Shown here one piece after another: positions 1-64,000 of a stretch of DNA of 64,000 bases. The translations under genes and the position numbers were made by a program. The number at the start of each line of letters is the position of its first letter. Within the stretch, counting starts at the first letter, position 1. Source of the DNA: Pararhizobium sp. A13 (lineage in GTDB: Bacteria; Pseudomonadota; Alphaproteobacteria; Rhizobiales; Rhizobiaceae). The notes under the pieces were generated by a model that did no database searches, had not been told where the DNA came from, and worked only from the letters and a program-made list of their open reading frames with translations. The stretch spans positions 969,001 to 1,033,000 of the forward strand of contig NZ_CP149510.1 in the NCBI RefSeq assembly GCF_040126305.1, in the 5' to 3' direction.

Positions 1-635
1 GCGACAATCGAACGCGCCAGGCCGACCGGGTCGGACGTCGGGATGAGCGCCCGCGCGTGACCAGCCGAAAGAGTGCCGGAAGACAGCATATCGCGAACAG
101 GTTCCGGCAGCTTCAGCAAACGAAGACTGTTGGCGACATGGCTGCGGCTCTTGCCAATGATTTCGCCGAGATCATTCTGGGTATAGCCGTGCTCGGCGAT
201 CAGCTGATCGTAGCCGAGGGCCTCTTCGAGTGGATTGAGGTCGGATCGTTGGACGTTTTCGACAATCGCGATCTCCAGCGCCGTCCGATCATCCACATCG
301 CGGACGATCACCGGAATATCGGTGAAGCCGGCGAGTTGGGCCGCGCGCCAGCGACGTTCGCCGGCAATAATTTCATAGCGCTCATCAGCAATCGTGCGCA
401 CGACGACCGGCTGAACAATACCGTGCTGACGGATCGAGCTCGCCAGATCCTGCAGTTCCGCCTCATCGAAGGAGCGGCGCGGGTTACGCGGATTACGCGC
501 GACAAATTCGATCGGAATACGCCGGTCGGCATTGACAGGTGCAACCGGACCGCTGGCTTGCAGCGGCTGGTCCATTTCGCCAATCAAAGCCGCAAGACCG
601 CGGCCAAGTCTTCTTCTCGAACTATCGTCATTCAT
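1..635 (-). CDS. parB: ParB chromosome-partitioning protein, 3' end cut by window edge
   Basis: Translating the minus strand from the ATG at 635 gives about 211 residues of a ParB/Spo0J protein. Near residue 8 is the RLGRGLAALIG N-terminal motif that recruits ParA. The ParB/Srx CTP-binding region follows, with GIVQPVVVR and the diagnostic ERRWRAA box (about residues 90-95). The central helix-turn-helix contains IGKSRSHVANSLRLLKLP. The C-terminal dimerisation domain lies beyond base 1. ParB loads on parS and spreads, and works with ParA to segregate the origin. The gene follows parA after 44 bases, so the two are probably one transcript. The family and the start are secure; only the length is unknown. 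Confidence 0.95.
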   Translation of the reverse strand, partial: MNDDSSRRRLGRGLAALIGEMDQPLQASGPVAPVNADRRIPIEFVARNPRNPRRSFDEAELQDLASSIRQHGIVQPVVVRTIADERYEIIAGERRWRAAQLAGFTDIPVIVRDVDDRTALEIAIVENVQRSDLNPLEEALGYDQLIAEHGYTQNDLGEIIGKSRSHVANSLRLLKLPEPVRDMLSSGTLSAGHARALIPTSDPVGLARSIV

Positions 636-679
636 CGTTTGCACTCACACTTATCGTTACGATGTCGAATCGATCGCGG

Positions 680-1474
680 TCAGGCGGCCTTCCGCTGCCT
701 TTCGCGCTGAATCACTTCGGATGCCAATTGGAGGTAAGCTTGGCTGCCGGCGCATTTCAGGTCGTAAAGGATCGCCGGTTTGCCATAGGACGGCGCTTCG
801 GAAACCCGAACATTGCGCGGGATCAGCGTATGATAGACCTTCTCGCCCAGATGGGTGCGCACATCATTGACGACCTGCTGGGCCAAATTGTTACGGGAAT
901 CAAACATCGTCAACACGATGCCCTGGATGTCCAGCGCCGGATTGACGGATCGACGGACCTGATCGACGGTTTCCAGTAGCTGGCTCAATCCCTCGAGCGC
1001 AAAAAACTCGCATTGAAGCGGCACCAGCACCGAATGAGCTGCGGCCATCGCATTCATCGTCAGAAGGTTGAACGACGGCGGGCAATCGACGAGAACGTAG
1101 GAATATGAAAGCGCTTCGGGCGAGGCAAGCGCCTTGCGGAGCCGGAAGACCCGGTCGCTCTCACGCGAGATCTCCATCTCGACGCCAAGCAAGTCCATCG
1201 TCGAAGGGATGATAAACAGATTGGGAACGACGGTCTCCTGCACGATGTCATCGATTCCATGCGAACCGATCATCAGTTCGTAGGATGAAAGCTTGCGGTC
1301 GCGCCGTTGAATACCCAGGCCGGTGCTGGCATTGCCTTGCGGGTCGAGATCGACAATCAGAACCTTTTCGCCAATCGCCGCCAGAGCCGTTGCGAGGTTG
1401 ATCGCCGTTGTCGTCTTGCCGACGCCGCCCTTCTGATTGGCGATAGTGATGATCCGGTTCTTTTCGCCTGTCAT
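680..1474 (-). CDS. parA: ParA/Soj chromosome-partitioning ATPase
   Basis: This 264-residue protein has the usual length for chromosomal ParA. The deviant Walker A motif KGGVGKTTTAIN, with its signature lysine, is near residue 15. DLDPQGNAS (about residue 42) and LVDCPPSFNLLTMNA (about residue 130) are the other switch and Walker B segments. ParA binds DNA non-specifically as an ATP dimer and is released by ParB, which drives origin segregation. It sits between rsmG (14-base gap) and parB, the order found next to rhizobial and Caulobacter chromosome origins. parS sites lie nearby at about 2.1, 4.0 and 10.5 kb, which marks this as the chromosomal ParABS system and not a plasmid RepABC. Confidence 0.97.
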   Translation of the reverse strand: MTGEKNRIITIANQKGGVGKTTTAINLATALAAIGEKVLIVDLDPQGNASTGLGIQRRDRKLSSYELMIGSHGIDDIVQETVVPNLFIIPSTMDLLGVEMEISRESDRVFRLRKALASPEALSYSYVLVDCPPSFNLLTMNAMAAAHSVLVPLQCEFFALEGLSQLLETVDQVRRSVNPALDIQGIVLTMFDSRNNLAQQVVNDVRTHLGEKVYHTLIPRNVRVSEAPSYGKPAILYDLKCAGSQAYLQLASEVIQRERQRKAA

Positions 1475-1488
1475 GCCACAGTCCGCCG

Positions 1489-2127
1489 CTATTGATTTTT
1501 CCGCGAAAGATTTGCGATTTCGAGAACCACAGAATCCGGTTCGACAACGCTTCTGTGTTTTACCAGATCAAATTGAAAGCGGCCAACGGCTTTGTCGACT
1601 TCCTGCTGATAATCCCGGCCTTTGTGGAAGAATGCATGCGGTTTTCTGTCCGTGATCATCCACGGCACACAATAATCCAGCAGCTGGGGCAGGTCCGCCA
1701 GCGCTCTGGCAGAGATAGCATCGCATTGCGGGATGCTTTTGACGGCATCCTCGATGCGAATCGGGTGCACGGATCCGCGTGCACCGGTCTCATGCAACGC
1801 GACGCGCAGGAAAGCTGCCTTTTTGTTGTTGCTTTCCACGAGATGAACCCATCCATCCCCCAATTCGGCCAGGAAGATCGCCGTGATGATGCCGGGGAAT
1901 CCACCGCCGCTACCGAGGTCCACCCACCGTTTCGGACCCGGAAACAGCTGGAAGATTTGTGCGCTGTCGGAAATGTGGCGTTTCCAGAAGTCGGATAGAG
2001 TCGACGGCGCAACCAAATTGATTGACTTTGCCCATTTCTGGAAAAGCGTCGCAAAATGCTCAAGTCTATCGGACGTTTCACGTGAAACACGCAATCCGTT
2101 CAGCTCGCGGGAAGGACTCGCAGTCAT
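1489..2127 (-). CDS. rsmG: 16S rRNA (guanine(527)-N7)-methyltransferase RsmG
   Basis: RsmG (GidB) uses S-adenosylmethionine to methylate N7 of G527 in 16S rRNA. The 212-residue protein has the GidB SAM-binding loop [18 protein letters not shown] at about residues 68-85, followed by [15 protein letters not shown]. The ATG at 2127 overlaps the mnmG stop in an ATGA arrangement, so translation is probably coupled. The N-terminus is unusual because codons 13-18 lie on a parS-like palindrome (2074-2089), so DNA-level selection there shapes the protein sequence, which includes VSRET. The mnmG-rsmG-parA-parB order is ancestral near bacterial origins. Confidence 0.95.
2074..2089. promoter_or_regulatory. 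parS-like ParB-binding site 1
   Basis: The 16-mer CGTTTCACGTGAAACA matches the bacterial parS consensus TGTTTCACGTGAAACA at 15 of 16 positions. It lies inside the 5' coding part of rsmG, 0.6 kb upstream of parA. The near-perfect palindrome beside parAB supports a real ParB nucleation site. Confidence 0.85.
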
Positions 2128-4003
2128 TGAATCGCCTGTCGGGAATATGCAACTGACGCCGGTTCGCTCTTGCGAATATGCGCGAGAATCAAGGATATGG
2201 CAGACGGTGTGATGCCGTCGACTTTCATCGCCTGGGCGAGATTGCGCGGCATTGCCGCGACGAGTTTCTGCTTGAGCTCATTGGAAAGACCGGAAAGCGA
2301 CTTAAAATCAAATTCCTCCGGAATGACTCGGCCTTCCTCCCGTCGTACACCGGCGATATCCGCGGCTTGACGGTCCATGTAAACCGCGTAGGTCGCGTCG
2401 ATCTGGAGCGCTTCAGCCAGCTTCGGATCGAGCATGGCAAGCTCCGGCCATACCGCGCCGAGTGACTGGATGCTGTGTTCTGCATAGGACAGGAGTTCAA
2501 ACGCGGAACGGCGCTGACCGTCGAGATTGAGCTTCAGACCGTGAGTGCGGCCCTCGGTCGGCGTCACAGTCAGAGACTGCAACATCTGACGGCTGGACTC
2601 GAACGCCCGTAGCCACTCTTCGAACTTCGCCGCGCGCTCCGTCGACACGCAGCCAAGGGATATCGCTTCGCGTGTCAGTCGGACATCGGCATTGTCGGCC
2701 CGCAAGGACAACCTATACTCGGCCCGCGACGTAAACATGCGATAGGGCTCGGCGACACCCCGCGACGTGAGGTCGTCGATCATCACGCCGATATAGGAGT
2801 TCGTCCGGCTGAACTGATAGGCGGCGCTACCGCCGCAAAGCAGCGCAGCGTTCAGTCCTGCCACCAGCCCTTGAGCGCCGGCTTCTTCATAGCCAGTCGT
2901 GCCATTGATCTGGCCCGCCAGGAACAGACCTGGGATCTTCCGTACCTCCAGAGAAGCAGACAGTTCGCGGGGATCGACGTGGTCATATTCGATCGCATAA
3001 CCCGGCTGCAAGATCGAGACCCGCTCCAAACCGGGAATGGTGCGGATGAAAGCGTCCTGCACGTCTTCGGGCAGCGACGTCGAAATACCATTGGGATAAA
3101 CGGTGTCGTCATCCAGGCCCTCCGGCTCCAGAAAAATCTGATGGCCGTCGCGCTCGCCGAACTTGACGATCTTGTCTTCGATCGATGGACAATAGCGCGG
3201 TCCGACACCTTCAATCTGACCGGAATACATCGCAGATTTGTTGAGATTGTCGGCAATGATCTGATGCGTTGCGGCCGTGGTTCGGGTGACACCGCAGTCG
3301 ATCTGTCGATTCGCAATCCGATCAGTCATAAACGAGAACGGCACAGGGTCTTCGTCGGCGCTCTGTCTGCCGACAGACTGCCAATCAATCGTCTTTCCGT
3401 CCAATCGGGCCGGCGTGCCGGTTTTCAAGCGGCCGAGCCGCAGGCCGAAAGCTTCAAGCGTGGCGGACAGGCCCACAGAGGGCGCTTCTCCAACGCGACC
3501 CGCGGGAATCTTCCGGTTGCCAATATGGATGAGGCCCCGCAGGAACGTCCCCGTTGTCAAAACCGCCGCGCCGCAGCTCAGGGAACGTCCGTCGGCAAGA
3601 ACAACGCCGCTTACCCGGCCATCCTGAAGCCGGAGATCGAAGGCATCGCCCTCGATGACATCCATGTCTATCGATTGGATCTCCGCCTGCATTGCCAGCC
3701 GATAGAGCTTTCGATCAGCTTGCGTGCGCGGGCCGCGAACGGCAGGCCCCTTTCGGCGATTAAGCAGGCGGAACTGAATTCCAGCAGCGTCAGCAACGCG
3801 GCCCATCAGCCCGTCCATTGCATCAATCTCGCGAACAAGGTGACCCTTGCCGAGGCCGCCTATCGCGGATTGCATGACATAACGCCAATGGTGTCGCGCT
3901 TGTGCGTGACGAGCGCCGTCCGGGCGCCCAAACGCGCAGCAGCACTTGCCGCCTCGCAACCGGCATGGCCACCGCCAATGACAATGACATCGTAATCAAT
4001 CAT
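2124..4003 (-). pseudogene. mnmG: mnmG (gidA), tRNA U34 modification FAD protein, broken by a one-base frameshift
   Basis: MnmG with MnmE makes 5-carboxymethylaminomethyl-uridine at tRNA position 34. The N-terminus starts at the ATG at 4003, behind a GGAG, and contains the FAD-binding motif [14 protein letters not shown]. It runs in frame to MSCNPR and stops at 3860-3862. The rest ([23 protein letters not shown] and onward, ending at 2124) continues in another frame. Restoring one G/C at about 3864-3868, so that CCGCGAT becomes CCGGCGAT, gives one 626-residue MnmG of normal length. The downstream part is intact. The same reading frame is open up to 4096, which would allow a 31-residue extension, but the family starts next to the FAD motif. 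This may be a sequence error or a real inactivating deletion. Confidence 0.9.
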
Positions 4004-4042
4004 ACCAACCGTCTCCATCACGGTATTAAATCGGGTGCGAAT

Positions 4043-4058
4043 CGTTTCACGTGAAACA
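4043..4058. promoter_or_regulatory. parS-like ParB-binding site 2
   Basis: CGTTTCACGTGAAACA occurs here, identical to the copy at 2074-2089 and one mismatch from the parS consensus. It lies between mnmE and the chosen mnmG start. Two identical 16-base palindromes 2 kb apart next to parAB make chance unlikely. Confidence 0.85.
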
Positions 4059-4097
4059 TCCAAAGAGACTCGCGCACGTTGTATTGCCGGTTGCATC

Positions 4098-5441
4098 TCA
4101 TTTGCCGATACAGAATTCTGAGAAGATCACATCCAGGAGATCTTCCACATCCACCCGCCCGGTAATACGGCCGAGCGCATCGCCCGCCTGCCGGAGATAT
4201 TCCGCCTGAATATCGAGGCCGCGATTAGATTGCGTCAAACTCATATCGATTGCGTTGCATGCCTGTTCGAGACAATTGACGTGCCTCTTCCGGGACGGCA
4301 GCGACAACGCCGTATTGCCCGAGACGTCGGGCAGGTGGCCCTTCAACTGTTCGATAAGCCGGTCGATCCCTACGCCCGTCGTCGTCGATATCAGGACATC
4401 GGCGTCAGCCTTATCCCACAAAACGGCATTGCGATCAATCTTGGTGCCGACGCGAATAACCGGCTTCGACGCATTCGGCCCTACCATTTCCGGAAATCCA
4501 CCCGGTGCGTCCGCCAGCAACAGGATTACGTCTGCCTGCTCGAGCGTCATATAGGCACGCCGGACACCCTCTTTCTCAACCACGTCGTCGGTGGGCCGAA
4601 GCCCGGCGGTATCAAACAGGCGGACGGAGAATCCGGCTAATGAAAGGTCGATAGACAGCACGTCTCTTGTGGTCCCGGCTATATCGGTGACGATCGCAAC
4701 ATCCCGGCGGGCGAGGTAGTTGAGCAGGCTCGACTTGCCGGCGTTCGGTTCGCCGGCAATGACGATTTTCAGCCCGTCGCGGATGATTTCCGCCGTTCCG
4801 GCGCCTGCCAGATGCGCACCAATCGCAGTACGCAAGGCCCGCATATCGCCCCAGATGGATGCTGCCACCGAACCCGGAATGTCATCCTCATCGGCGAAAT
4901 CGAGCTCGGCTTCGATCATTGCCCTTGCATGAATAAGCCGCTGGGCCCAGCCCTGATAAAGCGCCGAGAGATGTCCGCTCGAATGTTCCTGTGCCAGGCG
5001 CCGCTGCATCTCGGTTTCCGCAGCAATCAGATCAGCGAGGCCTTCGATCTCCACGAGATCGAGCTTGCCATTGTGAAAAGCGCGCCGCGAAAACTCGCCG
5101 GCCTCCGCATGTTTCAGTCCGGGAACAACGGAGAGTTCGCTCAGGATGGCATCAACCACCGCACGCCCGCCATGAACCTGGAGCTCCGCGCAGTCCTCTC
5201 CCGTGAAAGAAGCGGGCGCGGAGAAATAGAGCACCAGGCCTTGGTCCAGGACGTCATTGTTTCGATTCCGAATCGACCGAAGCGTCGCGTGTCTTGGCGG
5301 AGGTGCCGATCCACACAGCCGTTCCAGCGCCGGTCTCGTCTGTGGACCGCTGATGCGAATGACGGCGACGCCGGACGGCAAACCGCCGGATGACAAGGCA
5401 TAGATCGTGTCTGCCACTCTCTGATCGTGTTGATGGTTCAC
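4098..5441 (-). CDS. mnmE: tRNA uridine-5-carboxymethylaminomethyl(34) synthesis GTPase MnmE
   Basis: MnmE (TrmE) is the GTPase partner of MnmG in wobble-uridine modification. The tetrahydrofolate-binding N-domain begins [19 protein letters not shown]. The G domain has the P-loop [12 protein letters not shown], the switch [14 protein letters not shown], and GTKID as the NKXD equivalent. The protein ends FCIGK, the family C-x-G-K signature with the catalytic cysteine. The start is uncertain: the frame opens with a TTG at 5474, while a GTG at 5441 lies 11 bases after GAGG and gives 447 residues, a normal length. A later GTG (VADTIY) is also possible. The gene is 94 bases upstream of mnmG on the same strand. 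Confidence 0.93.
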
Positions 5442-5570
5442 CGCCGGAACATCCTCGTTCGGACCTGATAACAAGTGTGATTATACGCCGTATAGCGCTT
5501 CACCGCGCGCCTTGCTGCCGTGACTCCGGCGAAGGAATCCGGCTAAGCTATAGATGGCCTGAAAACACGA

Positions 5571-5593
5571 AAGCCCAGGCCGAGCCTGGGCTT
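5571..5593 (-). terminator. Rho-independent terminator after rho
   Basis: A 10-base inverted repeat (AAGCCCAGGC, 3-base loop, GCCTGGGCTT) lies 24 bases downstream of the rho stop on the minus strand. It is followed on that strand by the T-rich TTTCGTGTTTTC. It separates rho from the mnmE-mnmG-rsmG-parAB transcript. Confidence 0.8.
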
Positions 5594-5616
5594 TGTCCCG
5601 AAATTCACCGATTCGA

Positions 5617-6882
5617 TCAGGTGTTCATCGAATCAAAGAAATCGCCATTGGTCTTGGTCTGCTTCAGCTTGTCGATCAGGAACTCGATCGCATCCGTGGT
5701 GCCCATCGGTGCAAGGATACGGCGAAGCACGAAGATCTTCTGCAGGTCCTGGCGCGGCACGAGAAGGTCTTCCTTGCGCGTACCGGATTTGAGGATGTCC
5801 ATAGACGGGAAGATGCGCTTGTCGGCGACCTTGCGATCCAGCACGATTTCCGAGTTTCCGGTACCCTTGAACTCTTCGAAGATGACTTCGTCCATACGGC
5901 TGCCGGTATCGATCAGGGCCGTCGCAATGATCGTTAGCGAGCCGCCTTCCTCGATGTTACGGGCGGCACCGAAAAAGCGCTTCGGCCGCTGCAGAGCGTT
6001 GGCGTCGACACCACCGGTCAGCACCTTGCCGGATGACGGCACGACGGTGTTGTAGGCGCGGCCGAGGCGGGTGATCGAATCGAGCAGGATGACGACGTCG
6101 CGACCGTGTTCGACAAGCCGCTTGGCCTTTTCGATGACCATCTCGGCCACCTGAACGTGGCGCGTTGCCGGCTCGTCGAAGGTAGAGGACACGACTTCGC
6201 CCTTCACCGAACGCTGCATGTCCGTCACTTCTTCCGGCCGCTCGTCGATCAGAAGAACGATGAGGTAGCATTCCGGATGATTGGCAGTGATCGAATGGGC
6301 GATGTTCTGCAACAGGACCGTTTTACCGGTGCGCGGCGGCGCGACGATCAGGCCGCGCTGGCCCTTGCCGAGCGGCGCGATCAGGTCGATGACGCGGGCG
6401 GAAAGGTCCTTCGAGGTCGGAACCTCAAGTTCCATCTTGAAGCGCTCGTTCGGATAGAGCGGCGTCAGATTGTCAAAATGAACCTTGTGCCGGATTTTTT
6501 CCGGATCCTCGAAATTGATCGTATTGACCTTGAGCAGCGCGAAATAGCGTTCGCCTTCCTTCGGTCCACGGATCGGACCCTCGACCGTATCGCCGGTCTT
6601 TAGCGAGAAGCGGCGGATCTGCGAGGGCGAGATGTAGATGTCGTCCGGACCCGGCAGATAGTTGGCATTGGCCGAACGCAGGAAGCCGAAGCCGTCCTGC
6701 AGTACTTCGACGACGCCTTCGCCGATGATCTCGATCTCTTGGCTCGCAAGCATTTTCAAGATCGCGAACATCAGTTCCTGCTTGCGCATGACGCTGGCGT
6801 TTTCAACCTCGAGAGATTCAGCAAAGGCCAGAAGGTCCGTCGCAGTTTTGTTTTTTAGTTCTTGTAGCTTCATTTCAGCCAT
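5617..6882 (-). CDS. rho: Transcription termination factor Rho
   Basis: Rho is a hexameric RNA helicase that ends transcripts. The 421-residue protein starts [12 protein letters not shown] at 6882; a GTG at 6894 would add four residues absent from relatives. Domains in order are the Rho N domain ([23 protein letters not shown], about residues 15-40), the cold-shock-like RNA-binding domain with GFGFLRS (about 65-72), and the RecA-type ATPase with Walker A PPRTGKT (about 180) and Walker [15 protein letters not shown] (about 262). The length matches the family. The leader of about 190 bases between this gene and hemJ could carry autoregulation, common for rho, but no specific signal was seen. 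Confidence 0.97.
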
Positions 6883-7075
6883 GAAGGGGACCACACTTGG
6901 AATTCGAAAGGAAAATCGGCGTGTCGGATGTAAGGGGAGCTGCAGCGGGAAGGGGCAGACTCGTAACGTTTACATATGCCACGAAAGAGGAGGTGGCGGG
7001 AAAATAGCGATTCACTCGATGCGCCGCAAGGGGTCTGGAGAAATTACCGGACGTTTCCTCTTCAACGCTCATGAA

Positions 7076-7615
7076 TCAAAAAGGTTTCACCACCGCCATG
7101 ATGACGATGAGGATCATCAAAAGGGTCGGCGCTTCGTTCATCAGCCGCCAGTACCGGGCGCTGCGGGTATTTTCATCCCGCGCAAAAGCGCGCACCGCGC
7201 GGCTGAACAGGACATGGACGCCGGTTAGGATAACGACAAGCAGCAGCTTGGCATGCAGCCACCCGCCCTGAAATCCATAGATGCTCCAGGCGAGATAAAG
7301 CCCGAGCACCCAGGTGATCATCATTGCCGGGTTCATGATGACCTTCAACAGCCGCTGCTCCATCATCTTGAAGGTTTCGGACTGTTGCGAACCCGGCGCC
7401 GCATCGGTGTGATAAATGAACAGCCGCGGCATGTAGAGCAGCGCCGCCATCCAGGACATCACCGCAATGAGGTGCAGCGCCTTGATCCAAAGATAGAGAT
7501 TGTCGGGCTGCCAGAGGAATAACACGGCGAGCAGTCCCAGGAACAGGGCGATGGCGATGAAGGCGCGCGCCCGCGCCTTGTTCCCCGGGCGGGCGTCGGT
7601 CTGGCGTTCGGTCAT
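7076..7615 (-). CDS. hemJ: Protoporphyrinogen oxidase HemJ
   Basis: HemJ is the membrane protoporphyrinogen IX oxidase that replaces HemG/HemY in many alphaproteobacteria. The 179-residue protein has a basic N-terminus and then about four or five hydrophobic helices, including [41 protein letters not shown] and [18 protein letters not shown]. The conserved histidine ([13 protein letters not shown]) and the LPRLF/YH-like segment are family hallmarks. The gene overlaps hemE by ATGA (7612-7615), so two late steps of haem synthesis are translationally coupled. Confidence 0.93.
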
Positions 7616-8646
7616 CGCCTTGCTCCGCGCACCCGAGAGACGAGACGGGAGACGTTTTCCGGATCGGCCTGCGGCGTAATGCCATGTCCGAGATTGAAGA
7701 TCAGTGGGCCGTTGCCCAGGACTTCAAGAATCGCGTCGATACCTTCATCCAAGGCCTGGCCGCCGGCAACAACCCGCATCGGGTCGAGATTGCCCTGTAC
7801 CGGACCATCCTTCTGAAGCTCGGCCGCAAAGGAAAGCGGAACCGACCAGTCGAGACCGATCGCATCCGCATCCGTTCCTTGCCGGTAATCCTTGAGGAGA
7901 ATACCGGCACCCTTTGCAAAGGCGATGATCTTTGCATCGGGCCGGCGGGTGCGAACACTGTCGATCATCCGGCGAACAGGTTTGACGGCGTAGCGAAGAA
8001 ATTCATCCTCGCCGAGCACGCCCGCCCAGGAATCGAAAATCTGCACCGCGTCGGCGCCGGCATCGATCTGCTCGACAAGGTAATCGGCCGAGACATCGGC
8101 AAGCGTCGCAAGCAGCCCGTCGAAAGCTTCCGGATGGCGATAGGCAAACAAACGCGCCGGCGCCTGGTCCGGCGTCCCCTGGCCGGCGATCATATAGGTC
8201 GCCACCGTCCACGGCGCGCCGCAGAAGCCGAGCAGCGTCGTCTCTTGCGGCAGTTCACGACGCAAGCGCCGCACGGTTTCGATCACAGGTTTGAGGTGAT
8301 CCGAAACCGGCCGGACGTCGAGCTTTGCAATATCCGCCGCATCGATCGGATCCATGCGCGGTCCATGCCCTTCCTCGAAGCGAACATTACGCTTCAGCGC
8401 ATCGGGGATAACAAGGATGTCGGAAAACAGAATGGCGGCGTCAAAACCATACCGCCGGATTGGCTGCAATGTCACTTCGACGGCAAGTTCCGGCGAATAA
8501 CAGAGATCGAGGAAGCTGCCGGCTGTCGCACGGGTCAGGCGATATTCGGGAAGATAACGGCCCGCCTGCCGCATCAACCAGACGGGAGGAGGTGACAGGG
8601 TTTCACCCTTCAACACCTGTAGCACCTTGCGGCTTTTCGCGGTCAC
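7612..8646 (-). CDS. hemE: Uroporphyrinogen decarboxylase HemE
   Basis: HemE decarboxylates uroporphyrinogen III to coproporphyrinogen III in the cytosol. The 344-residue length is typical. The N-terminal signature [17 protein letters not shown] (about residues 17-33) contains the substrate-binding arginines, and the C-terminal part has FNLGHGITP with the conserved histidine. [11 protein letters not shown] and [13 protein letters not shown] are further family blocks. It reads away from the intergenic region that looks like oriC. hemE as the left neighbour of the chromosomal origin is established for Caulobacter and Sinorhizobium meliloti, which supports that origin call. Confidence 0.97.
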
Positions 8647-9050
8647 GGAAACGTTCTCCCAATATAAAAGAAATCATATATCTAAGGTTTCTATTTCTTA
8701 GAGTCGGTGACTATCAAGGATTAAAAGCCATCCGGTCTCTTTCCACATTCGCTGCCGTCTAAAAGGATAATTGAATTGCTTTCGCGATCATTTCCTCGCA
8801 AGTGGGGATAATCCAGAAAACAAACAAGGATTCAAATCCTTGGGTCTTGATCGCCGCCCGCGGTTCGATGTGGACAAACGGTGGATGAACGTGACATTTT
8901 GTCCAACTATGAGTCTTGTCCACAAGGGCTGAAAATCGGCTTCCCAAGAATCCGGATTGTGAATAACTCGCCGGTTTTCCCCTTGCCTTTGAAAAGCGGC
9001 GGCCCTTAGCTGTCGCTGTCCCGGTTTATCAACAACCTCCGGAGAATAGC
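8647..9050. other. Probable chromosomal origin of replication (oriC)
   Basis: This 404-base gap between divergent hemE and ppsR holds no credible gene. DnaA-box-like 9-mers (consensus TTATCCACA) on either strand are TGGGGATAA at 8803-8811, TGTGGACAA at 8869-8877, TTGTCCAAC at 8899-8907, TTGTCCACA at 8916-8924, TGTGAATAA at 8958-8966 and TTATCAACA at 9026-9034. The first, fifth and sixth differ from consensus at one base, as do the TTGTCCACA pair; TTGTCCAAC differs at two. An AT-rich stretch at about 8656-8700 could be the unwinding element. Four GANTC (CcrM) sites occur at 8701, 8829, 8911 and 8948. The hemE neighbour matches the mapped alphaproteobacterial origins. ParAB and parS lie within 9 kb. 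Confidence 0.82.
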
Positions 9051-9875
9051 GTGGAGAACCATAAAAACTATTTCCACCTGCATCTGATCTCCGATTCGAC
9101 CGGTGAGACGCTGATCGCAGCGGGCAGGGCCGCGGCCGCGCAATTTCAGTCCTCGCATGCGCTCGAGCACGTCTATCCCCTGATCAGGAACCGCAAGCAG
9201 CTGATGCAGGTGATGGCCGCGGTCGATGGTGCGCCGGGGATCGTGCTCTATACGGTCGTCGATCGGGAATTGGCCGACATCATCGATGCGACCTGCAAGG
9301 AGATGGGGCTGCCGTGTGTCTCGGTGCTCGACCCGATCATCGATCTCTTCCAGTCCTATCTCGGCGCGACATCGCGGCGGCGGTCCGGCGCGCAGCATGT
9401 GATGGACGCCGATTATTTCGCACGCATCGATGCGCTCAATTTCACGATGGATCATGATGACGGCCAGATGCCGGCCGATTTCAACGATGCCGATGTCGTG
9501 CTGGTCGGCATCAGCCGGACCTCGAAAACGCCCACCAGCATCTATCTCGCCAATCGTGGCATCAAGACCGCCAATATCCCGATCGTGCCCGGCGTCCCGC
9601 TGCCGGATCGGTTGATGGAGGCGACCAAGCCTCTGGTGGTCGGACTGATCGCCACCGTTGACCGGATTTCTCAGGTCCGGGAAAACCGCGTGCTTGGAAC
9701 CGCATCCAACAATTTTCGGGCGGACGAATATGTTGATCGGGCGTCCATCGCGGAGGAGTTGAAGTATGCGCGTTCGCTCTGCACCCGCAACAACTGGCCG
9801 ATGATCGATGTGACCCGCCGGTCCATCGAGGAAACGGCGGCGGCAATTGTTGCCCTGAGACCGCGGCTGCGCTAA
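9051..9875 (+). CDS. ppsR: Pyruvate, water dikinase regulatory protein (PpsR/DUF299 family)
   Basis: The 274-residue protein belongs to the DUF299 family of bifunctional ADP-dependent kinase/Pi-dependent phosphorylases. These act on PEP synthase or, in some bacteria, pyruvate phosphate dikinase. It begins [14 protein letters not shown], the family N-terminal block, and carries the P-loop-like [19 protein letters not shown] at about residues 150-168. The start is a GTG at 9051, placed by GGAG at 9040-9043. It is the right-hand flank of the origin, where S. meliloti and Caulobacter carry the same conserved gene. The partner enzyme is not in this window, so which target it controls is not known. 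Confidence 0.9.
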
Positions 9876-9906
9876 GGCGAGTCCGGTCAATCAGGATATG
9901 AAGACA

Positions 9907-10506
9907 ATGGCAGGCTCTCTTGTCCTCGCTTCGGCGAGCCCCTTCCGGCGCATGCTTTTGGAGAATGCCGGCATACGCTTTCAGGCGAGGGCGGCCGAGA
10001 TCGACGAGCGCGAGATCGAACATCAGGTAGAGGAGCAGCATTCCTCACCGGAAGAGGTCGCGCTCATTCTTGCCGAGGCGAAAGCAAGAAATGTCGGCGA
10101 GGCTTTTCCTGAAGACATTATAATAGGCTCGGACCAGACCATGTCGCTCGGCCAGCGTGTCTATCACAAACCGCGAGCTATGGCCGAGGCGCGCGACCAT
10201 CTTGTTTCGCTGTCTGGCCACACCCACCAGCTGAACAGCGCGATTGTGTTGACGCTGGGCAGGGATATCCTTTGGAAACATGTGTCCTCAGCCCGGATGA
10301 CCGTTCGGAAACTGGACGCCGGCTTCATCGAGCGGCATCTCGAGCGCGTCGGGCCAAAAGCGCTGTCGAGCGTCGGCGCCTACCAGCTCGAGGGGGAGGG
10401 CATTCAGCTCTTCGAGAGAATTGAGGGTGACTATTTCACGATCCTCGGTCTGCCCATGCTGCCGCTTCTGGCGAAACTGAGGGATTTGCGAGTGATCGAT
10501 GCGTGA
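9907..10506 (+). CDS. Maf-like nucleotide pyrophosphatase
   Basis: Maf proteins hydrolyse non-canonical or excess nucleoside triphosphates to monophosphates. The N-terminal motif [18 protein letters not shown] contains the S-x-S-P-x-R signature (here SASPFR). [10 protein letters not shown] holds the catalytic aspartate, and the [23 protein letters not shown] block is typical. Two starts are possible: ATG 9898 lies too close to the AGGA, whereas ATG 9907 sits 10 bases after it, so 9907 is chosen (199 residues). The C-terminus overlaps aroE by eight bases. The sequence does not settle whether the substrate is dTTP/UTP or m7GTP. Confidence 0.9.
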
Positions 10507-11359
10507 TTCACGTGAAACATTTGTTAACCATGCCTTCGTCACGGGTTATCCCGTGAAGCATTCCCGCTCGCCCTTGATCCATAGCTATTGGCTGAAGCAG
10601 CTCGGCCTGGAAGGAAGCTACCGGGCGCATGAAGTCGCCGCGCAAGATTTTCCGGCTTTCATCGCGTCGCTCAGGAACGGCCAGTCCGGTTTCATCGGCG
10701 GCAATGTCACCATCCCTCACAAGGAAATGGCCTTCGCCCTTTCCGACCGGCCGGACACGTTGAGCACCGAACTCGGCGCTTCCAATACCTTGTGGGTCGA
10801 GGATAGGTTGGTACATGCGACCAATACGGACGGGCATGGGTTCACGGCGAACCTCGATGAGCGCTCTGCCGGCTGGGATCGATGCGACACCGCGATCGTT
10901 CTCGGCGCCGGCGGCGCCAGCCGGGCGGTCATCCAGGCGGTGCGTGATCGCGGCGTCAAGACCATCCATGTGGTCAATCGCACGCAAGCCCGGGCACAGG
11001 AACTGGCCGACCGGTTCGGCCCGGCGGTTCATGCGCAGCCGATGGAGGCTCTGCCGGAGGTGATGAAAGACGCCGGCCTTTTCATCAACACCACGTCTCT
11101 CGGTATGGACGGATCGGAGGCGCCCGACATCGACTTTACGGTGATGCGGTCCGGCAGCGTCGTGACGGATATTGTCTATGTCCCTTTGAAGACGCCGATC
11201 CTGCAGCAGGCGGAGATACAGGGTTTTGCGATCGTCGATGGTCTCGGCATGCTTTTGCATCAGGCAGTGCCCGGATTTGAAAAATGGTTTGGCAAGAGAC
11301 CGCAGGTCGATGCGACACTGCGGCAGATCATCATCGACGACATGGCGCGACACGCATGA
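10499..11359 (+). CDS. aroE: Shikimate dehydrogenase AroE
   Basis: AroE reduces 3-dehydroshikimate to shikimate with NADPH in aromatic amino acid synthesis. The 286-residue protein has the substrate-binding [11 protein letters not shown] near residue 20, the catalytic-lysine block NVTIPHKE near residue 75, and the glycine-rich nucleotide loop [11 protein letters not shown] with NRT downstream at about residues 138-165. The C-terminal [11 protein letters not shown] is typical. A parS-like palindrome covers codons 2-7, so the first residues (RDSRET) are shaped by that DNA site. The start overlaps maf and the end overlaps coaE by ATGA. Confidence 0.96.
10504..10519. promoter_or_regulatory. parS-like ParB-binding site 3
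   Basis: TGATTCACGTGAAACA matches the parS consensus at 15 of 16 positions; the third base is A instead of T. It lies across the first codons of aroE, on the other side of oriC from the two parS copies near mnmG and rsmG. TTAACCAT immediately downstream (10523-10530) resembles a CtrA half site, but one short match is weak. Confidence 0.75.
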
Positions 11360-11949
11360 TCATTCTAGGGCTGACAGGATCGATCGGCATGGGCAAAACG
11401 ACCGCCGCGCAAATGTTCGCGGATCTCGGTGTGCCCGTGAACGACGCCGATGCCGCCGTGCATGCGCTCTATCGGGGCGCGGCGGTCGCGGCGATCGAGG
11501 CGGCATTTCCAGGAGCAACGTTGGCGGGCGTGGTCGACAGGAAGGAGCTGTCCCGGCAGCTGTCTGAAAATCCGGCGCTGTTCAAGACGCTCGAAGCCAT
11601 TGTTCATCCGCTCGTGCGCCAGGTGGAACAGGAGTTCCTCGCGCGTCACCGTGCAGAAAAATCTCCGCTCGTCCTGCTCGACATCCCGCTGTTGTTCGAG
11701 ACGAAGGCGGAAAACCGGGTCGATGCGGTGGTGATTGTCACCTGCGATCCGGAGATCCAGAAGGAGCGGGTGATGAAAAGGCCGGGGATGACGGAGGAAA
11801 AATTCGCACTCATTCTCTCCCGCCAGGTTCCCGATGCGGAAAAACGTGCGAAAGCGGATTACATCATCGATACCAGTGGTGAGCTTGATTCGACCCGCGC
11901 CCAAGTCGCGGACATCGTCCGGCAGGTGACCAGCCAGAAGAGGCCATGA
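11356..11949 (+). CDS. coaE: Dephospho-CoA kinase CoaE
   Basis: CoaE phosphorylates the 3'-hydroxyl of dephospho-CoA, the last step of coenzyme A synthesis. The ATG at 11356 overlaps the aroE stop (ATGA) and begins [15 protein letters not shown], with the P-loop [16 protein letters not shown] (about residue 31) and [11 protein letters not shown] (about residue 115) are family motifs. The product is 197 residues, a normal length. An in-frame ATG at 11284 lies inside aroE and would add 24 non-conserved residues, so it was not used. The stop overlaps dnaQ. Confidence 0.95.
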
Positions 11950-12656
11950 TGCGCGAAATCATCTTCGATACGGAAACGACGGGTCTCGACAACAGGCAGG
12001 ACCGCGTCATCGAAATCGGTGGCATCGAACTCGACAATCATTTTCCAACCGGGCGGACATTTCATGTCTACATCAATCCCGGCGACCGGAAGGTGCATCC
12101 CGACGCTCTGGCGGTCCACGGCATCTCGGACGAGTTCCTCAAGGACAAGCCGGACTTTGCCGGCGTCGTCACCGAACTGCTCGAATTTTTCGGCGACGCC
12201 CGCTGGGTGGCCCACAACGCGACCTTTGACATGGGCTTCATGAACGCCGAGTTTGCCCGGCTCGGCCTGCCGGCGATTGCCAATGACCTGGTGACGGACA
12301 CGCTGGCGCTTGCCCGTCGCAAGCACCCGATGGGCCCAAACTCGCTCGATGCGCTCTGCCGGCGTTATGGGATAGACAATTCGCACCGCACCAAGCACGG
12401 CGCGCTGCTCGACTCCGAGCTTTTGGCGGAAGTCTATATCGAGATGATCGGTGGTCGGCAGGCGGCGTTCGGCCTGCTCTCCGGTGAGAGCCGCGGCGGC
12501 CAGGCGGTTGAAATCGACGATATCATTGTCGTCGCCGGGCAAAGGCCGCGACCGCTTGCGCCCCGTTTGAGTATCGAGGAAATCGAAGCGCATGCGGCGC
12601 TCGTCGCTAAAATGGGTGTAAAGGCCATCTGGGTAAGATACGAGTCCGCCACATGA
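11946..12656 (+). CDS. dnaQ: DNA polymerase III epsilon subunit (3'-5' proofreading exonuclease)
   Basis: DnaQ is the proofreading exonuclease of the replicative polymerase. It has the DEDDh exonuclease motifs: ExoI IIFDTETTGLD (residues 5-15), ExoII VAHNATFDMGFMN (about 89-101) and ExoIII HGALLDSELLAEVY (about 152-165) with its histidine and aspartate. The length, 236 residues, matches the family. The ATGATG start overlaps the coaE stop, so maf-aroE-coaE-dnaQ is a tightly packed transcript running away from the origin. A hairpin terminator follows at once. Confidence 0.96.
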   Translation: MMREIIFDTETTGLDNRQDRVIEIGGIELDNHFPTGRTFHVYINPGDRKVHPDALAVHGISDEFLKDKPDFAGVVTELLEFFGDARWVAHNATFDMGFMNAEFARLGLPAIANDLVTDTLALARRKHPMGPNSLDALCRRYGIDNSHRTKHGALLDSELLAEVYIEMIGGRQAAFGLLSGESRGGQAVEIDDIIVVAGQRPRPLAPRLSIEEIEAHAALVAKMGVKAIWVRYESAT

Positions 12657-12658
12657 AA

Positions 12659-12681
12659 ATGCCCGGTCGAAGACCGGGCAT
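12659..12681. terminator. Bidirectional terminator between dnaQ and secB
   Basis: A 10-base stem (ATGCCCGGTC / GACCGGGCAT) with a 3-base GAA loop sits between convergent dnaQ and secB. The flanks are A/T-rich on both sides (TGAAA before, CATTTAAATCA after), so it can serve both strands. Confidence 0.8.
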
Positions 12682-12710
12682 CATTTAAATCATATTCTAC
12701 GAGAACCGGG

Positions 12711-13202
12711 TCAGTTCGTGTTGGCGGAGACCTGTGCCCGGACTTTCTCTTCAGCCATGCGCTGGGTGAACATCTGGGCAAAATCGATCGGGTCGATCAT
12801 CAGCGGCGGGAAGCCGCCGTTGCGGGTCGCGTCGGAAACGATCTGGCGGGCAAACGGGAACAGCAGGCGCGGGCATTCGATGAAGAGCAGCGGCAGCATA
12901 TGCTCCTGCGGGAAGCCGGTGACGCGGAAGACGCCGCCATAGGCGAGTTCGACGTTGAACAGCATCTTGTCGCCATCCTTGGCTTCGGCATTCAGCGTCA
13001 GCACGACGTCGAACTCCGCATCCGACAGCGGATTGGCGTTGACGTTGACATTGATGTTGATCGACGGAGCCTTGTCGCGGGCCTGAAGCGAACGCGGCGC
13101 ACCCGGATTTTCAAACGAAAGGTCCTTGATGTACTGCGCCAGGATGTTCAGGGACGGGCTCTCTGCAGCGCCGCCATTTGGGGTGGATGAGGTATCGGTC
13201 AT
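12711..13202 (-). CDS. secB: Protein-export chaperone SecB
   Basis: SecB is a tetrameric cytosolic chaperone that delivers unfolded preproteins to SecA. The 163-residue protein includes [19 protein letters not shown] (about residues 18-36) and the family's strand-rich core with [18 protein letters not shown] and [33 protein letters not shown]. The ATG at 13202 follows AAGG at a good distance. The frame is open to 13247, but the extra 15 residues are not typical. It is convergent with dnaQ and shares its terminator. Confidence 0.96.
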
Positions 13203-13279
13203 AAGGCCTTTTCCTTCGGACATGAATTTGGTGAGGCCATCTAGCACTTCGCTTCAGGGCTTACAACCCGGAGCGCCTC

Positions 13280-13792
13280 TTACTTCAGGCGGTCGCGCTC
13301 GTTCGGATCGGTGCGGCCGCGGCCATCGGTACGGGAAAATTCGTCTTCGTCGAGGTCGATGACCTGCGGGCCGGATGGTGACCCGCGGGCGGGGTCCGGT
13401 CCGCGCGAAAATCCACCCATGCCACCTGTCGTCACGATCGTCAGACGGTTCTTGATCAGCGACCAGCCGAGATCCCTGACGGCCGGAATGAAAAGGAGCA
13501 GCCCGATAACATCGCTGATGAAGCCGGGAATGATCAGCAGGAATGCAGCGATCACGATCATCACGCCATGCACGAGCTGCCGTCCGGGGTCGGTGCCGGT
13601 CTGCGAGGCCTGCTGAATTTTCCTGAGCACGCCGAAGCCCTGGATGCGCAAGAGAACGGCGCCGGCGATCGCGCTTGCCAGCACCAGCAGCAACGTCACG
13701 CCGACGCCGACTTCGCGGCCGACGAAAATGAAGGCGGCGATCTCCGCAAGCGGCATCAAAAGAAAAAGCAGCGGAATGATCAGAGAACGCAT
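13280..13792 (-). CDS. fxsA: FxsA family membrane protein
   Basis: FxsA-type proteins are small inner-membrane proteins; E. coli FxsA relieves F-plasmid exclusion of phage T7, but the cellular role is unclear. The sequence has hydrophobic helices at MRSLIIPLLFLLMPLAEIAAFIFVG, VTLLLVLASAIAGAVLL, VMIVIAAFLLIIPGFISDVIGLLLFIP, then a hydrophilic tail rich in G, D and R (SRTDGRGRTDPNERDRLK). The PGFISDVIG motif is characteristic. The ATG at 13792 is chosen; a GTG at 13801 would add three residues. The gene is divergent from the Tim44-like gene. Confidence 0.88.
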   Translation of the reverse strand: MRSLIIPLLFLLMPLAEIAAFIFVGREVGVGVTLLLVLASAIAGAVLLRIQGFGVLRKIQQASQTGTDPGRQLVHGVMIVIAAFLLIIPGFISDVIGLLLFIPAVRDLGWSLIKNRLTIVTTGGMGGFSRGPDPARGSPSGPQVIDLDEDEFSRTDGRGRTDPNERDRLK

Positions 13793-13930
13793 GGTGTCCA
13801 CTTAATGTGAAAGCAGCCTGTCCCCGTTGGACCGGCAATTGCAAAGAAGTGATATAGTCGTTTGAATGATCGTGCCATGCAGACTATATGGGATGATTGC
13901 ACGGCATGTTAACAGCGGTTCTGGGTGGAA

Positions 13931-14629
13931 ATGGGCTCTTTCGACTTCATCACATTGTTTTTCCTGGTCGCCGCGGTGATCATCTTCCTCCAGTTGCGCA
14001 GCGTGCTGGGCAAGAGGACTGGAAACGAACGTCCGCCCGTTGATCCCTATTCGCCCCGCGAGGCGGCCCAAGGCCCGGAAGCAACCGGGAAGGTCGTGCA
14101 GCTCCCCCGCCGCGACGGCGCCGGAGAGGACATTTCACGCTATGCCGATATCGATGCCTTCACCAAGGCTGGAACGCCGCTCAACGACGCGCTGCGCCGC
14201 ATGAGCGATGCCGATCCGAATTTCGACCCGCAGGAGTTCGTCAACGGTGCCAAGATGGCCTACGAAATGATCGTCATGGCGTTTGCCGACGGCGACCGAA
14301 AGACGCTCAAGGGTCTTCTGTCCCGGGAGGTCTATGAAGGTTTCGATGCGGCGATTTCCGAGCGCGAAAGCAAGGGTGAAGTCGTCAAATCCACCTTCGT
14401 TGGCATCGAGAAGGCCGACATGGTGCATGCCGAGATCAAGGACAGTGAAGCCAACATCACGCTGCGCATCATCAGCCAGCTGATTTCCGCGACCTACGAC
14501 AAATCCGGTGCCATCATCGATGGAGACGCTGAGGCCGTCTCTGAAGTCAACGACCTCTGGACGTTTGCCCGCGACAGCCGCTCGCGCGATCCGAATTGGA
14601 AGCTGATCGCCACCGAATCCGAAAACTGA
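13931..14629 (+). CDS. Tim44-like domain membrane protein (TimA type)
   Basis: The 232-residue protein has an N-terminal transmembrane helix (FITLFFLVAAVIIFLQLRSVLG), a linker rich in G, P and R, and a C-terminal Tim44-like domain from about residue 85. That domain contains FVNGAKMAYEMIVMAFADGDRKTLKGLLS and ends VNDLWTFARDSRSRDPNWKLIATE. Mitochondrial Tim44 anchors mtHsp70 to the import channel; alphaproteobacterial homologues are inner-membrane proteins of unsettled function. ATG 13931 is chosen over the GTG at 13925. The gene is 12 bases upstream of mltA, with which it is probably co-transcribed. Confidence 0.9.
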   Translation: MGSFDFITLFFLVAAVIIFLQLRSVLGKRTGNERPPVDPYSPREAAQGPEATGKVVQLPRRDGAGEDISRYADIDAFTKAGTPLNDALRRMSDADPNFDPQEFVNGAKMAYEMIVMAFADGDRKTLKGLLSREVYEGFDAAISERESKGEVVKSTFVGIEKADMVHAEIKDSEANITLRIISQLISATYDKSGAIIDGDAEAVSEVNDLWTFARDSRSRDPNWKLIATESEN

Positions 14630-14641
14630 TCGGGACCGGCG

Positions 14642-15757
14642 ATGGATTTCGATTTGCAGCGGGTCGATTTTTCCGGCCTCCCCGGTTGGCGCGACGACAA
14701 TCCGCTGCCGTTGCTTGGCGCCCTTGAGCGCTGTCGCCATCATGTCGCGACGGTCAAACCACACAAGACGGGTTCGCTCGGTGTCTCGTCCGCCGACCTG
14801 ATGCAGGCTTATGGGGCGGCCTCGACCGTCGAGATACGGACCGCAGACGCAGCTCGGGCTTTCTTCGAAGATCACTTTGTCCCGTTCAAGATCGTCCGCA
14901 GGGACGGCAGGCCCGGTTTCGTGACGGCATTCTATGAACCCGAGGTTCTGGTCAGCACGACGCCGGACAAGACATTTCGCTTTCCCTTCTACCGTCGTCC
15001 GGATGATCTTGTTGACGTCGACGATAGCAATCGGCCCATCGGCATGGATCCTTATTTTGCCTTCGGCCAGTTGAAGGATGGCGCCATTGGCGAATATCCG
15101 GATCGCAAGGCGATCGAGCAGGGCTTTCTTGCCGGGCGCGGACTGGAGATCGCCTATGCCAAATCCAAGGTCGATGTTTTCTTCGCCCACGTGCAAGGGG
15201 CGGCCCGGCTTGTCTTTCCCGACGGGTCGATGAAGCGCGTCACCTATGCGGCGAAGACCGGGCATTATTTTTCCGCGACCGGAAAGCTGCTGATCGAGCG
15301 GGGCAAGATCGATGCGGCGACCGTCTCGATGCAAACGATCCGGCAATGGCTGGACGAACATCCGGATGAGGCTGACGAGGTGCTCTGGCACAACCGATCC
15401 TTCATCTTCTTCCGTGAGGCGGCGGTTGATGATACCGGTCTCGGTCCGGTGGCGGCGGCCAAGGTGGCGTTGGAGCCCGGCCGCTCGCTTGCGGTCGACC
15501 GGCTCATTCATACCTTCGGCGTTCCCTTCTTCATCTCGAGCGACAGCCTGAAGTCCATCGATGGCGGCCGGCCGTTTCGCCGGCTGATGCTGGCGCTCGA
15601 CACGGGATCGGCGATCGTCGGCCCCGCGCGCGGCGATATCTTTACCGGCTCGGGTGACGAAGCCGGGCACCTGGCTGGTGCCGTGCGCAACGACGCCGAC
15701 TTTTTCATTTTCATTCCGAAGGCCGCGGCGGCAAGATACGACCATGGCCAGGGATAA
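14642..15757 (+). CDS. mltA: MltA-domain murein lytic transglycosylase, no visible export signal
   Basis: MltA enzymes cleave the MurNAc-GlcNAc bond to form 1,6-anhydromuropeptides. The 371-residue protein has the insert domain (GFVTAFYEPEVLVS), the middle block QGAARLVFPDGS and the C-terminal 3D double-psi barrel with LALDTGSAIVGPARGDIFTGSGDEAG, which includes the catalytic aspartates. The first residues, MDFDLQRVDFSGLPGW, already belong to the conserved domain, and only 12 bases separate it from the Tim44-like gene, so there is no room for a signal peptide. The last 14 bases overlap the next gene. Confidence 0.9.
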   Translation: MDFDLQRVDFSGLPGWRDDNPLPLLGALERCRHHVATVKPHKTGSLGVSSADLMQAYGAASTVEIRTADAARAFFEDHFVPFKIVRRDGRPGFVTAFYEPEVLVSTTPDKTFRFPFYRRPDDLVDVDDSNRPIGMDPYFAFGQLKDGAIGEYPDRKAIEQGFLAGRGLEIAYAKSKVDVFFAHVQGAARLVFPDGSMKRVTYAAKTGHYFSATGKLLIERGKIDAATVSMQTIRQWLDEHPDEADEVLWHNRSFIFFREAAVDDTGLGPVAAAKVALEPGRSLAVDRLIHTFGVPFFISSDSLKSIDGGRPFRRLMLALDTGSAIVGPARGDIFTGSGDEAGHLAGAVRNDADFFIFIPKAAAARYDHGQG

Positions 15758-16301
15758 GAAGCTTACCAGCGAGGATCGGATATTGTGGGGCAAGGTCGCT
15801 CGCACCACCCGTCCGCTGCCCGGCCGAATGGACGAGCTTGCCGAATTCGAAGAGCCGGCGCTGGAACCTGAAAAGCCGGCGGCACCGCCGATCGGGGAAG
15901 GCAAGTCTCTGGCGGAATCGTTCGGTGGCGCTGCGGAAGCAGTAAAGCGCCCGCGTGTCCACCATCCTCTCGAAAAACCCGTCAAGCGCAAACTGGCAAA
16001 GGGCCATCTGCCGATCGAGGCGCGGATCGACCTGCACGGCATGGTCCAGAGTGAGGCGCATGGGTTCCTGTTGCATTTTCTCCTGCGCGCGCATGACCGG
16101 GGCCTGAGGCACGTGCTCGTCATCACCGGCAAGGGTACGTCGCTTGGCAGCGAGGGCGCGTTGAAACGGGCGGTGCCGATGTGGTTTTCGCTACCGGAAT
16201 TCCGGATGCTGATTTCCTCCTACGAGCCGGCAGCACGCAACCACGGCGGCGAGGGCGCGCTCTATGTCCGCCTGTCGAAGCTGAGGGGTTCGATGCCATG
16301 A
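15744..16301 (+). CDS. Smr-domain protein (DUF/YdaL-like)
   Basis: The 185-residue protein starts MARDKKLTSEDRILWGKVARTTRPLPGR, has a proline- and glutamate-rich linker, and ends in an Smr (MutS2 C-terminal) domain. The domain shows the key RIDLHGMVQSEAH motif near residue 94, HVLVITGKGTS near residue 127 and a C-terminal EGALYVRLSK. Smr domains are usually nucleases acting on nicked or collided nucleic acid; this stand-alone form has no defined role. The ATG at 15744 overlaps the mltA end. Its stop overlaps the next gene by ATGA. The frame open upstream to 15654 lies inside mltA and was not used. Confidence 0.9.
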   Translation: MARDKKLTSEDRILWGKVARTTRPLPGRMDELAEFEEPALEPEKPAAPPIGEGKSLAESFGGAAEAVKRPRVHHPLEKPVKRKLAKGHLPIEARIDLHGMVQSEAHGFLLHFLLRAHDRGLRHVLVITGKGTSLGSEGALKRAVPMWFSLPEFRMLISSYEPAARNHGGEGALYVRLSKLRGSMP

Positions 16302-16672
16302 CGCCGTTTGGCGAAGCGATGCACCGGCTGCGGCGGCTGAAAGGTGTCTCGCAGAAACAGATGGCGGCCGCGATCGGCGTATCGCCGGCCTATCTCTCGG
16401 CACTGGAACATGGAAAGCGCGGCGCGCCGAGCTTTGAACTCCTGCAAAGGGTCGCCGGATATTTCAATGTCATCTGGGATGATGCCGACGAGCTTTTCGG
16501 TCTGGCAGCACTGTCCGATCCGAAAGTCGTGCTCGATACTTCCGGTTTGTCGCCCGCTCACACGGCCTTTGCCAACCGGCTCGCGAGCCGTATTCGTGGC
16601 TTATCCGGCGAAACCATCCATATGCTGGAAGATGTTTTGGAAAAAGGTCGGTTTGCTGATAAGGAACTCTGA
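16298..16672 (+). CDS. XRE-family helix-turn-helix regulator
   Basis: The 124-residue protein has an N-terminal Cro/CI-type helix-turn-helix: FGEAMHRLRRLKGVSQKQMAAAIGVSPAYLSALEHGKRGAPSF at residues 4-46. A short C-terminal part (about residues 80-124) has no recognised ligand domain. The ATG overlaps the Smr-gene stop (ATGA), so Tim44-like, mltA, smr and this gene look like one operon. The target is unknown. It lies 150 bases upstream of gyrB, but nothing in the sequence shows that it controls gyrB. Confidence 0.88.
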   Translation: MTPFGEAMHRLRRLKGVSQKQMAAAIGVSPAYLSALEHGKRGAPSFELLQRVAGYFNVIWDDADELFGLAALSDPKVVLDTSGLSPAHTAFANRLASRIRGLSGETIHMLEDVLEKGRFADKEL

Positions 16673-16711
16673 TGATCCCCTGAATTCTGCCGCTTTCAGG
16701 CTGCACGGGAT

Positions 16712-16739
16712 TTGGAACTCTGGACAAAATCCCTATATT
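16712..16739 (+). promoter_or_regulatory. Possible sigma70-type promoter for gyrB
   Basis: TTGGAA (16712-16717) and TATATT (16734-16739) are separated by 16 bases, about 85 bases before the chosen gyrB start. Both hexamers are near the consensus; no other support is visible. Confidence 0.35.
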
Positions 16740-16762
16740 CGGGGAGCGCCATCGAGGGCTGA

Positions 16763-19258
<2,496 letters not shown>

Positions 19259-19284
19259 TCGAGGCGTGCACGTTGCTCGACGTC

Positions 19285-19322
19285 AAAACCACGCCTCCGC
19301 AAGAAGGCGTGGTTTTCTTTTT
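19285..19322 (+). terminator. Rho-independent terminator after gyrB
   Basis: A 12-base stem (AAAACCACGCCT / AGGCGTGGTTTT) with an 8-base loop is followed by TCTTTTT. It lies 26 bases after the gyrB stop and just before the convergent nitroreductase end, so it may serve both genes. Confidence 0.88.
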
Positions 19323-19326
19323 GCAG

Positions 19327-19929
19327 CTACCCGGCGACGAAGGAGCCGTTGAAGGCGATTTCCGAGAGGGGGCGGCGGGGGCTCGGGGTTTCGCGCGCCT
19401 GCAGGAAGTCTGGCAGTTGCGACTTGTCGCCCAGCCGGCCGATGGCGGCGGCGGCTTCCACCCGGTGGCCCTCCGGAATGCCGAGAATTTCGACGGCCTT
19501 GTCGAAATGCAGCCCGGTCATGCCGTGTGCCTGGAACCCAAGCAGCTGCGCCTGATGGGCGATCGCGCCCCAGGCAGCACCGGTGTCGAAGCTGTGGCTA
19601 TACGACAGCGCGGCTTCGGTCGCACCCGGCGCGGCAAAATGCGTTTTCGAAATGAAGACAACGAGAGCCGAAGCGGATCTGGCCCAACCCTGATTGAATT
19701 CGTTGAGGATCGGGAAAAGCGTGTCCCACTCAGCGGTCTCGCGCAGCGCATAGACGAAACGCCAGGGCTGTGAATTGTAGGCCGAAGGCGCCCAGCGGCC
19801 AGCTTCGAGGATGGTCAGGAGCTCGGTTTCGGAGATAATCTCACCGGTGAAAGCGCGCGGAGACCAACGGTTGAGAAAGCTCGGCTCGATGGGATAATCA
19901 GCTTGGCGGTAGTTGCTGGAGGTTGTCAT
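19327..19929 (-). CDS. Nitroreductase-family flavoprotein
   Basis: The 200-residue protein is a single nitroreductase domain, expected to bind FMN and use NAD(P)H. It includes RWSPRAFTGE, the FMN-binding segment LEAGRWAPSAYNSQPWRF (about residues 41-58), and the C-terminal GIPEGHRVEAAAAIGRLGD block. The central helix SFDTGAAWGAIAHQAQLLGFQAHGMTG is typical of the family. The substrate cannot be told from sequence; family members reduce nitroaromatics, quinones or flavins. It is convergent with gyrB and divergent from gabD. A short palindrome at 19985-19999 (ACGGAC-GCA-GTCCGT) upstream might be an operator, but only 6 bases pair. Confidence 0.85.
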   Translation of the reverse strand: MTTSSNYRQADYPIEPSFLNRWSPRAFTGEIISETELLTILEAGRWAPSAYNSQPWRFVYALRETAEWDTLFPILNEFNQGWARSASALVVFISKTHFAAPGATEAALSYSHSFDTGAAWGAIAHQAQLLGFQAHGMTGLHFDKAVEILGIPEGHRVEAAAAIGRLGDKSQLPDFLQARETPSPRRPLSEIAFNGSFVAG

Positions 19930-20057
19930 TGCAAATTCCTGTCTTGGGAGGTCGGAAGTTGGAGGTGCCGGCGTTCGATAAAAAACGGACGCAGTCCGTA
20001 TATGGCGATTGAGAGCGTCCTCGCTAGGCAGCAGTTTGGCGACGGACCGTTTCCACC

Positions 20058-20168
20058 GTGAAGACGAAAGGCCAAACTGGGGCGGATGAGGCGCAATTCG
20101 AAATGGCGGAAGAGGACGCAGAAACGGCGTTCAGGGTCATTGTCGAACGGCAGAAAAAAGTTGTATAA
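20058..20168 (+). CDS. Possible 36-residue small ORF, unknown
   Basis: A GTG at 20058 opens a 36-codon frame ending at TAA 20166-20168, in the nitroreductase-gabD gap. The product is charged and helix-like (DEAQFEMAEEDAETAFRVIV). No ribosome-binding site precedes it, and the frame is open for only a few codons upstream. It could be a small protein, the tail of a decayed gene, or chance. The rest of the 19930-20207 gap shows only the short palindrome at 19985 and nothing else recognisable. Confidence 0.2.
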   Translation: MKTKGQTGADEAQFEMAEEDAETAFRVIVERQKKVV

Positions 20169-20207
20169 GTTCTGTAGATTTTTTTCCGAAGCAAAGGAAT
20201 ACCGCTG

Positions 20208-21668
20208 ATGACCGTGACCTTGAAAGACCCTTCATTGTTCCGCCAGGCCGCTCTTGTCGGCGAAACCTGGATCGATGCCGACCCGAGCAACGCGATCGAG
20301 GTGAACAACCCGGCGACCGGTGAAATCATCGGCCGTGTGCCGAAGCTGGGTGCGGCCGAGACCAAGGCGGCGATCGAGGCGGCGCGGATCGCGCAGAAGG
20401 GCTGGGCGGCCCGGACCGCCAAGGAACGCTGCGCAACCTTGCGCAAGTGGTACGAGCTGATGATCGAGAACAAGGACGATCTCGGCCGCATACTGACGCT
20501 CGAACAGGGCAAGCCGCTGGCAGAAGCGACCGGCGAAATCGTCTATGGCGCGAGCTTCATCGAATGGTTCGCCGAGGAAGGCCGCCGCATCTATGGCGAC
20601 ATGATCCCCGGTCATCAGCCGGACAAGCGCATCCTGGTGATGAAGCAACCGATCGGCGTCGTTGCTGCCATCACGCCGTGGAATTTTCCGAATGCGATGA
20701 TCACCCGCAAAGCCGGACCGGCCTTCGCCGCCGGCTGCGCCATAGTCCTGAAGCCGGCGTCGCAGACACCGTTCTCGGCGATCGCCATTGCGGTTCTCGC
20801 CGAACGCGCCGGCCTGCCGAAGGGGCTGTTCAGCGTCATCACTGGCTCGGCCGCGGCGATCGGCGCCGAAATGACGTCAAACCCGGTGGTTCGCAAGCTG
20901 ACCTTCACGGGCTCGACAGAAATCGGCACCGAACTCTACAAGCAGAGCGCCCCGACGATCAAGAAGCTCGGCCTTGAGCTTGGCGGCAATGCGCCGTTCA
21001 TCGTCTTCGACGACGCCGATCTCGACGCGGCCGTCGAAGGTGCGCTGATCGCCAAGTACCGCAACAACGGCCAGACCTGCGTCTGCGCCAACCGCATCTA
21101 TGTGCAGGACGGCGTCTACGACGCCTTTGCGCAAAAACTCGCAACCGCCGTCGGCAAGCTGAAGACCGGCAACGGTTTTGACGAAGGCGTGATCCTCGGA
21201 CCACTGATCGACAAGGCAGCACTTGCCAAGGTCGAGGAGCACATCGCAGATGCAACAGCCAAGGGTGCGCGCATCCTGCAGGGCGGCAAGAAGCATGCGC
21301 TCGGCGGCACTTTCTTCGAGGCGACGATCCTCGCCGACGTCACCAAGGACATGGCGGTGGCCCGCGAGGAAACCTTCGGGCCCTTGGCGCCGCTGTTCCG
21401 CTTCACGGACGAGGCCGACGTCATCGAGCAGGCCAACGACACCGAATTCGGCCTCGCCTCCTATTTCTACGCCAAGGATCTCGCCCGCGTCTTCCGCGTC
21501 GCCGAGGCGCTGGAATACGGCATGGTCGGCGTCAACACCGGGCTGATCTCCACCGCGGAAGCGCCGTTCGGCGGCGTCAAGCTGTCGGGCCTCGGCCGCG
21601 AAGGCTCGAAATACGGCATCGAGGAATTCACCGAAATCAAATATGTCTGCCTCGGCGGCATCGCGTGA
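20208..21668 (+). CDS. gabD: NADP-type succinate-semialdehyde dehydrogenase (GabD family)
   Basis: The 486-residue protein is closely similar along its length to E. coli GabD as known from the family. Visible blocks are TLEQGKPLAEA, the cofactor segment AITPWNFPNAMITRKAGPA, the general-base loop LELGGNAPFIVFDDADLD and the catalytic cysteine in NNGQTCVCANR. The C-terminal FGGVKLSGLGREGSKYGIEEF is typical. GabD oxidises succinate semialdehyde in GABA use. Because an aldolase and sugar-acid cluster begins 160 bases downstream, it could also oxidise the glyceraldehyde or lactaldehyde formed there, but a strong terminator at 21689 separates them. It starts at ATG 20208 behind a purine-rich leader (AAAGGA). 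Confidence 0.88.
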   Translation: MTVTLKDPSLFRQAALVGETWIDADPSNAIEVNNPATGEIIGRVPKLGAAETKAAIEAARIAQKGWAARTAKERCATLRKWYELMIENKDDLGRILTLEQGKPLAEATGEIVYGASFIEWFAEEGRRIYGDMIPGHQPDKRILVMKQPIGVVAAITPWNFPNAMITRKAGPAFAAGCAIVLKPASQTPFSAIAIAVLAERAGLPKGLFSVITGSAAAIGAEMTSNPVVRKLTFTGSTEIGTELYKQSAPTIKKLGLELGGNAPFIVFDDADLDAAVEGALIAKYRNNGQTCVCANRIYVQDGVYDAFAQKLATAVGKLKTGNGFDEGVILGPLIDKAALAKVEEHIADATAKGARILQGGKKHALGGTFFEATILADVTKDMAVAREETFGPLAPLFRFTDEADVIEQANDTEFGLASYFYAKDLARVFRVAEALEYGMVGVNTGLISTAEAPFGGVKLSGLGREGSKYGIEEFTEIKYVCLGGIA

Positions 21669-21688
21669 AACTGAAACCTCTGAAATCA

Positions 21689-21720
21689 AAAGGCCGGCAG
21701 GGGGCATTCTGCCGGCCTTT
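21689..21720 (+). terminator. Rho-independent terminator after gabD
   Basis: A 12-base perfect stem (AAAGGCCGGCAG / CTGCCGGCCTTT) with an 8-base loop starts 20 bases after the gabD stop. The T run is short (TTT followed by CGATTCT). It separates gabD from the aldolase gene. Confidence 0.8.
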
Positions 21721-21828
21721 CGATTCTCCTCGCATGCCATAATTCGGGGTGCACCTGAACGGAAACCGCTTCACAGTTGGTGCATCACCGTTTTAACTAC
21801 GTCGGCAGAGCCGCAAGGAGAGACATCG

Positions 21829-22632
21829 ATGCCCGCCCCGAAAAACACGTTCAAAGCCGCGATCCGCGAGGATCGGTTCCAGTTGGGTTTGTGGGTCGCT
21901 CTGGCAAGCCCCTATGCAGCTGAAATCGTCTCGGGCAGTGGCTATGACTGGCTGCTGATCGACGGCGAACATGGGCCAAACGACATTCCGCTCTTGTCTT
22001 CGCAGGTGCAGGCGGTGGCACGCTCGGGAAGCCATCCGATCGTGCGCCTGCCGGTCGGCGAAACCTGGATGATCAAGCAGATTCTCGACACCGGGGCGCA
22101 GACGCTGCTGATCCCGATGGTTGAGAGCGTCGAACAGGCACGGGCGCTGGTCCGTGCGGTACGCTATCCGCCGCATGGCGTGCGCGGCGTCGGCGCTGCA
22201 CTTGGCCGGGCATCGCAGTTCAGCCGGATCGGCGATTATCTCGAAACGGCGAATGCGGAAATCTGCCTCATCGTCCAGATTGAGAGCCGGGCAGGCCTGA
22301 CCGCGCTTGACGACATTGCCGCGCTCGACGGGATCGACGGGTTGTTTATCGGTCCATCCGATCTCGCCGCCGATATGGGACACCTCGGCCAGCCCGGCCA
22401 TCCCGAGGTGACTGCCGCCATCAAGGATGCGTTCGAGCGGATCAGGAAAGCCGGCAAGGCCCGCGGCATCATGACCCTCAACCTTGATCAGGCGCGTCTC
22501 TATCGCGACATGGGCGCGGACTTCATGGCGATCGGAACCGATGTAACGCTTCTCGTCAGCGCCACGACGAAGCTGCGCGAGGATTTCCTGGCCGGCGGTA
22601 CAAGCAGAGCAAAGCCGGTGGCCGGCTACTGA
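21829..22632 (+). CDS. HpcH/HpaI-family class II aldolase (2-keto-3-deoxy sugar acid type)
   Basis: The 267-residue protein is a metal-dependent pyruvate-forming aldolase of the HpcH/HpaI family (like GarL, RhmA/YfaU). Visible are LGLWVALASPYAAEI, the catalytic-histidine loop LLIDGEHGPND (about residues 41-51), the substrate arginine in PIVRLPVGE, and the metal ligands in QIESRAGL and GLFIGPSDLAADMG. AAGGAG at 21815-21820 sets the ATG at 21829; a longer open frame from 21643 runs back through the gabD terminator. In this cluster it would split 2-keto-3-deoxygluconate or 2-keto-3-deoxyfuconate to pyruvate plus an aldehyde; the exact substrate is inference. Its stop directly abuts that of the convergent next gene. 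Confidence 0.88.
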   Translation: MPAPKNTFKAAIREDRFQLGLWVALASPYAAEIVSGSGYDWLLIDGEHGPNDIPLLSSQVQAVARSGSHPIVRLPVGETWMIKQILDTGAQTLLIPMVESVEQARALVRAVRYPPHGVRGVGAALGRASQFSRIGDYLETANAEICLIVQIESRAGLTALDDIAALDGIDGLFIGPSDLAADMGHLGQPGHPEVTAAIKDAFERIRKAGKARGIMTLNLDQARLYRDMGADFMAIGTDVTLLVSATTKLREDFLAGGTSRAKPVAGY

Positions 22633-23724
22633 TCATCGGTTCCCGGCGATCGCCGCAAGTTTCGGCATGGGGACGTCCGGGCTCCAGGCCCGGAAATCGG
22701 CGATCCGTCGGACAAGCTTTTCAACATGATGATTGGCGATGTCGGCAAGCTGGTGTTCGAGAAACGGATTGCGGAAGCGATCCAGCGTTAGGACCACATA
22801 ATCGGCCGCTTCCTGGCTGAGACCCTTGGCGGCAAAGCCGGGTATGACCTCGGTCTCGTAGATTTCCATCAATGCCGCGCCGACATGCGTGTCCCGCAGT
22901 ATGTTCTTCACCGTCTCGCCTTGAGGCCGGGCGGTTTTCAACCAGATATCGGCAAGCACCGTGTGGCCGAGATTGAGAATATGCAGCTTGAGCTTCTCAT
23001 AGGGCGTCAGGTCTTCGACCAGAAGCACGCACGGGTGGCTACAAGGCGCCCTCAGTCCCGGTTGGTTTTCGATGGCCCAGAGCGCATAAGGTTCCGCCAC
23101 GGCCCCGGCCGGTTCCAGCGGCTCGGAAACGATGCGGTCGACGAGGGTATTGCCCCAGACGACAGTTGTCGAAAGCCAGCTCGCGAAATCGGCGTTTTTG
23201 ATCCGCTCGGCCTGAAGGCGAAGAATTATCTCTTTGAGCCTGTCGCCATTGCGGCTGATCAGCTCGCACGGCAGCACGGTGAGCGGGCGGCCGCCCGCAG
23301 CGAAGCGGGCGTGAAGCAGGCGGATCAATTTTCCCGGAAAGGAAACGGGAATCTCCTCATCGAGATCGTCGTCTCGGATATTGTAACCCGTATCGCCGGT
23401 ATTCGAGACCAGGATCTCCGCCTCTTCCGCAATGAGCCGTTTCACCTCATCCCAATCGCGCCCCGTCGAAAGGGCGCGCGCGACGCTGGTGACATTCTGC
23501 GTGCTGTCGATCTCGACGCCGCCGGCCAGTCCGCGGATCGTGACCGGGAATCCGCCCGGCGCCGCCAGTGCGCTTAGTCGCCCGGCCCGTTCCGGCGATC
23601 CAGTCGTCTGGACCACCGTGATTTTGCCAATCGCATCACCTGTCTCCAGCGCTTCGCTGACGAAGAGATCGGCATGGGCTTGCAGAAAGCGGCTGGTTCC
23701 AAACTGGATGATCGGCGTTGTCAT
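22633..23724 (-). CDS. Mannitol-dehydrogenase-family oxidoreductase (UxaB/tagaturonate reductase-like)
   Basis: The 363-residue protein is a polyol-specific long-chain dehydrogenase. It begins PIIQFGTSRFLQAHADLF, the family nucleotide-binding start, and has SNTGDTGY and LPCELISRNGD. The catalytic K-x4-N-x2-H motif appears as KLHILNLGH near residue 245. Members act on mannitol, fructuronate (UxuB), tagaturonate (UxaB) or arabinitol. The length is shorter than E. coli UxaB (about 480). Beside a UxaA-type dehydratase and an LgoD-like dehydrogenase, reduction of D-tagaturonate to D-altronate is the best inference. It lies 19 bases downstream of the regulator gene and is probably co-transcribed with it. 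Confidence 0.82.
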   Translation of the reverse strand: MTTPIIQFGTSRFLQAHADLFVSEALETGDAIGKITVVQTTGSPERAGRLSALAAPGGFPVTIRGLAGGVEIDSTQNVTSVARALSTGRDWDEVKRLIAEEAEILVSNTGDTGYNIRDDDLDEEIPVSFPGKLIRLLHARFAAGGRPLTVLPCELISRNGDRLKEIILRLQAERIKNADFASWLSTTVVWGNTLVDRIVSEPLEPAGAVAEPYALWAIENQPGLRAPCSHPCVLLVEDLTPYEKLKLHILNLGHTVLADIWLKTARPQGETVKNILRDTHVGAALMEIYETEVIPGFAAKGLSQEAADYVVLTLDRFRNPFLEHQLADIANHHVEKLVRRIADFRAWSPDVPMPKLAAIAGNR

Positions 23725-23743
23725 GATGTGCTCGTGAATCCGG

Positions 23744-24622
23744 CTATTGAATGGATTGCAGCAGTGTCTCGCGTGCGGACTTGAGATGCCGCCGGCAGGC
23801 GGCTTCGACCTGCGCGAGGTTACGGGTCTTTAGCGCCGCGATATAGGCGAGGTGCTCCTCCAGCGCCCGGGCATTGCGTTCGCGCGCATTCGTCTTGTTC
23901 CATTGGTAATGATAGTGGAAGACGATGGCGATGATGTCGTAGAAGTCGACGATGAAGCGGTTGCTCGAGGACTTGTGGACGAGCAGATGGAAGCGTTCGT
24001 CTAGCTCGGAGAATTCGCGATAGCGGTTGTCGATGTCGGCGAGGATGTCGTGGTGCATCGTCTCGATCCGTTCCAGCTCCAGCCATGCCTGATGATCGGG
24101 ATCAAGCGCCGCAAAACTCGCGGCGGAGCGCAGCTCGAACATTTCGCGCACCTCCGTCAGTTCCAGCGCGAATTCGCGGGTAAAGCCTTTCAATATCCAG
24201 TGGCTGTTCGGCCGTTTCTCGATCAGTCCGAAGCGGCTGAAGCGGATGAGGAACTCGCGCACGCTGGTCGTGCCGGTGCCGATATCGCGCGCCAGTTCCA
24301 GCTCGTTGATCTGCATGCCCGGCTCGGCGCCGCCGGCCAGAATCCGGCGCATGAAACTGCGCTCGATGATTTCGGACAGCGAATCGGTTTCCTCGGCCGG
24401 GTAATAATCCTCGGTCTTCGGATGTCGCAGAACCACCTTTGCCCGCTTGTCCCAGGCGATCAGCTGCAGCTCTTCCATCCGCGTCAGGATCGCCCGGATG
24501 GTCGTGCGGCTGACCCCGAGCGTCGCGCCGAGCTCCGGCTCGGAGGGCAGGGCGGAGGTTTCCGCGAGCAGCTTGAGGCAGCGGTTGAAGGCGTCCTTGA
24601 AGACGGTGTTCTGTTTCGCCAT
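23744..24622 (-). CDS. GntR/FCD regulator with two winged-helix segments
   Basis: The 292-residue protein appears to have two DNA-binding regions. The first, at about residues 8-70, contains LPSEPELGATLGVSRTTIRAILTRM, a GntR-type helix-turn-helix. The second, at about residues 80-150, contains GMQINELELARDIGTGTTSVREFLIRFSRFGLIEKR, also GntR-like. A C-terminal all-helical FCD ligand domain follows, with EVREMFELRSAA, the metal-site-like ELDERFHLLVHKSS and the final HLKSARETLLQSIQ. FCD regulators usually bind sugar acids. It faces the uxaA operon across a 297-base divergent region and most likely controls this cluster. Confidence 0.85.
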   Translation of the reverse strand: MAKQNTVFKDAFNRCLKLLAETSALPSEPELGATLGVSRTTIRAILTRMEELQLIAWDKRAKVVLRHPKTEDYYPAEETDSLSEIIERSFMRRILAGGAEPGMQINELELARDIGTGTTSVREFLIRFSRFGLIEKRPNSHWILKGFTREFALELTEVREMFELRSAASFAALDPDHQAWLELERIETMHHDILADIDNRYREFSELDERFHLLVHKSSSNRFIVDFYDIIAIVFHYHYQWNKTNARERNARALEEHLAYIAALKTRNLAQVEAACRRHLKSARETLLQSIQ

Positions 24623-24832
24623 GATTTTGCCGGCCGAATAGGGGTTTCTGTCGATCGAACCGCGGATTGCTGGTTCGGTTTGTGAGGCTGCTCTATCCGG
24701 TCCGTCTGGCCCTGTCTCGGCTTGTCATCCGAAGTTTCATGGTTGTTTCGGTCCCTGATTTTGTTTTTGATGCGGTCGTTGCCTTTTTGCTGCGACCGTT
24801 CTGCTGCGTTTCTGGCGGATGCATAATACCCA

Positions 24833-24865
24833 TTGACGGCAAACTGTCTATTGTAGATAAAAGAC
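24833..24865 (+). promoter_or_regulatory. Candidate promoter/operator of the sugar cluster
   Basis: In the 24623-24919 divergent gap a TTGACG (24833-24838) is followed 15-17 bases later by AT-rich TAGATAAA. Overlapping this is an inverted repeat TCTA-TTG-TAGA (24847-24857) and the flanking GTCT...AGAC. The octamer GATAAAAG (24856-24863) recurs at 28106-28113 before the transporter gene. It is a plausible site for the adjacent regulator. The rest of the gap shows no gene. Confidence 0.4.
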
Positions 24866-24919
24866 AAAAATGAATGAGCGCGCTTGCTCAGAGAAAAGCC
24901 GTCAAGGGAGATACCAAGG

Positions 24920-26425
24920 GTGACCGCACCTTCGTTCATCGTTTTGTCGCCGGAAGACAATGTGGCCGTCGCGTCGCTCGCCATCGAGCCGGGCGGCGAA
25001 TTGCCGGATGGCGTGCGCGCCGCAGCCAGGATCGATCCCGGCCATAAGGTGGCGATCCATCCGGTTCATGCCGGCGAGCCGGTGGTGAAGTATGGACAGG
25101 CGATCGGCCGGGCGACCGTCGATATCGCGCCAGGCGACCACGTCCACTCGCACAATCTGGCCTTCGATCAGGACCGCTTGTCGATCGGCGCGCCGGTGCC
25201 GCCGGAGGCCGCGAATGCTGCCGACAAGGCACGCACCTTCATGGGCTATCGCCGCGCCGACGGCCGCGCCGCGACGCGCAATTTCATCGGCATCATCGCC
25301 AGCGTCAACTGTTCCACCACGGTCTGTCGGGCTATTGCCGAGGAGGCCAACCGGACCATCCTGCCGCGCTACGACGGCATCGACGGCTTCGTGCCGATCG
25401 TCCACGATCAGGGCTGCGGCATGAGTTCGACCGGCGACGGCATGAAGAACCTGCATCGCACGCTTGCCGGCTACACCCGCCATGTGAATTTCGGCGGCGT
25501 GCTGATGGTCGGCCTCGGCTGCGAGGTCAACCAGCTGACGCTGTACGGCCAGAGCGGTTCCGGCGCCGGAAAACGTCATTTCAACATTCAGGATGCCGGC
25601 GGCTCGCGCCGCGCCGTTGCCCTGGCGATCGGCGTACTCGAGGAGATCGCCCAGGAGGTCGGCACGGCACGGCGCATCCCGATCCCGGTCGGCGAGATCA
25701 TTGTTGGCCTGCAATGCGGCGGCTCGGACGGACTTTCGGGCATCACCGCAAACCCGGCCTTGGGAGCGGCGGTCGATATTCTGGCCGGCGCCGGCGGCAC
25801 GGCGATCCTGTCGGAAACCTCGGAGATCTATGGCGCCGAGCATCTGCTGCGCAGCCGAGCGGTCAACGAGGATGTCGCGCAGAAGCTCGACGGACTGATC
25901 TCCTGGTGGGAAAACTATGTCGAGATGCATGGCGCGTCGCTCGACAACAATCCGTCGCCGGGCAACAAGCGCGGCGGCCTGACCACCATCCTCGAAAAGT
26001 CGCTTGGCGCGGTGGCCAAGGGCGGCCGCTCGCCGCTGACCGCGGTCTATCACTACGCGGAGCGGGTGACCGAACACGGCCTCGTCTTCATGGATACACC
26101 TGGCTACGACCCCGTGTCGGCAACCGGCCAGGTCGCCGGTGGCGCCAATGTGATCACGTTCACGACCGGCCGTGGGAGCTGTTTCGGCTCGCGCCCCTGT
26201 CCCTCCATCAAGCTGACGAGCAACACGGCGCTTTATCGCGCCATGGAGGAGGACATGGATATCGATTGCGGCACCATTGCCACCGGGGATGCGACAATCG
26301 CCGGCAAGGGCCGGGAGATTTTCAACCTGATCATCGATACTGCGTCCGGAAGGAAGACCAAGAGCGAACTGTTCGGCTACGGCGACAATGAATTCGTGCC
26401 CTGGCACCTGGGCGCGACACTCTGA
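24920..26425 (+). CDS. UxaA-family altronate-type sugar-acid dehydratase
   Basis: The 501-residue protein joins an N-terminal SAF domain (HKVAIHPVHAGEPVVKYGQAIG, about residues 40-62) to the UxaA/GarD catalytic domain. The catalytic part shows RNFIGIIASVNCSTTVC, VHDQGCGMSS, VGLGCEVNQL, LQCGGSDGLSGITANPALG and the C-terminal FTTGRGSCFGSRPCPSIKLTSNT. These iron-dependent enzymes dehydrate altronate, galactarate or related acids. The GTG at 24920 lies 9 bases after AAGGGAG and is preferred over a TTG at 24884. Here the substrate is probably D-altronate (galactose route) or L-fuconate; a UxaA-like gene also occurs in the L-fucose locus of Campylobacter jejuni. It is the first gene of the plus-strand operon. 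Confidence 0.88.
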   Translation: MTAPSFIVLSPEDNVAVASLAIEPGGELPDGVRAAARIDPGHKVAIHPVHAGEPVVKYGQAIGRATVDIAPGDHVHSHNLAFDQDRLSIGAPVPPEAANAADKARTFMGYRRADGRAATRNFIGIIASVNCSTTVCRAIAEEANRTILPRYDGIDGFVPIVHDQGCGMSSTGDGMKNLHRTLAGYTRHVNFGGVLMVGLGCEVNQLTLYGQSGSGAGKRHFNIQDAGGSRRAVALAIGVLEEIAQEVGTARRIPIPVGEIIVGLQCGGSDGLSGITANPALGAAVDILAGAGGTAILSETSEIYGAEHLLRSRAVNEDVAQKLDGLISWWENYVEMHGASLDNNPSPGNKRGGLTTILEKSLGAVAKGGRSPLTAVYHYAERVTEHGLVFMDTPGYDPVSATGQVAGGANVITFTTGRGSCFGSRPCPSIKLTSNTALYRAMEEDMDIDCGTIATGDATIAGKGREIFNLIIDTASGRKTKSELFGYGDNEFVPWHLGATL

Positions 26426-26457
26426 CGGAAGCAGCCGTCGGAGGGAGGAGAGGGTTG

Positions 26458-27477
26458 ATGCAGACAAGAAGGATCGGTCGGACGGATCTGTCCGTTACCG
26501 AATACAGTTTCGGCACCGCGCCGCTGGGCGGGATGTACCGCGCCTGCCCGCGCGAGACGGCCATGGAAACGCTCGCCGCGGCCTGGGATACGGGCCTGCG
26601 GTTTTTCGATACGGCACCCTGGTATGGGTTTGGCCTGGCCGAAAGACGGGTCGGGGATTTCCTGCGGGACAAGCCCAAGGGCAGTTATGTGCTGTCGACG
26701 AAAGTCGGCCGCGTGCAGCGCCCAGTGGCAGATGACAAGGTGCCGAGCTACGGTTTCGTCAATCCGCTGCCGTTCGACACCGATTACGATTATTCCTACG
26801 ACGGGATCATGCGGTCGGTCGATTTCAGTTATGCCCGGCTTGGCCTGAACCGCATCGATGTCCTCTTCGTCCATGACATCGGGGTCTACACGCATGGCGC
26901 CGAGCGCAACCGTGTCTATCTGCGCCAACTGTTCGACGGCGGCCTCAGAGCGCTGGAGGAGCTGAAATCGAGCGGCGCCATTTCTGCCTATGGCCTGGGC
27001 GTCAATGAAGTGCCTGTCTGCCTGGATGTGATGCGAGAGGCGGATCTCGACTGCATCCTGCTTGCCGGGCGCTACACGCTTCTTGACCGCACCGCCACCG
27101 CCGAGCTTTTGCCTCTCTGCGAGAAAAAGAAAACCTCGCTGGTGGTTGGCGGCGTTTTCAATTCGGGTATTCTGGCGACGGGTCCGGTGGAGGGATCGCA
27201 TTTCGACTATATGCCGGCAAACCGGGAGGTTCTGGACAAGGTGGGTGCGCTGGAGAGGATCGCCCAGTCGCAAGGGCTGCCGCTTGCGGCACCCGCCATC
27301 CAGTTTCCTCTACAGAATCCGGTCGTTGCCTCCGTCCTGCTCGGAACGGCAAAACCATCGAGCCTGACGCGCAATATGGAATTGACGGAACGGCGCCTGC
27401 AGCCGGACGACTTCGCGCCTTACGACGCCTATACGCTGGTCGCGCCCGAATTGGGAACAGAAGCCGTTCGCGTTTAG
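26458..27477 (+). CDS. Aldo/keto reductase, L-fucose/L-galactose 1-dehydrogenase type
   Basis: The 339-residue protein is an AKR with RRIGRTDLSVTEYSFGTAPLGG at the N-terminus. Its tetrad residues are the aspartate and tyrosine of FFDTAPWYGFGLAERRVG, the lysine of VLSTKVGR and the histidine of VLFVHDIG. The overall pattern, with the PFDTDYDYSYDGIMRSVDFSYARLGL block, matches D-threo-aldose/L-fucose dehydrogenases and plant L-galactose dehydrogenase. These oxidise the anomeric carbon to the lactone with NAD(P). ATG 26458 follows GGAGGAG. It sits between uxaA and fucU, and a lactonase gene ends the operon, which supports an aldose to lactone to acid sequence. Confidence 0.87.
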   Translation: MQTRRIGRTDLSVTEYSFGTAPLGGMYRACPRETAMETLAAAWDTGLRFFDTAPWYGFGLAERRVGDFLRDKPKGSYVLSTKVGRVQRPVADDKVPSYGFVNPLPFDTDYDYSYDGIMRSVDFSYARLGLNRIDVLFVHDIGVYTHGAERNRVYLRQLFDGGLRALEELKSSGAISAYGLGVNEVPVCLDVMREADLDCILLAGRYTLLDRTATAELLPLCEKKKTSLVVGGVFNSGILATGPVEGSHFDYMPANREVLDKVGALERIAQSQGLPLAAPAIQFPLQNPVVASVLLGTAKPSSLTRNMELTERRLQPDDFAPYDAYTLVAPELGTEAVRV

Positions 27478-27501
27478 CCGGATCACGAAGGGGAAAGCGG
27501 A

Positions 27502-27948
27502 ATGCTGAAGGGAATACATCCATTGCTCGGACCGGATCTTCTGCATGCGATCCGCACAATGGGCCATGGCGACGAGATCGTGGTTGGCGACGCCAATTTT
27601 CCGGCCAGCAGCATTGGGCCGAAGGTCGTGAGGGCCGATGGGGTCGACGCCTTGAGCATCACGGAGGCGATCCTTGCCCATATGCCGCTCGATACCTTCG
27701 CCGCCGAATCCGCCTGGCGGATGGAAGTCGTCGGCGATCCGGCGGCAGAGCCGGAAGTCTGCGTCGAATTCCAGAAGCTGGTCCACAAGCTCGCCGGTAA
27801 TTTCAAGGTCGTGCCGATCGAACGTTTCGCTTTCTATGAGCGCGCGCGCAAGGCAGCCTATATCGTCGCGACCACGGAGTTTCGGCTTTATGGAAATATC
27901 ATCCTGAAAAAGGGCGTCGTTCGCCCGGAAGAACTCTACCGGGTGTAG
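27502..27948 (+). CDS. fucU: RbsD/FucU-family sugar mutarotase
   Basis: The 148-residue protein is a FucU-type mutarotase, which interconverts the alpha and beta anomers of L-fucose and other sugars. It has HPLLGPDLLHAIRTMGHGDEIVVGDANFP at the N-terminus with the catalytic histidine region, and FYERARKAAYIVATTEFRLYGNIILKKGV at the C-terminus with the FucU tyrosine motif. The length suits FucU (about 140). It lies 24 bases after the aldo/keto reductase, for which it would supply the right anomer. FucU points to a galacto-configured L-sugar as the substrate of the cluster. Confidence 0.9.
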   Translation: MLKGIHPLLGPDLLHAIRTMGHGDEIVVGDANFPASSIGPKVVRADGVDALSITEAILAHMPLDTFAAESAWRMEVVGDPAAEPEVCVEFQKLVHKLAGNFKVVPIERFAFYERARKAAYIVATTEFRLYGNIILKKGVVRPEELYRV

Positions 27949-28098
27949 GGCCTGCACATACCCGGCCCATGGAGGTGGGACGGTCATCTTCGCGATGGAA
28001 AACAAAGGCTTGGCGTTGGGAGAAAATCAATGCGCAAGGACAGAGCCCGCCGCTTGCAATTTCGAAATTGCTGAGATAGCTTGCCTGCGTAAAATGTT

Positions 28099-28112
28099 TT
28101 TTATCGATAAAA
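28099..28112. promoter_or_regulatory. Perfect 14-base palindrome, candidate operator
   Basis: TTTTATCGATAAAA lies in the 237-base gap between fucU and the sugar-binding-protein gene, 73 bases before that start. Its right half plus one base (GATAAAAG) is also at the uxaA promoter. The gap suggests a second, regulated promoter for the transporter genes. Confidence 0.45.
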
Positions 28113-28185
28113 GGTCGAACTGTTCGCGTCTTGCGGCTCGATCCGAGGAGAACTCAACAAGACGCTGTTGGAGGAGAACAACACC

Positions 28186-29175
28186 ATGACCCTTATGAAG
28201 CATATCCTGACGCGCCGCGCCTTCACCAGCCTCGCTGGCGCAGCCGTGTTCGCGACCATGATGCCGATGACATCGTTCGCTCAGGACGTCACCATCCCGA
28301 TCATCGTCAAGGATACGACGTCCTTCTACTGGCAGATCGTTCTGGCTGGCGCCCGCGCTGCCGGCAAGGATCTCGGCGTCAATGTGCCGGAACTCGGCGC
28401 GCAGGCCGAATCCGACATCAATGGCCAGATCAGCATTCTTGAAAACGCCGTTGCCGGCTCGCCGGCCGCCGTTGTCATCTCGCCGACGGAATTCAAGGCG
28501 CTTGGCAAGCCCATCGACGAAGCTGCCAAATCCGTGCCGATTATTGGGATCGACTCGGCCGCTGATTCCAAGGCCTTCAGCTCGTTCCTGACGACGGACA
28601 ACACGCAGGGTGGCCGTATCGCCGCCGACGGCCTCGCTGCCGCAATCAAAGAAGCAACCGGAAAGGAAGAGGGCGAAATCGCCATCATCACCAACCTGCC
28701 GGGCGTCGGCTCGCTGGATCAGCGCCACAATGGCTTCATGGAACAGATCGCCGCGAAATATCCGGGCCTGAAGGTCGTCGCCGACAAATATGCCGACGGC
28801 CAGGCGACTACCGGCCTTAACATGATGACCGACCTGATCACGGCGAACCCGAACCTCGTCGGCGTCTTTGCTTCCAACCTGATCATGGCGCAGGGCGTTG
28901 GCCAGGCGATCGCTGAAAACAAGCTCGGCGACAAGATCAAGGTCATCGGCTTCGACAGCGATGAAAAGACGGTTGGCTTCCTCAAGGAAGGCGTGCTCGC
29001 CGGCCTCGTCGTCCAGGATCCCTATCGCATGGGCTACGACGGCGTCAAAACCGCGTTGGCCGTCTCCAAAGGCGAGAAGGTCGAGGCCAATGTCGATACC
29101 GGCGCCAACCTCGTGACCAAGGCCAACATGGCTGATCCGAAGATCGACGCCCTTCTGAACCCGAAGGTCAACTGA
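28186..29175 (+). CDS. Periplasmic sugar-binding protein of an ABC importer (RbsB type)
   Basis: The 329-residue protein starts with a signal peptide, MTLMKHILTRRAFTSLAGAA, followed by a hydrophobic stretch and cleavage near SFAQD. The TRRAFT motif resembles a twin-arginine signal. The mature part is a two-lobed periplasmic-binding-protein fold of the RbsB class: IPIIVKDTTSFYWQIVLAGARAAG, ISILENAVAGSPAAVVISP, IIGIDSAADSKAFSSFLTTDN and IKVIGFDSDEKTVGFLKEG. ATG 28186 follows GGAGGAG by nine bases; a TTG at 28168 was not used. It is the first gene of the importer and is followed by a strong hairpin. The ligand is inferred to be L-galactose, L-fucose or a relative. Confidence 0.9.
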   Translation: MTLMKHILTRRAFTSLAGAAVFATMMPMTSFAQDVTIPIIVKDTTSFYWQIVLAGARAAGKDLGVNVPELGAQAESDINGQISILENAVAGSPAAVVISPTEFKALGKPIDEAAKSVPIIGIDSAADSKAFSSFLTTDNTQGGRIAADGLAAAIKEATGKEEGEIAIITNLPGVGSLDQRHNGFMEQIAAKYPGLKVVADKYADGQATTGLNMMTDLITANPNLVGVFASNLIMAQGVGQAIAENKLGDKIKVIGFDSDEKTVGFLKEGVLAGLVVQDPYRMGYDGVKTALAVSKGEKVEANVDTGANLVTKANMADPKIDALLNPKVN

Positions 29176-29185
29176 TCCAAGACAG

Positions 29186-29227
29186 GGCGGCAGGACAATA
29201 CCCGTTTGGGTCAACTGTCCTGCCGCC
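29186..29227 (+). terminator. Large intercistronic hairpin after the binding-protein gene
   Basis: A perfect 12-base stem (GGCGGCAGGACA / TGTCCTGCCGCC) encloses an 18-base loop that itself contains ACCC-GTTT-GGGT. It begins 11 bases after the binding-protein stop. There is no T run, so it may act as partial attenuator or 3' RNA-stabilising element, keeping binding protein more abundant than the membrane parts. Confidence 0.6.
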
Positions 29228-29307
29228 TGCTGCACAATGCGCTCTCGACCTGCTTCAGCCCGAAACATCGGTTTGAGGCAGGTTTTTGGATAGGGAGGAA
29301 AGCCGCC

Positions 29308-30861
29308 ATGACAGGACTTTACGACGTCAGCCACCGGCACGAGGAGGGCGCGGCGACGGTTGCCAGGCATCCCGTTCCCAGGGGGCAGCCGATCCTGGAA
29401 CTGCGCGGCCTGCAGAAGAAATACGGTGCCGTCGAGGCCTTGAAGCCGGCCAGCTTGACGTTCCTGTGCGGCGAAATCCACGCCATCGTCGGCGAAAACG
29501 GTGCCGGTAAGTCGACGCTGATCAAGCTTTTGACCGGTGTTATCCGGCGAACGTCCGGCGAGGTTTTCTGGTGCGGCGAACCCGTTCAGCTTTCGAATCC
29601 GACGGAAGCGATCGCACGCGGCATCAATGCCGTCCATCAGGAAGTCGTGCTCTGCCCGCATCTGAGTGTCGCCGCCAATATGTTCCTCGGTGACGAGATG
29701 AACAAGAACGGCCTGATGCGCAAGCGGGCCATGACCGATGCGGCGCAGGCCGTGCTCAACGATCTCGGCTTCAACCTTCCGGCGGCTGCCATTCTTTCCA
29801 GCCTGACGATCGGCCAGCAGCAGCTCGTTGCTACGGCGCGCGCTGCAATGCGTGGCACGCAGTTTCTGATTTTCGACGAGCCGACCGCCTATCTGACCCG
29901 CCAGGAATCGGCGCAGCTATTCCGGCTCATTCGCCGGCTTCAGGCCGAAGGCGTGACCATCGTCTATATCAGCCATCGCATGGAAGAAGTCTTCGAACTC
30001 GCCGATCGCGTTTCGGTCCTTCGCGACGGCACTCATGTTGGCACCCGCAAGATCAGCGAGACCAACGATGCCGAGCTGATCGCGCTGATGATCAACCGCA
30101 CCATCGAACAGATCTACCACAAGGAAGCCCTGCCGATCGGCGCCACCATCGTCGAAACGCGCGGTCTTACCGGCCCCGGTTTCGAGGATGTCTCGCTGTC
30201 GGTGCGCGCGGGCGAAATCGTCGGCCTTTATGGTCTGATCGGTGCAGGTCGCAGCGAATTCGCGCTCGGGCTCTATGGCCGCCAGCCGGTGACATCGGGC
30301 GAAATTTACTGGGAAGGCAAGAAGGTCGAGATCCGCAACGAACGTCAGGCGATGGATCTCGGCATTGCGCTGGCGCCGGAAAGCCGCCGCGACCAGGGGC
30401 TCTGCCTCAATCTGCCGATCGGCCTCAACATCAACCTGCCGGTGTTCGACCGGCTGACGAGCGGTTTCACCATCAACCGTCGCCGCGAGATCGAAAACGC
30501 CGACCGGCAGATCAAGGACCTGAAGATCAAGACGCCGACGCGCCGGGTGCTGGCGTCCGCCATGTCCGGCGGCAACCAGCAAAAGATCGTCATCGGCAAG
30601 TGGCTCAGCCACGGCGCCAAGCTGTTCATTTTCGATGAGCCGACCGTTGGCGTCGACGTCGGCACCAAGGCGGAAATCTACCGATTGTTTGCCCGGCTGC
30701 TGGAGCAGGGGGCAGGCATCATCCTGATCTCGTCCTATCTGCCGGAGGTCTACGAGCTTGCCGACCGGCTGCATGTGTTCCGACAGGGAAAACTCGTGGC
30801 CAGCCACAGCTATCGCGGCGGCTCGCACGAGGACGTGCTGACCCAGGCGATCGGCGTTTGA
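29308..30861 (+). CDS. Sugar ABC importer ATPase with two nucleotide-binding domains (RbsA type)
   Basis: The 517-residue protein has two tandem ABC domains. Domain 1 has Walker A VGENGAGKSTLIK, a degenerate signature LTIGQQQL and Walker B FLIFDEPTA. Domain 2 has the degenerate Walker A LIGAGRSEFA usual for this family, signature MSGGNQQK and Walker B FIFDEPTVGVD. It energises uptake with the RbsC-type permease downstream. ATG 29308 follows GGGAGGAAAG. A longer open frame starts at 29206 but lies within the hairpin region. Spacing to the permease is 42 bases. Confidence 0.93.
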   Translation: MTGLYDVSHRHEEGAATVARHPVPRGQPILELRGLQKKYGAVEALKPASLTFLCGEIHAIVGENGAGKSTLIKLLTGVIRRTSGEVFWCGEPVQLSNPTEAIARGINAVHQEVVLCPHLSVAANMFLGDEMNKNGLMRKRAMTDAAQAVLNDLGFNLPAAAILSSLTIGQQQLVATARAAMRGTQFLIFDEPTAYLTRQESAQLFRLIRRLQAEGVTIVYISHRMEEVFELADRVSVLRDGTHVGTRKISETNDAELIALMINRTIEQIYHKEALPIGATIVETRGLTGPGFEDVSLSVRAGEIVGLYGLIGAGRSEFALGLYGRQPVTSGEIYWEGKKVEIRNERQAMDLGIALAPESRRDQGLCLNLPIGLNINLPVFDRLTSGFTINRRREIENADRQIKDLKIKTPTRRVLASAMSGGNQQKIVIGKWLSHGAKLFIFDEPTVGVDVGTKAEIYRLFARLLEQGAGIILISSYLPEVYELADRLHVFRQGKLVASHSYRGGSHEDVLTQAIGV

Positions 30862-30903
30862 GATCGTGAAAAGACCAGAAGAAAATATGCGTGGAGGAAA
30901 ATC

Positions 30904-31878
30904 ATGACCGTTGAAGCGACGACAGAAGCGGCACCAGTGCCGAAAAGGGGCATGAACATCCTGTTCGGCCTGACTTTGCTTGGCCTTCTCTTGTTCCTCT
31001 GGCTGGTTCTGGGCATCGCCACAAACAGCTTCTGGACCCCGAACAACATCAGCAACCTTTTGCGGCAGGGGGCGATGACAGCCATTCTCGCCGTCGGGCA
31101 GACCTTCGTCATCATCACCGCCGGCATCGACCTCTCCGTCGGTGCGGTGGTCGGTTTCGCCAGTGTCGCGGTCGCCTGGCTGCTCGCCGCTGGTGTGCCG
31201 CTCTGGCTGGCGATGATCATCACGCTGCTGATCGGCGTGCTGATCGGCGCGTTCCACGCTTTCGGCATCGTGCGCATGGGGCTTCCGGCGTTCATCATCA
31301 CGCTGGCGACCTTGACGTCGCTGCGCGGCATCGGCCTTCTGATCACCAACGGTTCGACGATCTCGATCAGCAACGAGGCTTTCACGAATTTCTCGCGCGC
31401 CGATTTCCTCGGCGTTCCCAGCCTGTTCTGGATGGTTATCGTCGTCGCCATCCCCGCCTATGTCTTCCTTCACTTAAGCCGTTGGGGCCGCTATCTCTTC
31501 GCCGTCGGCTCCAACAGCGAAGCGGCGCGTCTCTCCGGCGTCAACGTCAACCGGACGATCTATCTTGCCTATATCCTCTCCTCCACTTGCGCTGCCTTTG
31601 TCGGCCTGCTGCTTGCCTCGCGCATCGGCATCGGCAACGCCACCCAGGCGGAAGGCTGGGAACTGCAGGCGATCGCTTCCTCAGTCATCGGCGGTACCAG
31701 CCTGTTCGGCGCGGTCGGTTCGGTGCAGGGCCCGCTGCTGGGCGCCTTCATCCTGGCGACGATCAACAACGGCGCCAACCTTCTGAACGTCAACTCGTTC
31801 TGGCAGCGCATCATTACCGGCGCGCTGATCATCGTCATCGTCTACTTCGACCAGCTGCGCCGCCGCGGCTCGCGCTGA
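30904..31878 (+). CDS. Sugar ABC importer permease (RbsC type)
   Basis: The 324-residue protein is an integral membrane permease of the ribose/xylose/galactose family. Hydrophobic helices run throughout, beginning ILFGLTLLGLLLFLWLVLG. Family motifs include QTFVIITAGIDLSVGAVVGFASV, VRMGLPAFIITLATLTSLRGIG, RYLFAVGSNSEAARLSGVNV and the EAA-like VIGGTSLFGAVGSVQGPLLGAFI. It forms a homodimeric channel with the ATPase encoded just upstream. A 97-base gap with GC-rich sequence separates it from the zinc dehydrogenase gene. Confidence 0.93.
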   Translation: MTVEATTEAAPVPKRGMNILFGLTLLGLLLFLWLVLGIATNSFWTPNNISNLLRQGAMTAILAVGQTFVIITAGIDLSVGAVVGFASVAVAWLLAAGVPLWLAMIITLLIGVLIGAFHAFGIVRMGLPAFIITLATLTSLRGIGLLITNGSTISISNEAFTNFSRADFLGVPSLFWMVIVVAIPAYVFLHLSRWGRYLFAVGSNSEAARLSGVNVNRTIYLAYILSSTCAAFVGLLLASRIGIGNATQAEGWELQAIASSVIGGTSLFGAVGSVQGPLLGAFILATINNGANLLNVNSFWQRIITGALIIVIVYFDQLRRRGSR

Positions 31879-31975
31879 TCGTCTGCTCCCCCATCCGGCT
31901 GGTTCCGATCCGGCCGGATGCTCCTCGGAAGCCTGTTCCCAACCTGTTGCGGAAGATTACAAGGAACTGCCTGCC

Positions 31976-32995
31976 ATGAAAGCGGCGATCTGCCTGGAGC
32001 CCGGGCGCCTCGACATCATTGACCGACCGGTATTGCCGGTGCCGCCGAAGGGCTGGGCACGGCTTGCAGTCAGCCATGTCGGCATTTGCGGAACCGATTA
32101 TCATATCTTCGAAGGCAAGCATCCCTACCTCGAATATCCCCGCGTCATGGGTCACGAGATCTCTGCGCGAGTGATCGAATCCGGGCAAGGAGTTTCGCTG
32201 GAACCGGGAACCCCTGTTATCGTCAATCCCTATCTTTCCTGCGGAACCTGTGTCGCCTGCCGCAAGAACAAGCCGAATTGCTGCACGGCGATCAAGGTTC
32301 TCGGCGTGCACACCGACGGTGCCTTCTGCGAAGAGATCCTGGTGCCGCAGGGCAATCTTTATCCGGCTGGCGACCTGTCGTTGGAGGCGGCGGCGACCGT
32401 CGAGTTTTTGGCGATCGGCGCCCATGCCGTGCGCCGTTCGCTCGCTCCGGCCGGATCGCGGGCGCTGGTCATCGGGGCCGGACCCATCGGCCTTGGCACT
32501 GCATTGTTTTCGCGTATCGCCGGCCATGAGGTAACGCTGCTCGATGCGAGCGTTGAGCGGCTGGACATGGCAGCGGATCGGCTTGGATTTACGCACGGCA
32601 TTCGTGCTGGTGACGGCGCCTTGGATGCGGTGCTGGCGGTGACAGGCGGTGATGGCTTCGATGTTGTCTTTGACGCCACCGGCTTCGGCGGTTCGATGGA
32701 AAAGTCCTTCGCCTTCGTCGCCCATGGCGGCTGCCTGGTCTTCGTCAGCGTCGTCAAAGACGACATCCGGTTCTCGGATCCGGAGTTCCACAAGCGCGAA
32801 ATGATGCTGGTCGGCAGCCGCAATGCGACGCGCCAGGACTTCGAGCATGTCGCCGCCTCGATCCGCGCCGGTCGTGTGCCGGTCGAAGCGCTGATCACGC
32901 ATCGCACGACGCTAAATGATGTGGTGAATGACCTGCCGCGCTGGGCACATGAGAAGGCAGGATTGATCAAAGCCGTGGTGCAGGTGTCGCCATGA
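31976..32995 (+). CDS. Zinc-dependent alcohol dehydrogenase, L-galactonate 5-dehydrogenase-like
   Basis: The 339-residue protein is a medium-chain dehydrogenase. Catalytic zinc ligands appear in VGICGTDYH and RVMGHEISA. The structural zinc lobe is CGTCVACRKNKPNCC (about residues 89-103). The NAD-binding loop is LVIGAGPIGLG (about residue 163). Its closest recognisable family is the LgoD (YjjN)/sorbitol/threonine dehydrogenase group. LgoD oxidises L-galactonate to D-tagaturonate, and with UxaB-like and UxaA-like enzymes in the same cluster this is the preferred role, but sequence alone does not fix the substrate. The stop overlaps the lactonase start (ATGA). Confidence 0.85.
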   Translation: MKAAICLEPGRLDIIDRPVLPVPPKGWARLAVSHVGICGTDYHIFEGKHPYLEYPRVMGHEISARVIESGQGVSLEPGTPVIVNPYLSCGTCVACRKNKPNCCTAIKVLGVHTDGAFCEEILVPQGNLYPAGDLSLEAAATVEFLAIGAHAVRRSLAPAGSRALVIGAGPIGLGTALFSRIAGHEVTLLDASVERLDMAADRLGFTHGIRAGDGALDAVLAVTGGDGFDVVFDATGFGGSMEKSFAFVAHGGCLVFVSVVKDDIRFSDPEFHKREMMLVGSRNATRQDFEHVAASIRAGRVPVEALITHRTTLNDVVNDLPRWAHEKAGLIKAVVQVSP

Positions 32996-33855
32996 CGCGT
33001 ATCGACGCGCATCAACACTATTGGACGCTGGGCCTAGGCCACAACGACTGGCCGCCGCCGGAGCTTGCGCCGATTTACCGGGATTTCACGCCGGATGATC
33101 TGATGCCGCATCTGGCGGCAGCGGGCATCACCAAAACCGTGCTCGTCCAGGCGGCACCCAACCTGGCGGAGACCGAGTTCCTGCTTGAATTGGCGCAGTG
33201 TGAAGAAACCGTCGCCGCCGTCGTTGGGTGGGTGGACGTGTGGTCGCCAACGGCGCGTTCCGATCTGGAGCGGTTCAAGCTCCATCCGAAGTTCCGGGGA
33301 ATCCGTCCGATGCTGCAGGGCATCGAGGATGCGTTTTGTATTCTTCAGCCCGAGGCGATCCGCACGCTCGAGATGCTGCCGGACCTTGGCTTGCGCTTCG
33401 ATGCGCTTGTCCAACCGCGCCACCTGCCGGTGATATCGGCGCTCGCTGACCGCTTGCCCTCCCTGCCGATCGTTGTTGATCACGGAGCAAAACCGTTCAT
33501 TGGCAAAGGAATCCTCGAGCCCTGGCGCGCTGACATGGCAGCGCTCGCCCGGCGGCCGAATGTCTGCGTCAAGCTCTCCGGACTGGTGACCGAAGCGGGG
33601 AGCGGTTGGACGGTCGACGAGCTGAAACCCTATGCAGGCTATCTGATCGAGATTTTCGGACCGCAGCGCGTCATGTTCGGCAGCGACTGGCCGGTTGTTA
33701 ATCTCGATGCAAGCTATGAGCAGTGGTGGCTGGCTGCAAACGAACTGCTGCGGAACCTCGACGAAAGCGCGCGCCAGGCTGTTTTCCGCACGAGCGCGGC
33801 GCGCTTCTACGGGATTGATCTTGAAGGGCAGGTTCGGGCAAGCGGCTTTACCTAG
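32992..33855 (+). CDS. COG3618 amidohydrolase, L-fucono/L-galactono-lactonase type
   Basis: The 287-residue protein is an amidohydrolase-superfamily TIM barrel. It begins RIDAHQHYW, with the paired histidines, and has FRGIRPMLQG, LPIVVDHGAKP and the C-terminal FGSDWPVVNL carrying the catalytic aspartate. COG3618 contains L-fucono-1,5-lactonase and L-rhamnono-lactonase, some of which also open L-galactono-lactone. It would hydrolyse the lactone made by the aldo/keto reductase. The ATG overlaps the zinc dehydrogenase stop, so the two are coupled. It is the last gene of the cluster; a 185-base gap without recognised signals leads to phaZ. Confidence 0.88.
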   Translation: MTRIDAHQHYWTLGLGHNDWPPPELAPIYRDFTPDDLMPHLAAAGITKTVLVQAAPNLAETEFLLELAQCEETVAAVVGWVDVWSPTARSDLERFKLHPKFRGIRPMLQGIEDAFCILQPEAIRTLEMLPDLGLRFDALVQPRHLPVISALADRLPSLPIVVDHGAKPFIGKGILEPWRADMAALARRPNVCVKLSGLVTEAGSGWTVDELKPYAGYLIEIFGPQRVMFGSDWPVVNLDASYEQWWLAANELLRNLDESARQAVFRTSAARFYGIDLEGQVRASGFT

Positions 33856-34040
33856 TATCAAGCCATCCATGACACGGTTAGGGCTTGCCCTGCCGGGAGG
33901 GAGGCATATTTGTTGCGTCGCACAAGAAAAGTGCTACTGTTTGCCTCGCTTGCGGACACGCGGACACAAAGAACAGAATGCAAGGTTGCGTCCGGTTGGG
34001 AGCGGCGTTGTCGTCTACGGTAACAAGGAGAACGCTTCCG

Positions 34041-35317
34041 ATGTTTTACCAGCTTTATGAGCTCAATCATGCGATGATGGCTCCTTGGCGCGCCGCGGCG
34101 GATGCCATGCGGCTGGCCTACGCCAATCCGCTCAATCCCATTGCCCACACCTATTTCGGCCGCATGGCCGCCGCTGGCCTCGAAGTTTTCGAGCGCACGA
34201 CCCGTCGCTACGGCAAGCCGGAATTTGGTCTGCCGGAAACGATCGTCGATGGAACGTCTGTTGCCGTCAATGAGCGCATCGTCTGGCGCGAGCCCTTCTG
34301 CAACCTCATCCATTTCGAACGTGCAGTACCGAAAACCAGGACGGCCGATCCCAGGGTGCTGATCGTCGCGCCGATGTCCGGACACTATGCGACGCTGCTG
34401 CGTGGCACTGTCGAAGCGCTGTTGCCGCAATCGGATGTCTATATCACCGACTGGATCGATGCCCGTATGGTGCCGCTGACCGAGGGCACCTTCGACCTCG
34501 ATGACTACATCGATTACGTCATCCAGATGCTGCATTTCCTCGGACCCGACACCCATGTGATCGCCGTCTGCCAGCCGGCGGTTCCGGTACTCGCCGCCGT
34601 GGCGCTGATGGAAGCGAATGACGATCCGCTGTCGCCGTCCTCGATGACGCTGATGGGCGGCCCGATCGACACGCGCATCAACCCGACCTCGGTCAACCAG
34701 CTCGCCGAAGACAAGCCGATCAAATGGTTCCGTGACAATGTCATCATGCCGGTGCCGTTCCCGCAGCCGGCTTCATGCGTCCGGTTTATCCCGGCTTCCT
34801 GCAGCTTTCCGGCTTCATGTCGATGAATCTTGACCGCCACCTGACCGCGACGAAGGAGTTCTTCGCACACCTTGTTAAGAATGACGGCGACGCCGCCGAA
34901 AAGCACCGCGACTTCTACGATGAATATATGGCCGTCATGGATCTGACGGCGGAGTTCTACCTCCAGACGGTCGAGACCGTCTTCATACGCCATGCCCTTC
35001 CGAAGGGCGAGATGATGCATCGCGACCGCCGCGTCGACACGACCGCGATCCGCAAGGTCGCACTGCTCACGGTCGAGGGCGAGAACGACGATATCTCCGG
35101 CGTCGGCCAGACGAAGGCGGCGCAGACGATCTGCACGAATATCCCCGAGAACATGCGCATGCACCACATGCAGCCGGATGTCGGCCACTACGGCGTCTTC
35201 AACGGATCGCGGTTCCGTCGCGAGATTGCGCCGCGCATCACCGCGTTCCAGCGTGAGCATGCCCGCCGCGCCAAGCCGCCGGTGCCGCGGGTAATCAAGG
35301 GCGGAAAGACGGCCTGA
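34041..35317 (+). pseudogene. phaZ: Intracellular polyhydroxybutyrate depolymerase PhaZ, broken by a one-base frameshift
   Basis: PhaZ degrades stored polyhydroxyalkanoate granules. The ATG at 34041 follows AAGGAG at 34025-34030. The first frame gives MFYQLYELNHAMMAPWR, VLIVAPMSGHYATLL and the lipase-like box AVCQPAVPV with the catalytic cysteine, then runs out after PVPFPQP and stops at 34826. A second frame, starting before 34775, continues MRPVYPGFLQLSGFMSMNLDRH and ends with VEGENDDISG and the HYGVFNGSR histidine region. Restoring one C/G near 34767-34770 gives a 425-residue PhaZ of normal length. It may be a sequence error or a real loss of PHB mobilisation. Confidence 0.9.
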
Positions 35318-35460
35318 TCCGGCTTATATCGATTTCATCGGTCGATATCAGGGGTTTGCTGGAATCTGCGAAGGTTTGTCTTGCAGAGCGGCAGACCCCT
35401 TCCCATCTCGTTATAAGCGGGCCCGAAGGAGAGGCCCACTTTTAGCGAGGACTTCTGAAC

Positions 35461-35892
35461 ATGAACCAATCTGCATTGATCCGTCCGGACTGGACGCCAG
35501 CGACCATTGCCATGATGGTGCTCGGTTTCGTGGTTTTCTGGCCGCTTGGTCTTGCCATGCTTGCCTATATCCTGTTCGGCGAAAGGCTGAAATCCTTCAA
35601 GAAGGACGCCAATTCGACCGTCGACGGCGTCTTTTCGTCGTTCAAGCGTGGCGGGGGCCGCGGCTTCTGCGGTCCGCAATTCCGCACCGGAAACGTCGCC
35701 TTTGACGATTGGCGCGAAGCAGAGCTTGCCCGCCTCGACGAGGAACGCCGCAAGCTCGATGAAATGCGCCAACAGTTCGACGACTATGTTCGCGAGCTGC
35801 GCCGCGCCAAGGACCAGGAAGAATTCGACCGCTTCATGCGCGAACGCAATTCCGGCGGTTCCGGCTCGGTGCCGGGCTTTCCCGGCCGTTGA
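35461..35892 (+). CDS. DUF2852 membrane protein
   Basis: The 143-residue protein has one N-terminal membrane segment (IAMMVLGFVVFWPLGLAMLAYILFG, about residues 15-40). A glycine-rich linker follows, then a charged predicted coiled coil (ELARLDEERRKLDEMRQQFDDYVRELRRAKDQEEFDRFMRER). This matches DUF2852, a family of unknown function common in Rhizobiales. The tail is rich in G and P. It is monocistronic, with its own terminator. In the 143-base gap before it, a short GGGCC/GGCCC hairpin precedes the start; no promoter was recognised. Confidence 0.85.
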   Translation: MNQSALIRPDWTPATIAMMVLGFVVFWPLGLAMLAYILFGERLKSFKKDANSTVDGVFSSFKRGGGRGFCGPQFRTGNVAFDDWREAELARLDEERRKLDEMRQQFDDYVRELRRAKDQEEFDRFMRERNSGGSGSVPGFPGR

Positions 35893-35914
35893 TCGCAGCG
35901 GTGAGATAAACGAC

Positions 35915-35951
35915 AAAACCGGCGTCCTACCAGATGCCGGTTTTTCTTTTT
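35915..35951 (+). terminator. Rho-independent terminator after the DUF2852 gene
   Basis: A 9-base stem (AAAACCGGC / GCCGGTTTT) with a 12-base loop is followed by TCTTTTT. It starts 23 bases after the stop codon. Confidence 0.85.
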
Positions 35952-36015
35952 GATAGGGATCCGCGCCGCCAATGCGAATCATGCGTCCTTCAAACGAATC
36001 GGTTATCACATCTTC

Positions 36016-36774
36016 ATGTTCTCTTTGCTTCGCAAGTCACGCCAAGCCAAGCTCCCGCCACCCCCAGTGCAGCGGACGATAGACGTTGCCGGCAAGGCGA
36101 TGCCGCTGACCATCCGTCAGAATGCCCGCGCCACGCGGATGACGCTGCGGATCGAGCCCGGCGGCCGGGCGTTGAAGATGACGATCCCGGCCGGACTGCC
36201 GGAGCGTGAAATCAATGCCTTTCTCGACCGGCACCAAGGCTGGCTGATGACCAAACTCGCGCGGTTTTCCGGCGAAAGCGTTCTGGAAGAGGGCGGCACC
36301 ATCCTGCTACGCGGCGTTGCCCACCGGATCGAGCGCACCGGTAAGCTGCGTGGTCTGACCGAAGCCGTCATCATCGACGACGAGCCTGTGCTCCGCGTGA
36401 GCGGAGCCGAAGAGCATCTGCGGCGCCGGATCGCCGATTTCCTGAAGAAGGAGGCGCGGAAAGACCTGGAACATCTTGTGGCGATCTATGCCCGGATGGT
36501 CGGCCGAAAGGTCAAGTCGTTGAGCTTCAAGGATACGCGCAGCCGCTGGGGCTCCTGCGCCGCCGATGGGAGCTTGAGCTTCTCCTGGCGCATCGTCATG
36601 GCGCCGCCGAAAGTGATCGACTATTTGGCGGCGCACGAGGTGGCGCATTTGCGCGAGATGAACCACGGACCGGATTTCTGGGATCTCTGCGAGGAGCTTT
36701 GCCCGGCCATGGACGATGCCAAGCGCTGGTTGAAGCGCAACGGCACGATGCTGCACGCGATCGATTTCGATTGA
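36016..36774 (+). CDS. YgjP/DUF45-type zinc metallohydrolase
   Basis: The 252-residue protein carries the M48-like metal motif AAHEVAHLREMNHGPDFW (about residues 209-226) with two histidines and the glutamate, plus a third histidine in NHGPDFW. The upstream blocks YARMVGRKVKSLSFKD and RWGSCAADGSLSFSWRIVMAP define the YgjP/DUF45 family. No signal peptide is visible, so it is probably cytosolic. ATG 36016 (MFSLLRKSRQ) is chosen; the frame is open to 35950, which overlaps the previous terminator. Function in vivo is unknown. It converges with the next gene. Confidence 0.88.
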   Translation: MFSLLRKSRQAKLPPPPVQRTIDVAGKAMPLTIRQNARATRMTLRIEPGGRALKMTIPAGLPEREINAFLDRHQGWLMTKLARFSGESVLEEGGTILLRGVAHRIERTGKLRGLTEAVIIDDEPVLRVSGAEEHLRRRIADFLKKEARKDLEHLVAIYARMVGRKVKSLSFKDTRSRWGSCAADGSLSFSWRIVMAPPKVIDYLAAHEVAHLREMNHGPDFWDLCEELCPAMDDAKRWLKRNGTMLHAIDFD

Positions 36775-36782
36775 TCCGACGC

Positions 36783-36983
36783 TCAGCGCCGATACTGGTT
36801 CCCCAAGGCTTCCCTGATCTTTTCGTCCGTCTTGTACTGGCTGAGCGCATAGACCGACCAGATCGCAGCCGGAACCCAGCCGATCAGCGTGATCTGCAAA
36901 ATCAGGCAGATGATCCCCGCGATCGGCCGGCCAATGGTGAAAAATTGAAGCCAGGGCAGGATAAGGGCAAGCAGAAGGCGCAT
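36783..36983 (-). CDS. YqaE/Pmp3-like small membrane protein
   Basis: The 66-residue protein has two hydrophobic segments, MRLLLALILPWLQFFTIGRP and AGIICLILQITLIGWVPAAIWSVYAL. It ends with a charged tail (KTDEKIREALGNQYRR). This architecture fits the YqaE/Pmp3 proteolipid family, linked to membrane potential and salt stress in yeast and plants. The ATG at 36983 follows GGAG. The surrounding open frame extends upstream to 37295 without conservation, so only this portion is called. Confidence 0.75.
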   Translation of the reverse strand: MRLLLALILPWLQFFTIGRPIAGIICLILQITLIGWVPAAIWSVYALSQYKTDEKIREALGNQYRR

Positions 36984-37039
36984 GGGGTTCTCCGAGCTAT
37001 TTGCCTCGATATAGGAGGCCATAATGGCGGTGCAACGGT

Positions 37040-37405
37040 TTAGAGGATGTAGGGTACGCGGATGAAAGGCGAATCCGTCGCGAAGTCCTTTGTATTCCTC
37101 GTGACAAGAAGCATGGAATGGACCGCCGCGGACGCTTCTATAATCGCGTCCGGGAGCTTGCTTCGCCGCTTTCGGCGCACATTCACCGCGAGATCGGCAA
37201 TCGGCGCAGTCAGTCCGATCACATCGAAACTGGCGAGAAAGGCGCGCGTCGCCTGCTCCACCTCTTCCCGTGCGCCGGTCACGACTTCCATCCACGAGAT
37301 GATGCTGATGGCCCGCTCTTCGTAAAGGGCCAGTTCATCGCGTGCCTGCGGCACACCGTTCAGGTAATCGATCAGGATATTGGTATCGAACAGCGCCTTC
37401 ACCAC
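37040..37405 (-). CDS. vapC: VapC-family PIN-domain toxin
   Basis: The 121-residue protein is a PIN-domain ribonuclease. Acidic active-site residues appear in ALFDTNILIDYLNG (residues 4-17), the central WMEVVTG, LPDAIIEASA, and VTRNTKDF near the C-terminus. VapC toxins cleave tRNA or rRNA when the antitoxin is lost. The GTG at 37405 overlaps the antitoxin stop by seven bases, so the pair is translationally coupled. The tRNA or rRNA target is unknown. The pair sits between the YqaE-like gene and the trp operon and looks like an acquired module. Confidence 0.9.
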   Translation of the reverse strand: MVKALFDTNILIDYLNGVPQARDELALYEERAISIISWMEVVTGAREEVEQATRAFLASFDVIGLTAPIADLAVNVRRKRRSKLPDAIIEASAAVHSMLLVTRNTKDFATDSPFIRVPYIL

Positions 37406-37614
37406 TCGCTGCGAACCTTCTCCTGATATTCCAGCCCGTCCATTCCATCCCCACCCCAGAGCCCGAAAGCATTGTCATTCTCGATCCGGCGATGACGCCG
37501 AACATAATCATCGATAGCCGCACGGACGACGGCCGCACGCGACAGCTTTTTAGACTTAGCGATATCTTCCAGCGCCTGAACCTGCCGCTCGGTAATGTCA
37601 ATCAAGGTTCTCAT
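37399..37614 (-). CDS. vapB: Ribbon-helix-helix antitoxin of the VapBC pair
   Basis: The 71-residue protein begins MRTLIDITERQVQALEDIAK, a typical ribbon-helix-helix start, followed by KKLSRAAVVRAAIDDYVRRH. The C-terminal half (DNAFGLWGGDGMDGLEYQEKVRSEW) would wrap the toxin. RHH antitoxins bind palindromes in their own promoters; a perfect 16-base palindrome lies 12 bases upstream of the ATG. It overlaps vapC by seven bases. Confidence 0.88.
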   Translation of the reverse strand: MRTLIDITERQVQALEDIAKSKKLSRAAVVRAAIDDYVRRHRRIENDNAFGLWGGDGMDGLEYQEKVRSEW

Positions 37615-37625
37615 TGGTCACTTGC

Positions 37626-37641
37626 CATATATCGATATATG
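37626..37641. promoter_or_regulatory. Palindromic operator of the VapBC pair
   Basis: CATATATCGATATATG is a perfect 16-base palindrome immediately upstream of the antitoxin start on the minus strand. It is followed by GATATC. Its place at the promoter, and the RHH fold of the antitoxin, suggest autorepression. Confidence 0.65.
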
Positions 37642-37740
37642 ATATCATCCCGTTAGAATGCTGTCACTCTGATGGTCTCGAAGCCCGTATTTGTCGGTTT
37701 CAGGCTCGACTCGCGCGGCATTTCATGTCAGGTCGCTGTC

Positions 37741-38427
37741 ATGAAAACGGAAGTGAAAATTTGCGGGCTGAAGACTGTCGAGGCCGTGGATCGGGCCGTC
37801 GCGCTCGGTGCGCGCCATACGGGTTTCATCTTCTTTCCGAAGAGCCCGCGCAACATCGAGCCCGATGATGCCGGCCGCTTGGCTGATCGCATTCGCGGCA
37901 AGGCGAAGATCGTCGCGGTGACGGTCGATGCGGATAGCGATCTGCTCGACGAGATCGTCTCGGCACTGTCGCCGGATATGCTGCAGCTTCACGGCAATGA
38001 AAGCCCCGAGCGTGTCCTGACGGTCAAGGCCGTCTATGGACTGCCGGTCATGAAGGCACTCTCCATTCGCGACGCCGACGATCTGAAGCGGATCGAACCC
38101 TACATCGGCATTGCCGACCGGTTTCTGCTCGATGCCAAGCCGCCGAAAGGCTCGGAACTGCCGGGCGGCAATGGCGTGTCTTTCGACTGGCACCTGCTCG
38201 ACGCGCTTGACGAAGGCGTCGATTACATGCTTTCCGGTGGATTGAATGCGGGCAATATCGGTGAAGCCCTGGCGCTCACGGGCGCAAAGGCGGTCGATAC
38301 GTCGTCCGGTGTCGAAAGCGCGCCGGGCGTCAAGGATATGAAGCGCATGGACGAGTTTTTCGATGCCGTTCTGCGCGCGGAAACGGCGATCGCCGGAGAT
38401 AGAGCATTGGCAGGGAGAAGCGAGTGA
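37741..38427 (+). CDS. trpF: Phosphoribosylanthranilate isomerase TrpF
   Basis: TrpF isomerises phosphoribosylanthranilate to CdRP in tryptophan synthesis. The 228-residue TIM barrel begins [16 protein letters not shown] with the catalytic cysteine, and has [27 protein letters not shown], the FLLDAKPP catalytic-aspartate block and the C-terminal [14 protein letters not shown] and [18 protein letters not shown] 37741 (MKTEVKICG) is chosen; the frame is open to 37672 but the extra residues are unconserved. Its stop overlaps trpB. Confidence 0.96.
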
Positions 38428-39644
38428 ACGCGACGCCAAAATTGAATTCGTTTCGATCGGGTCCCGACGAGGATGGCCGCTTCGGCATTTTCGGTGGCCG
38501 CTTCGTTGCCGAAACCCTGATGCCACTGATTCTCGACCTGCAGGATGAGTGGAACAAGGCCAAGACCGATCCGGAATTCCAGGCGGAACTCAAGCACCTC
38601 GGCGCCCACTATATCGGCCGGCCGAGCCCGCTTTATTTCGCCGAGCGGCTGACCGAGCATCTCGGCGGTGCCAAGATCTATTTCAAGCGTGAGGAGCTGA
38701 ACCATACCGGCTCGCACAAGATCAACAATTGCATCGGCCAGATCCTGCTTGCCAAGCGCATGGGCAAGACCCGCATCATCGCCGAAACCGGCGCCGGCCA
38801 GCATGGCGTCGCTTCGGCAACGGTCGCGGCGCGCTTCGGCCTTCCCTGCGTCGTCTATATGGGCGCGACCGACGTGGAGCGCCAGGCGCCGAACGTCTTC
38901 CGCATGAAGCTGCTCGGTGCGGAAGTGAAGCCGGTAACGGCAGGCTCGGGTACGCTGAAGGACGCGATGAACGAGGCGCTGCGCGATTGGGTCACCAATG
39001 TCGACAGCACCTATTATCTGATCGGCACGGCCGCCGGCCCGCATCCCTATCCGGAACTCGTCCGCGATTTTCAGTCGGTGATCGGCACGGAAGCGCGCGA
39101 ACAGATTCTTGAGGCCGAAGGCCGCCTGCCTGATCTGGTCGTCGCAGCCGTCGGCGGCGGATCGAATGCAATCGGCATCTTCCATCCGTTCCTGGACGAC
39201 GAATCCGTCAAGATGGTCGGCGTTGAGGCCGGCGGCAAGGGGCTGGAAGGCGACGAACATTGCGCCTCGATCACGGCAGGGTCGCCGGGCGTGCTGCACG
39301 GCAACCGCACTTATTTGCTGCAGGATGGTGACGGACAGATCAAGGAAGGCCACTCGATTTCGGCCGGCCTCGACTATCCCGGCATCGGTCCGGAACACTC
39401 CTGGCTCGCCGATATCGGCCGCGTCGAATATGTGCCGATCATGGACCATGAGGCGCTGGAGGCATTCCAGGTGCTGACGCGCCTCGAAGGCATCATTCCC
39501 GCGCTGGAGCCGAGCCACGCGATTGCCGAGGTCATCAAGCGCGCGCCGAAGATGGGCAAGGACGAGATCATCCTGATGAACCTCTCCGGCCGTGGCGACA
39601 AGGACATCTTTACCGTCGGCAAGTTACTCGGAATGGGGCTGTAA
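38424..39644 (+). CDS. trpB: Tryptophan synthase beta subunit
   Basis: TrpB condenses indole with serine using PLP. The 406-residue protein has [12 protein letters not shown], the PLP lysine in [10 protein letters not shown], the glycine loop [22 protein letters not shown] and the C-terminal [12 protein letters not shown]. The start is a GTG at 38424 overlapping the trpF stop, behind GGGAGAAG. Four bases separate its stop from trpA. The length is typical of TrpB1. Confidence 0.97.
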
Positions 39645-39648
39645 CAGC

Positions 39649-40488
39649 ATGACCGCACGCATGGACAAACGATTTGCCGATCTTGCCGCCGAACGCCGCC
39701 CGGCGCTCGTCACCTATTTCATGGGCGGAGACCCGGATTTCGAAACGTCGCTGGCGATCATGAAGGCGCTGCCTTCGGCTGGCTCCGACATCATCGAGCT
39801 CGGCATGCCGTTTTCCGATCCGATGGCCGATGGCCCGGCGATCCAGCTGGCCGGTCAGCGTGCGTTGAAGAGCGGACAGACGCTCGCGAAGACGCTGGAG
39901 ATCGCCCGCCGTTTCCGTGCCGACGACCAGCAGACGCCGATCGTCATGATGGGCTACTACAACCCGATCTACATCTACGGCGTCGAACGCTTCCTCGATG
40001 ATGCGCTGGAAGCGGGCGTCGACGGCCTGATCGTTGTCGACCTGCCGCCGGAAATGGATGATGAACTCTGCATCCCGGCGCTGAAGAAGGACGTCAACTT
40101 CATTCGCCTCGCGACCCCCACCACCGACGACAAGCGGTTGCCGAAGGTTCTCGAAAACACCTCTGGTTTCGTTTATTATGTCTCGATGAACGGGATCACC
40201 GGGTCGGCTCTGCCGGATCCTTCCGTCGTCGGCGGCGCCGTACAGCGGATCAAGAGCCATACGACGCTGCCGGTCTGCGTCGGCTTTGGCGTCAAGACGG
40301 CCGACCATGCACGTGCGATCGGCGCGTCGGCCGACGGCGTGGTCGTCGGCACCGCCATCGTCAATCAGGTGGCATCCAGCCTGACCGAGGACGGGAAATC
40401 GACGGGGGCGACGGTGCCGGGCGTGGAAGCCCTGGTGCGTAGCCTTTCCGCCGGCGTTCGCTCCGCACGACTTGTAGCGGCCGAATAA
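39649..40488 (+). CDS. trpA: Tryptophan synthase alpha subunit
   Basis: TrpA cleaves indole-3-glycerol phosphate and passes indole to TrpB. The 279-residue barrel has [13 protein letters not shown], the catalytic glutamate in [19 protein letters not shown] (about residues 49-67), [18 protein letters not shown] and the phosphate loop [17 protein letters not shown] 39649 is four bases after the trpB stop. The gene ends 50 bases before accD in an arrangement common in rhizobia. Confidence 0.97.
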
Positions 40489-40538
40489 TTGCCCACATTA
40501 TGGGGCAGGACCGGTTTTAAATATTCAGGAGTTTGGAT

Positions 40539-41459
40539 TTGAACTGGATCACAAATTACGTTCGACCGAAGATCAACTCGATGCTCGGCCGCCGGGAAGT
40601 TCCGGAAAATCTCTGGATCAAATGCCCGGAAACAGGCGAGATGGTGTTCCATCGCGATCTCGAAGAGAACAAATGGGTCATTCCCGCCTCCGGCTTCCAT
40701 ATGAAGATGCCGGCTAAGGCACGGTTGAAGGATCTGTTCGACGACGGCGTCTATGAGGCACTGCCGCAGCCCAAGGTAGCGCAGGATCCGCTGAAGTTCC
40801 GCGATTCCAAGAAGTATGTCGACCGCCTGCGCGACAGCCGCGTCAAGACGGATCTGGAAGACACGATCGTTGCCGGTGTCGGCCGCGTCCAGGGCGTCAA
40901 GCTCGTCGGCGTCGTGCATGAATTCAATTTCATGGGGGGCTCGCTCGGCATGGCGGCCGGCGAAGCGATCATAAAGGCTTTCGAAAAGGCGATTGCCGAA
41001 AAGTGCCCGCTGGTCATCTTCCCGGCATCGGGCGGCGCGCGCATGCAGGAAGGCATCCTGTCGCTGATGCAGCTGCCGCGCACCACGGTTGCGGTGCAGA
41101 TGTTGAAGGAAGCGGGTCTTCCCTATATCGTCGTGCTGACGAATCCGACCACCGGCGGCGTCACCGCCTCCTATGCGATGCTGGGCGACCTGCACCTTGC
41201 CGAACCAGGCGCCGAAATCTGCTTTGCCGGCAAACGGGTGATCGAACAGACCATCCGCGAAAAGCTGCCCGAGGGGTTCCAGACATCGGAATATCTGATG
41301 GAGCACGGCATGGTCGACATGGTCGTCAAGCGCCACGATATCCCCACAACGCTCGCCCGCGTCCTGAAAATCCTGATGAAGAAGCCGATGGATGCTGCCA
41401 AGCTGAATGGCAGCGGAGCGCTTGCCGCGTTGCCGATCGCAGCTTCGGCCAGCGTTTGA
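40539..41459 (+). CDS. accD: Acetyl-CoA carboxylase carboxyltransferase beta subunit, zinc ribbon degenerate
   Basis: AccD with AccA transfers carboxyl from biotin to acetyl-CoA, the first step of fatty-acid synthesis. The 306-residue crotonase-fold domain is intact: [53 protein letters not shown] and [10 protein letters not shown]. The N-terminal zinc ribbon (four cysteines in E. coli) keeps one cysteine, in [13 protein letters not shown]. The start is a TTG at 40539, seven bases after AGGAG; the TTG at 40533 is too close. It is probably transcribed with trpA. Confidence 0.95.
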
Positions 41460-41572
41460 GGGCACCCTGCGTTCACCCCGAGCGCAGGCGGAATGTTGAA
41501 AATTTGAGATTGTAGCGTTCTCGGCTCGCTCGATAGCGTGCAGCGCTCCAACGGCGGTTTGCAGGAGCGGTG

Positions 41573-42916
41573 ATGACGACAGCGCATGTCAGCGAGGCAG
41601 GGCAGGAGATCGACAAGCTGCTGGCCCTGCATCCCAAGGGCTTCGATCTGTCGCTCGACAGGATCACGCGGCTGCTCGACACGCTCGGCAATCCGCAGGA
41701 CAGGCTGCCGCCGATCATCCATGTCGCCGGCACCAACGGCAAGGGCTCCGTCACCGCCTTTTCGCGGGGCATCCTGGAAGCCGCCGGTCTCAGCGTCCAT
41801 GTGCATACGTCGCCGCACCTCGTCAACTGGCACGAACGCTACCGCATCGGCAAAAAGGGCGGGCGCGGCGCGCTGGTCAGCGACGCCGTCCTGGCGGACG
41901 CGGTCCGCCGCGTGGCAGAGGCGAACGGCGGGCAGAAGATCACCGTTTTCGAAATCCTGACGGCCGTCACCTTCCTGCTCTTTGCCGAACATCCGGCAGA
42001 TGTGGCGATCATCGAGGTCGGCCTCGGCGGCCGCTTCGATGCGACCAATGTCATCAAGACGCCTGCCGTTTCCGTCATCATGCCGATCTCGCTCGACCAC
42101 CAGGCCTATCTCGGCGACCGGGTCGAACTGATCGCCGCGGAGAAGGCCGGTATCATGAAGCGCGGTTGCCCGGTGGTGATCGGCCATCAGGAGGAAGACA
42201 CCGCGCGCGACCTGCTGGTGTCGACGGCCGAGCGCCTGAAATGCCCGGTCTCCGTCTATGGACAGGATTTCATGGCGCATGAGGAATTCGGCCGGTTGAT
42301 CTATCAGGACGAGTTCGGACTTGCGGACCTGCCACTGCCACGCCTGCCGGGCCGCCACCAGCACGCCAATGCTGCCGCCGCTATCCGCGCCGTCAAGGCT
42401 GCCGGTTTCGATCTGACCGAGGGGGCGATCGAAACGGGACTGACGACTGTCGAATGGCCGGGTCGGCTCCAGCGCCTGACCGACGGCAAGCTCGTTTCGC
42501 TTGCGCCGAAGCGCGCGGAAATCTGGGTCGATGGCGGACACAATCCGGGCGCGGGACAAGTCATCGCCGAAACCATGGCCAATCTCGAGGAACGCGACCC
42601 TCGTCCGCTGTTCCTGATCATCGGGATGATCAACACCAAGGATCCGGTCGGTTATTTCAAGGCCTTCAAGGGGCTGGCCGAACAGGTCTTTACCGTGCCG
42701 ATCCGCGGCTCGGATGCCGGGATCGACGCGGTGGCACTCGCCGACGACGCAGGCGTGGCCGGCTTCGAGGCAACACCGCTCGAGACGGTGGCCGAAGCGC
42801 TGGCGACCATCACAGAGATGTTTTCGAACGATCCGGCATCGCCGCGCATCCTGATCGGTGGGTCGCTCTATCTGGTTGGCGACGTGCTTGCCGATAACGG
42901 CACCCCGCCCCAGTGA
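41573..42916 (+). CDS. folC: Bifunctional folylpolyglutamate/dihydrofolate synthase FolC
   Basis: FolC adds glutamate to dihydropteroate and to folates. The 447-residue protein has the P-loop HVAGTNGKGSVTAF (about residues 50-63), HTSPHLVNWHERYRI, the GLGGRFDATNVI block, ISLDHQAYLG and the C-terminal-domain WVDGGHNPGAG. The ATG at 41573 lies five bases after AGGAG; the GTG at 41570 is too close. The 113-base gap after accD holds no recognised signal. A bidirectional terminator follows. Confidence 0.95.
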   Translation: MTTAHVSEAGQEIDKLLALHPKGFDLSLDRITRLLDTLGNPQDRLPPIIHVAGTNGKGSVTAFSRGILEAAGLSVHVHTSPHLVNWHERYRIGKKGGRGALVSDAVLADAVRRVAEANGGQKITVFEILTAVTFLLFAEHPADVAIIEVGLGGRFDATNVIKTPAVSVIMPISLDHQAYLGDRVELIAAEKAGIMKRGCPVVIGHQEEDTARDLLVSTAERLKCPVSVYGQDFMAHEEFGRLIYQDEFGLADLPLPRLPGRHQHANAAAAIRAVKAAGFDLTEGAIETGLTTVEWPGRLQRLTDGKLVSLAPKRAEIWVDGGHNPGAGQVIAETMANLEERDPRPLFLIIGMINTKDPVGYFKAFKGLAEQVFTVPIRGSDAGIDAVALADDAGVAGFEATPLETVAEALATITEMFSNDPASPRILIGGSLYLVGDVLADNGTPPQ

Positions 42917-42927
42917 TCACGATCAAC

Positions 42928-42954
42928 AAAAAAGCCCGGTCTCCCGGGCTTTTT
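42928..42954. terminator. Bidirectional terminator between folC and trxA
   Basis: A stem AGCCCGG / CCGGGCT with a 4-base loop is flanked by AAAAA on the left and TTTTT on the right, so it can end both convergent transcripts. Confidence 0.85.
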
Positions 42955-42977
42955 CAATTGTGTTCCAAAATCAGGAA

Positions 42978-43301
42978 TTAAGCGGCTGCGTTGGAAATCC
43001 AGGACGACAGCGCGGTCTTCGGAGCAGCGCCGACCTTGATGTCGGAGACTTCGCCGGCCTTGAACATGGCGAGCGTCGGAATGGAGCGCACGCCGTACTG
43101 GGCAGCGATTTCCGGGTTCTCGTCGATGTTGACCTTGGCGACCTTCACCTTGCCGGCAAGTTCGTTGGAGATTTCTTCGAGGCTCGGGGCGATCATCTTG
43201 CAGGGGCCGCACCATTCGGCCCAGAAATCTACGATGACCGGCTCGGCGGCATTCAGCACTTCATCCTGAAAATTGGAGGTATCGACTTTTACGGTAGCCA
43301 T
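42978..43301 (-). CDS. trxA: Thioredoxin 1
   Basis: The 107-residue protein is a classical thioredoxin with the active site [13 protein letters not shown] (residues 28-40) and the cis-proline loop [14 protein letters not shown] (about residues 72-85). It is a general cytosolic disulfide reductase kept reduced by thioredoxin reductase. The gene lies 87 bases downstream of addA on the same strand, so it may be read from that operon as well as from its own promoter. Confidence 0.97.
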
Positions 43302-43388
43302 AGGCTGCTCCTTGTTTCGAAATCGGCGTTCTTCGAACGGTTGGGCAAGATGTGATAGCGGAACGCATCTTTTTCAATATTCGGTATC

Positions 43389-46300
43389 TCACTTCTTCGA
43401 GAGCTCCACAAGGCTCCTGTCCAGCATCTCCCGCGGCAAAGTCAGCACCGCAGGGCCTTCGGTGTAGATCAGCGCGCACCGAAAGGCGTGGTCGGGATAG
43501 AGCGGCGCGAGAAGAGTGCGGTAGATCGCCAGCTGCGCCCGGTAGACGAAGGGTACGTCTTCCGGCGAAGCGGGTACTTCCCGGTTGGTCTTGAAATCGG
43601 CGAGAATGACCGTGTTGCCGGAGACTGCAAGCCGGTCGATGCGGCCGGAAACGGCGAAATCGCGCGTCCCGAGCGTCAACGTGCCCATCACGGACACTTC
43701 CGCGCGGCTCGTCTCGGAAAACAGTGCGGCGAGTTCCGGATGCTCGATCACGCTCAGCACCGAAGCCGTCAACGCTTGCCGCTCGCTTGCCGACCAGCGG
43801 GGCACGGAGCGAGCCAGGTAGCGCTCGGCGGCGGCGTGCCGTTCCTCGGGCGCGATCGACGGCAACACCTGCAGGAAGCGGTGCAGGATCGCACCCCGTA
43901 GTAGAGACCTGTTGGCGCCGGCTTTTTGCGAGAACAACGCCGAACCGACGATGGCGGCTCCATCGTCCTCGTCAATGATGACACCCGCGCCGGAGGGGCT
44001 TAACGGGCGCGGCAGGTGCCGTTGCGGCGGCAAGGGCTGCAGAAGGGAGGCGGGCAGGCCCACTGGCCGGACATCTGCAGCTTCCTTGACAGCGTCCTGC
44101 GTCTCCAGGTCGCGAGCGGCGGATGAAGCCTGCCACGAATAGCCGGTCCATTCCTGATTGCCCGCCGTGAATGTCTTGGGCGTGCTGCGACCGCACTCGT
44201 CCCCGGACAGGCTTGTCGTGACCATGGCATGCCAGCTTTCGGGATTGGCCCGTTTGCCCTGATAACCACAGACGATCAGTCGGTCTGCCGCACGCGTCAT
44301 GCCGACATAGAGAAGCCGGCGATATTCCTCTTCGGCGGCGGTCTTCAGCCGAGCGGTGTCCGCGTCGATCAATGTGTTGGACGCCGCCCCCGGCGGCCGC
44401 CAGGCAGGAAGCGGCAGTGCTGCGTTGCGATTGTCCGGCTGGATCAGGCGCAGGCCGGAGACATGCTGCGAATTAAAAGCCTTGCCGCCGCCATCGACCA
44501 GGAACACCACCGGCGCCTCCAGCCCCTTGGCGGCATGCACGGTCATGATGCGCACTTCGTTGCGCTCCTTGTCCTGCTCGCGCTTGACCGTCGGCGCTTC
44601 CATTTCGAGACCGGAAATGAAGGCCTGCAGGCCGGGCAGCCCGTTTTTCTCGTGATCGAGCGCAAAGGTCAGGAATTCATCGAGGATATCGCTGACTTCG
44701 GTTCCGAGCCGGCCGAGGAAAGCGGCGCGGCCGCCGTCATGACCGAGGATACGGGCGTAGAAATCATGGACAGGCAGCGTGCGCGACAATGCCCTGTATC
44801 GCTGCAGCTTTTGCAGGGCACCTGTGTAGCGCGCGCCCTCGTCGGCGCCGAATTCCTGCAGGCGTTGCCAGACGCTGACCGACAGCGGACGGGAGACCGC
44901 GAGATCCCTGACGTCGTCCTCACCCAGATTGAACAGCGGGCTTTTGAGGAGGGCGGCGAGCGAAAGGTCGTCCTGCGGCAGGAGCACGAAGCGTCCAAGC
45001 GCCATCAGATCCTGCACGGCGATGTGGTTGGTGAGAACAAGCCGGTCGGCCCCGGCAACCGGAATGTTGCGGCGCGTTTTCAAGGCTCGGGTGAGAGCGT
45101 TGACGAAGGCATCGCGCTTGCGCACGAGAACGATGACGTCGCCCGGCTGCATCGGCCGCTTGATACCTTTTTCGATCACCGTTTCCTTGCCGATCCAATC
45201 GGCGAGCACGGCGGCGATACGTTGGGCAAGAATGTTAGCCGGCGCATCCTCGGGTGTAGCGTCGAAGGCAGCGGTCCAGTCATCCTCCTGAATGCTGTCG
45301 GCCGGCGCGATCGCATCCCACACTTCGACCAGACCGGGGTGACCGATGCGGTTGGAGGCATGCACGACCGCATCCTGCCGGGCGCTGAGCCCGCGCGCGT
45401 GCAGCGGATTTTCGAACACAGTATCGACGGCCGACAGAACGTCCTCGGTCGAGCGGAAGGAGAGCTGCAGCCGGATCGGGCTGAAGGCCTTGCCACTGTC
45501 GCGGACGCGCCGCTCCGTCTCGATGCTCTCGTCGGAAAAACGTTCGGGCCGGGCACCCTGAAAGGAGTAGATCGATTGCTTCTCGTCGCCGACGGCAAAC
45601 ATCGTACGGTTACCAGCACGCGCCGTTTCGCCGGAGAAGAAATCCTCCGCCAGCGACTGGATGATGGTCCATTGCACGGGGCTCGTATCCTGCGCCTCGT
45701 CGACCAGAATGTGGTCGATGCCCTGATCGAGCTTGTAGTGGATCCAGCGGCTGACATCGCCGCGCGACAGCAGCGCCGCCGTGCGGTTGATCAGGTCGTC
45801 GAAATCGAGCTGGCTGCGGCTTTTCTTGATGTCCTCGTAATCGCCGTTCAGCCGGTCAGCGAGGGTGAGTGCCGCTTTCGTCGCCTCGAACACGGCGACG
45901 AGGTTAAGACGATCCATGGAGGCGGCGATGTGATCGCGGGCGGCGAGGACAAGAGACTCCAGATCTGGTGCCTTGTCGCGGACCGGTTTCGAGATGAAGA
46001 CCGAATCGGCCTTGATCTTGCCGTTCTGGGTGTAGAACAAGTCCCGCAGCATGTTGAAGCGTTGCAAGGGATCGGCGAGCTTGGCGACGGCGCGAAGACC
46101 GTCGGCGAATTCCGCAACCTTCGCCCCGCCGTCCGAAAGCGCGATGCCGATGTAGCGCTCAAGCGTTGCGCCGTTTAGACCCTTCAATGGCCAGAATCCG
46201 GCTATCGCTGTCTCGGACGTTTCGTCCGGTCCGAGATCGAGCGCTGTTCGAAGCGCCGGGTCGATGCCACCGTTAAGATTGGCATCCTCCAGAAATGCCT

Positions 46301-46955
46301 GAATGGCGGTGCGGTTGGCGACGATTGCCGTCAGCAACTTTTCGAGCCCGGTATCGTCGGCGAGATCGAGAACGGTCGCAAAGGCTTCCGTCAGTTCGCG
46401 GTCATCCTCGCTTGCCGTCGCCGTGAGGTGCGCGCGGCGGGCATCGGCAAGAAGCGTTGCGGAAGCACGGTCGTCCAGTACCGAGAAATGCCCGGCAACG
46501 TTGGCTTCGAGCGGAAACTGGTGCAGCAGCGCCTCGCAGAAGGCGTGGATCGTCTGGATCTTCAGTCCGCCCGGCGTTTCCAGTGCCCGGGCAAACAGGC
46601 GCCGCGCTTCCTGGCGTTTCAGCAGATCCGGCCGCGCGCCCTCGATCGCCGCAATCCGGTCATCCAGCGCCTCGTCGTCGAGCGTCACCCATTCGGCCAA
46701 TCGCTCGAAGACTCGGTTGGACATTTCCGACGCGGCAGCCTTGGTATAGGTCAGGCAGAGAATGGCAGACGGCCGGCATCCGGATAAGAGTAGCCGGATA
46801 ACGCGCTGCGTCAGCACATGCGTCTTGCCCGAGCCGGCGTTGGCCGACACCCAGGCCGAGCGGGCGGGATCGGAAGCAAGCGCCTGCTTGGAGGACGTCC
46901 AGTCGAGCCACCCTTGAGGCGAAGGCTCGAGAGGGCCGAAATCGTCATCCCTCAT
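43389..46955 (-). CDS. addA: Double-strand break repair helicase-nuclease AddA
   Basis: AddA is the UvrD-type helicase/nuclease subunit of AddAB, the alphaproteobacterial counterpart of RecBCD. The 1188-residue protein has Walker A SANAGSGKTHVLTQRVIRLL near residue 40, ILVDEAQDTSPVQWTII as motif II, AVGDEKQSIYSFQGARPERF as motif III, IMTVHAAKGLEAPVVFL and a C-terminal RecB-type nuclease with GRIDRL and ILADFKTNREVP. The ATG at 46955 lies six bases after GGAGG and overlaps addB by 11 bases; an ATG at 46961 is too close. The frame is open to 47045 inside addB. Confidence 0.96.
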   Translation of the reverse strand: MRDDDFGPLEPSPQGWLDWTSSKQALASDPARSAWVSANAGSGKTHVLTQRVIRLLLSGCRPSAILCLTYTKAAASEMSNRVFERLAEWVTLDDEALDDRIAAIEGARPDLLKRQEARRLFARALETPGGLKIQTIHAFCEALLHQFPLEANVAGHFSVLDDRASATLLADARRAHLTATASEDDRELTEAFATVLDLADDTGLEKLLTAIVANRTAIQAFLEDANLNGGIDPALRTALDLGPDETSETAIAGFWPLKGLNGATLERYIGIALSDGGAKVAEFADGLRAVAKLADPLQRFNMLRDLFYTQNGKIKADSVFISKPVRDKAPDLESLVLAARDHIAASMDRLNLVAVFEATKAALTLADRLNGDYEDIKKSRSQLDFDDLINRTAALLSRGDVSRWIHYKLDQGIDHILVDEAQDTSPVQWTIIQSLAEDFFSGETARAGNRTMFAVGDEKQSIYSFQGARPERFSDESIETERRVRDSGKAFSPIRLQLSFRSTEDVLSAVDTVFENPLHARGLSARQDAVVHASNRIGHPGLVEVWDAIAPADSIQEDDWTAAFDATPEDAPANILAQRIAAVLADWIGKETVIEKGIKRPMQPGDVIVLVRKRDAFVNALTRALKTRRNIPVAGADRLVLTNHIAVQDLMALGRFVLLPQDDLSLAALLKSPLFNLGEDDVRDLAVSRPLSVSVWQRLQEFGADEGARYTGALQKLQRYRALSRTLPVHDFYARILGHDGGRAAFLGRLGTEVSDILDEFLTFALDHEKNGLPGLQAFISGLEMEAPTVKREQDKERNEVRIMTVHAAKGLEAPVVFLVDGGGKAFNSQHVSGLRLIQPDNRNAALPLPAWRPPGAASNTLIDADTARLKTAAEEEYRRLLYVGMTRAADRLIVCGYQGKRANPESWHAMVTTSLSGDECGRSTPKTFTAGNQEWTGYSWQASSAARDLETQDAVKEAADVRPVGLPASLLQPLPPQRHLPRPLSPSGAGVIIDEDDGAAIVGSALFSQKAGANRSLLRGAILHRFLQVLPSIAPEERHAAAERYLARSVPRWSASERQALTASVLSVIEHPELAALFSETSRAEVSVMGTLTLGTRDFAVSGRIDRLAVSGNTVILADFKTNREVPASPEDVPFVYRAQLAIYRTLLAPLYPDHAFRCALIYTEGPAVLTLPREMLDRSLVELSKK

Positions 46956-49900
46956 TGGCATCCTCCTCGCCTTCCGCCGTCGCCCATTCGGCAACGCGGG
47001 CAAGATGATCATACTCGCCGCCGTAATCGCGCTCTTTCTGCACAATCACGCGTGAGGCAAAGCCGTGTTTGCCGTTCATCAGGGCGGTGAGGAGCCCCGC
47101 CAGTTCCTTGAGCGATTCCCCGGCCAGTTGCTCGGCGGATTTGGTCTCGACGTTGGCGCGCGTTTTGGCGTGTTCGTTGTTGACTTCCTCAGGCTTAAAT
47201 CGTTCGCCGGGTTTCAGGCGGACATAGACCAGCGACTGCGGATGCCGTGATCCCGCGTGCTTGAAAGCGCCCGCCTTGAGCGCGGCGGCTTCGAGCGCCA
47301 GTTGCGGATCAAGCAGCGCACGCGCCTCGTTGACCGACGGGCTGGAGCCGGTCTTGTAATCGACGATCACGGCGCTGCCGTCGCCGAGAATGTCGATACG
47401 GTCGGCAATGCCGGTCAGCTTGATGTCCTCGACGCCGATCTCCATCGAGGCATAAAGCTCGGTGTAGGATTTCCGGATATCGGCGTGGCGAGCGATTTCC
47501 CACTCGATGAAGGCCTTGCCAACGGCGGCAAAGCGCGGTCGCCAGACGACGTCGATATGGGCGGGCAGCGCTTGTTCGTCGAAGGCCTCGTTGATCAGCC
47601 GGCTCATTTCCTGCGCCGCGTCCGGTGACGCGGGATCGAGATCGGCGCGGACGAAGCGTTCGACGATCTTGTGATAGAGCGTGCCGCGCTCGGCCGCACC
47701 CGGATCGCGGTTGAAGGGATCGATCGGCTGCAGGCGCAGGATTCGCTTGGCATAGACAGCATAGGGATCGCGTCGCAGGCGGGCGACCTCGCTGAAGGAA
47801 TAGCTGCGCGGCTGCAGCTCCGGCGAAGGTTTCGGCTCCGGGCGGGTCGCCAGTGGTTGCGTAACGCCCTGGTCGAGCATGCCCGCCCAATGATGATAAT
47901 CCCTGCCGTTCTCGCGAAGCCTTGCCGCGAAATCGCGGCCGCCGACGGCGAGAAGCCGTTGCAACCAGCGCGAGGCGACGGTCGGCGTGGCACCCTTGCG
48001 CATCGCTCGTGTCAGGATGAGCTTGCGGGTGCCGCAAGCCATCTGGAAATCATGGGCCAGCTGGCCGATGCGCCGCTCCGGCGGCTCCAGGCCGATGGAC
48101 GTTTTCATGGTGCGCGACAGGAAAGGATCATTGGCGGTCTGCCCGGGCCAGGTGCCTTCGTTCATGCCGCCGAGAACGACGAGATCGACGCTTTGCAGAC
48201 GGGATTCCAGTGCGCCGAAGATAAACACGCGGGGATGGCGCATGGAACGCGGCTTTATCGCCTCGCTCGCCGATAGCGCCTCCATGATGTCGCTCCATTG
48301 GGGTCCGTCGGCGGTCATCTGGCCGTCGGTGTCGATGACGGAGCGAAAAAGGGTCGCCAGGGCTTCGCCGGCTTCACCCGACCAGAGACCGGCAAGACTG
48401 CCGCGTTCGTCGACGGTGGCCGCTTCGAGCGCTGCGCCGGTTTTTTCTGCCCATTCGGCAAGCGTCAAGGCCGCGGTCAGACCCCGGCCGGTTCTGTGAT
48501 GGCGCACCAGCGTTCCAGCCAGCGGTTCTACAGCGGCGGCAATGCGCCGGGCAAGATCGCGGGCCCGCTCGATCGCCGCCTCGTCGATCCGGCTGCGCCA
48601 TTCCGGCAGATGTCTTTTGTTTCCTTCGCGCTGGAGCGCCTCGTCGAGAAGAACCACCAGTTCGGAAATATCGGCGCTGCCGGTGCCGCCGCGCAGCGCC
48701 ATCAGTTCCAGCGTCTCTGCCGTTGTGTTCATGACATCCGTGGGTAGGCCGAATCGCGCCAGCGGATGCTTCAACAGGGCGGTGATCGAAACCGGATCGC
48801 CGGGCCGCAGAGCGGCCTCGAGAAGCAGCCGCGTCAGGCTGCCGGGGCCGGTCGCCGAAAGCGGTGTACCGGCCGAATCGTCGGCCTCGATGCCAAACCG
48901 CAGGAGTTCGGCCGCCACCCGGCGGGCAAGGTCTCGGTCGGGCGTGATCAGTGCGGCCTGGCTTTCCTCGCTGCCGTGCAGAGCGAGCCGAAGGGCGATA
49001 GCGATCGCCGTCGCCTCCTCGCGTTCATTGGCCGTCTCGATCAGCGCGGCATCCTTAAAGGCGTCCGTAAGCTGGGCCTGATCGACGGCGCCGCGAAGGG
49101 CTGTCCAGCCGCTCGTTGCCTGAACCGGCAGGAGGGCATGGGACATGATCTCCGCGCGATAATCGAGGTCAGCGTCCGCTGTGCCGAGCGGCATGACATC
49201 GCGGCGGTCGATGCCCATGCGGTTCAGCAAGCGGAAGAAGCCGTATTGCGGATGGCTGCGGCTTGCCGGATCACCGGCCAGCTTGGCCGTTTCCGGCGCG
49301 ATCATCATCCACTCCGCATTGCCCATCGTCCGGTCGAGACCGGGCAGCACGATGGTGCCATTCGGCAGTTTTTGCACCGCGGCGATCAGACTGGCCGTCG
49401 CGGGGATAGAGCCGGTCGACCCGGCGATAATGATCGGTCCGGTGACTTTTCCGTCGGCGATACGCTGCCTCTCGGCTTCGAGGATGGCGTTGCGGTGGCG
49501 GGCGGGCGAGGATTGCTTGAGCTCCTCCAGTCGCTGCGGCCAGTAGGTGCGGGCGATCTTGAGGAATTCGAGCGTTAGCTGCCACCACAGCGCATGGTCG
49601 GCGTCGTCGAGTTTGTCGAGCGCCTCCCAATCCAGCTCTTCGGTTTCCATCGCGTCGATGATCTCGGAGAGATTGCGGGCGAGCCAGATCGCGTCGGCGG
49701 GGCTTGCGGGAGCTATCAGCGGGCTTTCCGCGTGCACATCGACCACGGCCTTCGGAAGCTGGTTTCGCCAGGCGAGGATGAGGCGGCCAAGCTCGATCAG
49801 CCGGGCGGTGTTCGTCAAAGGCGGCGCCAGATCGAGGATCGCCGGGATTTCCGCGTCGAAGAAGCCGCTGTCGTCGTCGGTTTCCCCCAACGCCCGGATC

Positions 49901-50130
49901 ATTGGCAGGATGGCAGAGCGGCCGCCGAGGCTATCGACCAGTTCCGAGCGCAAGACGCGCGCCGAGCGGCGGGTCGGCACGAAGATCGTGATGCCGGCAA
50001 GGGCCAGCGGATCGGCTTCCGCATAGCGAAAACCGGGCACCAATTCGCCGGAGCACAGCTTTTCGACCAGCGTCTTCAGGAAGGGAAGGCCAGGGGGAAT
50101 GGTGAAAACGTTGGAAACGGTTTCCGCCAT
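46945..50130 (-). CDS. addB: Double-strand break repair protein AddB
   Basis: AddB pairs with AddA to resect double-strand breaks for recombination. The 1061-residue protein starts MAETVSNVFTIPPGLPFLKTLVE, has a helicase-like region without a full Walker A (ITIFVPTRRSARVLRSELVDSLGG, and LVVLGGMNEGTWPGQ), and a C-terminal nuclease with GIADRIDILGDGSAVIVDYKTG. The iron-sulfur cysteines of Bacillus AddB were not seen around the nuclease domain. It is four bases downstream of the MurU-like gene, so this is a long minus-strand operon from divL to trxA. Confidence 0.95.
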   Translation of the reverse strand: MAETVSNVFTIPPGLPFLKTLVEKLCSGELVPGFRYAEADPLALAGITIFVPTRRSARVLRSELVDSLGGRSAILPMIRALGETDDDSGFFDAEIPAILDLAPPLTNTARLIELGRLILAWRNQLPKAVVDVHAESPLIAPASPADAIWLARNLSEIIDAMETEELDWEALDKLDDADHALWWQLTLEFLKIARTYWPQRLEELKQSSPARHRNAILEAERQRIADGKVTGPIIIAGSTGSIPATASLIAAVQKLPNGTIVLPGLDRTMGNAEWMMIAPETAKLAGDPASRSHPQYGFFRLLNRMGIDRRDVMPLGTADADLDYRAEIMSHALLPVQATSGWTALRGAVDQAQLTDAFKDAALIETANEREEATAIAIALRLALHGSEESQAALITPDRDLARRVAAELLRFGIEADDSAGTPLSATGPGSLTRLLLEAALRPGDPVSITALLKHPLARFGLPTDVMNTTAETLELMALRGGTGSADISELVVLLDEALQREGNKRHLPEWRSRIDEAAIERARDLARRIAAAVEPLAGTLVRHHRTGRGLTAALTLAEWAEKTGAALEAATVDERGSLAGLWSGEAGEALATLFRSVIDTDGQMTADGPQWSDIMEALSASEAIKPRSMRHPRVFIFGALESRLQSVDLVVLGGMNEGTWPGQTANDPFLSRTMKTSIGLEPPERRIGQLAHDFQMACGTRKLILTRAMRKGATPTVASRWLQRLLAVGGRDFAARLRENGRDYHHWAGMLDQGVTQPLATRPEPKPSPELQPRSYSFSEVARLRRDPYAVYAKRILRLQPIDPFNRDPGAAERGTLYHKIVERFVRADLDPASPDAAQEMSRLINEAFDEQALPAHIDVVWRPRFAAVGKAFIEWEIARHADIRKSYTELYASMEIGVEDIKLTGIADRIDILGDGSAVIVDYKTGSSPSVNEARALLDPQLALEAAALKAGAFKHAGSRHPQSLVYVRLKPGERFKPEEVNNEHAKTRANVETKSAEQLAGESLKELAGLLTALMNGKHGFASRVIVQKERDYGGEYDHLARVAEWATAEGEEDANEG

Positions 50131-50134
50131 GTCC

Positions 50135-50866
50135 TCATGCTCCCGTCTGGAAGCGTCTGATCGCCTCTTCGGCCTCGCCGACTGCTTCCGGCGTGCCCAC
50201 GGTCAGCCAGTGACCTTCGAGAAGGATGCCGAAAAGCCTGTTTCTGGCAATCGCCTTGTCGAAATAGATGTTGAGGTTGAAAGGTCCTTCCGGGGCGTCG
50301 GCAAAGAGCCTGCTGTGCATGGCGATCGCGCCCGCATAGACGACGGGGTTTTCCATGCCCTCCCTGTAACGCGAGAGCCGGCCCTGCGGATCAAGCGCGA
50401 AATCCAGCTTGCCGTTGTGGCCGGTCGTATCCTCGTTGCGGACACAGAGCAGAGCCATGTCCATCGTTTCAGGGTCAAAGAAGGAAGCAAGCCGCTCAAG
50501 ATTTGACGGTGCGTCCGGCTTTTCGCCGATCCAGAAGAGATCGGCGTTCATGACGAGGACCGGACCGCCATCGAGCAGTTTCAATCCCTTGGCAAGACCA
50601 CCACCGGAACTCATCAACGCATCCCGCTCGTCGGAGATGACGATTCTCGGCCGGTGCCTGTCCTTCAGATGCGCCTCCATCTGGTCGGCGAAATGGTGGA
50701 CGTTGACCGCCGCCGTCTCGATGCCGGCACCTTCGATCGCGTCGAGTACGTAATCGATCATCGGCTTCCCGGCGATGCGCACCAGGGGTTTCGGCATGGT
50801 ATCGGTGATGGGCCGCAGCCGGGTGCCAAGCCCCGCCGCGAGCACCATGGCATTCTTGATGGACAT
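50135..50866 (-). CDS. murU: MurNAc-1-phosphate uridylyltransferase-like nucleotidyltransferase (MurU)
   Basis: The 243-residue protein is a sugar-1-phosphate nucleotidyltransferase with AMVLAAGLGTRLRPITDTMPKPLV (residues 6-29), the NADLFW metal aspartate near residue 106, and GTPEAVGEAEEAI at the end. It is close in size and layout to Pseudomonas MurU, which makes UDP-MurNAc in cell-wall recycling. The next gene upstream encodes a TsaE-AmgK fusion; AmgK makes MurNAc-1-phosphate, the MurU substrate, which strongly supports this role. ATG 50866 (MSIKNAMVLAAG) is chosen over 50881. Confidence 0.85.
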   Translation of the reverse strand: MSIKNAMVLAAGLGTRLRPITDTMPKPLVRIAGKPMIDYVLDAIEGAGIETAAVNVHHFADQMEAHLKDRHRPRIVISDERDALMSSGGGLAKGLKLLDGGPVLVMNADLFWIGEKPDAPSNLERLASFFDPETMDMALLCVRNEDTTGHNGKLDFALDPQGRLSRYREGMENPVVYAGAIAMHSRLFADAPEGPFNLNIYFDKAIARNRLFGILLEGHWLTVGTPEAVGEAEEAIRRFQTGA

Positions 50867-50906
50867 AGGCACGTAATCCACTGAAGTCCTGACCGCTGAT
50901 TCGGTT

Positions 50907-52400
50907 TTAAAGGATTCCAGCCTTTATGCACCAATCACGCAAGGGCGCGAGCGCTTCATGTTCGAGCGCCACGTGAAGATAGGAGAATGTCCGCGGCATG
51001 TGCTTCATGTAGAAGGGCTTGCCGTCGCGCTGCATCAGCCGGACCCAGATGCCGGCGAGCTTGCAGTTGCGCTGCGCCGACATCAGATGCCAGTCGCGCC
51101 GGAACGCTGCCTCGTCGAAACCGCCGAGAGCGTGGCGTTCAGTGCAGTAGAGCGAGAGCATCTCGCCGCAGAGGTCCGGCTCGATCGTCACCCGCGCATC
51201 CTGTGTGATGGATGCCACGTCATAGGCTGTCGGGCCGATCATCGCGTCCTGGAAATCGATGATGCCGACACGGTCGAAGCCGGAGTTCTTAGCGCGCCAG
51301 ATGATGTTCGGCGAATGGAAATCCCGTAACAGTAGTTTCTTTTCCGACGTGGCGAGAAGATCGACCAGTCTATCCCAGACCGAGAAATACGCGGCACGCT
51401 CGGCGTCGGAGGCCTTCTCGCCGCGCTTCCACGGAAGATACCAGTCGATCAGCAGGCTGGCTTCGATCTTCATTGCCGTACGATCGAAATCGGGTATGTG
51501 GTGCGTAATGGTATCGGACAGGGGTATGTCGCGTGTTACCGGCTGCGCGTGCAGATGCGCGAGCACGCGAACACTTTCTAGATAACGTTCGGCGACCGGC
51601 TGTCCATCCGCATCGAGGATACCCTCGCTGCCGAGATTTTCGATCAGAAGGATGCCTGCGTCGAGATCTCTTTCGTAAACCTCGGGCGCGCAAAATCCCT
51701 TGTCCCGAATGTCGCTGGCAATTGCAACGAACGGAATGACGTCTTCGGCAAGATGGGCGAGCTGCTGGTAGTATTTGCCATCCTGCAGGATCGGCCCGGC
51801 CTTGTGGCGGGCCGAATCCATCAGGATTCGCACCGGTTGCCCCGCGATCAAAATCCGCTCATAGGCGCGTGCCGACGCATCGCCGCTCAGATGCCGGCGC
51901 TTTGCCTCTCCATATCCGCCGTGTTGCAGGAAGGAACGGATCGCAAGGCTGCGCTTGATCCGCGCCAAGGCCACCGTATCGCCGGATATGGTGACGCGGC
52001 GGCCGTCATCGAGGTGGGAAAAGGTCGCGGTCAGTCGGGTTTTCGGCAGCGCCGAGAGCGCGTTTTCCGGCCATTCCACCAGGCAGATACCGTCCGAGAG
52101 CGCTTCGTCGAGGCCGAGTTCGTCCAGTTCGGACACATCTGCCAGCCGGTAGAGGTCGAAATGCGAAACAGGAATGCGCAGGTCGTAGCTTTGCACCAGG
52201 GTGAAGGTCGGGCTCGGCACCTCGAGCGCCTCGTCGTCGGCCATGGCGCGCAGGAAGGCGCGGGCGAGCGTCGATTTGCCGGCGCCGAGATCGCCGGAGA
52301 GCGCCAGGCAGTCGCCGGGCTTCAAGGCCAGCGCCAGGTCTTCGCCGAGCTGAATGGTCGCGGCCTCGTCTTTCAGGAAAATTGCGATGTCCTGCATCAT
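50907..52400 (-). CDS. Fusion of TsaE (tRNA t6A ATPase) with AmgK-like sugar kinase
   Basis: The 497-residue protein has two parts. Residues 1-150 are TsaE, with LSGDLGAGKSTLARAFLRAM (Walker A), VPSPTFTLVQSY, HFDLYRL and LVEWPENA; TsaE is an ATPase of t6A37 tRNA synthesis. Residues 160-497 are an aminoglycoside-phosphotransferase-fold kinase, with the catalytic LLLRDFHSPNIIW and the metal aspartate in GIIDFQDAMIGPTAYDVAS. This part fits AmgK, which phosphorylates MurNAc/GlcNAc at C1 in peptidoglycan recycling. The ATG overlaps the divL stop (ATGA); MurU follows 40 bases later. Confidence 0.88.
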   Translation of the reverse strand: MMQDIAIFLKDEAATIQLGEDLALALKPGDCLALSGDLGAGKSTLARAFLRAMADDEALEVPSPTFTLVQSYDLRIPVSHFDLYRLADVSELDELGLDEALSDGICLVEWPENALSALPKTRLTATFSHLDDGRRVTISGDTVALARIKRSLAIRSFLQHGGYGEAKRRHLSGDASARAYERILIAGQPVRILMDSARHKAGPILQDGKYYQQLAHLAEDVIPFVAIASDIRDKGFCAPEVYERDLDAGILLIENLGSEGILDADGQPVAERYLESVRVLAHLHAQPVTRDIPLSDTITHHIPDFDRTAMKIEASLLIDWYLPWKRGEKASDAERAAYFSVWDRLVDLLATSEKKLLLRDFHSPNIIWRAKNSGFDRVGIIDFQDAMIGPTAYDVASITQDARVTIEPDLCGEMLSLYCTERHALGGFDEAAFRRDWHLMSAQRNCKLAGIWVRLMQRDGKPFYMKHMPRTFSYLHVALEHEALAPLRDWCIKAGIL

Positions 52401-54877
52401 TCCGCCGCTGCGAATTTCGGAAGATCACCCGAGGGGATGCGGCAGGTCACTTCCGTTCCCTCGCCTTCATGGCTGCGGATCGACACCGTGCCATGGTGCA
52501 GGCTGACGAAACTTTCGACGATGGAGAGGCCAAGACCGGCGCCGCCGTGTGTCCCATGGCTTTCGAACCGGTTGAACACGGTATCGAGAACGTCCTGCGG
52601 GATGCCGGGGCCGTTGTCGCTGACGCTGAAGACGAAATCGCTGCCGTCGCGGCGGCATCTCAGGCTGATGGTGCTGCCGTCGGGCGCGAAATTGGCGGCA
52701 TTGGTCAGGAGCTTGATGAGGATCTGCTTCAGTCGTTGGTGGTCGGCGACGAAAAGGCCGAGCATGTCGGGCGTGTCGATCTGCAGCGTCACGGCGCTTT
52801 CCTGCAGCCGATCGGCCATCTGAAGGGAGACTTCGTCGAGGAAGTCGGTCAGGTTGACTTCCGACAGGTCGAGCTCGACGATGCCGGCATCGACGGTCGC
52901 GAGATCGAGAATGTCGTTGACGATCGTGAGCAGCAATGAGGACGAGGTGGAGATATGATCGACATATTCCGCCTGCCGCTCGGTCAGTGCGCCGAAGGCG
53001 GGCGTTTTCAAAAGATCGGCAAAACCGATGATGTTGGTGAGCGGCGAACGCAGTTCGTAGGAGACGTGCTGGACGAAGTCGTTCTTCAGATGGTCGGCCA
53101 TCCGCAACGCCTCGTTCTTTTCGGTCAGCGCCCGCTCGACGCGCACGCTATCGGTGATGTTGACGAAGGTCAGCATCGTCTGCGCATTCGGCAGCGGGAT
53201 GACGGCAAAATCCAGAATGAGACCGGTGCGGAGTTCGAGGATGCCCTGGCAGGACGGCCGCTCGTCGTCGAAGCTGGTAATGAGATGCGAGAACCGCTTC
53301 CAACCGTCCGGCTGGTCGTAGGACGGCGCGCAGACCTGCTCGATGGCGCGGATGTGCGTGCCAGGCTTGGCTTCCGCCTCCGTGACGCCCCAGAGCGCGC
53401 GGAAGGCTGGGTTGGACAGCTTGATGCGCCCGTCCGGCCCGAACACGGCGACGCCTTCGGACAGATGGTCGATGGTCTCGCCCTGAACCTGCACCAGGGT
53501 ATTGTAGCGGGTTTCGAGATCGACCTTTTCCGTCAGGTTCTCGAACACCCAGGTCGCGCCGCCTTGGGGACGGGCCGTTGCGAAAACGCGCAGCGTCTGG
53601 CCGTTCGGCAGGTGCCAGAGGTCCGATTGCGTGTCGAGCGCCTGATAGACGGCGAGCGCATTTTCCTTCCACTGTTTCCAGTTCAATTGTTCGGGCAGCT
53701 TCGCAGCAGCGCGCAGTCGGTCGAGAATCTCGCCATTGCCCGGCTTGCGTTCGAGGAAGCCCATGTCGAGATCCCAGAGCCGCTGGAAGGCCTGGTTGTA
53801 GAATTGCAGACGCTGCCCACCGTCGAAGATGGCGACGGGCGTCGCCAGATGATCAAGCGTCTCGGCGTGGCTTTTCAGGGTGCGGTTCAGCTCTTCGCGA
53901 ACAGCCTCGACATCCGAGACGTTGATCGCCATGCCTGCCGATCCGGCCGGGCTCCTGGCATCGACCACGTCGAAGAATGTCCGGTTCCCCCGGACGACGG
54001 TGGAGACTTTTTCGCGATAAGCTGAATCATAGGTGCTGAGCGCGCGGATCTTTTCGCGCGCCACCGTCGCCAGAAGCTCCCGGTTTTCCTTCACCGCAGC
54101 ACCCGGATCGGCGGCCTCGACCGCCTCCGCATAGGCTTCGTTGACCCAAAGGAGCGCGCCGTCGGCACCGCGCTGCCAGACCGGCAGATCGATCGCATCA
54201 AGCACCGTCTGAAGGCTCAACAGCGATCCGTGCAGGCGATCCCGCTCCAGTTTCATCTCGGCAAGCTCGGCGCGCAGATTGTTGAGCGCGACGAAGCGGA
54301 CGAAAGCCCGGCCACCGGAGACACGGCCCTGCGTCTCGATGATTTCGCCGCGGGTGGTTTCAACGATCAGATCGAAGCTCTGGGCGCTGGAGCGCAAAAG
54401 CTCGATGGCCTTTTCAAGTTCGGAGGCAGACTGGGATTTGATCCAGCGGCCGAAAGCGAGGAAGTCGCGGTCATCCTGCGGAGCGCCCGTTTCGACGGGC
54501 AGGTGTCCCAAGAACTCCGGCTTGTTCGAAAGGCCTTCCCAGACGACGATACGGCGGTTCTTGTCGGCGATCAGTGCCTGAAAACGCGAAATCTTGTGAT
54601 TGGCGTCGGCCAGTGCGGCGTTCAGTTCGCGATTGTCCGTTTCGATATTGCCGCGCTGGCGGATCAGCCAGATGGCGGAAATCATTGCCGCCGAAATCAC
54701 CCCGATCAGGACGGAAAAAGTGACGACTTCGGAGGAGTGGAAAACGCTCGCCGTGGAGATGTCTTCGGCCGCCGCAAGGGCAGGGCAGGCGCAGATCGCA
54801 AGCGCAGAACCCGCCATGAACCGGCGCAGCAAGGACGGAATCCGGCCGCCAGCGCGTTTCGAAGGACCTGTTTCCAT
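52397..54877 (-). CDS. divL: DivL-like cell-cycle tyrosine pseudokinase
   Basis: The 826-residue protein resembles a sensor histidine kinase, but its DHp box reads HVSYELRSPLTN with tyrosine at the phospho-acceptor position (about residue 607, codon at 53057-53059). This is the hallmark of DivL, which tunes the CckA-CtrA cell-cycle phosphorelay. An N-terminal secretory-like segment (LAICACPALAAAED) and a membrane helix (VTFSVLIGVISAAMISAIWLI) precede several PAS-like repeats (FDGGQRLQFYNQAFQRLW, FGPDGRIKLSNPAFRALWG). The HATPase domain is intact: NAANFAPDGS, DNGPGIP, GGAGLGLSIV. ATG 54877 follows GGGGAAG; earlier in-frame starts at 54898 and 54913 are possible. Confidence 0.9.
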   Translation of the reverse strand: METGPSKRAGGRIPSLLRRFMAGSALAICACPALAAAEDISTASVFHSSEVVTFSVLIGVISAAMISAIWLIRQRGNIETDNRELNAALADANHKISRFQALIADKNRRIVVWEGLSNKPEFLGHLPVETGAPQDDRDFLAFGRWIKSQSASELEKAIELLRSSAQSFDLIVETTRGEIIETQGRVSGGRAFVRFVALNNLRAELAEMKLERDRLHGSLLSLQTVLDAIDLPVWQRGADGALLWVNEAYAEAVEAADPGAAVKENRELLATVAREKIRALSTYDSAYREKVSTVVRGNRTFFDVVDARSPAGSAGMAINVSDVEAVREELNRTLKSHAETLDHLATPVAIFDGGQRLQFYNQAFQRLWDLDMGFLERKPGNGEILDRLRAAAKLPEQLNWKQWKENALAVYQALDTQSDLWHLPNGQTLRVFATARPQGGATWVFENLTEKVDLETRYNTLVQVQGETIDHLSEGVAVFGPDGRIKLSNPAFRALWGVTEAEAKPGTHIRAIEQVCAPSYDQPDGWKRFSHLITSFDDERPSCQGILELRTGLILDFAVIPLPNAQTMLTFVNITDSVRVERALTEKNEALRMADHLKNDFVQHVSYELRSPLTNIIGFADLLKTPAFGALTERQAEYVDHISTSSSLLLTIVNDILDLATVDAGIVELDLSEVNLTDFLDEVSLQMADRLQESAVTLQIDTPDMLGLFVADHQRLKQILIKLLTNAANFAPDGSTISLRCRRDGSDFVFSVSDNGPGIPQDVLDTVFNRFESHGTHGGAGLGLSIVESFVSLHHGTVSIRSHEGEGTEVTCRIPSGDLPKFAAAE

Positions 54878-55211
54878 GGCATGCTTCCCCGTTTGCATCA
54901 CATAGGATGCCATGACCCGAAAAACCGAATCACGGACGATCTCATGTGTATTCAATACCTTGAAGCGTGCCCCGACCTTTCGGCGGAGCCCGTGCAAGGT
55001 CCTTAGTCCGGTTGCAAATCGCCACGTAGTGCGAAATCGAATCCTGCCAACGGCAGGCCTCGTTCAATTTCGATTGCAGTCCGGCATGTCTCCGTTTGTT
55101 TGCCGCATAAACGACAAGACATCCCATTCGCGACGCGTCTGTACCGCATCTTTGTCACGAATCATTGTCCCAAAAACATACGCCTTCGGCGAATCGTCGG
55201 AAAGGGCGAGG
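54878..55211. other. divL upstream region with a cluster of GANTC sites
   Basis: No gene is visible in this stretch. Four GAATC sequences (GANTC, the CcrM methylation site) occur at 54927, 55039, 55159 and 55191, more than the roughly one per 256 bases expected by chance. CcrM/GcrA-controlled cell-cycle genes often carry such sites in their promoters. No clear CtrA box or sigma70 promoter was recognised. Confidence 0.35.
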
Positions 55212-55253
55212 CAAAAAAAGAGGCCGCGATCTGCTGTCAAGATCGCGGCCTCT
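55212..55253 (-). terminator. Rho-independent terminator after ahcY
   Basis: On the minus strand a perfect 13-base stem (AGAGGCCGCGATC / GATCGCGGCCTCT) with a 9-base loop is followed by a run of T (TTTTTTTGC). It starts 28 bases after the ahcY stop. Confidence 0.9.
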
Positions 55254-55280
55254 ACATGTTGTGGATTATCCAGGTAAGGA

Positions 55281-56681
55281 TTAATACCGGTAGTGTTCAG
55301 CCTTGAACGGACCCTGCGTCTTCACGCCGATGTAGTTGGCCTGTTCTTCCGAAAGTTCCGTTAGCTTGACGCCGAGCTTGCCGAGGTGAAGGCGGGCAAC
55401 CTTCTCGTCGAGGTGCTTGGGCAGGATGTGGACCTTCTTGTCGTACTGTTCACCCTTGGTGAAGAGTTCGATCTGGGCCAAGACCTGGTTGGTGAAGGAC
55501 GCCGACATGACGAAGGACGGATGGCCGGTGGCGTTGCCGAGATTGAGCAGGCGGCCTTCCGAGAGAAGGATCATCCGGTTGCCCTTGGGGAACTCGATCA
55601 GATCGACCTGCGGCTTGACGTTGGTCCATTTCAGGTTGCGCAGAGCCGAAACCTGGATCTCGTTGTCGAAGTGGCCGATATTGCCGACGATCGCCATGTC
55701 CTTCATCTCGCGCATGTGGTCCATGCGGATGACGTCCTTGTTGCCGGTCGTGGTGATGAAGATATCGGCGGTCGAGACGACGTCTTCGAGCTGCACGACT
55801 TCATACCCGTCCATGGCGGCCTGCAGGGCGCAGATCGGGTCGACTTCGGTGACCTTGACGCGGGCGCCGGCGCCCGACAGCGAGGCAGCCGAACCCTTGC
55901 CAACGTCGCCATAACCGCAGACGACGGCGACCTTGCCGGCCATCATCACGTCGGTGCCGCGGCGGATGCCGTCGACCAGCGATTCCTTGCAGCCATACTT
56001 GTTGTCGAATTTCGACTTGGTGACCGAATCGTTGACGTTGATCGCCGGGAAGGGCAAGAGGCCCTTGGCATGCAGCTGGTACAGACGATTGACACCGGTG
56101 GTGGTTTCTTCGGTCACGCCCTTGATCGCGTCGCGCTGCCTGGTGAACCAGCCCGGGGAGGCGGCAAGGCGCTTCTTGATCTGGGCGACGAGGATTTCCT
56201 CTTCTTCCGAGGTCGGGTTCGACAGCACGTCCTCGCCGGCTTCGGCGCGAGCGCCGAGCAGGATGTACATGGTGGCGTCGCCGCCATCATCGAGGATCAT
56301 GTTGGAGACGCCGCCATCGGCCCATTGGAAGATCTTGTCGGTATAGGTCCAGTAGTCCTCCAGCGTCTCGCCCTTGACGGCGTAGACCGGAACGCCGCTG
56401 GCGGCGATTGCTGCTGCAGCATGGTCCTGGGTGGAGAAGATGTTGCAGGATGCCCAGCGGACTTCGGCGCCGAGTGCGACCAGCGTTTCGATCAGCACCG
56501 CCGTCTGGATGGTCATGTGCAGCGAACCGGTGATACGCGCACCCTTCAGTGGCTTCTTCGAGCCGAATTCCTCGCGGCAGGCCATCAGGCCCGGCATTTC
56601 GGTCTCGGCAATGGTGATTTCCTTGCGGCCGAAATCGGCAAGGCCGATATCCGCAACGAGATAGTCGTTCGTCGTGCTCAT
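55281..56681 (-). CDS. ahcY: Adenosylhomocysteinase (S-adenosyl-L-homocysteine hydrolase)
   Basis: AhcY hydrolyses SAH to adenosine and homocysteine, clearing methylation by-product. The 466-residue protein begins [20 protein letters not shown], contains [21 protein letters not shown], the NAD-loop [19 protein letters not shown] and [17 protein letters not shown], and ends KAEHYRY, the family C-terminus. ATG 56681 follows GGAGAGC; the frame is open to 56744 without conservation. Repeats at 56819-56850 upstream look like an operator. Confidence 0.97.
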
Positions 56682-56818
56682 GAAGCTCTCCGGGCTTGAG
56701 GCCATGCACCGGGACCTGATGTGTTTATGATCCGGGCAGGGCACACTGAAATTCGCAACTTCGGCAAGGAGCCGAGAAGTTTGTTCTCACCTAGCAGGAT
56801 TCATGAAAAGGAGCAACA

Positions 56819-56850
56819 GGACATAAAGAAGTCTTTATGTCTTTATGTCC
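56819..56850. promoter_or_regulatory. Repeated ACATAAAGA elements upstream of ahcY
   Basis: GGACATAAAGA (56819-56829) is followed by two inverted copies of TCTTTATGTC (56832-56841 and 56840-56849), giving one inverted and one direct repeat. It is 138 bases before the ahcY start, in the ahcY-ptsH gap. The layout suggests a dimeric regulator site, possibly an ArsR-type SAH-responsive repressor such as SahR, but no regulator gene is in the window. Confidence 0.5.
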
Positions 56851-56910
56851 CCAGACTGCCCGGTTCCGGCCTGACCGGAAAACAGGCTTGTCTCGAGGTC
56901 GGAAGAGAGC

Positions 56911-57228
56911 TCAGATCTCTTCGCCGAACTTGTCGGCCACCAGCGCGTCGAGGGCGTCGAGGGCTTCCTGGGCCTGGCGGCCGCTGGCAACGACCGAGAT
57001 GGAACAGCCAGTGCTGGCGGCAAGCATCATCAGTCCCATGATCGACGTACCGCCGACGGTCATGCCGTCTTTCGACACATGGATCTCGGCGTCGTAGCCC
57101 TCCACCGTCTGGACGAACTTGGCGGAGGCGCGGGCATGCAGCCCTCGCTTGTTGATGATCAGCAATTCGCGGGAAAGCGCCACTGTGGCCACTTCGCTAT
57201 TTGCCACTGAGGACACGGCTTGCGACAT
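56911..57228 (-). CDS. ptsH: Phosphocarrier protein HPr
   Basis: The 105-residue protein carries the HPr fold: ELLIINKRGLHARASAKFVQ with the phospho-histidine (GLHARAS), and GGTSIMGLMMLAAS with the HPr-kinase serine. The ATG at 57228 gives about a 16-residue N-terminal extension relative to most HPr proteins, and this part overlaps manX by 32 bases; an internal GTG just before LSRELLII is an alternative start. In this setting HPr passes phosphate from a PEP:PTS enzyme I (not here) to the IIA protein and serves regulation rather than sugar import. Confidence 0.93.
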   Translation of the reverse strand: MSQAVSSVANSEVATVALSRELLIINKRGLHARASAKFVQTVEGYDAEIHVSKDGMTVGGTSIMGLMMLAASTGCSISVVASGRQAQEALDALDALVADKFGEEI

Positions 57229-57598
57229 TGATATACTTTCTGCCTGCTTCGGATGCTTCGACGAGTGCCTTGTCCATGTCGCTTTCGCCACGGACGCCGG
57301 CGAGCTTGATCAGCATGGGAAGGTTGACGCCGGCAATGACCTCGACGGTGCCGCTCTGCATGACGGAGATCGCCAGATTGGACGGCGTTCCGCCGAACAT
57401 ATCCGTCAGAATGATGACGCCATTGCCTTCATCGGCCGAGAGAACCGCTTCCAGAATATCCTGGCGGCGTTGATCCATGTCATCCTCGGGGCCGATGCAG
57501 ACAGTCTCGATCGACTTTTGGGGACCAACGACATGCTCCAGCGCATGACGAAACTCTTCAGCCAGCTTGCCGTGTGTGACAAGCACAAGTCCGATCAT
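57197..57598 (-). CDS. manX: PTS mannose-type IIA component (EIIA-Man)
   Basis: The 133-residue protein begins MIGLVLVTHGKLAEEF, with the phosphorylated histidine (THG), and has ILTDMFGGTPSNLA and AGVNLPMLIKLA, all of the EIIA-Man family. No IIB, IIC or IID partner is encoded here, so it is likely a regulatory output of the alphaproteobacterial PTS. It overlaps ptsH by 32 bases and lies 144 bases downstream of hprK; that gap (57599-57742) shows no gene. Confidence 0.93.
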   Translation of the reverse strand: MIGLVLVTHGKLAEEFRHALEHVVGPQKSIETVCIGPEDDMDQRRQDILEAVLSADEGNGVIILTDMFGGTPSNLAISVMQSGTVEVIAGVNLPMLIKLAGVRGESDMDKALVEASEAGRKYINVASRVLSGK

Positions 57599-57742
57599 GG
57601 TGTCTCCGCTCCAACCGCATCTGCTAATCTTCGATGGTCAGATATCGCAATGCAGCAATTTCGTCCACCTTTGGGGCGGCCATCTTGGCAAGGAAAAGGC
57701 GAAGTGCAAGTTAAAAATCCAAAAATGCTACTTTTGAAGGCA

Positions 57743-58210
57743 TCATCGTCCTTGAAAATTGGCATTTTGAGGCAAAATAAGCCGCAAAATTTCGAGGGAA
57801 TTCAGCCCCTCTGCGAAGGGAAGCCGCAGCAACGGCAAAAAATTGCCTGACGGAAGTGCAAACACCTCGTTTTCAGGCGGCAGCCGCGGTTCAAACGGCG
57901 ATTTGACGGGCTGAACAGCAAAATCCATCACGGCCGCGGGTATCGTCTCCACCTTTACGATGCCGGCGCCGCGGATCTCCGCCAACCCGGCGATGGAGGC
58001 AGGTCGCCGGGCGACAATCCTGCCATTTCGAACCGAGATCAGCACCTGATCATCGGATACAAGGGCGCCAAACAGTCCGCTCCCTCTTGCGGCCGCCAGA
58101 CAGGAGAGCGCCGCAGCTGTCTTGCCCGCGCCGGAAGGGCCCACGAACAGGAAACCACGGGTTCCGAGCACGATGGCGGTTGCGTGAATATTGACCGCCT
58201 CGTCCGTCAT
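57743..58210 (-). CDS. hprK: Short-form HPr kinase/phosphorylase
   Basis: The 155-residue protein is the short alphaproteobacterial HprK, only the catalytic C-terminal domain. It has the P-loop FVGPSGAGKTAAALS near residue 23, LVSDDQV, and the family signature ASIAGLAEIRGAGIV around residue 75. It phosphorylates HPr on serine (and can reverse this). The Gram-positive enzyme is about 310 residues; the N-terminal half is absent here, as in relatives. The ATG overlaps the chvG stop by ATGA, coupling the PTS to the ChvGI system. Confidence 0.92.
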   Translation of the reverse strand: MTDEAVNIHATAIVLGTRGFLFVGPSGAGKTAAALSCLAAARGSGLFGALVSDDQVLISVRNGRIVARRPASIAGLAEIRGAGIVKVETIPAAVMDFAVQPVKSPFEPRLPPENEVFALPSGNFLPLLRLPFAEGLNSLEILRLILPQNANFQGR

Positions 58211-59988
58211 GCGTTGGTCTCGACCGGCAGCGACAGGATGAAGCGCGCGCCGGTGACCTTGCCGCGCGCGTCCATCATGTTCTCGGCTTTCAGAGAGCCG
58301 CCATGGGCTTCCGCGATCTGGCGGGAGATCGACAGTCCGAGGCCCGAATTCTGGCCGAAATCCTCGCCCTCCGGCCGGTCGGTATAGAATCGTTCGAAGA
58401 TGCGGTCGATGTCTTCCGCCTGGATGCCAGGGCCGTTGTCTTCGATATAGATGAGGCAGCGGCTTCGGGTTCGTGTCAGGCGCAGAATGATGCGGCCACC
58501 TTCCTCGGGCACGAAGGAGCGGGCGTTTTCGATGAGGTTGGTGATGATCTGGCCGATCCGCAGCTCGTAACCGGCGACATCGAAGCGGGCCCTCGGATTG
58601 TCCTTGCGCTCGACGACGAAGCTGAGTTGCACCACCTTCTTGCCACCGCGAATCTGCCGGGAAATATCGACGAGATCGCCGACCAGTTTCTCCAGATCGA
58701 TGGCCTTGGCGTCGCTGCGGGCAAGCTCGGCATCGAGCCGCGAGGCGTCGGAGATATCGCTGATCAGGCGATCCAGGCGGCGTACGTCATGCTGGATAAC
58801 ATCCATCAGCCGCTTCTTCGAATCGTCCGTACGGGCGAGCGGCAGGGTCTCGACGGCGCTGCGCAGCGAGGTCAGCGGGTTTTTCAGTTCGTGACTGACA
58901 TCCGCCGCAAAATTCTCGATCGCGGCGATACGGTCGTAGAGCGCTGTAGTCATTTCGCGAAGGGCCACGGAGAGGTTGCCAATTTCGTCCTGACGGGACG
59001 AGAAATCCGGAATTTCCTCGCGCTCCTTGGCACCGCCGCGCCGCACGCGAATGGCGGCGGCCGAAAGGCGCCGCAGAGGGTTGGCGATCGTGCTCGACAG
59101 AAGCAAGGAGAGGATGACGTTGACCAGGGCTGCGACACCAAAGACACGAATGATGGCCAGCCGCTCGGCATGAACGATCTTGTCGATATCGCCAGCCTGC
59201 GTCGAGAGAAGAAGAACGCCGAGAACGGCGCGGAACCGCTGGACTGGAACCGCAACAGAAACGATCAGCTCGCCCTTTTCGGTGACGCGCACGACGGCGC
59301 CGCGAACGCCAGTCAGCGCGTTCATGACCTCCGGATAGATGGCGCCGTTGCCGCCGGGAGGTTCCTTGTAGAGCGGCAGGTTGCCGGGCTGAAGGACGCG
59401 GTTGAACCACGAATTCAGCCGCTCGGACCAGGTCGCCGATTCCGGCTCGATCGGCGGCAGGTCGAAACGCAGCACCTGTCCGCCGGTATAGAGGTGGCGT
59501 GAATCCAGCAGCAGGTCCGCGTCGGCGTCGAACAGGCGGGCGCGGGTGCGGGTCGGCGAGATCAACCGTCTCAGAACCGGTGCCACACGTTCCTGGTTGA
59601 TTGGAAATTCGAGATCCTCGTCGCTCGGCAGCGGGGTGATGCTTTGTCCGGCCTGTAGCTCCAGCAGCTTTTCCGGGTCGATGGTGATCGAGTTGGTATC
59701 GACCGAAGCGGAAGCCGCGATGGCGCCGGCAATGATCTCGCCTTGCGTCAACAGGCTTTCGACGCGGGCATCGATCAGCCCCTCGCGGAACTGGTTCAGA
59801 TACATGATGCCACCGACGAGAACGACCAGCGCGACGAGATTGAAGAACAGGATACGGCGCGTCAGGCTCGAAAACACGGCATTGCCGAAGATGCGGCGAA
59901 TCAGCGTGAAAGGATGCGCCCACTTCCGGCCGGACGCGGTTCTCGTGTCACTGTCGTCCACATCGATGTTTCGCAAGACTTCGACCAA
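58207..59988 (-). CDS. chvG: Sensor histidine kinase ChvG (ExoS)
   Basis: ChvG is the membrane sensor of the ChvG-ChvI system, which responds to acid and to the periplasmic regulator ExoR and controls envelope and host-interaction genes. The 593-residue protein has TM1 at about 46-66, a 210-residue periplasmic domain, TM2 at about 282-300 and HAMP. The DHp box is FAADVSHELKNPLTSLRSAVETL (His366), and the HATPase has NLIENARSF, DNGPGIQAED and NSGLGLSIS. The start is a TTG at 59988 behind GGAGTTGAAGG. It overlaps hprK. Confidence 0.96.
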   Translation of the reverse strand: MVEVLRNIDVDDSDTRTASGRKWAHPFTLIRRIFGNAVFSSLTRRILFFNLVALVVLVGGIMYLNQFREGLIDARVESLLTQGEIIAGAIAASASVDTNSITIDPEKLLELQAGQSITPLPSDEDLEFPINQERVAPVLRRLISPTRTRARLFDADADLLLDSRHLYTGGQVLRFDLPPIEPESATWSERLNSWFNRVLQPGNLPLYKEPPGGNGAIYPEVMNALTGVRGAVVRVTEKGELIVSVAVPVQRFRAVLGVLLLSTQAGDIDKIVHAERLAIIRVFGVAALVNVILSLLLSSTIANPLRRLSAAAIRVRRGGAKEREEIPDFSSRQDEIGNLSVALREMTTALYDRIAAIENFAADVSHELKNPLTSLRSAVETLPLARTDDSKKRLMDVIQHDVRRLDRLISDISDASRLDAELARSDAKAIDLEKLVGDLVDISRQIRGGKKVVQLSFVVERKDNPRARFDVAGYELRIGQIITNLIENARSFVPEEGGRIILRLTRTRSRCLIYIEDNGPGIQAEDIDRIFERFYTDRPEGEDFGQNSGLGLSISRQIAEAHGGSLKAENMMDARGKVTGARFILSLPVETNA

Positions 59989-60165
59989 GCCTTCAACTCC
60001 CGCTCGCGCGGCTCCTGCATATCAATGGCAGATATGGCTGTTCTCAGCGAAATCCGACTGCGGTTCGCTCCGGCGCGGAGCCGTATCATACAGTTCCGTG
60101 ACAAGCCATGCCAGTGTAGCCGCGCCGCGCTATATCGCCCGCGCCACGGCCGTCCATTCCGGTTT

Positions 60166-60897
60166 TTAAGCCGATTCGCGGAAACGATAGCCGACGCCGT
60201 AGAGCGTCTCGATCATGTCGAAGTCGTTGTCGACCATCTTGAACTTCTTGCGAAGCCGCTTGATGTGGCTGTCGATCGTGCGGTCGTCGACATAGACCTG
60301 CTCGTCATAGGCGGCGTCCATCAAGGAATCGCGGCTCTTTACGACGCCGGGGCGCTGCGCCAGCGAATGCAGGATGAGGAATTCGGTGACCGTCAGCGTC
60401 ACCGGCTCGTTCTTCCAGGTGCAGGTGTGGCGCTCCTGGTCCATCGATAGCTGGCCGCGCTCCAGCGAACGCGCCTGCACGTCGGCGGCGGTCTTGGCCG
60501 CGCCACCGGAATTCGCCGCAGCCGCGGCTTCCCGGTTGGCCGAGCGTCGCAGGATCGCTTTGACGCGCTCAACCAGTAGTCGCTGCGAGAAGGGCTTGGT
60601 GATGAAATCATCGGCGCCCATCTTCAGGCCGAACAGCTCGTCGATCTCCTCGTCCTTGGAGGTGAGGAAGATCACCGGAATGTCCGACTTCTGGCGCAGG
60701 CGGCGCAGCAGTTCCATGCCGTCCATCCGCGGCATCTTGATGTCGAAGATGGCCAGCTGCGGCGGGCGGGCAAGCAGGCCGTCGAGGGCCGAGGCACCGT
60801 CGGTATAGGTTTCGACCTTGTATCCTTCGGCTTCCAGCGCAATCGACACCGAGGTCAGGATGTTGCGGTCGTCATCGACAAGTGCAATCGTCTGCAT
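60166..60897 (-). CDS. chvI: Response regulator ChvI
   Basis: The 243-residue OmpR/PhoB-type regulator has a receiver domain ([12 protein letters not shown], phospho-aspartate D52 in [24 protein letters not shown]) and a C-terminal winged helix ([53 protein letters not shown]). ATG 60897 follows GGAG by nine bases; ATG 60915 would add six residues. It lies 177 bases upstream of chvG. In Agrobacterium, ChvI activates acid-inducible genes including pckA, the divergent neighbour. Confidence 0.97.
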
Positions 60898-61238
60898 TGT
60901 ATAAGGCTCCACCATTTCACTACGCCTCCGAGGCCAGCCCGGTTGTCCGGGTCCGTGCTGCGGTACGACGTGTTTCTTGAGTATAAAGGTGGAACAAATT
61001 GTGGCGAAGTAAAAAGCAAAAGCAATGCGGCAGGCGCGACAAGCGCGATTTGGCGGAAAAAAGGCCGCTCAAAAAGCGTCGATTCAACCGATTAAAAAAG
61101 CAATAAATTCTTTTAAATCGATTAATATACTGAAATTATTGGATATTTTGAGACAGCAACCTTGTCTTTTCCCGCTGCTCCTTTTATGGTCATTCACATT
61201 CAACGTTCTTTAGGCAAACCACGGAGGAAAGCTGAACC
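60898..61238. other. chvI-pckA divergent regulatory region
   Basis: This 341-base gap has no convincing gene; a 62-codon frame at 61025-61213 has no ribosome site and low-complexity content. The segment 61070-61150 is unusually AT-rich for this genome and contains AATCGATT palindromes, which fits promoters and regulator binding for chvI (leftward) and pckA (rightward). No exact ChvI box could be assigned by eye. Confidence 0.5.
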
Positions 61239-62849
61239 ATGAAGGAACTCGGCATTCGCAACCCATCCCTTGGGCTGGAATCAATCGGTTTCACCAACCT
61301 GGACATGGTTCGGTATAACTTTGGCACCGCTGAACTCTATGAGGAAATCCTGCGCCGCAGCGAAGCGCAGCTGACCGCTCATGGTGCTGTGCGTGCACTG
61401 ACGGGACAGCACACGGGCCGTTCGCCGAAGGATAAATTCGTCGTCCGCGACGCCAATACGGCGGACGAAATCTGGTGGGATAACAACAATGCGATGTCGC
61501 CGGAACACTTCGAGCTCCTGCACCAGGACATGCTCGATCACGCCAAGGGCAAGTCGCTCTATGTTCAGGACCTGATCGGCGGCGCCGACGCGGAAAACGC
61601 TCTGCCGACACGGGTCGTTACGGAATTCGCGTGGCATTCGCTGTTCATCCGCAACCTGCTGATCCGTCCGGAAAAGGCAACCCTCGCCACCTTCGCACCG
61701 AAGCTGACGATCATCGACCTACCGGATTTCAAGGGCAATCCTGCCCGTCATGGTTGCCGCACCGAAACCGTGATTGCCTGCAATTTCACCAAGGGCATCA
61801 TCCTGATCGGCGGCACATCCTATGCCGGCGAGATGAAGAAGTCGGTCTTCACCATGCTCAACTACCTGCTGCCGGCCAAGCGGGTGATGCCGATGCATTG
61901 CTCTGCCAATGTCGGCCCGGATGGTGATGCGGCGGTCTTCTTCGGTCTTTCGGGTACCGGCAAGACGACGCTGTCGGCCGATCCGAAGCGTACGCTGATC
62001 GGTGACGACGAACACGGCTGGGGCGAGGACGGCATCTTCAATTTCGAAGGCGGCTGCTACGCCAAGACCATTCGCCTGTCGGCCGAAGCCGAGCCGGAAA
62101 TCTTCGCAACGACGCGCCGCTTCGGCACCGTGCTCGAGAACGTCATTCTCGACGAGAACCGCGCGCCGGATTTCAACGACGGTTCGTTGACCGAAAACAC
62201 GCGCTGCGCCTATCCGCTGGACTTCATCCCGAATGCCAGCAAGACCGGCACAGCGGGCCATCCGCGCACGATCATCATGCTGACGGCAGATGCCTTCGGC
62301 GTGATGCCGCCAATCGCGCGGCTGACGCCGGATCAGGCGATGTATCACTTTCTTTCCGGTTACACCGCCAAGGTGGCAGGAACCGAAAAGGGCGTGACAG
62401 AACCGGAAGCGACCTTCTCGACCTGCTTCGGCGCTCCCTTCATGCCGCGCCATCCGTCCGAGTACGGCAACCTCCTGAAGACGCTGATCGCCGAACATGG
62501 CGTCAATTGCTGGCTGGTCAACACCGGCTGGACCGGCGGCGCCTATGGCACCGGAAACCGGATGCCGATCAAGGCGACGCGCGCTCTGCTCGCGGCGGCG
62601 CTCGACGGCTCGCTGGCATCGGCCGAGTTCCGTACGGACGGCAATTTCGGCTTCGCCGTGCCTGTGGCCGTTCCCGGTGTCGACGGCAAGATCCTCGATC
62701 CGCGCTCGACCTGGAGCGACGGTGGCGCCTATGACGCGCAGGCCCGCAAGCTGGTAGACATGTTTGTTGCCAATTTCGCCAAGTTCGAAAACCATGTCGA
62801 CGGCAGCGTCCGAGATGCTGCCCCGGGCGCCAAGCTCGCTGCGGAGTAA
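61239..62849 (+). CDS. pckA: Phosphoenolpyruvate carboxykinase (ATP)
   Basis: PckA makes PEP from oxaloacetate, the first step of gluconeogenesis. The 536-residue protein has [31 protein letters not shown], the kinase-1a P-loop [15 protein letters not shown] (about residues 232-246) and the metal motif [12 protein letters not shown] 61239 lies about ten bases after CGGAGG. It is divergent from chvI. It ties carbon control (HPr, IIA, HprK) to the acid-responsive ChvGI block. Confidence 0.97.
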
Positions 62850-62879
62850 AAAAGACAACCGAATATAAATCGTAGGCTA

Positions 62880-62895
62880 TGATTCACGTGAAACC
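62880..62895. promoter_or_regulatory. parS-like site 4 (weaker)
   Basis: TGATTCACGTGAAACC matches parS at 14 of 16 positions and shares 15 bases with the aroE copy. It is 52 kb from that copy and overlaps the pckA terminator. ParB binding here is plausible but less sure. Confidence 0.5.
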
Positions 62896-62921
62896 CGGCT
62901 TGAGAAAGCCGGGTTTTCTTT
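62891..62921 (+). terminator. Rho-independent terminator after pckA
   Basis: An 11-base stem (AAACCCGGCTT / AAGCCGGGTTT) with a GAGA loop is followed by TCTTTG. It starts 42 bases after the pckA stop. Confidence 0.88.
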
Positions 62922-62988
62922 GTCATGGCGGTTCATGCGTTTTCAAGTTCGCCATCCTGTGAGATAGAGCGGTGGAAGGAAGAACGTC

Positions 62989-63423
62989 ATGGCCAGCGAT
63001 CCGCTTTATATCAACGACAACATCGTCATCGCCGGCTGGGAGCTGACGGAGCAATTCGTACTGGCCGGCGGTCCGGGCGGGCAGAACGTCAACAAGGTCT
63101 CGACGGCCGTCCAGTTATTCTATGGAATCAAGGCCTCGCCTGCCCTGCCGGAGCGGGTGCGCGAGAATGCGATCAAGCTCGCTGGCCGCAAGGTGTCCAA
63201 GGACGGCGTCCTGATGATCGAGGCGAGCCGGTTTCGCAGCCAGGAGCGCAATCGCGAGGATGCGCGCGAACGGCTGAAGGAGCTGATCCTCAAGGCTGCC
63301 GAGCCGCCACCGCCGCCCCGGCGAAAGACCAGGCCGACGAAAGGCTCGATCGAGCGCCGCCTGAAGGAAAAGACCGGGCGCAGCGAAGTCAAGAAGATGC
63401 GCGGTCGTCCTGAAAGCGATTGA
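62989..63423 (+). CDS. arfB: Alternative ribosome-rescue factor ArfB (YaeJ)
   Basis: ArfB is a codon-independent peptidyl-tRNA hydrolase that frees ribosomes stalled on broken mRNA. The 144-residue protein has the catalytic GGQ in LAGGPGGQNVNKVSTAVQL (about residues 26-44). The basic C-terminal tail (RRKTRPTKGSIERRLKEKTGRSEVKKMRG) would enter the mRNA channel. It lacks the codon-recognition domain of RF1/RF2. ATG 62989 follows GGAAGGAAG. Confidence 0.93.
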   Translation: MASDPLYINDNIVIAGWELTEQFVLAGGPGGQNVNKVSTAVQLFYGIKASPALPERVRENAIKLAGRKVSKDGVLMIEASRFRSQERNREDARERLKELILKAAEPPPPPRRKTRPTKGSIERRLKEKTGRSEVKKMRGRPESD

Positions 63424-63504
63424 ATAGCGCATTTTTACGCAGACCTTGTTTTTGCGCGTCACCGCACTCTGTTAGGCTGGAGCAAATCACGAAGGGAGAC
63501 TGCC

Positions 63505-63978
63505 ATGGGTCTGTTTAGCTTTATCAAGAATGCCGGCAAGAAGCTCGGCATTGGTGGTGATGACGACGCGCCGGATGCCGAGGCGGTGAGGAAGGAGCTG
63601 GCCTCCCATGACCTCGGTACCGACAAGGTGGACGTCGCCGTGGAAGGCGACAAGGTTGTCCTCACGGGCGTCGTCGAGGATCAGTCGGTGTTCGAAAAGG
63701 CTGTGGTTGCCGTCGGCAATACGCTCGGTATTTCCAAGGTCGAGGCGACCGAACTGAAGGTCGCGGCCGGCGCGGCGACGCCCGCTCCGGCCAAGGCGCC
63801 GGTGTTCTACACGGTCAGGAAGGGCGATAATCTCTGGAAGATCGCCGAAGCTCAATACGGCAAAGGCAAGGGTGCAAAAAACACCGTCATCTTCGAAGCC
63901 AACAAGCCGATGCTGACCCATCCGGACAAGATCTATCCCGGCCAGGTGTTGCGCATTCCGGATCTGGACCAGGCCTGA
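63505..63978 (+). CDS. BON-LysM protein (Kbp/YgaU type)
   Basis: The 157-residue protein starts MGLFSFIKNAGKKLGIGG, has a BON domain (about 28-85, GDKVVLTGVVEDQSVFEKAVVAVG), an alanine/proline linker and a LysM domain (about 100-152, YTVRKGDNLWKIAEAQYG and HPDKIYPGQVLRIP). E. coli Kbp with the same layout is a cytosolic K+-binding protein. No signal peptide is seen. ATG 63505 follows AAGGGAG. A possible next start, ATG at 63981, is cut by the window end. Confidence 0.9.
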   Translation: MGLFSFIKNAGKKLGIGGDDDAPDAEAVRKELASHDLGTDKVDVAVEGDKVVLTGVVEDQSVFEKAVVAVGNTLGISKVEATELKVAAGAATPAPAKAPVFYTVRKGDNLWKIAEAQYGKGKGAKNTVIFEANKPMLTHPDKIYPGQVLRIPDLDQA

Positions 63979-64000
63979 GTATGAGAGAGGCCAGCGTAAC

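Follow-up and report, generated by a model that had tools for sequence, protein, structure and literature searches.

Gene content and conservation of the cluster

A block of sugar-catabolic genes in Pararhizobium sp. A13 raises the question of whether it serves one sugar or two. The window analyzed here, a stretch of 64,000 nucleotides, holds this block at positions 21829-33855, and an initial annotation had given each of its genes a place in one route from L-galactose to pyruvate. Our analyses instead make it fairly probable that the genes form a dual catabolic cluster for L-galacto-configured sugars, with an L-fucose branch and an L-galactose branch, the enzyme functions being predicted. Every gene that had been named was there as an intact open frame with unchanged coordinates; the aldehyde dehydrogenase at 20208-21668, the short form of the UxaB-like enzyme and the operator-like palindromes had no place in that annotation. 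Families were assigned with Pfam and NCBIfam profile scans of the cluster proteins, except for the ABC ATPase and permease, which were identified through tblastn and synteny with the annotated S. meliloti locus. The features are as follows.

20208..21668, + strand: NADP-type succinate-semialdehyde-dehydrogenase (SSADH)-like aldehyde dehydrogenase, member through synteny only
21829..22632, + strand: HpcH/HpaI class II aldolase (TIGR02311), proposed 2-keto-3-deoxy-L-fuconate aldolase
22633..23724, - strand: short UxaB-like reductase (mannitol dehydrogenase family), proposed from its sequence as D-tagaturonate reductase
23744..24622, - strand: GntR/FCD regulator (PF07729, PF00392), probable repressor of three presumed operons
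24846..24865, no strand: operator-like palindrome GTCTATTGTAGATAAAAGAC, between gntR-uxaB and uxaA-akr-fucU
24920..26425, + strand: UxaA/GarD-family dehydratase, proposed D-altronate and L-fuconate dehydratase (presumed GTG start)
26458..27477, + strand: aldo/keto reductase (AKR), proposed L-galactose/L-fucose 1-dehydrogenase (presumed ATG start)
27502..27948, + strand: FucU-type mutarotase, RbsD/FucU family (PF05025)
28096..28115, no strand: operator-like palindrome GTTTTTTATCGATAAAAGGT, upstream of the importer operon
28168..29175, + strand: CUT2 periplasmic binding protein, RbsB-like, orthologue of S. meliloti SMc02774
29308..30861, + strand: CUT2 sugar ABC transporter ATPase (presumed start; from synteny with and annotation of locus L067)
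30904..31878, + strand: ABC transporter permease, 91% to S. meliloti locus L067
31976..32995, + strand: LgoD-like zinc dehydrogenase (MDR; ZnDH), proposed by sequence likeness as L-galactonate 5-dehydrogenase
32992..33855, + strand: COG3618-like (Amidohydro_2) lactonase, proposed L-galactono-/L-fucono-lactonase (PDB and family match)

Queries for UxaA ran from 24929 onward and those for the AKR from a TTG at 26455. Comparison of synteny in rhizobia, which the initial annotation had suggested as a check, found most of the cluster conserved there. Using the AKR, 63 named loci were found, 56 of them full-length, and neighbors were counted at up to 8 kb from it. Genes for GntR (55 loci), the binding protein (54), ZnDH (48) and UxaA (45) recurred in most of the 56, with FucU in 29, HpcH in 23, the UxaB-like enzyme in 18 and the lactonase in 10, and this recurrence argues that the association is not due to chance. 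The commonest single arrangement (20/56) had UxaA and ZnDH without HpcH, the UxaB-like enzyme, FucU or the lactonase. That the commonest type of locus lacks four of the genes, and that the measured ligand of a close orthologue of the binding protein is L-fucose, both speak against each gene belonging to one L-galactose route.

Proposed uptake and first oxidation of the sugars

The binding protein had 90% identity to its S. meliloti orthologue of locus L067 and 86% to PDB 4rxt, a structure presumably containing D-arabinose; its structure search used a second model (pLDDT 87.5), a first single-sequence model (pLDDT 40.9) having been discarded. The ligand-contact positions K48, R186, N237 and Q283 were invariant in 25 aligned rows. 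PADLOC matches of the ABC ATPase were taken as shared ATPase motifs and set aside. As judged from residue numbering, the L067 protein is SMc02774, the correspondence being exact: the Q33-N329 core given in the available text on SMc02774 falls on Q33 and N329 of the L067 protein, and Lys10, Arg148, Asn199 and Gln245 are its K42, R180, N231 and Q277 (PMC3454389). The same text gives a Kd of 3.6 nM for L-fucose and a 4.2-fold induction by this sugar; the top inducers, D-fucose (6.7-fold) and pyruvate (4.9-fold), are described there as not bound by SMc02774, which weighs against a dual cluster (PMC3454389). By analogy with this orthologue, for which binding is known, the importer very probably takes up L-fucose into the cell, with L-galactose probably as a further cargo. 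S. meliloti may possess another main L-fucose system, which our searches did not turn up; this likewise counts against the dual reading.

The five top PDB matches of the AKR were all named L-galactose dehydrogenase (E 2.4e-27 to 4e-21), and its motifs DTAPWY, KVG and HD were present. For the lactonase the top PDB match was 4dlf (E 5.5e-38); it reached 198 bits with the L-fuconolactonase model NF052480 (cut-off 400), and FucU reached 126.8 bits with the L-fucose mutarotase model NF011949 (cut-off 141). In the NCBIfam scan these two proteins, together with the UxaB-like protein, UxaA and ZnDH, each stayed under the curated cut-off of their own best model. FucU, AKR and lactonase would together convert the sugars into L-fuconate or L-galactonate. 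An L-fucose-type cluster in Ruegeria (FucD/SDR/FAH) includes a 50% relative of the AKR. In two AKR match regions (H18 and H20) the AKR occurred without the remaining cluster genes, and one locus (L101) had an SMP-30-like lactonase and an RraA-like protein nearby.

A likely route from L-galactonate to KDG

Over its full length, ZnDH matched E. coli LgoD at 38.7% (236 bits) versus 29% for RspB (132 bits), with the motifs CGTD, GHE and the Cys-cluster present; with NF007489 it scored 169.8 bits, under the cut-off of 376. Of 54 further places in the order where ZnDH occurs, 16 had a UxaB-like gene and seven had UxuA/UxuB within 7.5 kb; 20 had none of UxaB-like, UxuAB, UxaA or AKR genes nearby. The UxaB-like protein has 363 residues versus 483 in E. 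coli UxaB, with about 120 C-terminal residues absent and the motif KLKLHILNLGH retained. It was closest to E. coli UxaB (30%, 127 bits; YdfI 87 and UxuB 80 bits), and UxaB model NF002969 was the best of ten listed models at 212.3 bits, under its cut-off of 359. A tagaturonate reductase model was also the top fit, below cut-off, for the relative in Paracoccus; in Paracoccus seriniphilus lactonase, UxaB-like, AKR, GntR, ABC, ZnDH and UxaA genes lie together in an order differing from that of the window. In Thioclava (locus L176), TRAP, GntR, ZnDH, UxaB-like, UxaA and sugar kinase genes lie together, with the L-galactonate set only, and the window UxaA groups with the Thioclava UxaA at 99% SH-aLRT (17-row set).

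The likeness to LgoD, the UxaB-like neighbors at 16 of the 54 places and the Thioclava operon make a route from L-galactonate to KDG likely. ZnDH would oxidize L-galactonate at C5 to D-tagaturonate, the short UxaB-like enzyme would reduce this to D-altronate and UxaA would yield KDG, which KdgK and Eda encoded elsewhere would then consume. The genome holds a KdgK-like gene (38%, E 1.7e-54) and a gene of the KDPG-aldolase (Eda) family (E 1.2e-67) outside the cluster, so that the aldolase at 21829 is dispensable for KDG. The earlier proposals that galacto-configured L-sugars are imported and oxidized, and that L-galactonate follows an LgoD/UxaB/UxaA route, were supported, whereas the placing of all genes in a single L-galactose route was not; the aldolase as its end is disfavored by these homologues and by its position outside the palindrome operons.

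Operator-like palindromes and the proposed L-fucose branch

A conserved 20-bp palindrome precedes three presumed operons that hold every gene between 21829 and 33855 except the aldolase. The motif model was built from 16 different sites taken from related loci, one of them identical in sequence to the first window site, whose score is therefore not independent; the shuffle control (best score 14.0 bits in 20 shuffled windows) and the genome-wide count are unaffected by this overlap. The genome scan gave 14 matches versus nine in a backward control, so most matches with three mismatches are due to chance. A possible third palindrome with two mismatches (G000:C1:1829740), near frames that by eye resembled a chemotaxis protein and a LysR-type regulator, was set aside. 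The site at 24846..24865 shares bases with the -35-like hexamer of a promoter-like match that points leftward; such matches were not enriched, with 2 found where shuffled sequence would give 3.1. Scanning with the motif model gave 29.0 bits in front of the Thioclava locus and weak sites in distant relatives (15.4 bits in L121, 19.2 in Paracoccus L069), and none in Roseibium (L068 and L133) or upstream of the aldolase or aldehyde dehydrogenase. GntR acting on the two palindromes would control three units (gntR-uxaB, uxaA-akr-fucU and importer-lgoD-lactonase), with aldolase and aldehyde dehydrogenase outside this control.

Both of the latter passed curated models (aldolase 371.3 bits with TIGR02311, cut-off 368.8; aldehyde dehydrogenase 857.1 bits with NF008415, cut-off 828). 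Among 61 genomes, our own included, there were six HpaI matches of at least 68%, a bound picked after viewing the match list, and all lay within 4 kb of an AKR; matches of 61-63% were found at four places away from any close AKR. The aldehyde dehydrogenase adjoined HpcH in all six genomes with a close HpcH and occurred in exactly the 23 of 56 named loci that have HpcH. A 4-hydroxyphenylacetate role for HpaI and the aldehyde dehydrogenase (GabD) was considered and not adopted: the models were passed, but in the 61 genomes the close HpaI matches stand only beside the cluster; the idea lives on in the alternative given next. GabD as a mere neighbor of gyrB was also disfavored: around five SSADH matches (71-84%), from genomes where no close HpcH occurs, stretches of 3.4-4.5 kb showed no gyrB, nitroreductase or HpcH, which fits a link of the aldehyde dehydrogenase to the cluster. 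These two genes fit an L-fucose branch better than a KDG exit: HpaI would split 2-keto-3-deoxy-L-fuconate into pyruvate and L-lactaldehyde, and the adjoining dehydrogenase is proposed to oxidize L-lactaldehyde to L-lactate.

Alternatively, the GntR operons could convert L-galactose to KDG and nothing else, with HpaI and aldehyde dehydrogenase serving another job, such as an aromatic-acid or sugar-acid route. The lack of a palindrome before either gene, a 12 bp inverted repeat between them in the window and their passing of the curated SSADH and HpaI models agree with this, as do Mesorhizobium-type and some Rhizobium clusters (e.g. L027, L030 and L031) with UxaA and ZnDH but neither of these genes. 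We still consider it unlikely, given that all six close HpaI matches adjoin the cluster, that the orthologous binding protein is described as holding L-fucose at nM level (PMC3454389), that FucU is present and that Variovorax has a UxaA-SSADH-HpaI set.

A possible shared dehydratase for two sugars

UxaA (PF20629 at 338.8 bits, PF04295 and SAF) scored higher with E. coli GarD (301 bits) than with E. coli UxaA (253 bits), and four cysteines (128, 163, 198 and 263, query numbering) were retained in 12 of 12 aligned sequences. It is the only GD_AH_C gene of the genome, and a genome search for FucD, the enolase-type L-fuconate dehydratase, gave at best 29% over 132 query residues (E 7.8e-8); a single dehydratase here means one UxaA and no FucD, the two families that the genome searches covered. 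Among twenty chosen unknown frames from loci missing some cluster genes, Pfam found no other sugar-acid dehydratase. As the genome shows no FucD and just one UxaA, both sugars may depend on this enzyme, which by elimination may be the L-fuconate dehydratase, forming 2-keto-3-deoxy-L-fuconate. In Martelella, UxaA lies inside an AKR-SDR-FAH set; four loci (L035, L036, L095 and L097) have HpcH, AKR and FucU without UxaA. These loci, the nearness of UxaA to GarD, the five scores under curated cut-offs, the 20 ZnDH places without partner genes, the patchy occurrence of the UxaB-like gene, the weak or absent palindromes in distant relatives and before the aldolase and aldehyde dehydrogenase, and the HpaI matches away from a close AKR all count against the dual reading.

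UxaA could also act first, converting L-galactonate (and L-fuconate) to 2-keto-3-deoxy-L-galactonate, followed either by C5 inversion to KDG by ZnDH and the UxaB-like enzyme or by aldol cleavage to pyruvate and L-glyceraldehyde. A single UxaA would then need one stereochemical class of substrate, and the UxaB-like gene is absent from 26 of the 44 named loci having both UxaA and ZnDH (present in only 18). The available text on the family describes a UxaA-family D-arabinonate dehydratase with weak activity towards D-altronate, L-fuconate and L-galactonate; one homologue is called an L-galactonate dehydratase there, on the basis of its gene context and of unpublished results (PMC6336799). Against this order stand the resemblance of ZnDH to LgoD, annotated for L-galactonate itself, and the tagaturonate reductase model as the best fit, below cut-off, both for the UxaB-like protein and for the relative in Paracoccus. 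Some ZnDH relatives moreover pair with UxuB/UxuA, a pathway in which oxidation and reduction precede dehydration, and we find dehydration as the first step quite improbable.

That the cluster handles L-fucose (and D-arabinose) only, with ZnDH and the UxaB-like enzyme for side reactions or another hexonate, would suit the reported ligand of the orthologous binding protein (PMC3454389), the presence of FucU and HpaI and the Shinella daejeonensis locus L035, which retains only SSADH, HpcH, GntR, AKR, FucU and ABC genes, but is highly implausible with ZnDH in 48 of 56 loci and within the presumed palindrome-bearing importer operon, and with an independent Thioclava operon of ZnDH, UxaB-like, UxaA and kinase genes.

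Within the favored dual reading, we suggest tentatively, as somewhat less than an even chance, that UxaA is a true two-pathway dehydratase for D-altronate and L-fuconate, with one GntR regulon and one nM importer feeding two routes. These routes would differ chemically: L-galactose would be inverted at C5 and degraded via KDPG, and L-fucose (perhaps also D-arabinose) would be dehydrated directly and then undergo aldol cleavage. On this view, the cluster of rhizobia would have fused two modules that are still separate in Thioclava L176 and in S. daejeonensis L035, the latter having neither UxaA nor ZnDH in its locus.

Comparison with known systems

L-Fucose and L-galactose are components of plant cell-wall polymers and glycoproteins, so a root-associated bacterium using both could gain rhizosphere carbon. 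If the shared dehydratase is real, the cluster would show how a promiscuous enzyme and a single repressor can bring two sugar pathways together, and annotations in rhizobial genomes (e.g. S. meliloti) as GabD, HpaI, 'altronate dehydratase family' and 'aldo/keto reductase' would be corrected.

Phocaeicola (Bacteroides) vulgatus reportedly has an L-galactose pathway encoded by BVU_0219-0225. By description it shares with our cluster an AKR-type L-galactose dehydrogenase, an L-galactonate dehydrogenase and the intermediates D-tagaturonate, D-altronate and KDG, whereas the ABC importer, FucU, short UxaB form, GntR palindromes and HpaI/aldehyde dehydrogenase branch set the present cluster apart. 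BVU_0219 and BVU_0222 are named in the accessible part of the Luteolibacter paper, which groups the first LG18 enzyme with plant and BVU_0219 L-galactose dehydrogenases (PMC12632266). The lguABCDEF genes of LG18 likewise lead from L-galactose to KDG via tagaturonate and altronate, with an RbsD-family gene in the locus; unlike here, that system employs the lguR activator, lguE as its KDPG aldolase and a KDG kinase that uses PPi, and it degrades L-glucose as well; the accessible description contains neither an HpaI branch nor an L-fucose importer (PMC12632266).

Non-phosphorylating L-fucose route 1 (FucM-FucA-FucB-FucC-FucH), in the accessible text, resembles our L-fucose branch in its mutarotase, dehydrogenase, lactonase, dehydratase and aldolase (PMC11199699). 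Its dehydratase is of enolase type, that of our cluster of UxaA type. The dehydrogenase of route 1 is an SDR, whereas an AKR is present here, and the L-fucose aldolase of C. jejuni is of DHDPS type rather than HpaI type.

The L-fucose-binding ABC system SMc02772-SMc02775 of S. meliloti (PMC3454389) has an importer and AKR orthologous to ours. S. meliloti Ak57 has the same gyrB-gabD-hpaI-gntR-uxaA-akr-ABC-ZnDH order, but genes for the UxaB-like enzyme, FucU and the lactonase are absent from the S. meliloti locus. The UxaA-family enzymes of Watanabe, as far as that text extends, share with our UxaA the UxaA/GarD family and four conserved cysteines, a likeness at family level (PMC6336799). Related pathways have already been published, in the Bacteroides, Luteolibacter and Watanabe's UxaA-family work, and the present cluster is a novel combination of known parts, uniting two known pathway modules, and not a novel kind of system.

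Layout and family assignment

The window belongs to contig C1 of a three-contig genome of 6.36 Mb, and the nearest named relatives at the locus were Rhizobium giardinii H152 and R. herbae HU44 (aldo/keto reductase, AKR, 96% and 95%; gyrB 98%). From gyrB to a PHA-depolymerase gene, named after the annotation of the related Sinorhizobium meliloti Ak57 locus (L067), the genes and sites were as follows.

Nitroreductase, named by homology to L067
20208-21668, aldehyde dehydrogenase (SSADH)
HpaI aldolase (HpcH)
UxaB-like reductase, minus strand
GntR regulator, minus strand
UxaA dehydratase
AKR
FucU mutarotase
Binding protein, ATPase and permease of the ABC importer
LgoD-like zinc dehydrogenase (ZnDH)
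Lactonase
24846-24865 and 28096-28115, palindromes

A 12-bp inverted repeat (21689-21720) that separates the aldehyde dehydrogenase gene from the aldolase gene is terminator-like, yet absent from the terminator scan list. The gene families were borne out by Pfam and NCBIfam for ten of these proteins. The aldehyde dehydrogenase (NF008415, 857.1 vs 828) exceeded its curated cut-off, and the aldolase did so by a small margin (TIGR02311, 371.3 vs 368.8); FucU (126.8 vs 141), the lactonase (198 vs 400), the UxaB-like protein (212.3 vs 359) and ZnDH (NF007489, 169.8 vs 376) scored below theirs, as did UxaA with the galactarate dehydratase model TIGR03248 (373.7 vs 730.85).

Conservation around AKR and ZnDH

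Conservation was scored in 63 named loci found through AKR, of which 56 had sufficient length for scoring and the seven shorter loci were excluded, counting a gene as present if within 8 kb of AKR and at least 40% identical. GntR was present in 55, the binding protein in 54, ZnDH in 48, UxaA in 45, FucU in 29, HpcH and SSADH in the same 23, the UxaB-like gene in 18 and the lactonase in 10. UxaA, ZnDH and HpcH accompanied the UxaB-like gene in all 18 of its loci, and 26 of the 44 loci having UxaA and ZnDH lacked it. The most frequent arrangement (20/56, mostly Mesorhizobium) had UxaA and ZnDH without HpcH, UxaB-like, FucU or lactonase genes; Shinella daejeonensis (L035) lacked both UxaA and ZnDH and had SSADH, HpcH, GntR, AKR, FucU and importer. 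Six loci without UxaA (L036, L044, L095, L097, L060 and L066) contained an SDR with 61–66% identity to that of a Ruegeria L-fucose cluster, in four of them following ZnDH:

L036, 16592-17314, SDR
L044, 16596, SDR
L095, 14669-15391, SDR
L097, 12902, SDR

Among 61 genomes of the family, our own included, AKR of at least 66% identity occurred in eight and HpcH of at least 68% in six, in all six within 4 kb of AKR, with both bounds chosen after the lists had been seen; four more HpcH places (61–63%) lay away from any such AKR. The six genomes with HpcH of at least 68% also gave the top six SSADH matches, each of them adjoining HpcH, and the remaining five of 11 (71–84%) had no cluster genes within their stretches of 3.4–4.5 kb.

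ZnDH at E 1e-75 or better was found in 47 of 297 genomes of the order, at 55 places if that of the window is counted. The remaining 54 are related rather than independent, and three of their stretches fall short of 7.5 kb on one side; within this distance we counted ABC genes at 39, GntR at 29, UxaB-like at 16, UxaA at 14, AKR at 11 (one of merely 25% identity) and UxuA/UxuB at seven; 20 of the 54 had none of UxaB-like, UxuAB, UxaA or AKR nearby. Six loci (L098, L101, L104, L108, L109 and L111) contained close importer and ZnDH orthologues with no AKR, UxaA or UxaB-like gene nearby. More distant ZnDH relatives (48–49%) in L134, L135, L141 and L146-L148 adjoined UxuA and/or UxuB homologues, which suggests that the oxidise-reduce-dehydrate scheme also exists in an L-gulonate-type form.

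Palindromes

The two 20-base palindromes, idealised GTCTTTTATCGATAAAAGAC, are the presumed targets of the GntR regulator. Searching the window with up to three mismatches gave four matches (the two sites on both strands) against 0.06 expected, and genome-wide these were the only palindromes with zero mismatches. Among 20 related loci inspected, the palindrome preceded UxaA, AKR or the binding protein in 18; none was seen in L060 and L114, and in L035 and L067 the importer was without one. Among distant relatives, the palindrome preceding a Thioclava operon reached 29.0 bits, Paracoccus L069 19.2 and L121 15.4, and Roseibium L068 and L133 had no match of at least 12 bits; the best score in 20 shuffled windows was 14.0. 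No palindrome preceded the aldehyde dehydrogenase or aldolase gene, so that synteny, and not GntR, links both genes to the cluster.

Importer and enzymes

The binding protein was 86% identical to 4rxt (Arad_9553 of Agrobacterium radiobacter) and 90% to the L067 protein. In the excerpted text of PMC3454389, the core boundaries (Q33, N329) of the S. meliloti L-fucose-binding protein SMc02774, and its Lys10, Arg148, Asn199 and Gln245 (K42, R180, N231 and Q277), match the L067 protein exactly; L067 therefore holds that protein, of which the window protein is an orthologue. The window equivalents K48, R186, N237 and Q283 were invariant in 25 sequences. 'L-galactose' occurs once in that text, within '6-deoxy-L-galactose'.

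The five best solved-structure matches of AKR were all L-galactose dehydrogenases, and ZnDH shared 38.7% identity with E. coli LgoD, an annotated L-galactonate oxidoreductase, and 29% with RspB. The UxaB-like protein scored higher with E. coli UxaB (127 bits) than with YdfI (87) or UxuB (80); it is shorter by about 120 residues at the C-terminus, as are the eight relatives aligned with it, and nevertheless retains the K...N..H motif. Four cysteines of UxaA were retained in 12 of 12 aligned sequences, and four is also the number of conserved cysteines reported for the family in PMC6336799.

Since GarD (37%, 301 bits) outscored E. coli UxaA (34%, 253 bits), the nearest E. coli enzyme to the window UxaA is not altronate dehydratase, and other relatives (47–56%) sit in quite different contexts, arguing for a family with a broad range of substrates. 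A quick tree built from 37 UxaA proteins joined a window clade of 15 to Thioclava and L093 (17 rows, SH-aLRT 99%), with Martelella in a separate clade that also includes UxaB/ZnDH-type members. This topology favours, short of proof, an altronate role for the window UxaA.

UxaA was the sole GD_AH_C gene of the genome and a FucD query gave merely a 29% partial match, leaving UxaA as the only candidate of these two dehydratase classes for L-fuconate, if used. Outside the cluster there are a KdgK-like gene (38%, E 1.7e-54) and a KDPG-aldolase-family gene (E 1.2e-67), so that the HpaI aldolase would be unnecessary for 2-keto-3-deoxygluconate (KDG). Two extra FucU-family genes (G000:C2:2276 and G000:C1:1568351) each lie a few kb from another sugar ABC transporter.

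Discussion

The cluster fits a fusion of two modules with a common entry (importer, mutarotase, AKR and lactonase) and probably one shared dehydratase. The first would convert L-galactose via L-galactonate, D-tagaturonate, D-altronate and KDG to KDPG, and the second L-fucose via L-fuconate and 2-keto-3-deoxy-L-fuconate to pyruvate and L-lactaldehyde. An order of reactions that begins with dehydration is less likely. Gene content, conservation, palindromes and the orthology of the L-fucose-binding protein were observed directly, and the substrate of each enzyme, the sequence of reactions, the action of GntR and the sharing of one dehydratase are inferred from them. Watanabe reportedly described in 2019 that the UxaA family is promiscuous in such pathways.

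Related arrangements occur elsewhere. Paracoccus seriniphilus has lactonase, UxaB-like, AKR, GntR, importer, ZnDH and UxaA genes in a different order, and in Variovorax UxaA, SSADH and HpaI are consecutive. Martelella combines UxaA with AKR, SDR, FAH and a mutarotase of L-rhamnose type in a set of L-fucose type; on Martelella mediterranea plasmid pMM593 (L177) it is flanked by polyketide synthase and NRPS genes. The Thioclava plasmid genes (TRAP importer, GntR, ZnDH, UxaB-like, UxaA and sugar kinase) are as would be expected for L-galactonate import. This set (L176) forms a compact candidate L-galactonate operon on plasmid p4, predicted to be mobilizable, with IS-family transposase genes on both flanks.

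The matches listed from open-licence PubMed Central held no description of this rhizobial combination, which we consider new and built on pathways already known: in their available parts, PMC11199699 defines the non-phosphorylating L-fucose routes, and PMC12632266, citing the Bacteroides and E. coli pathways, describes L-galactose degradation in Luteolibacter via the same chain of intermediates as proposed here.
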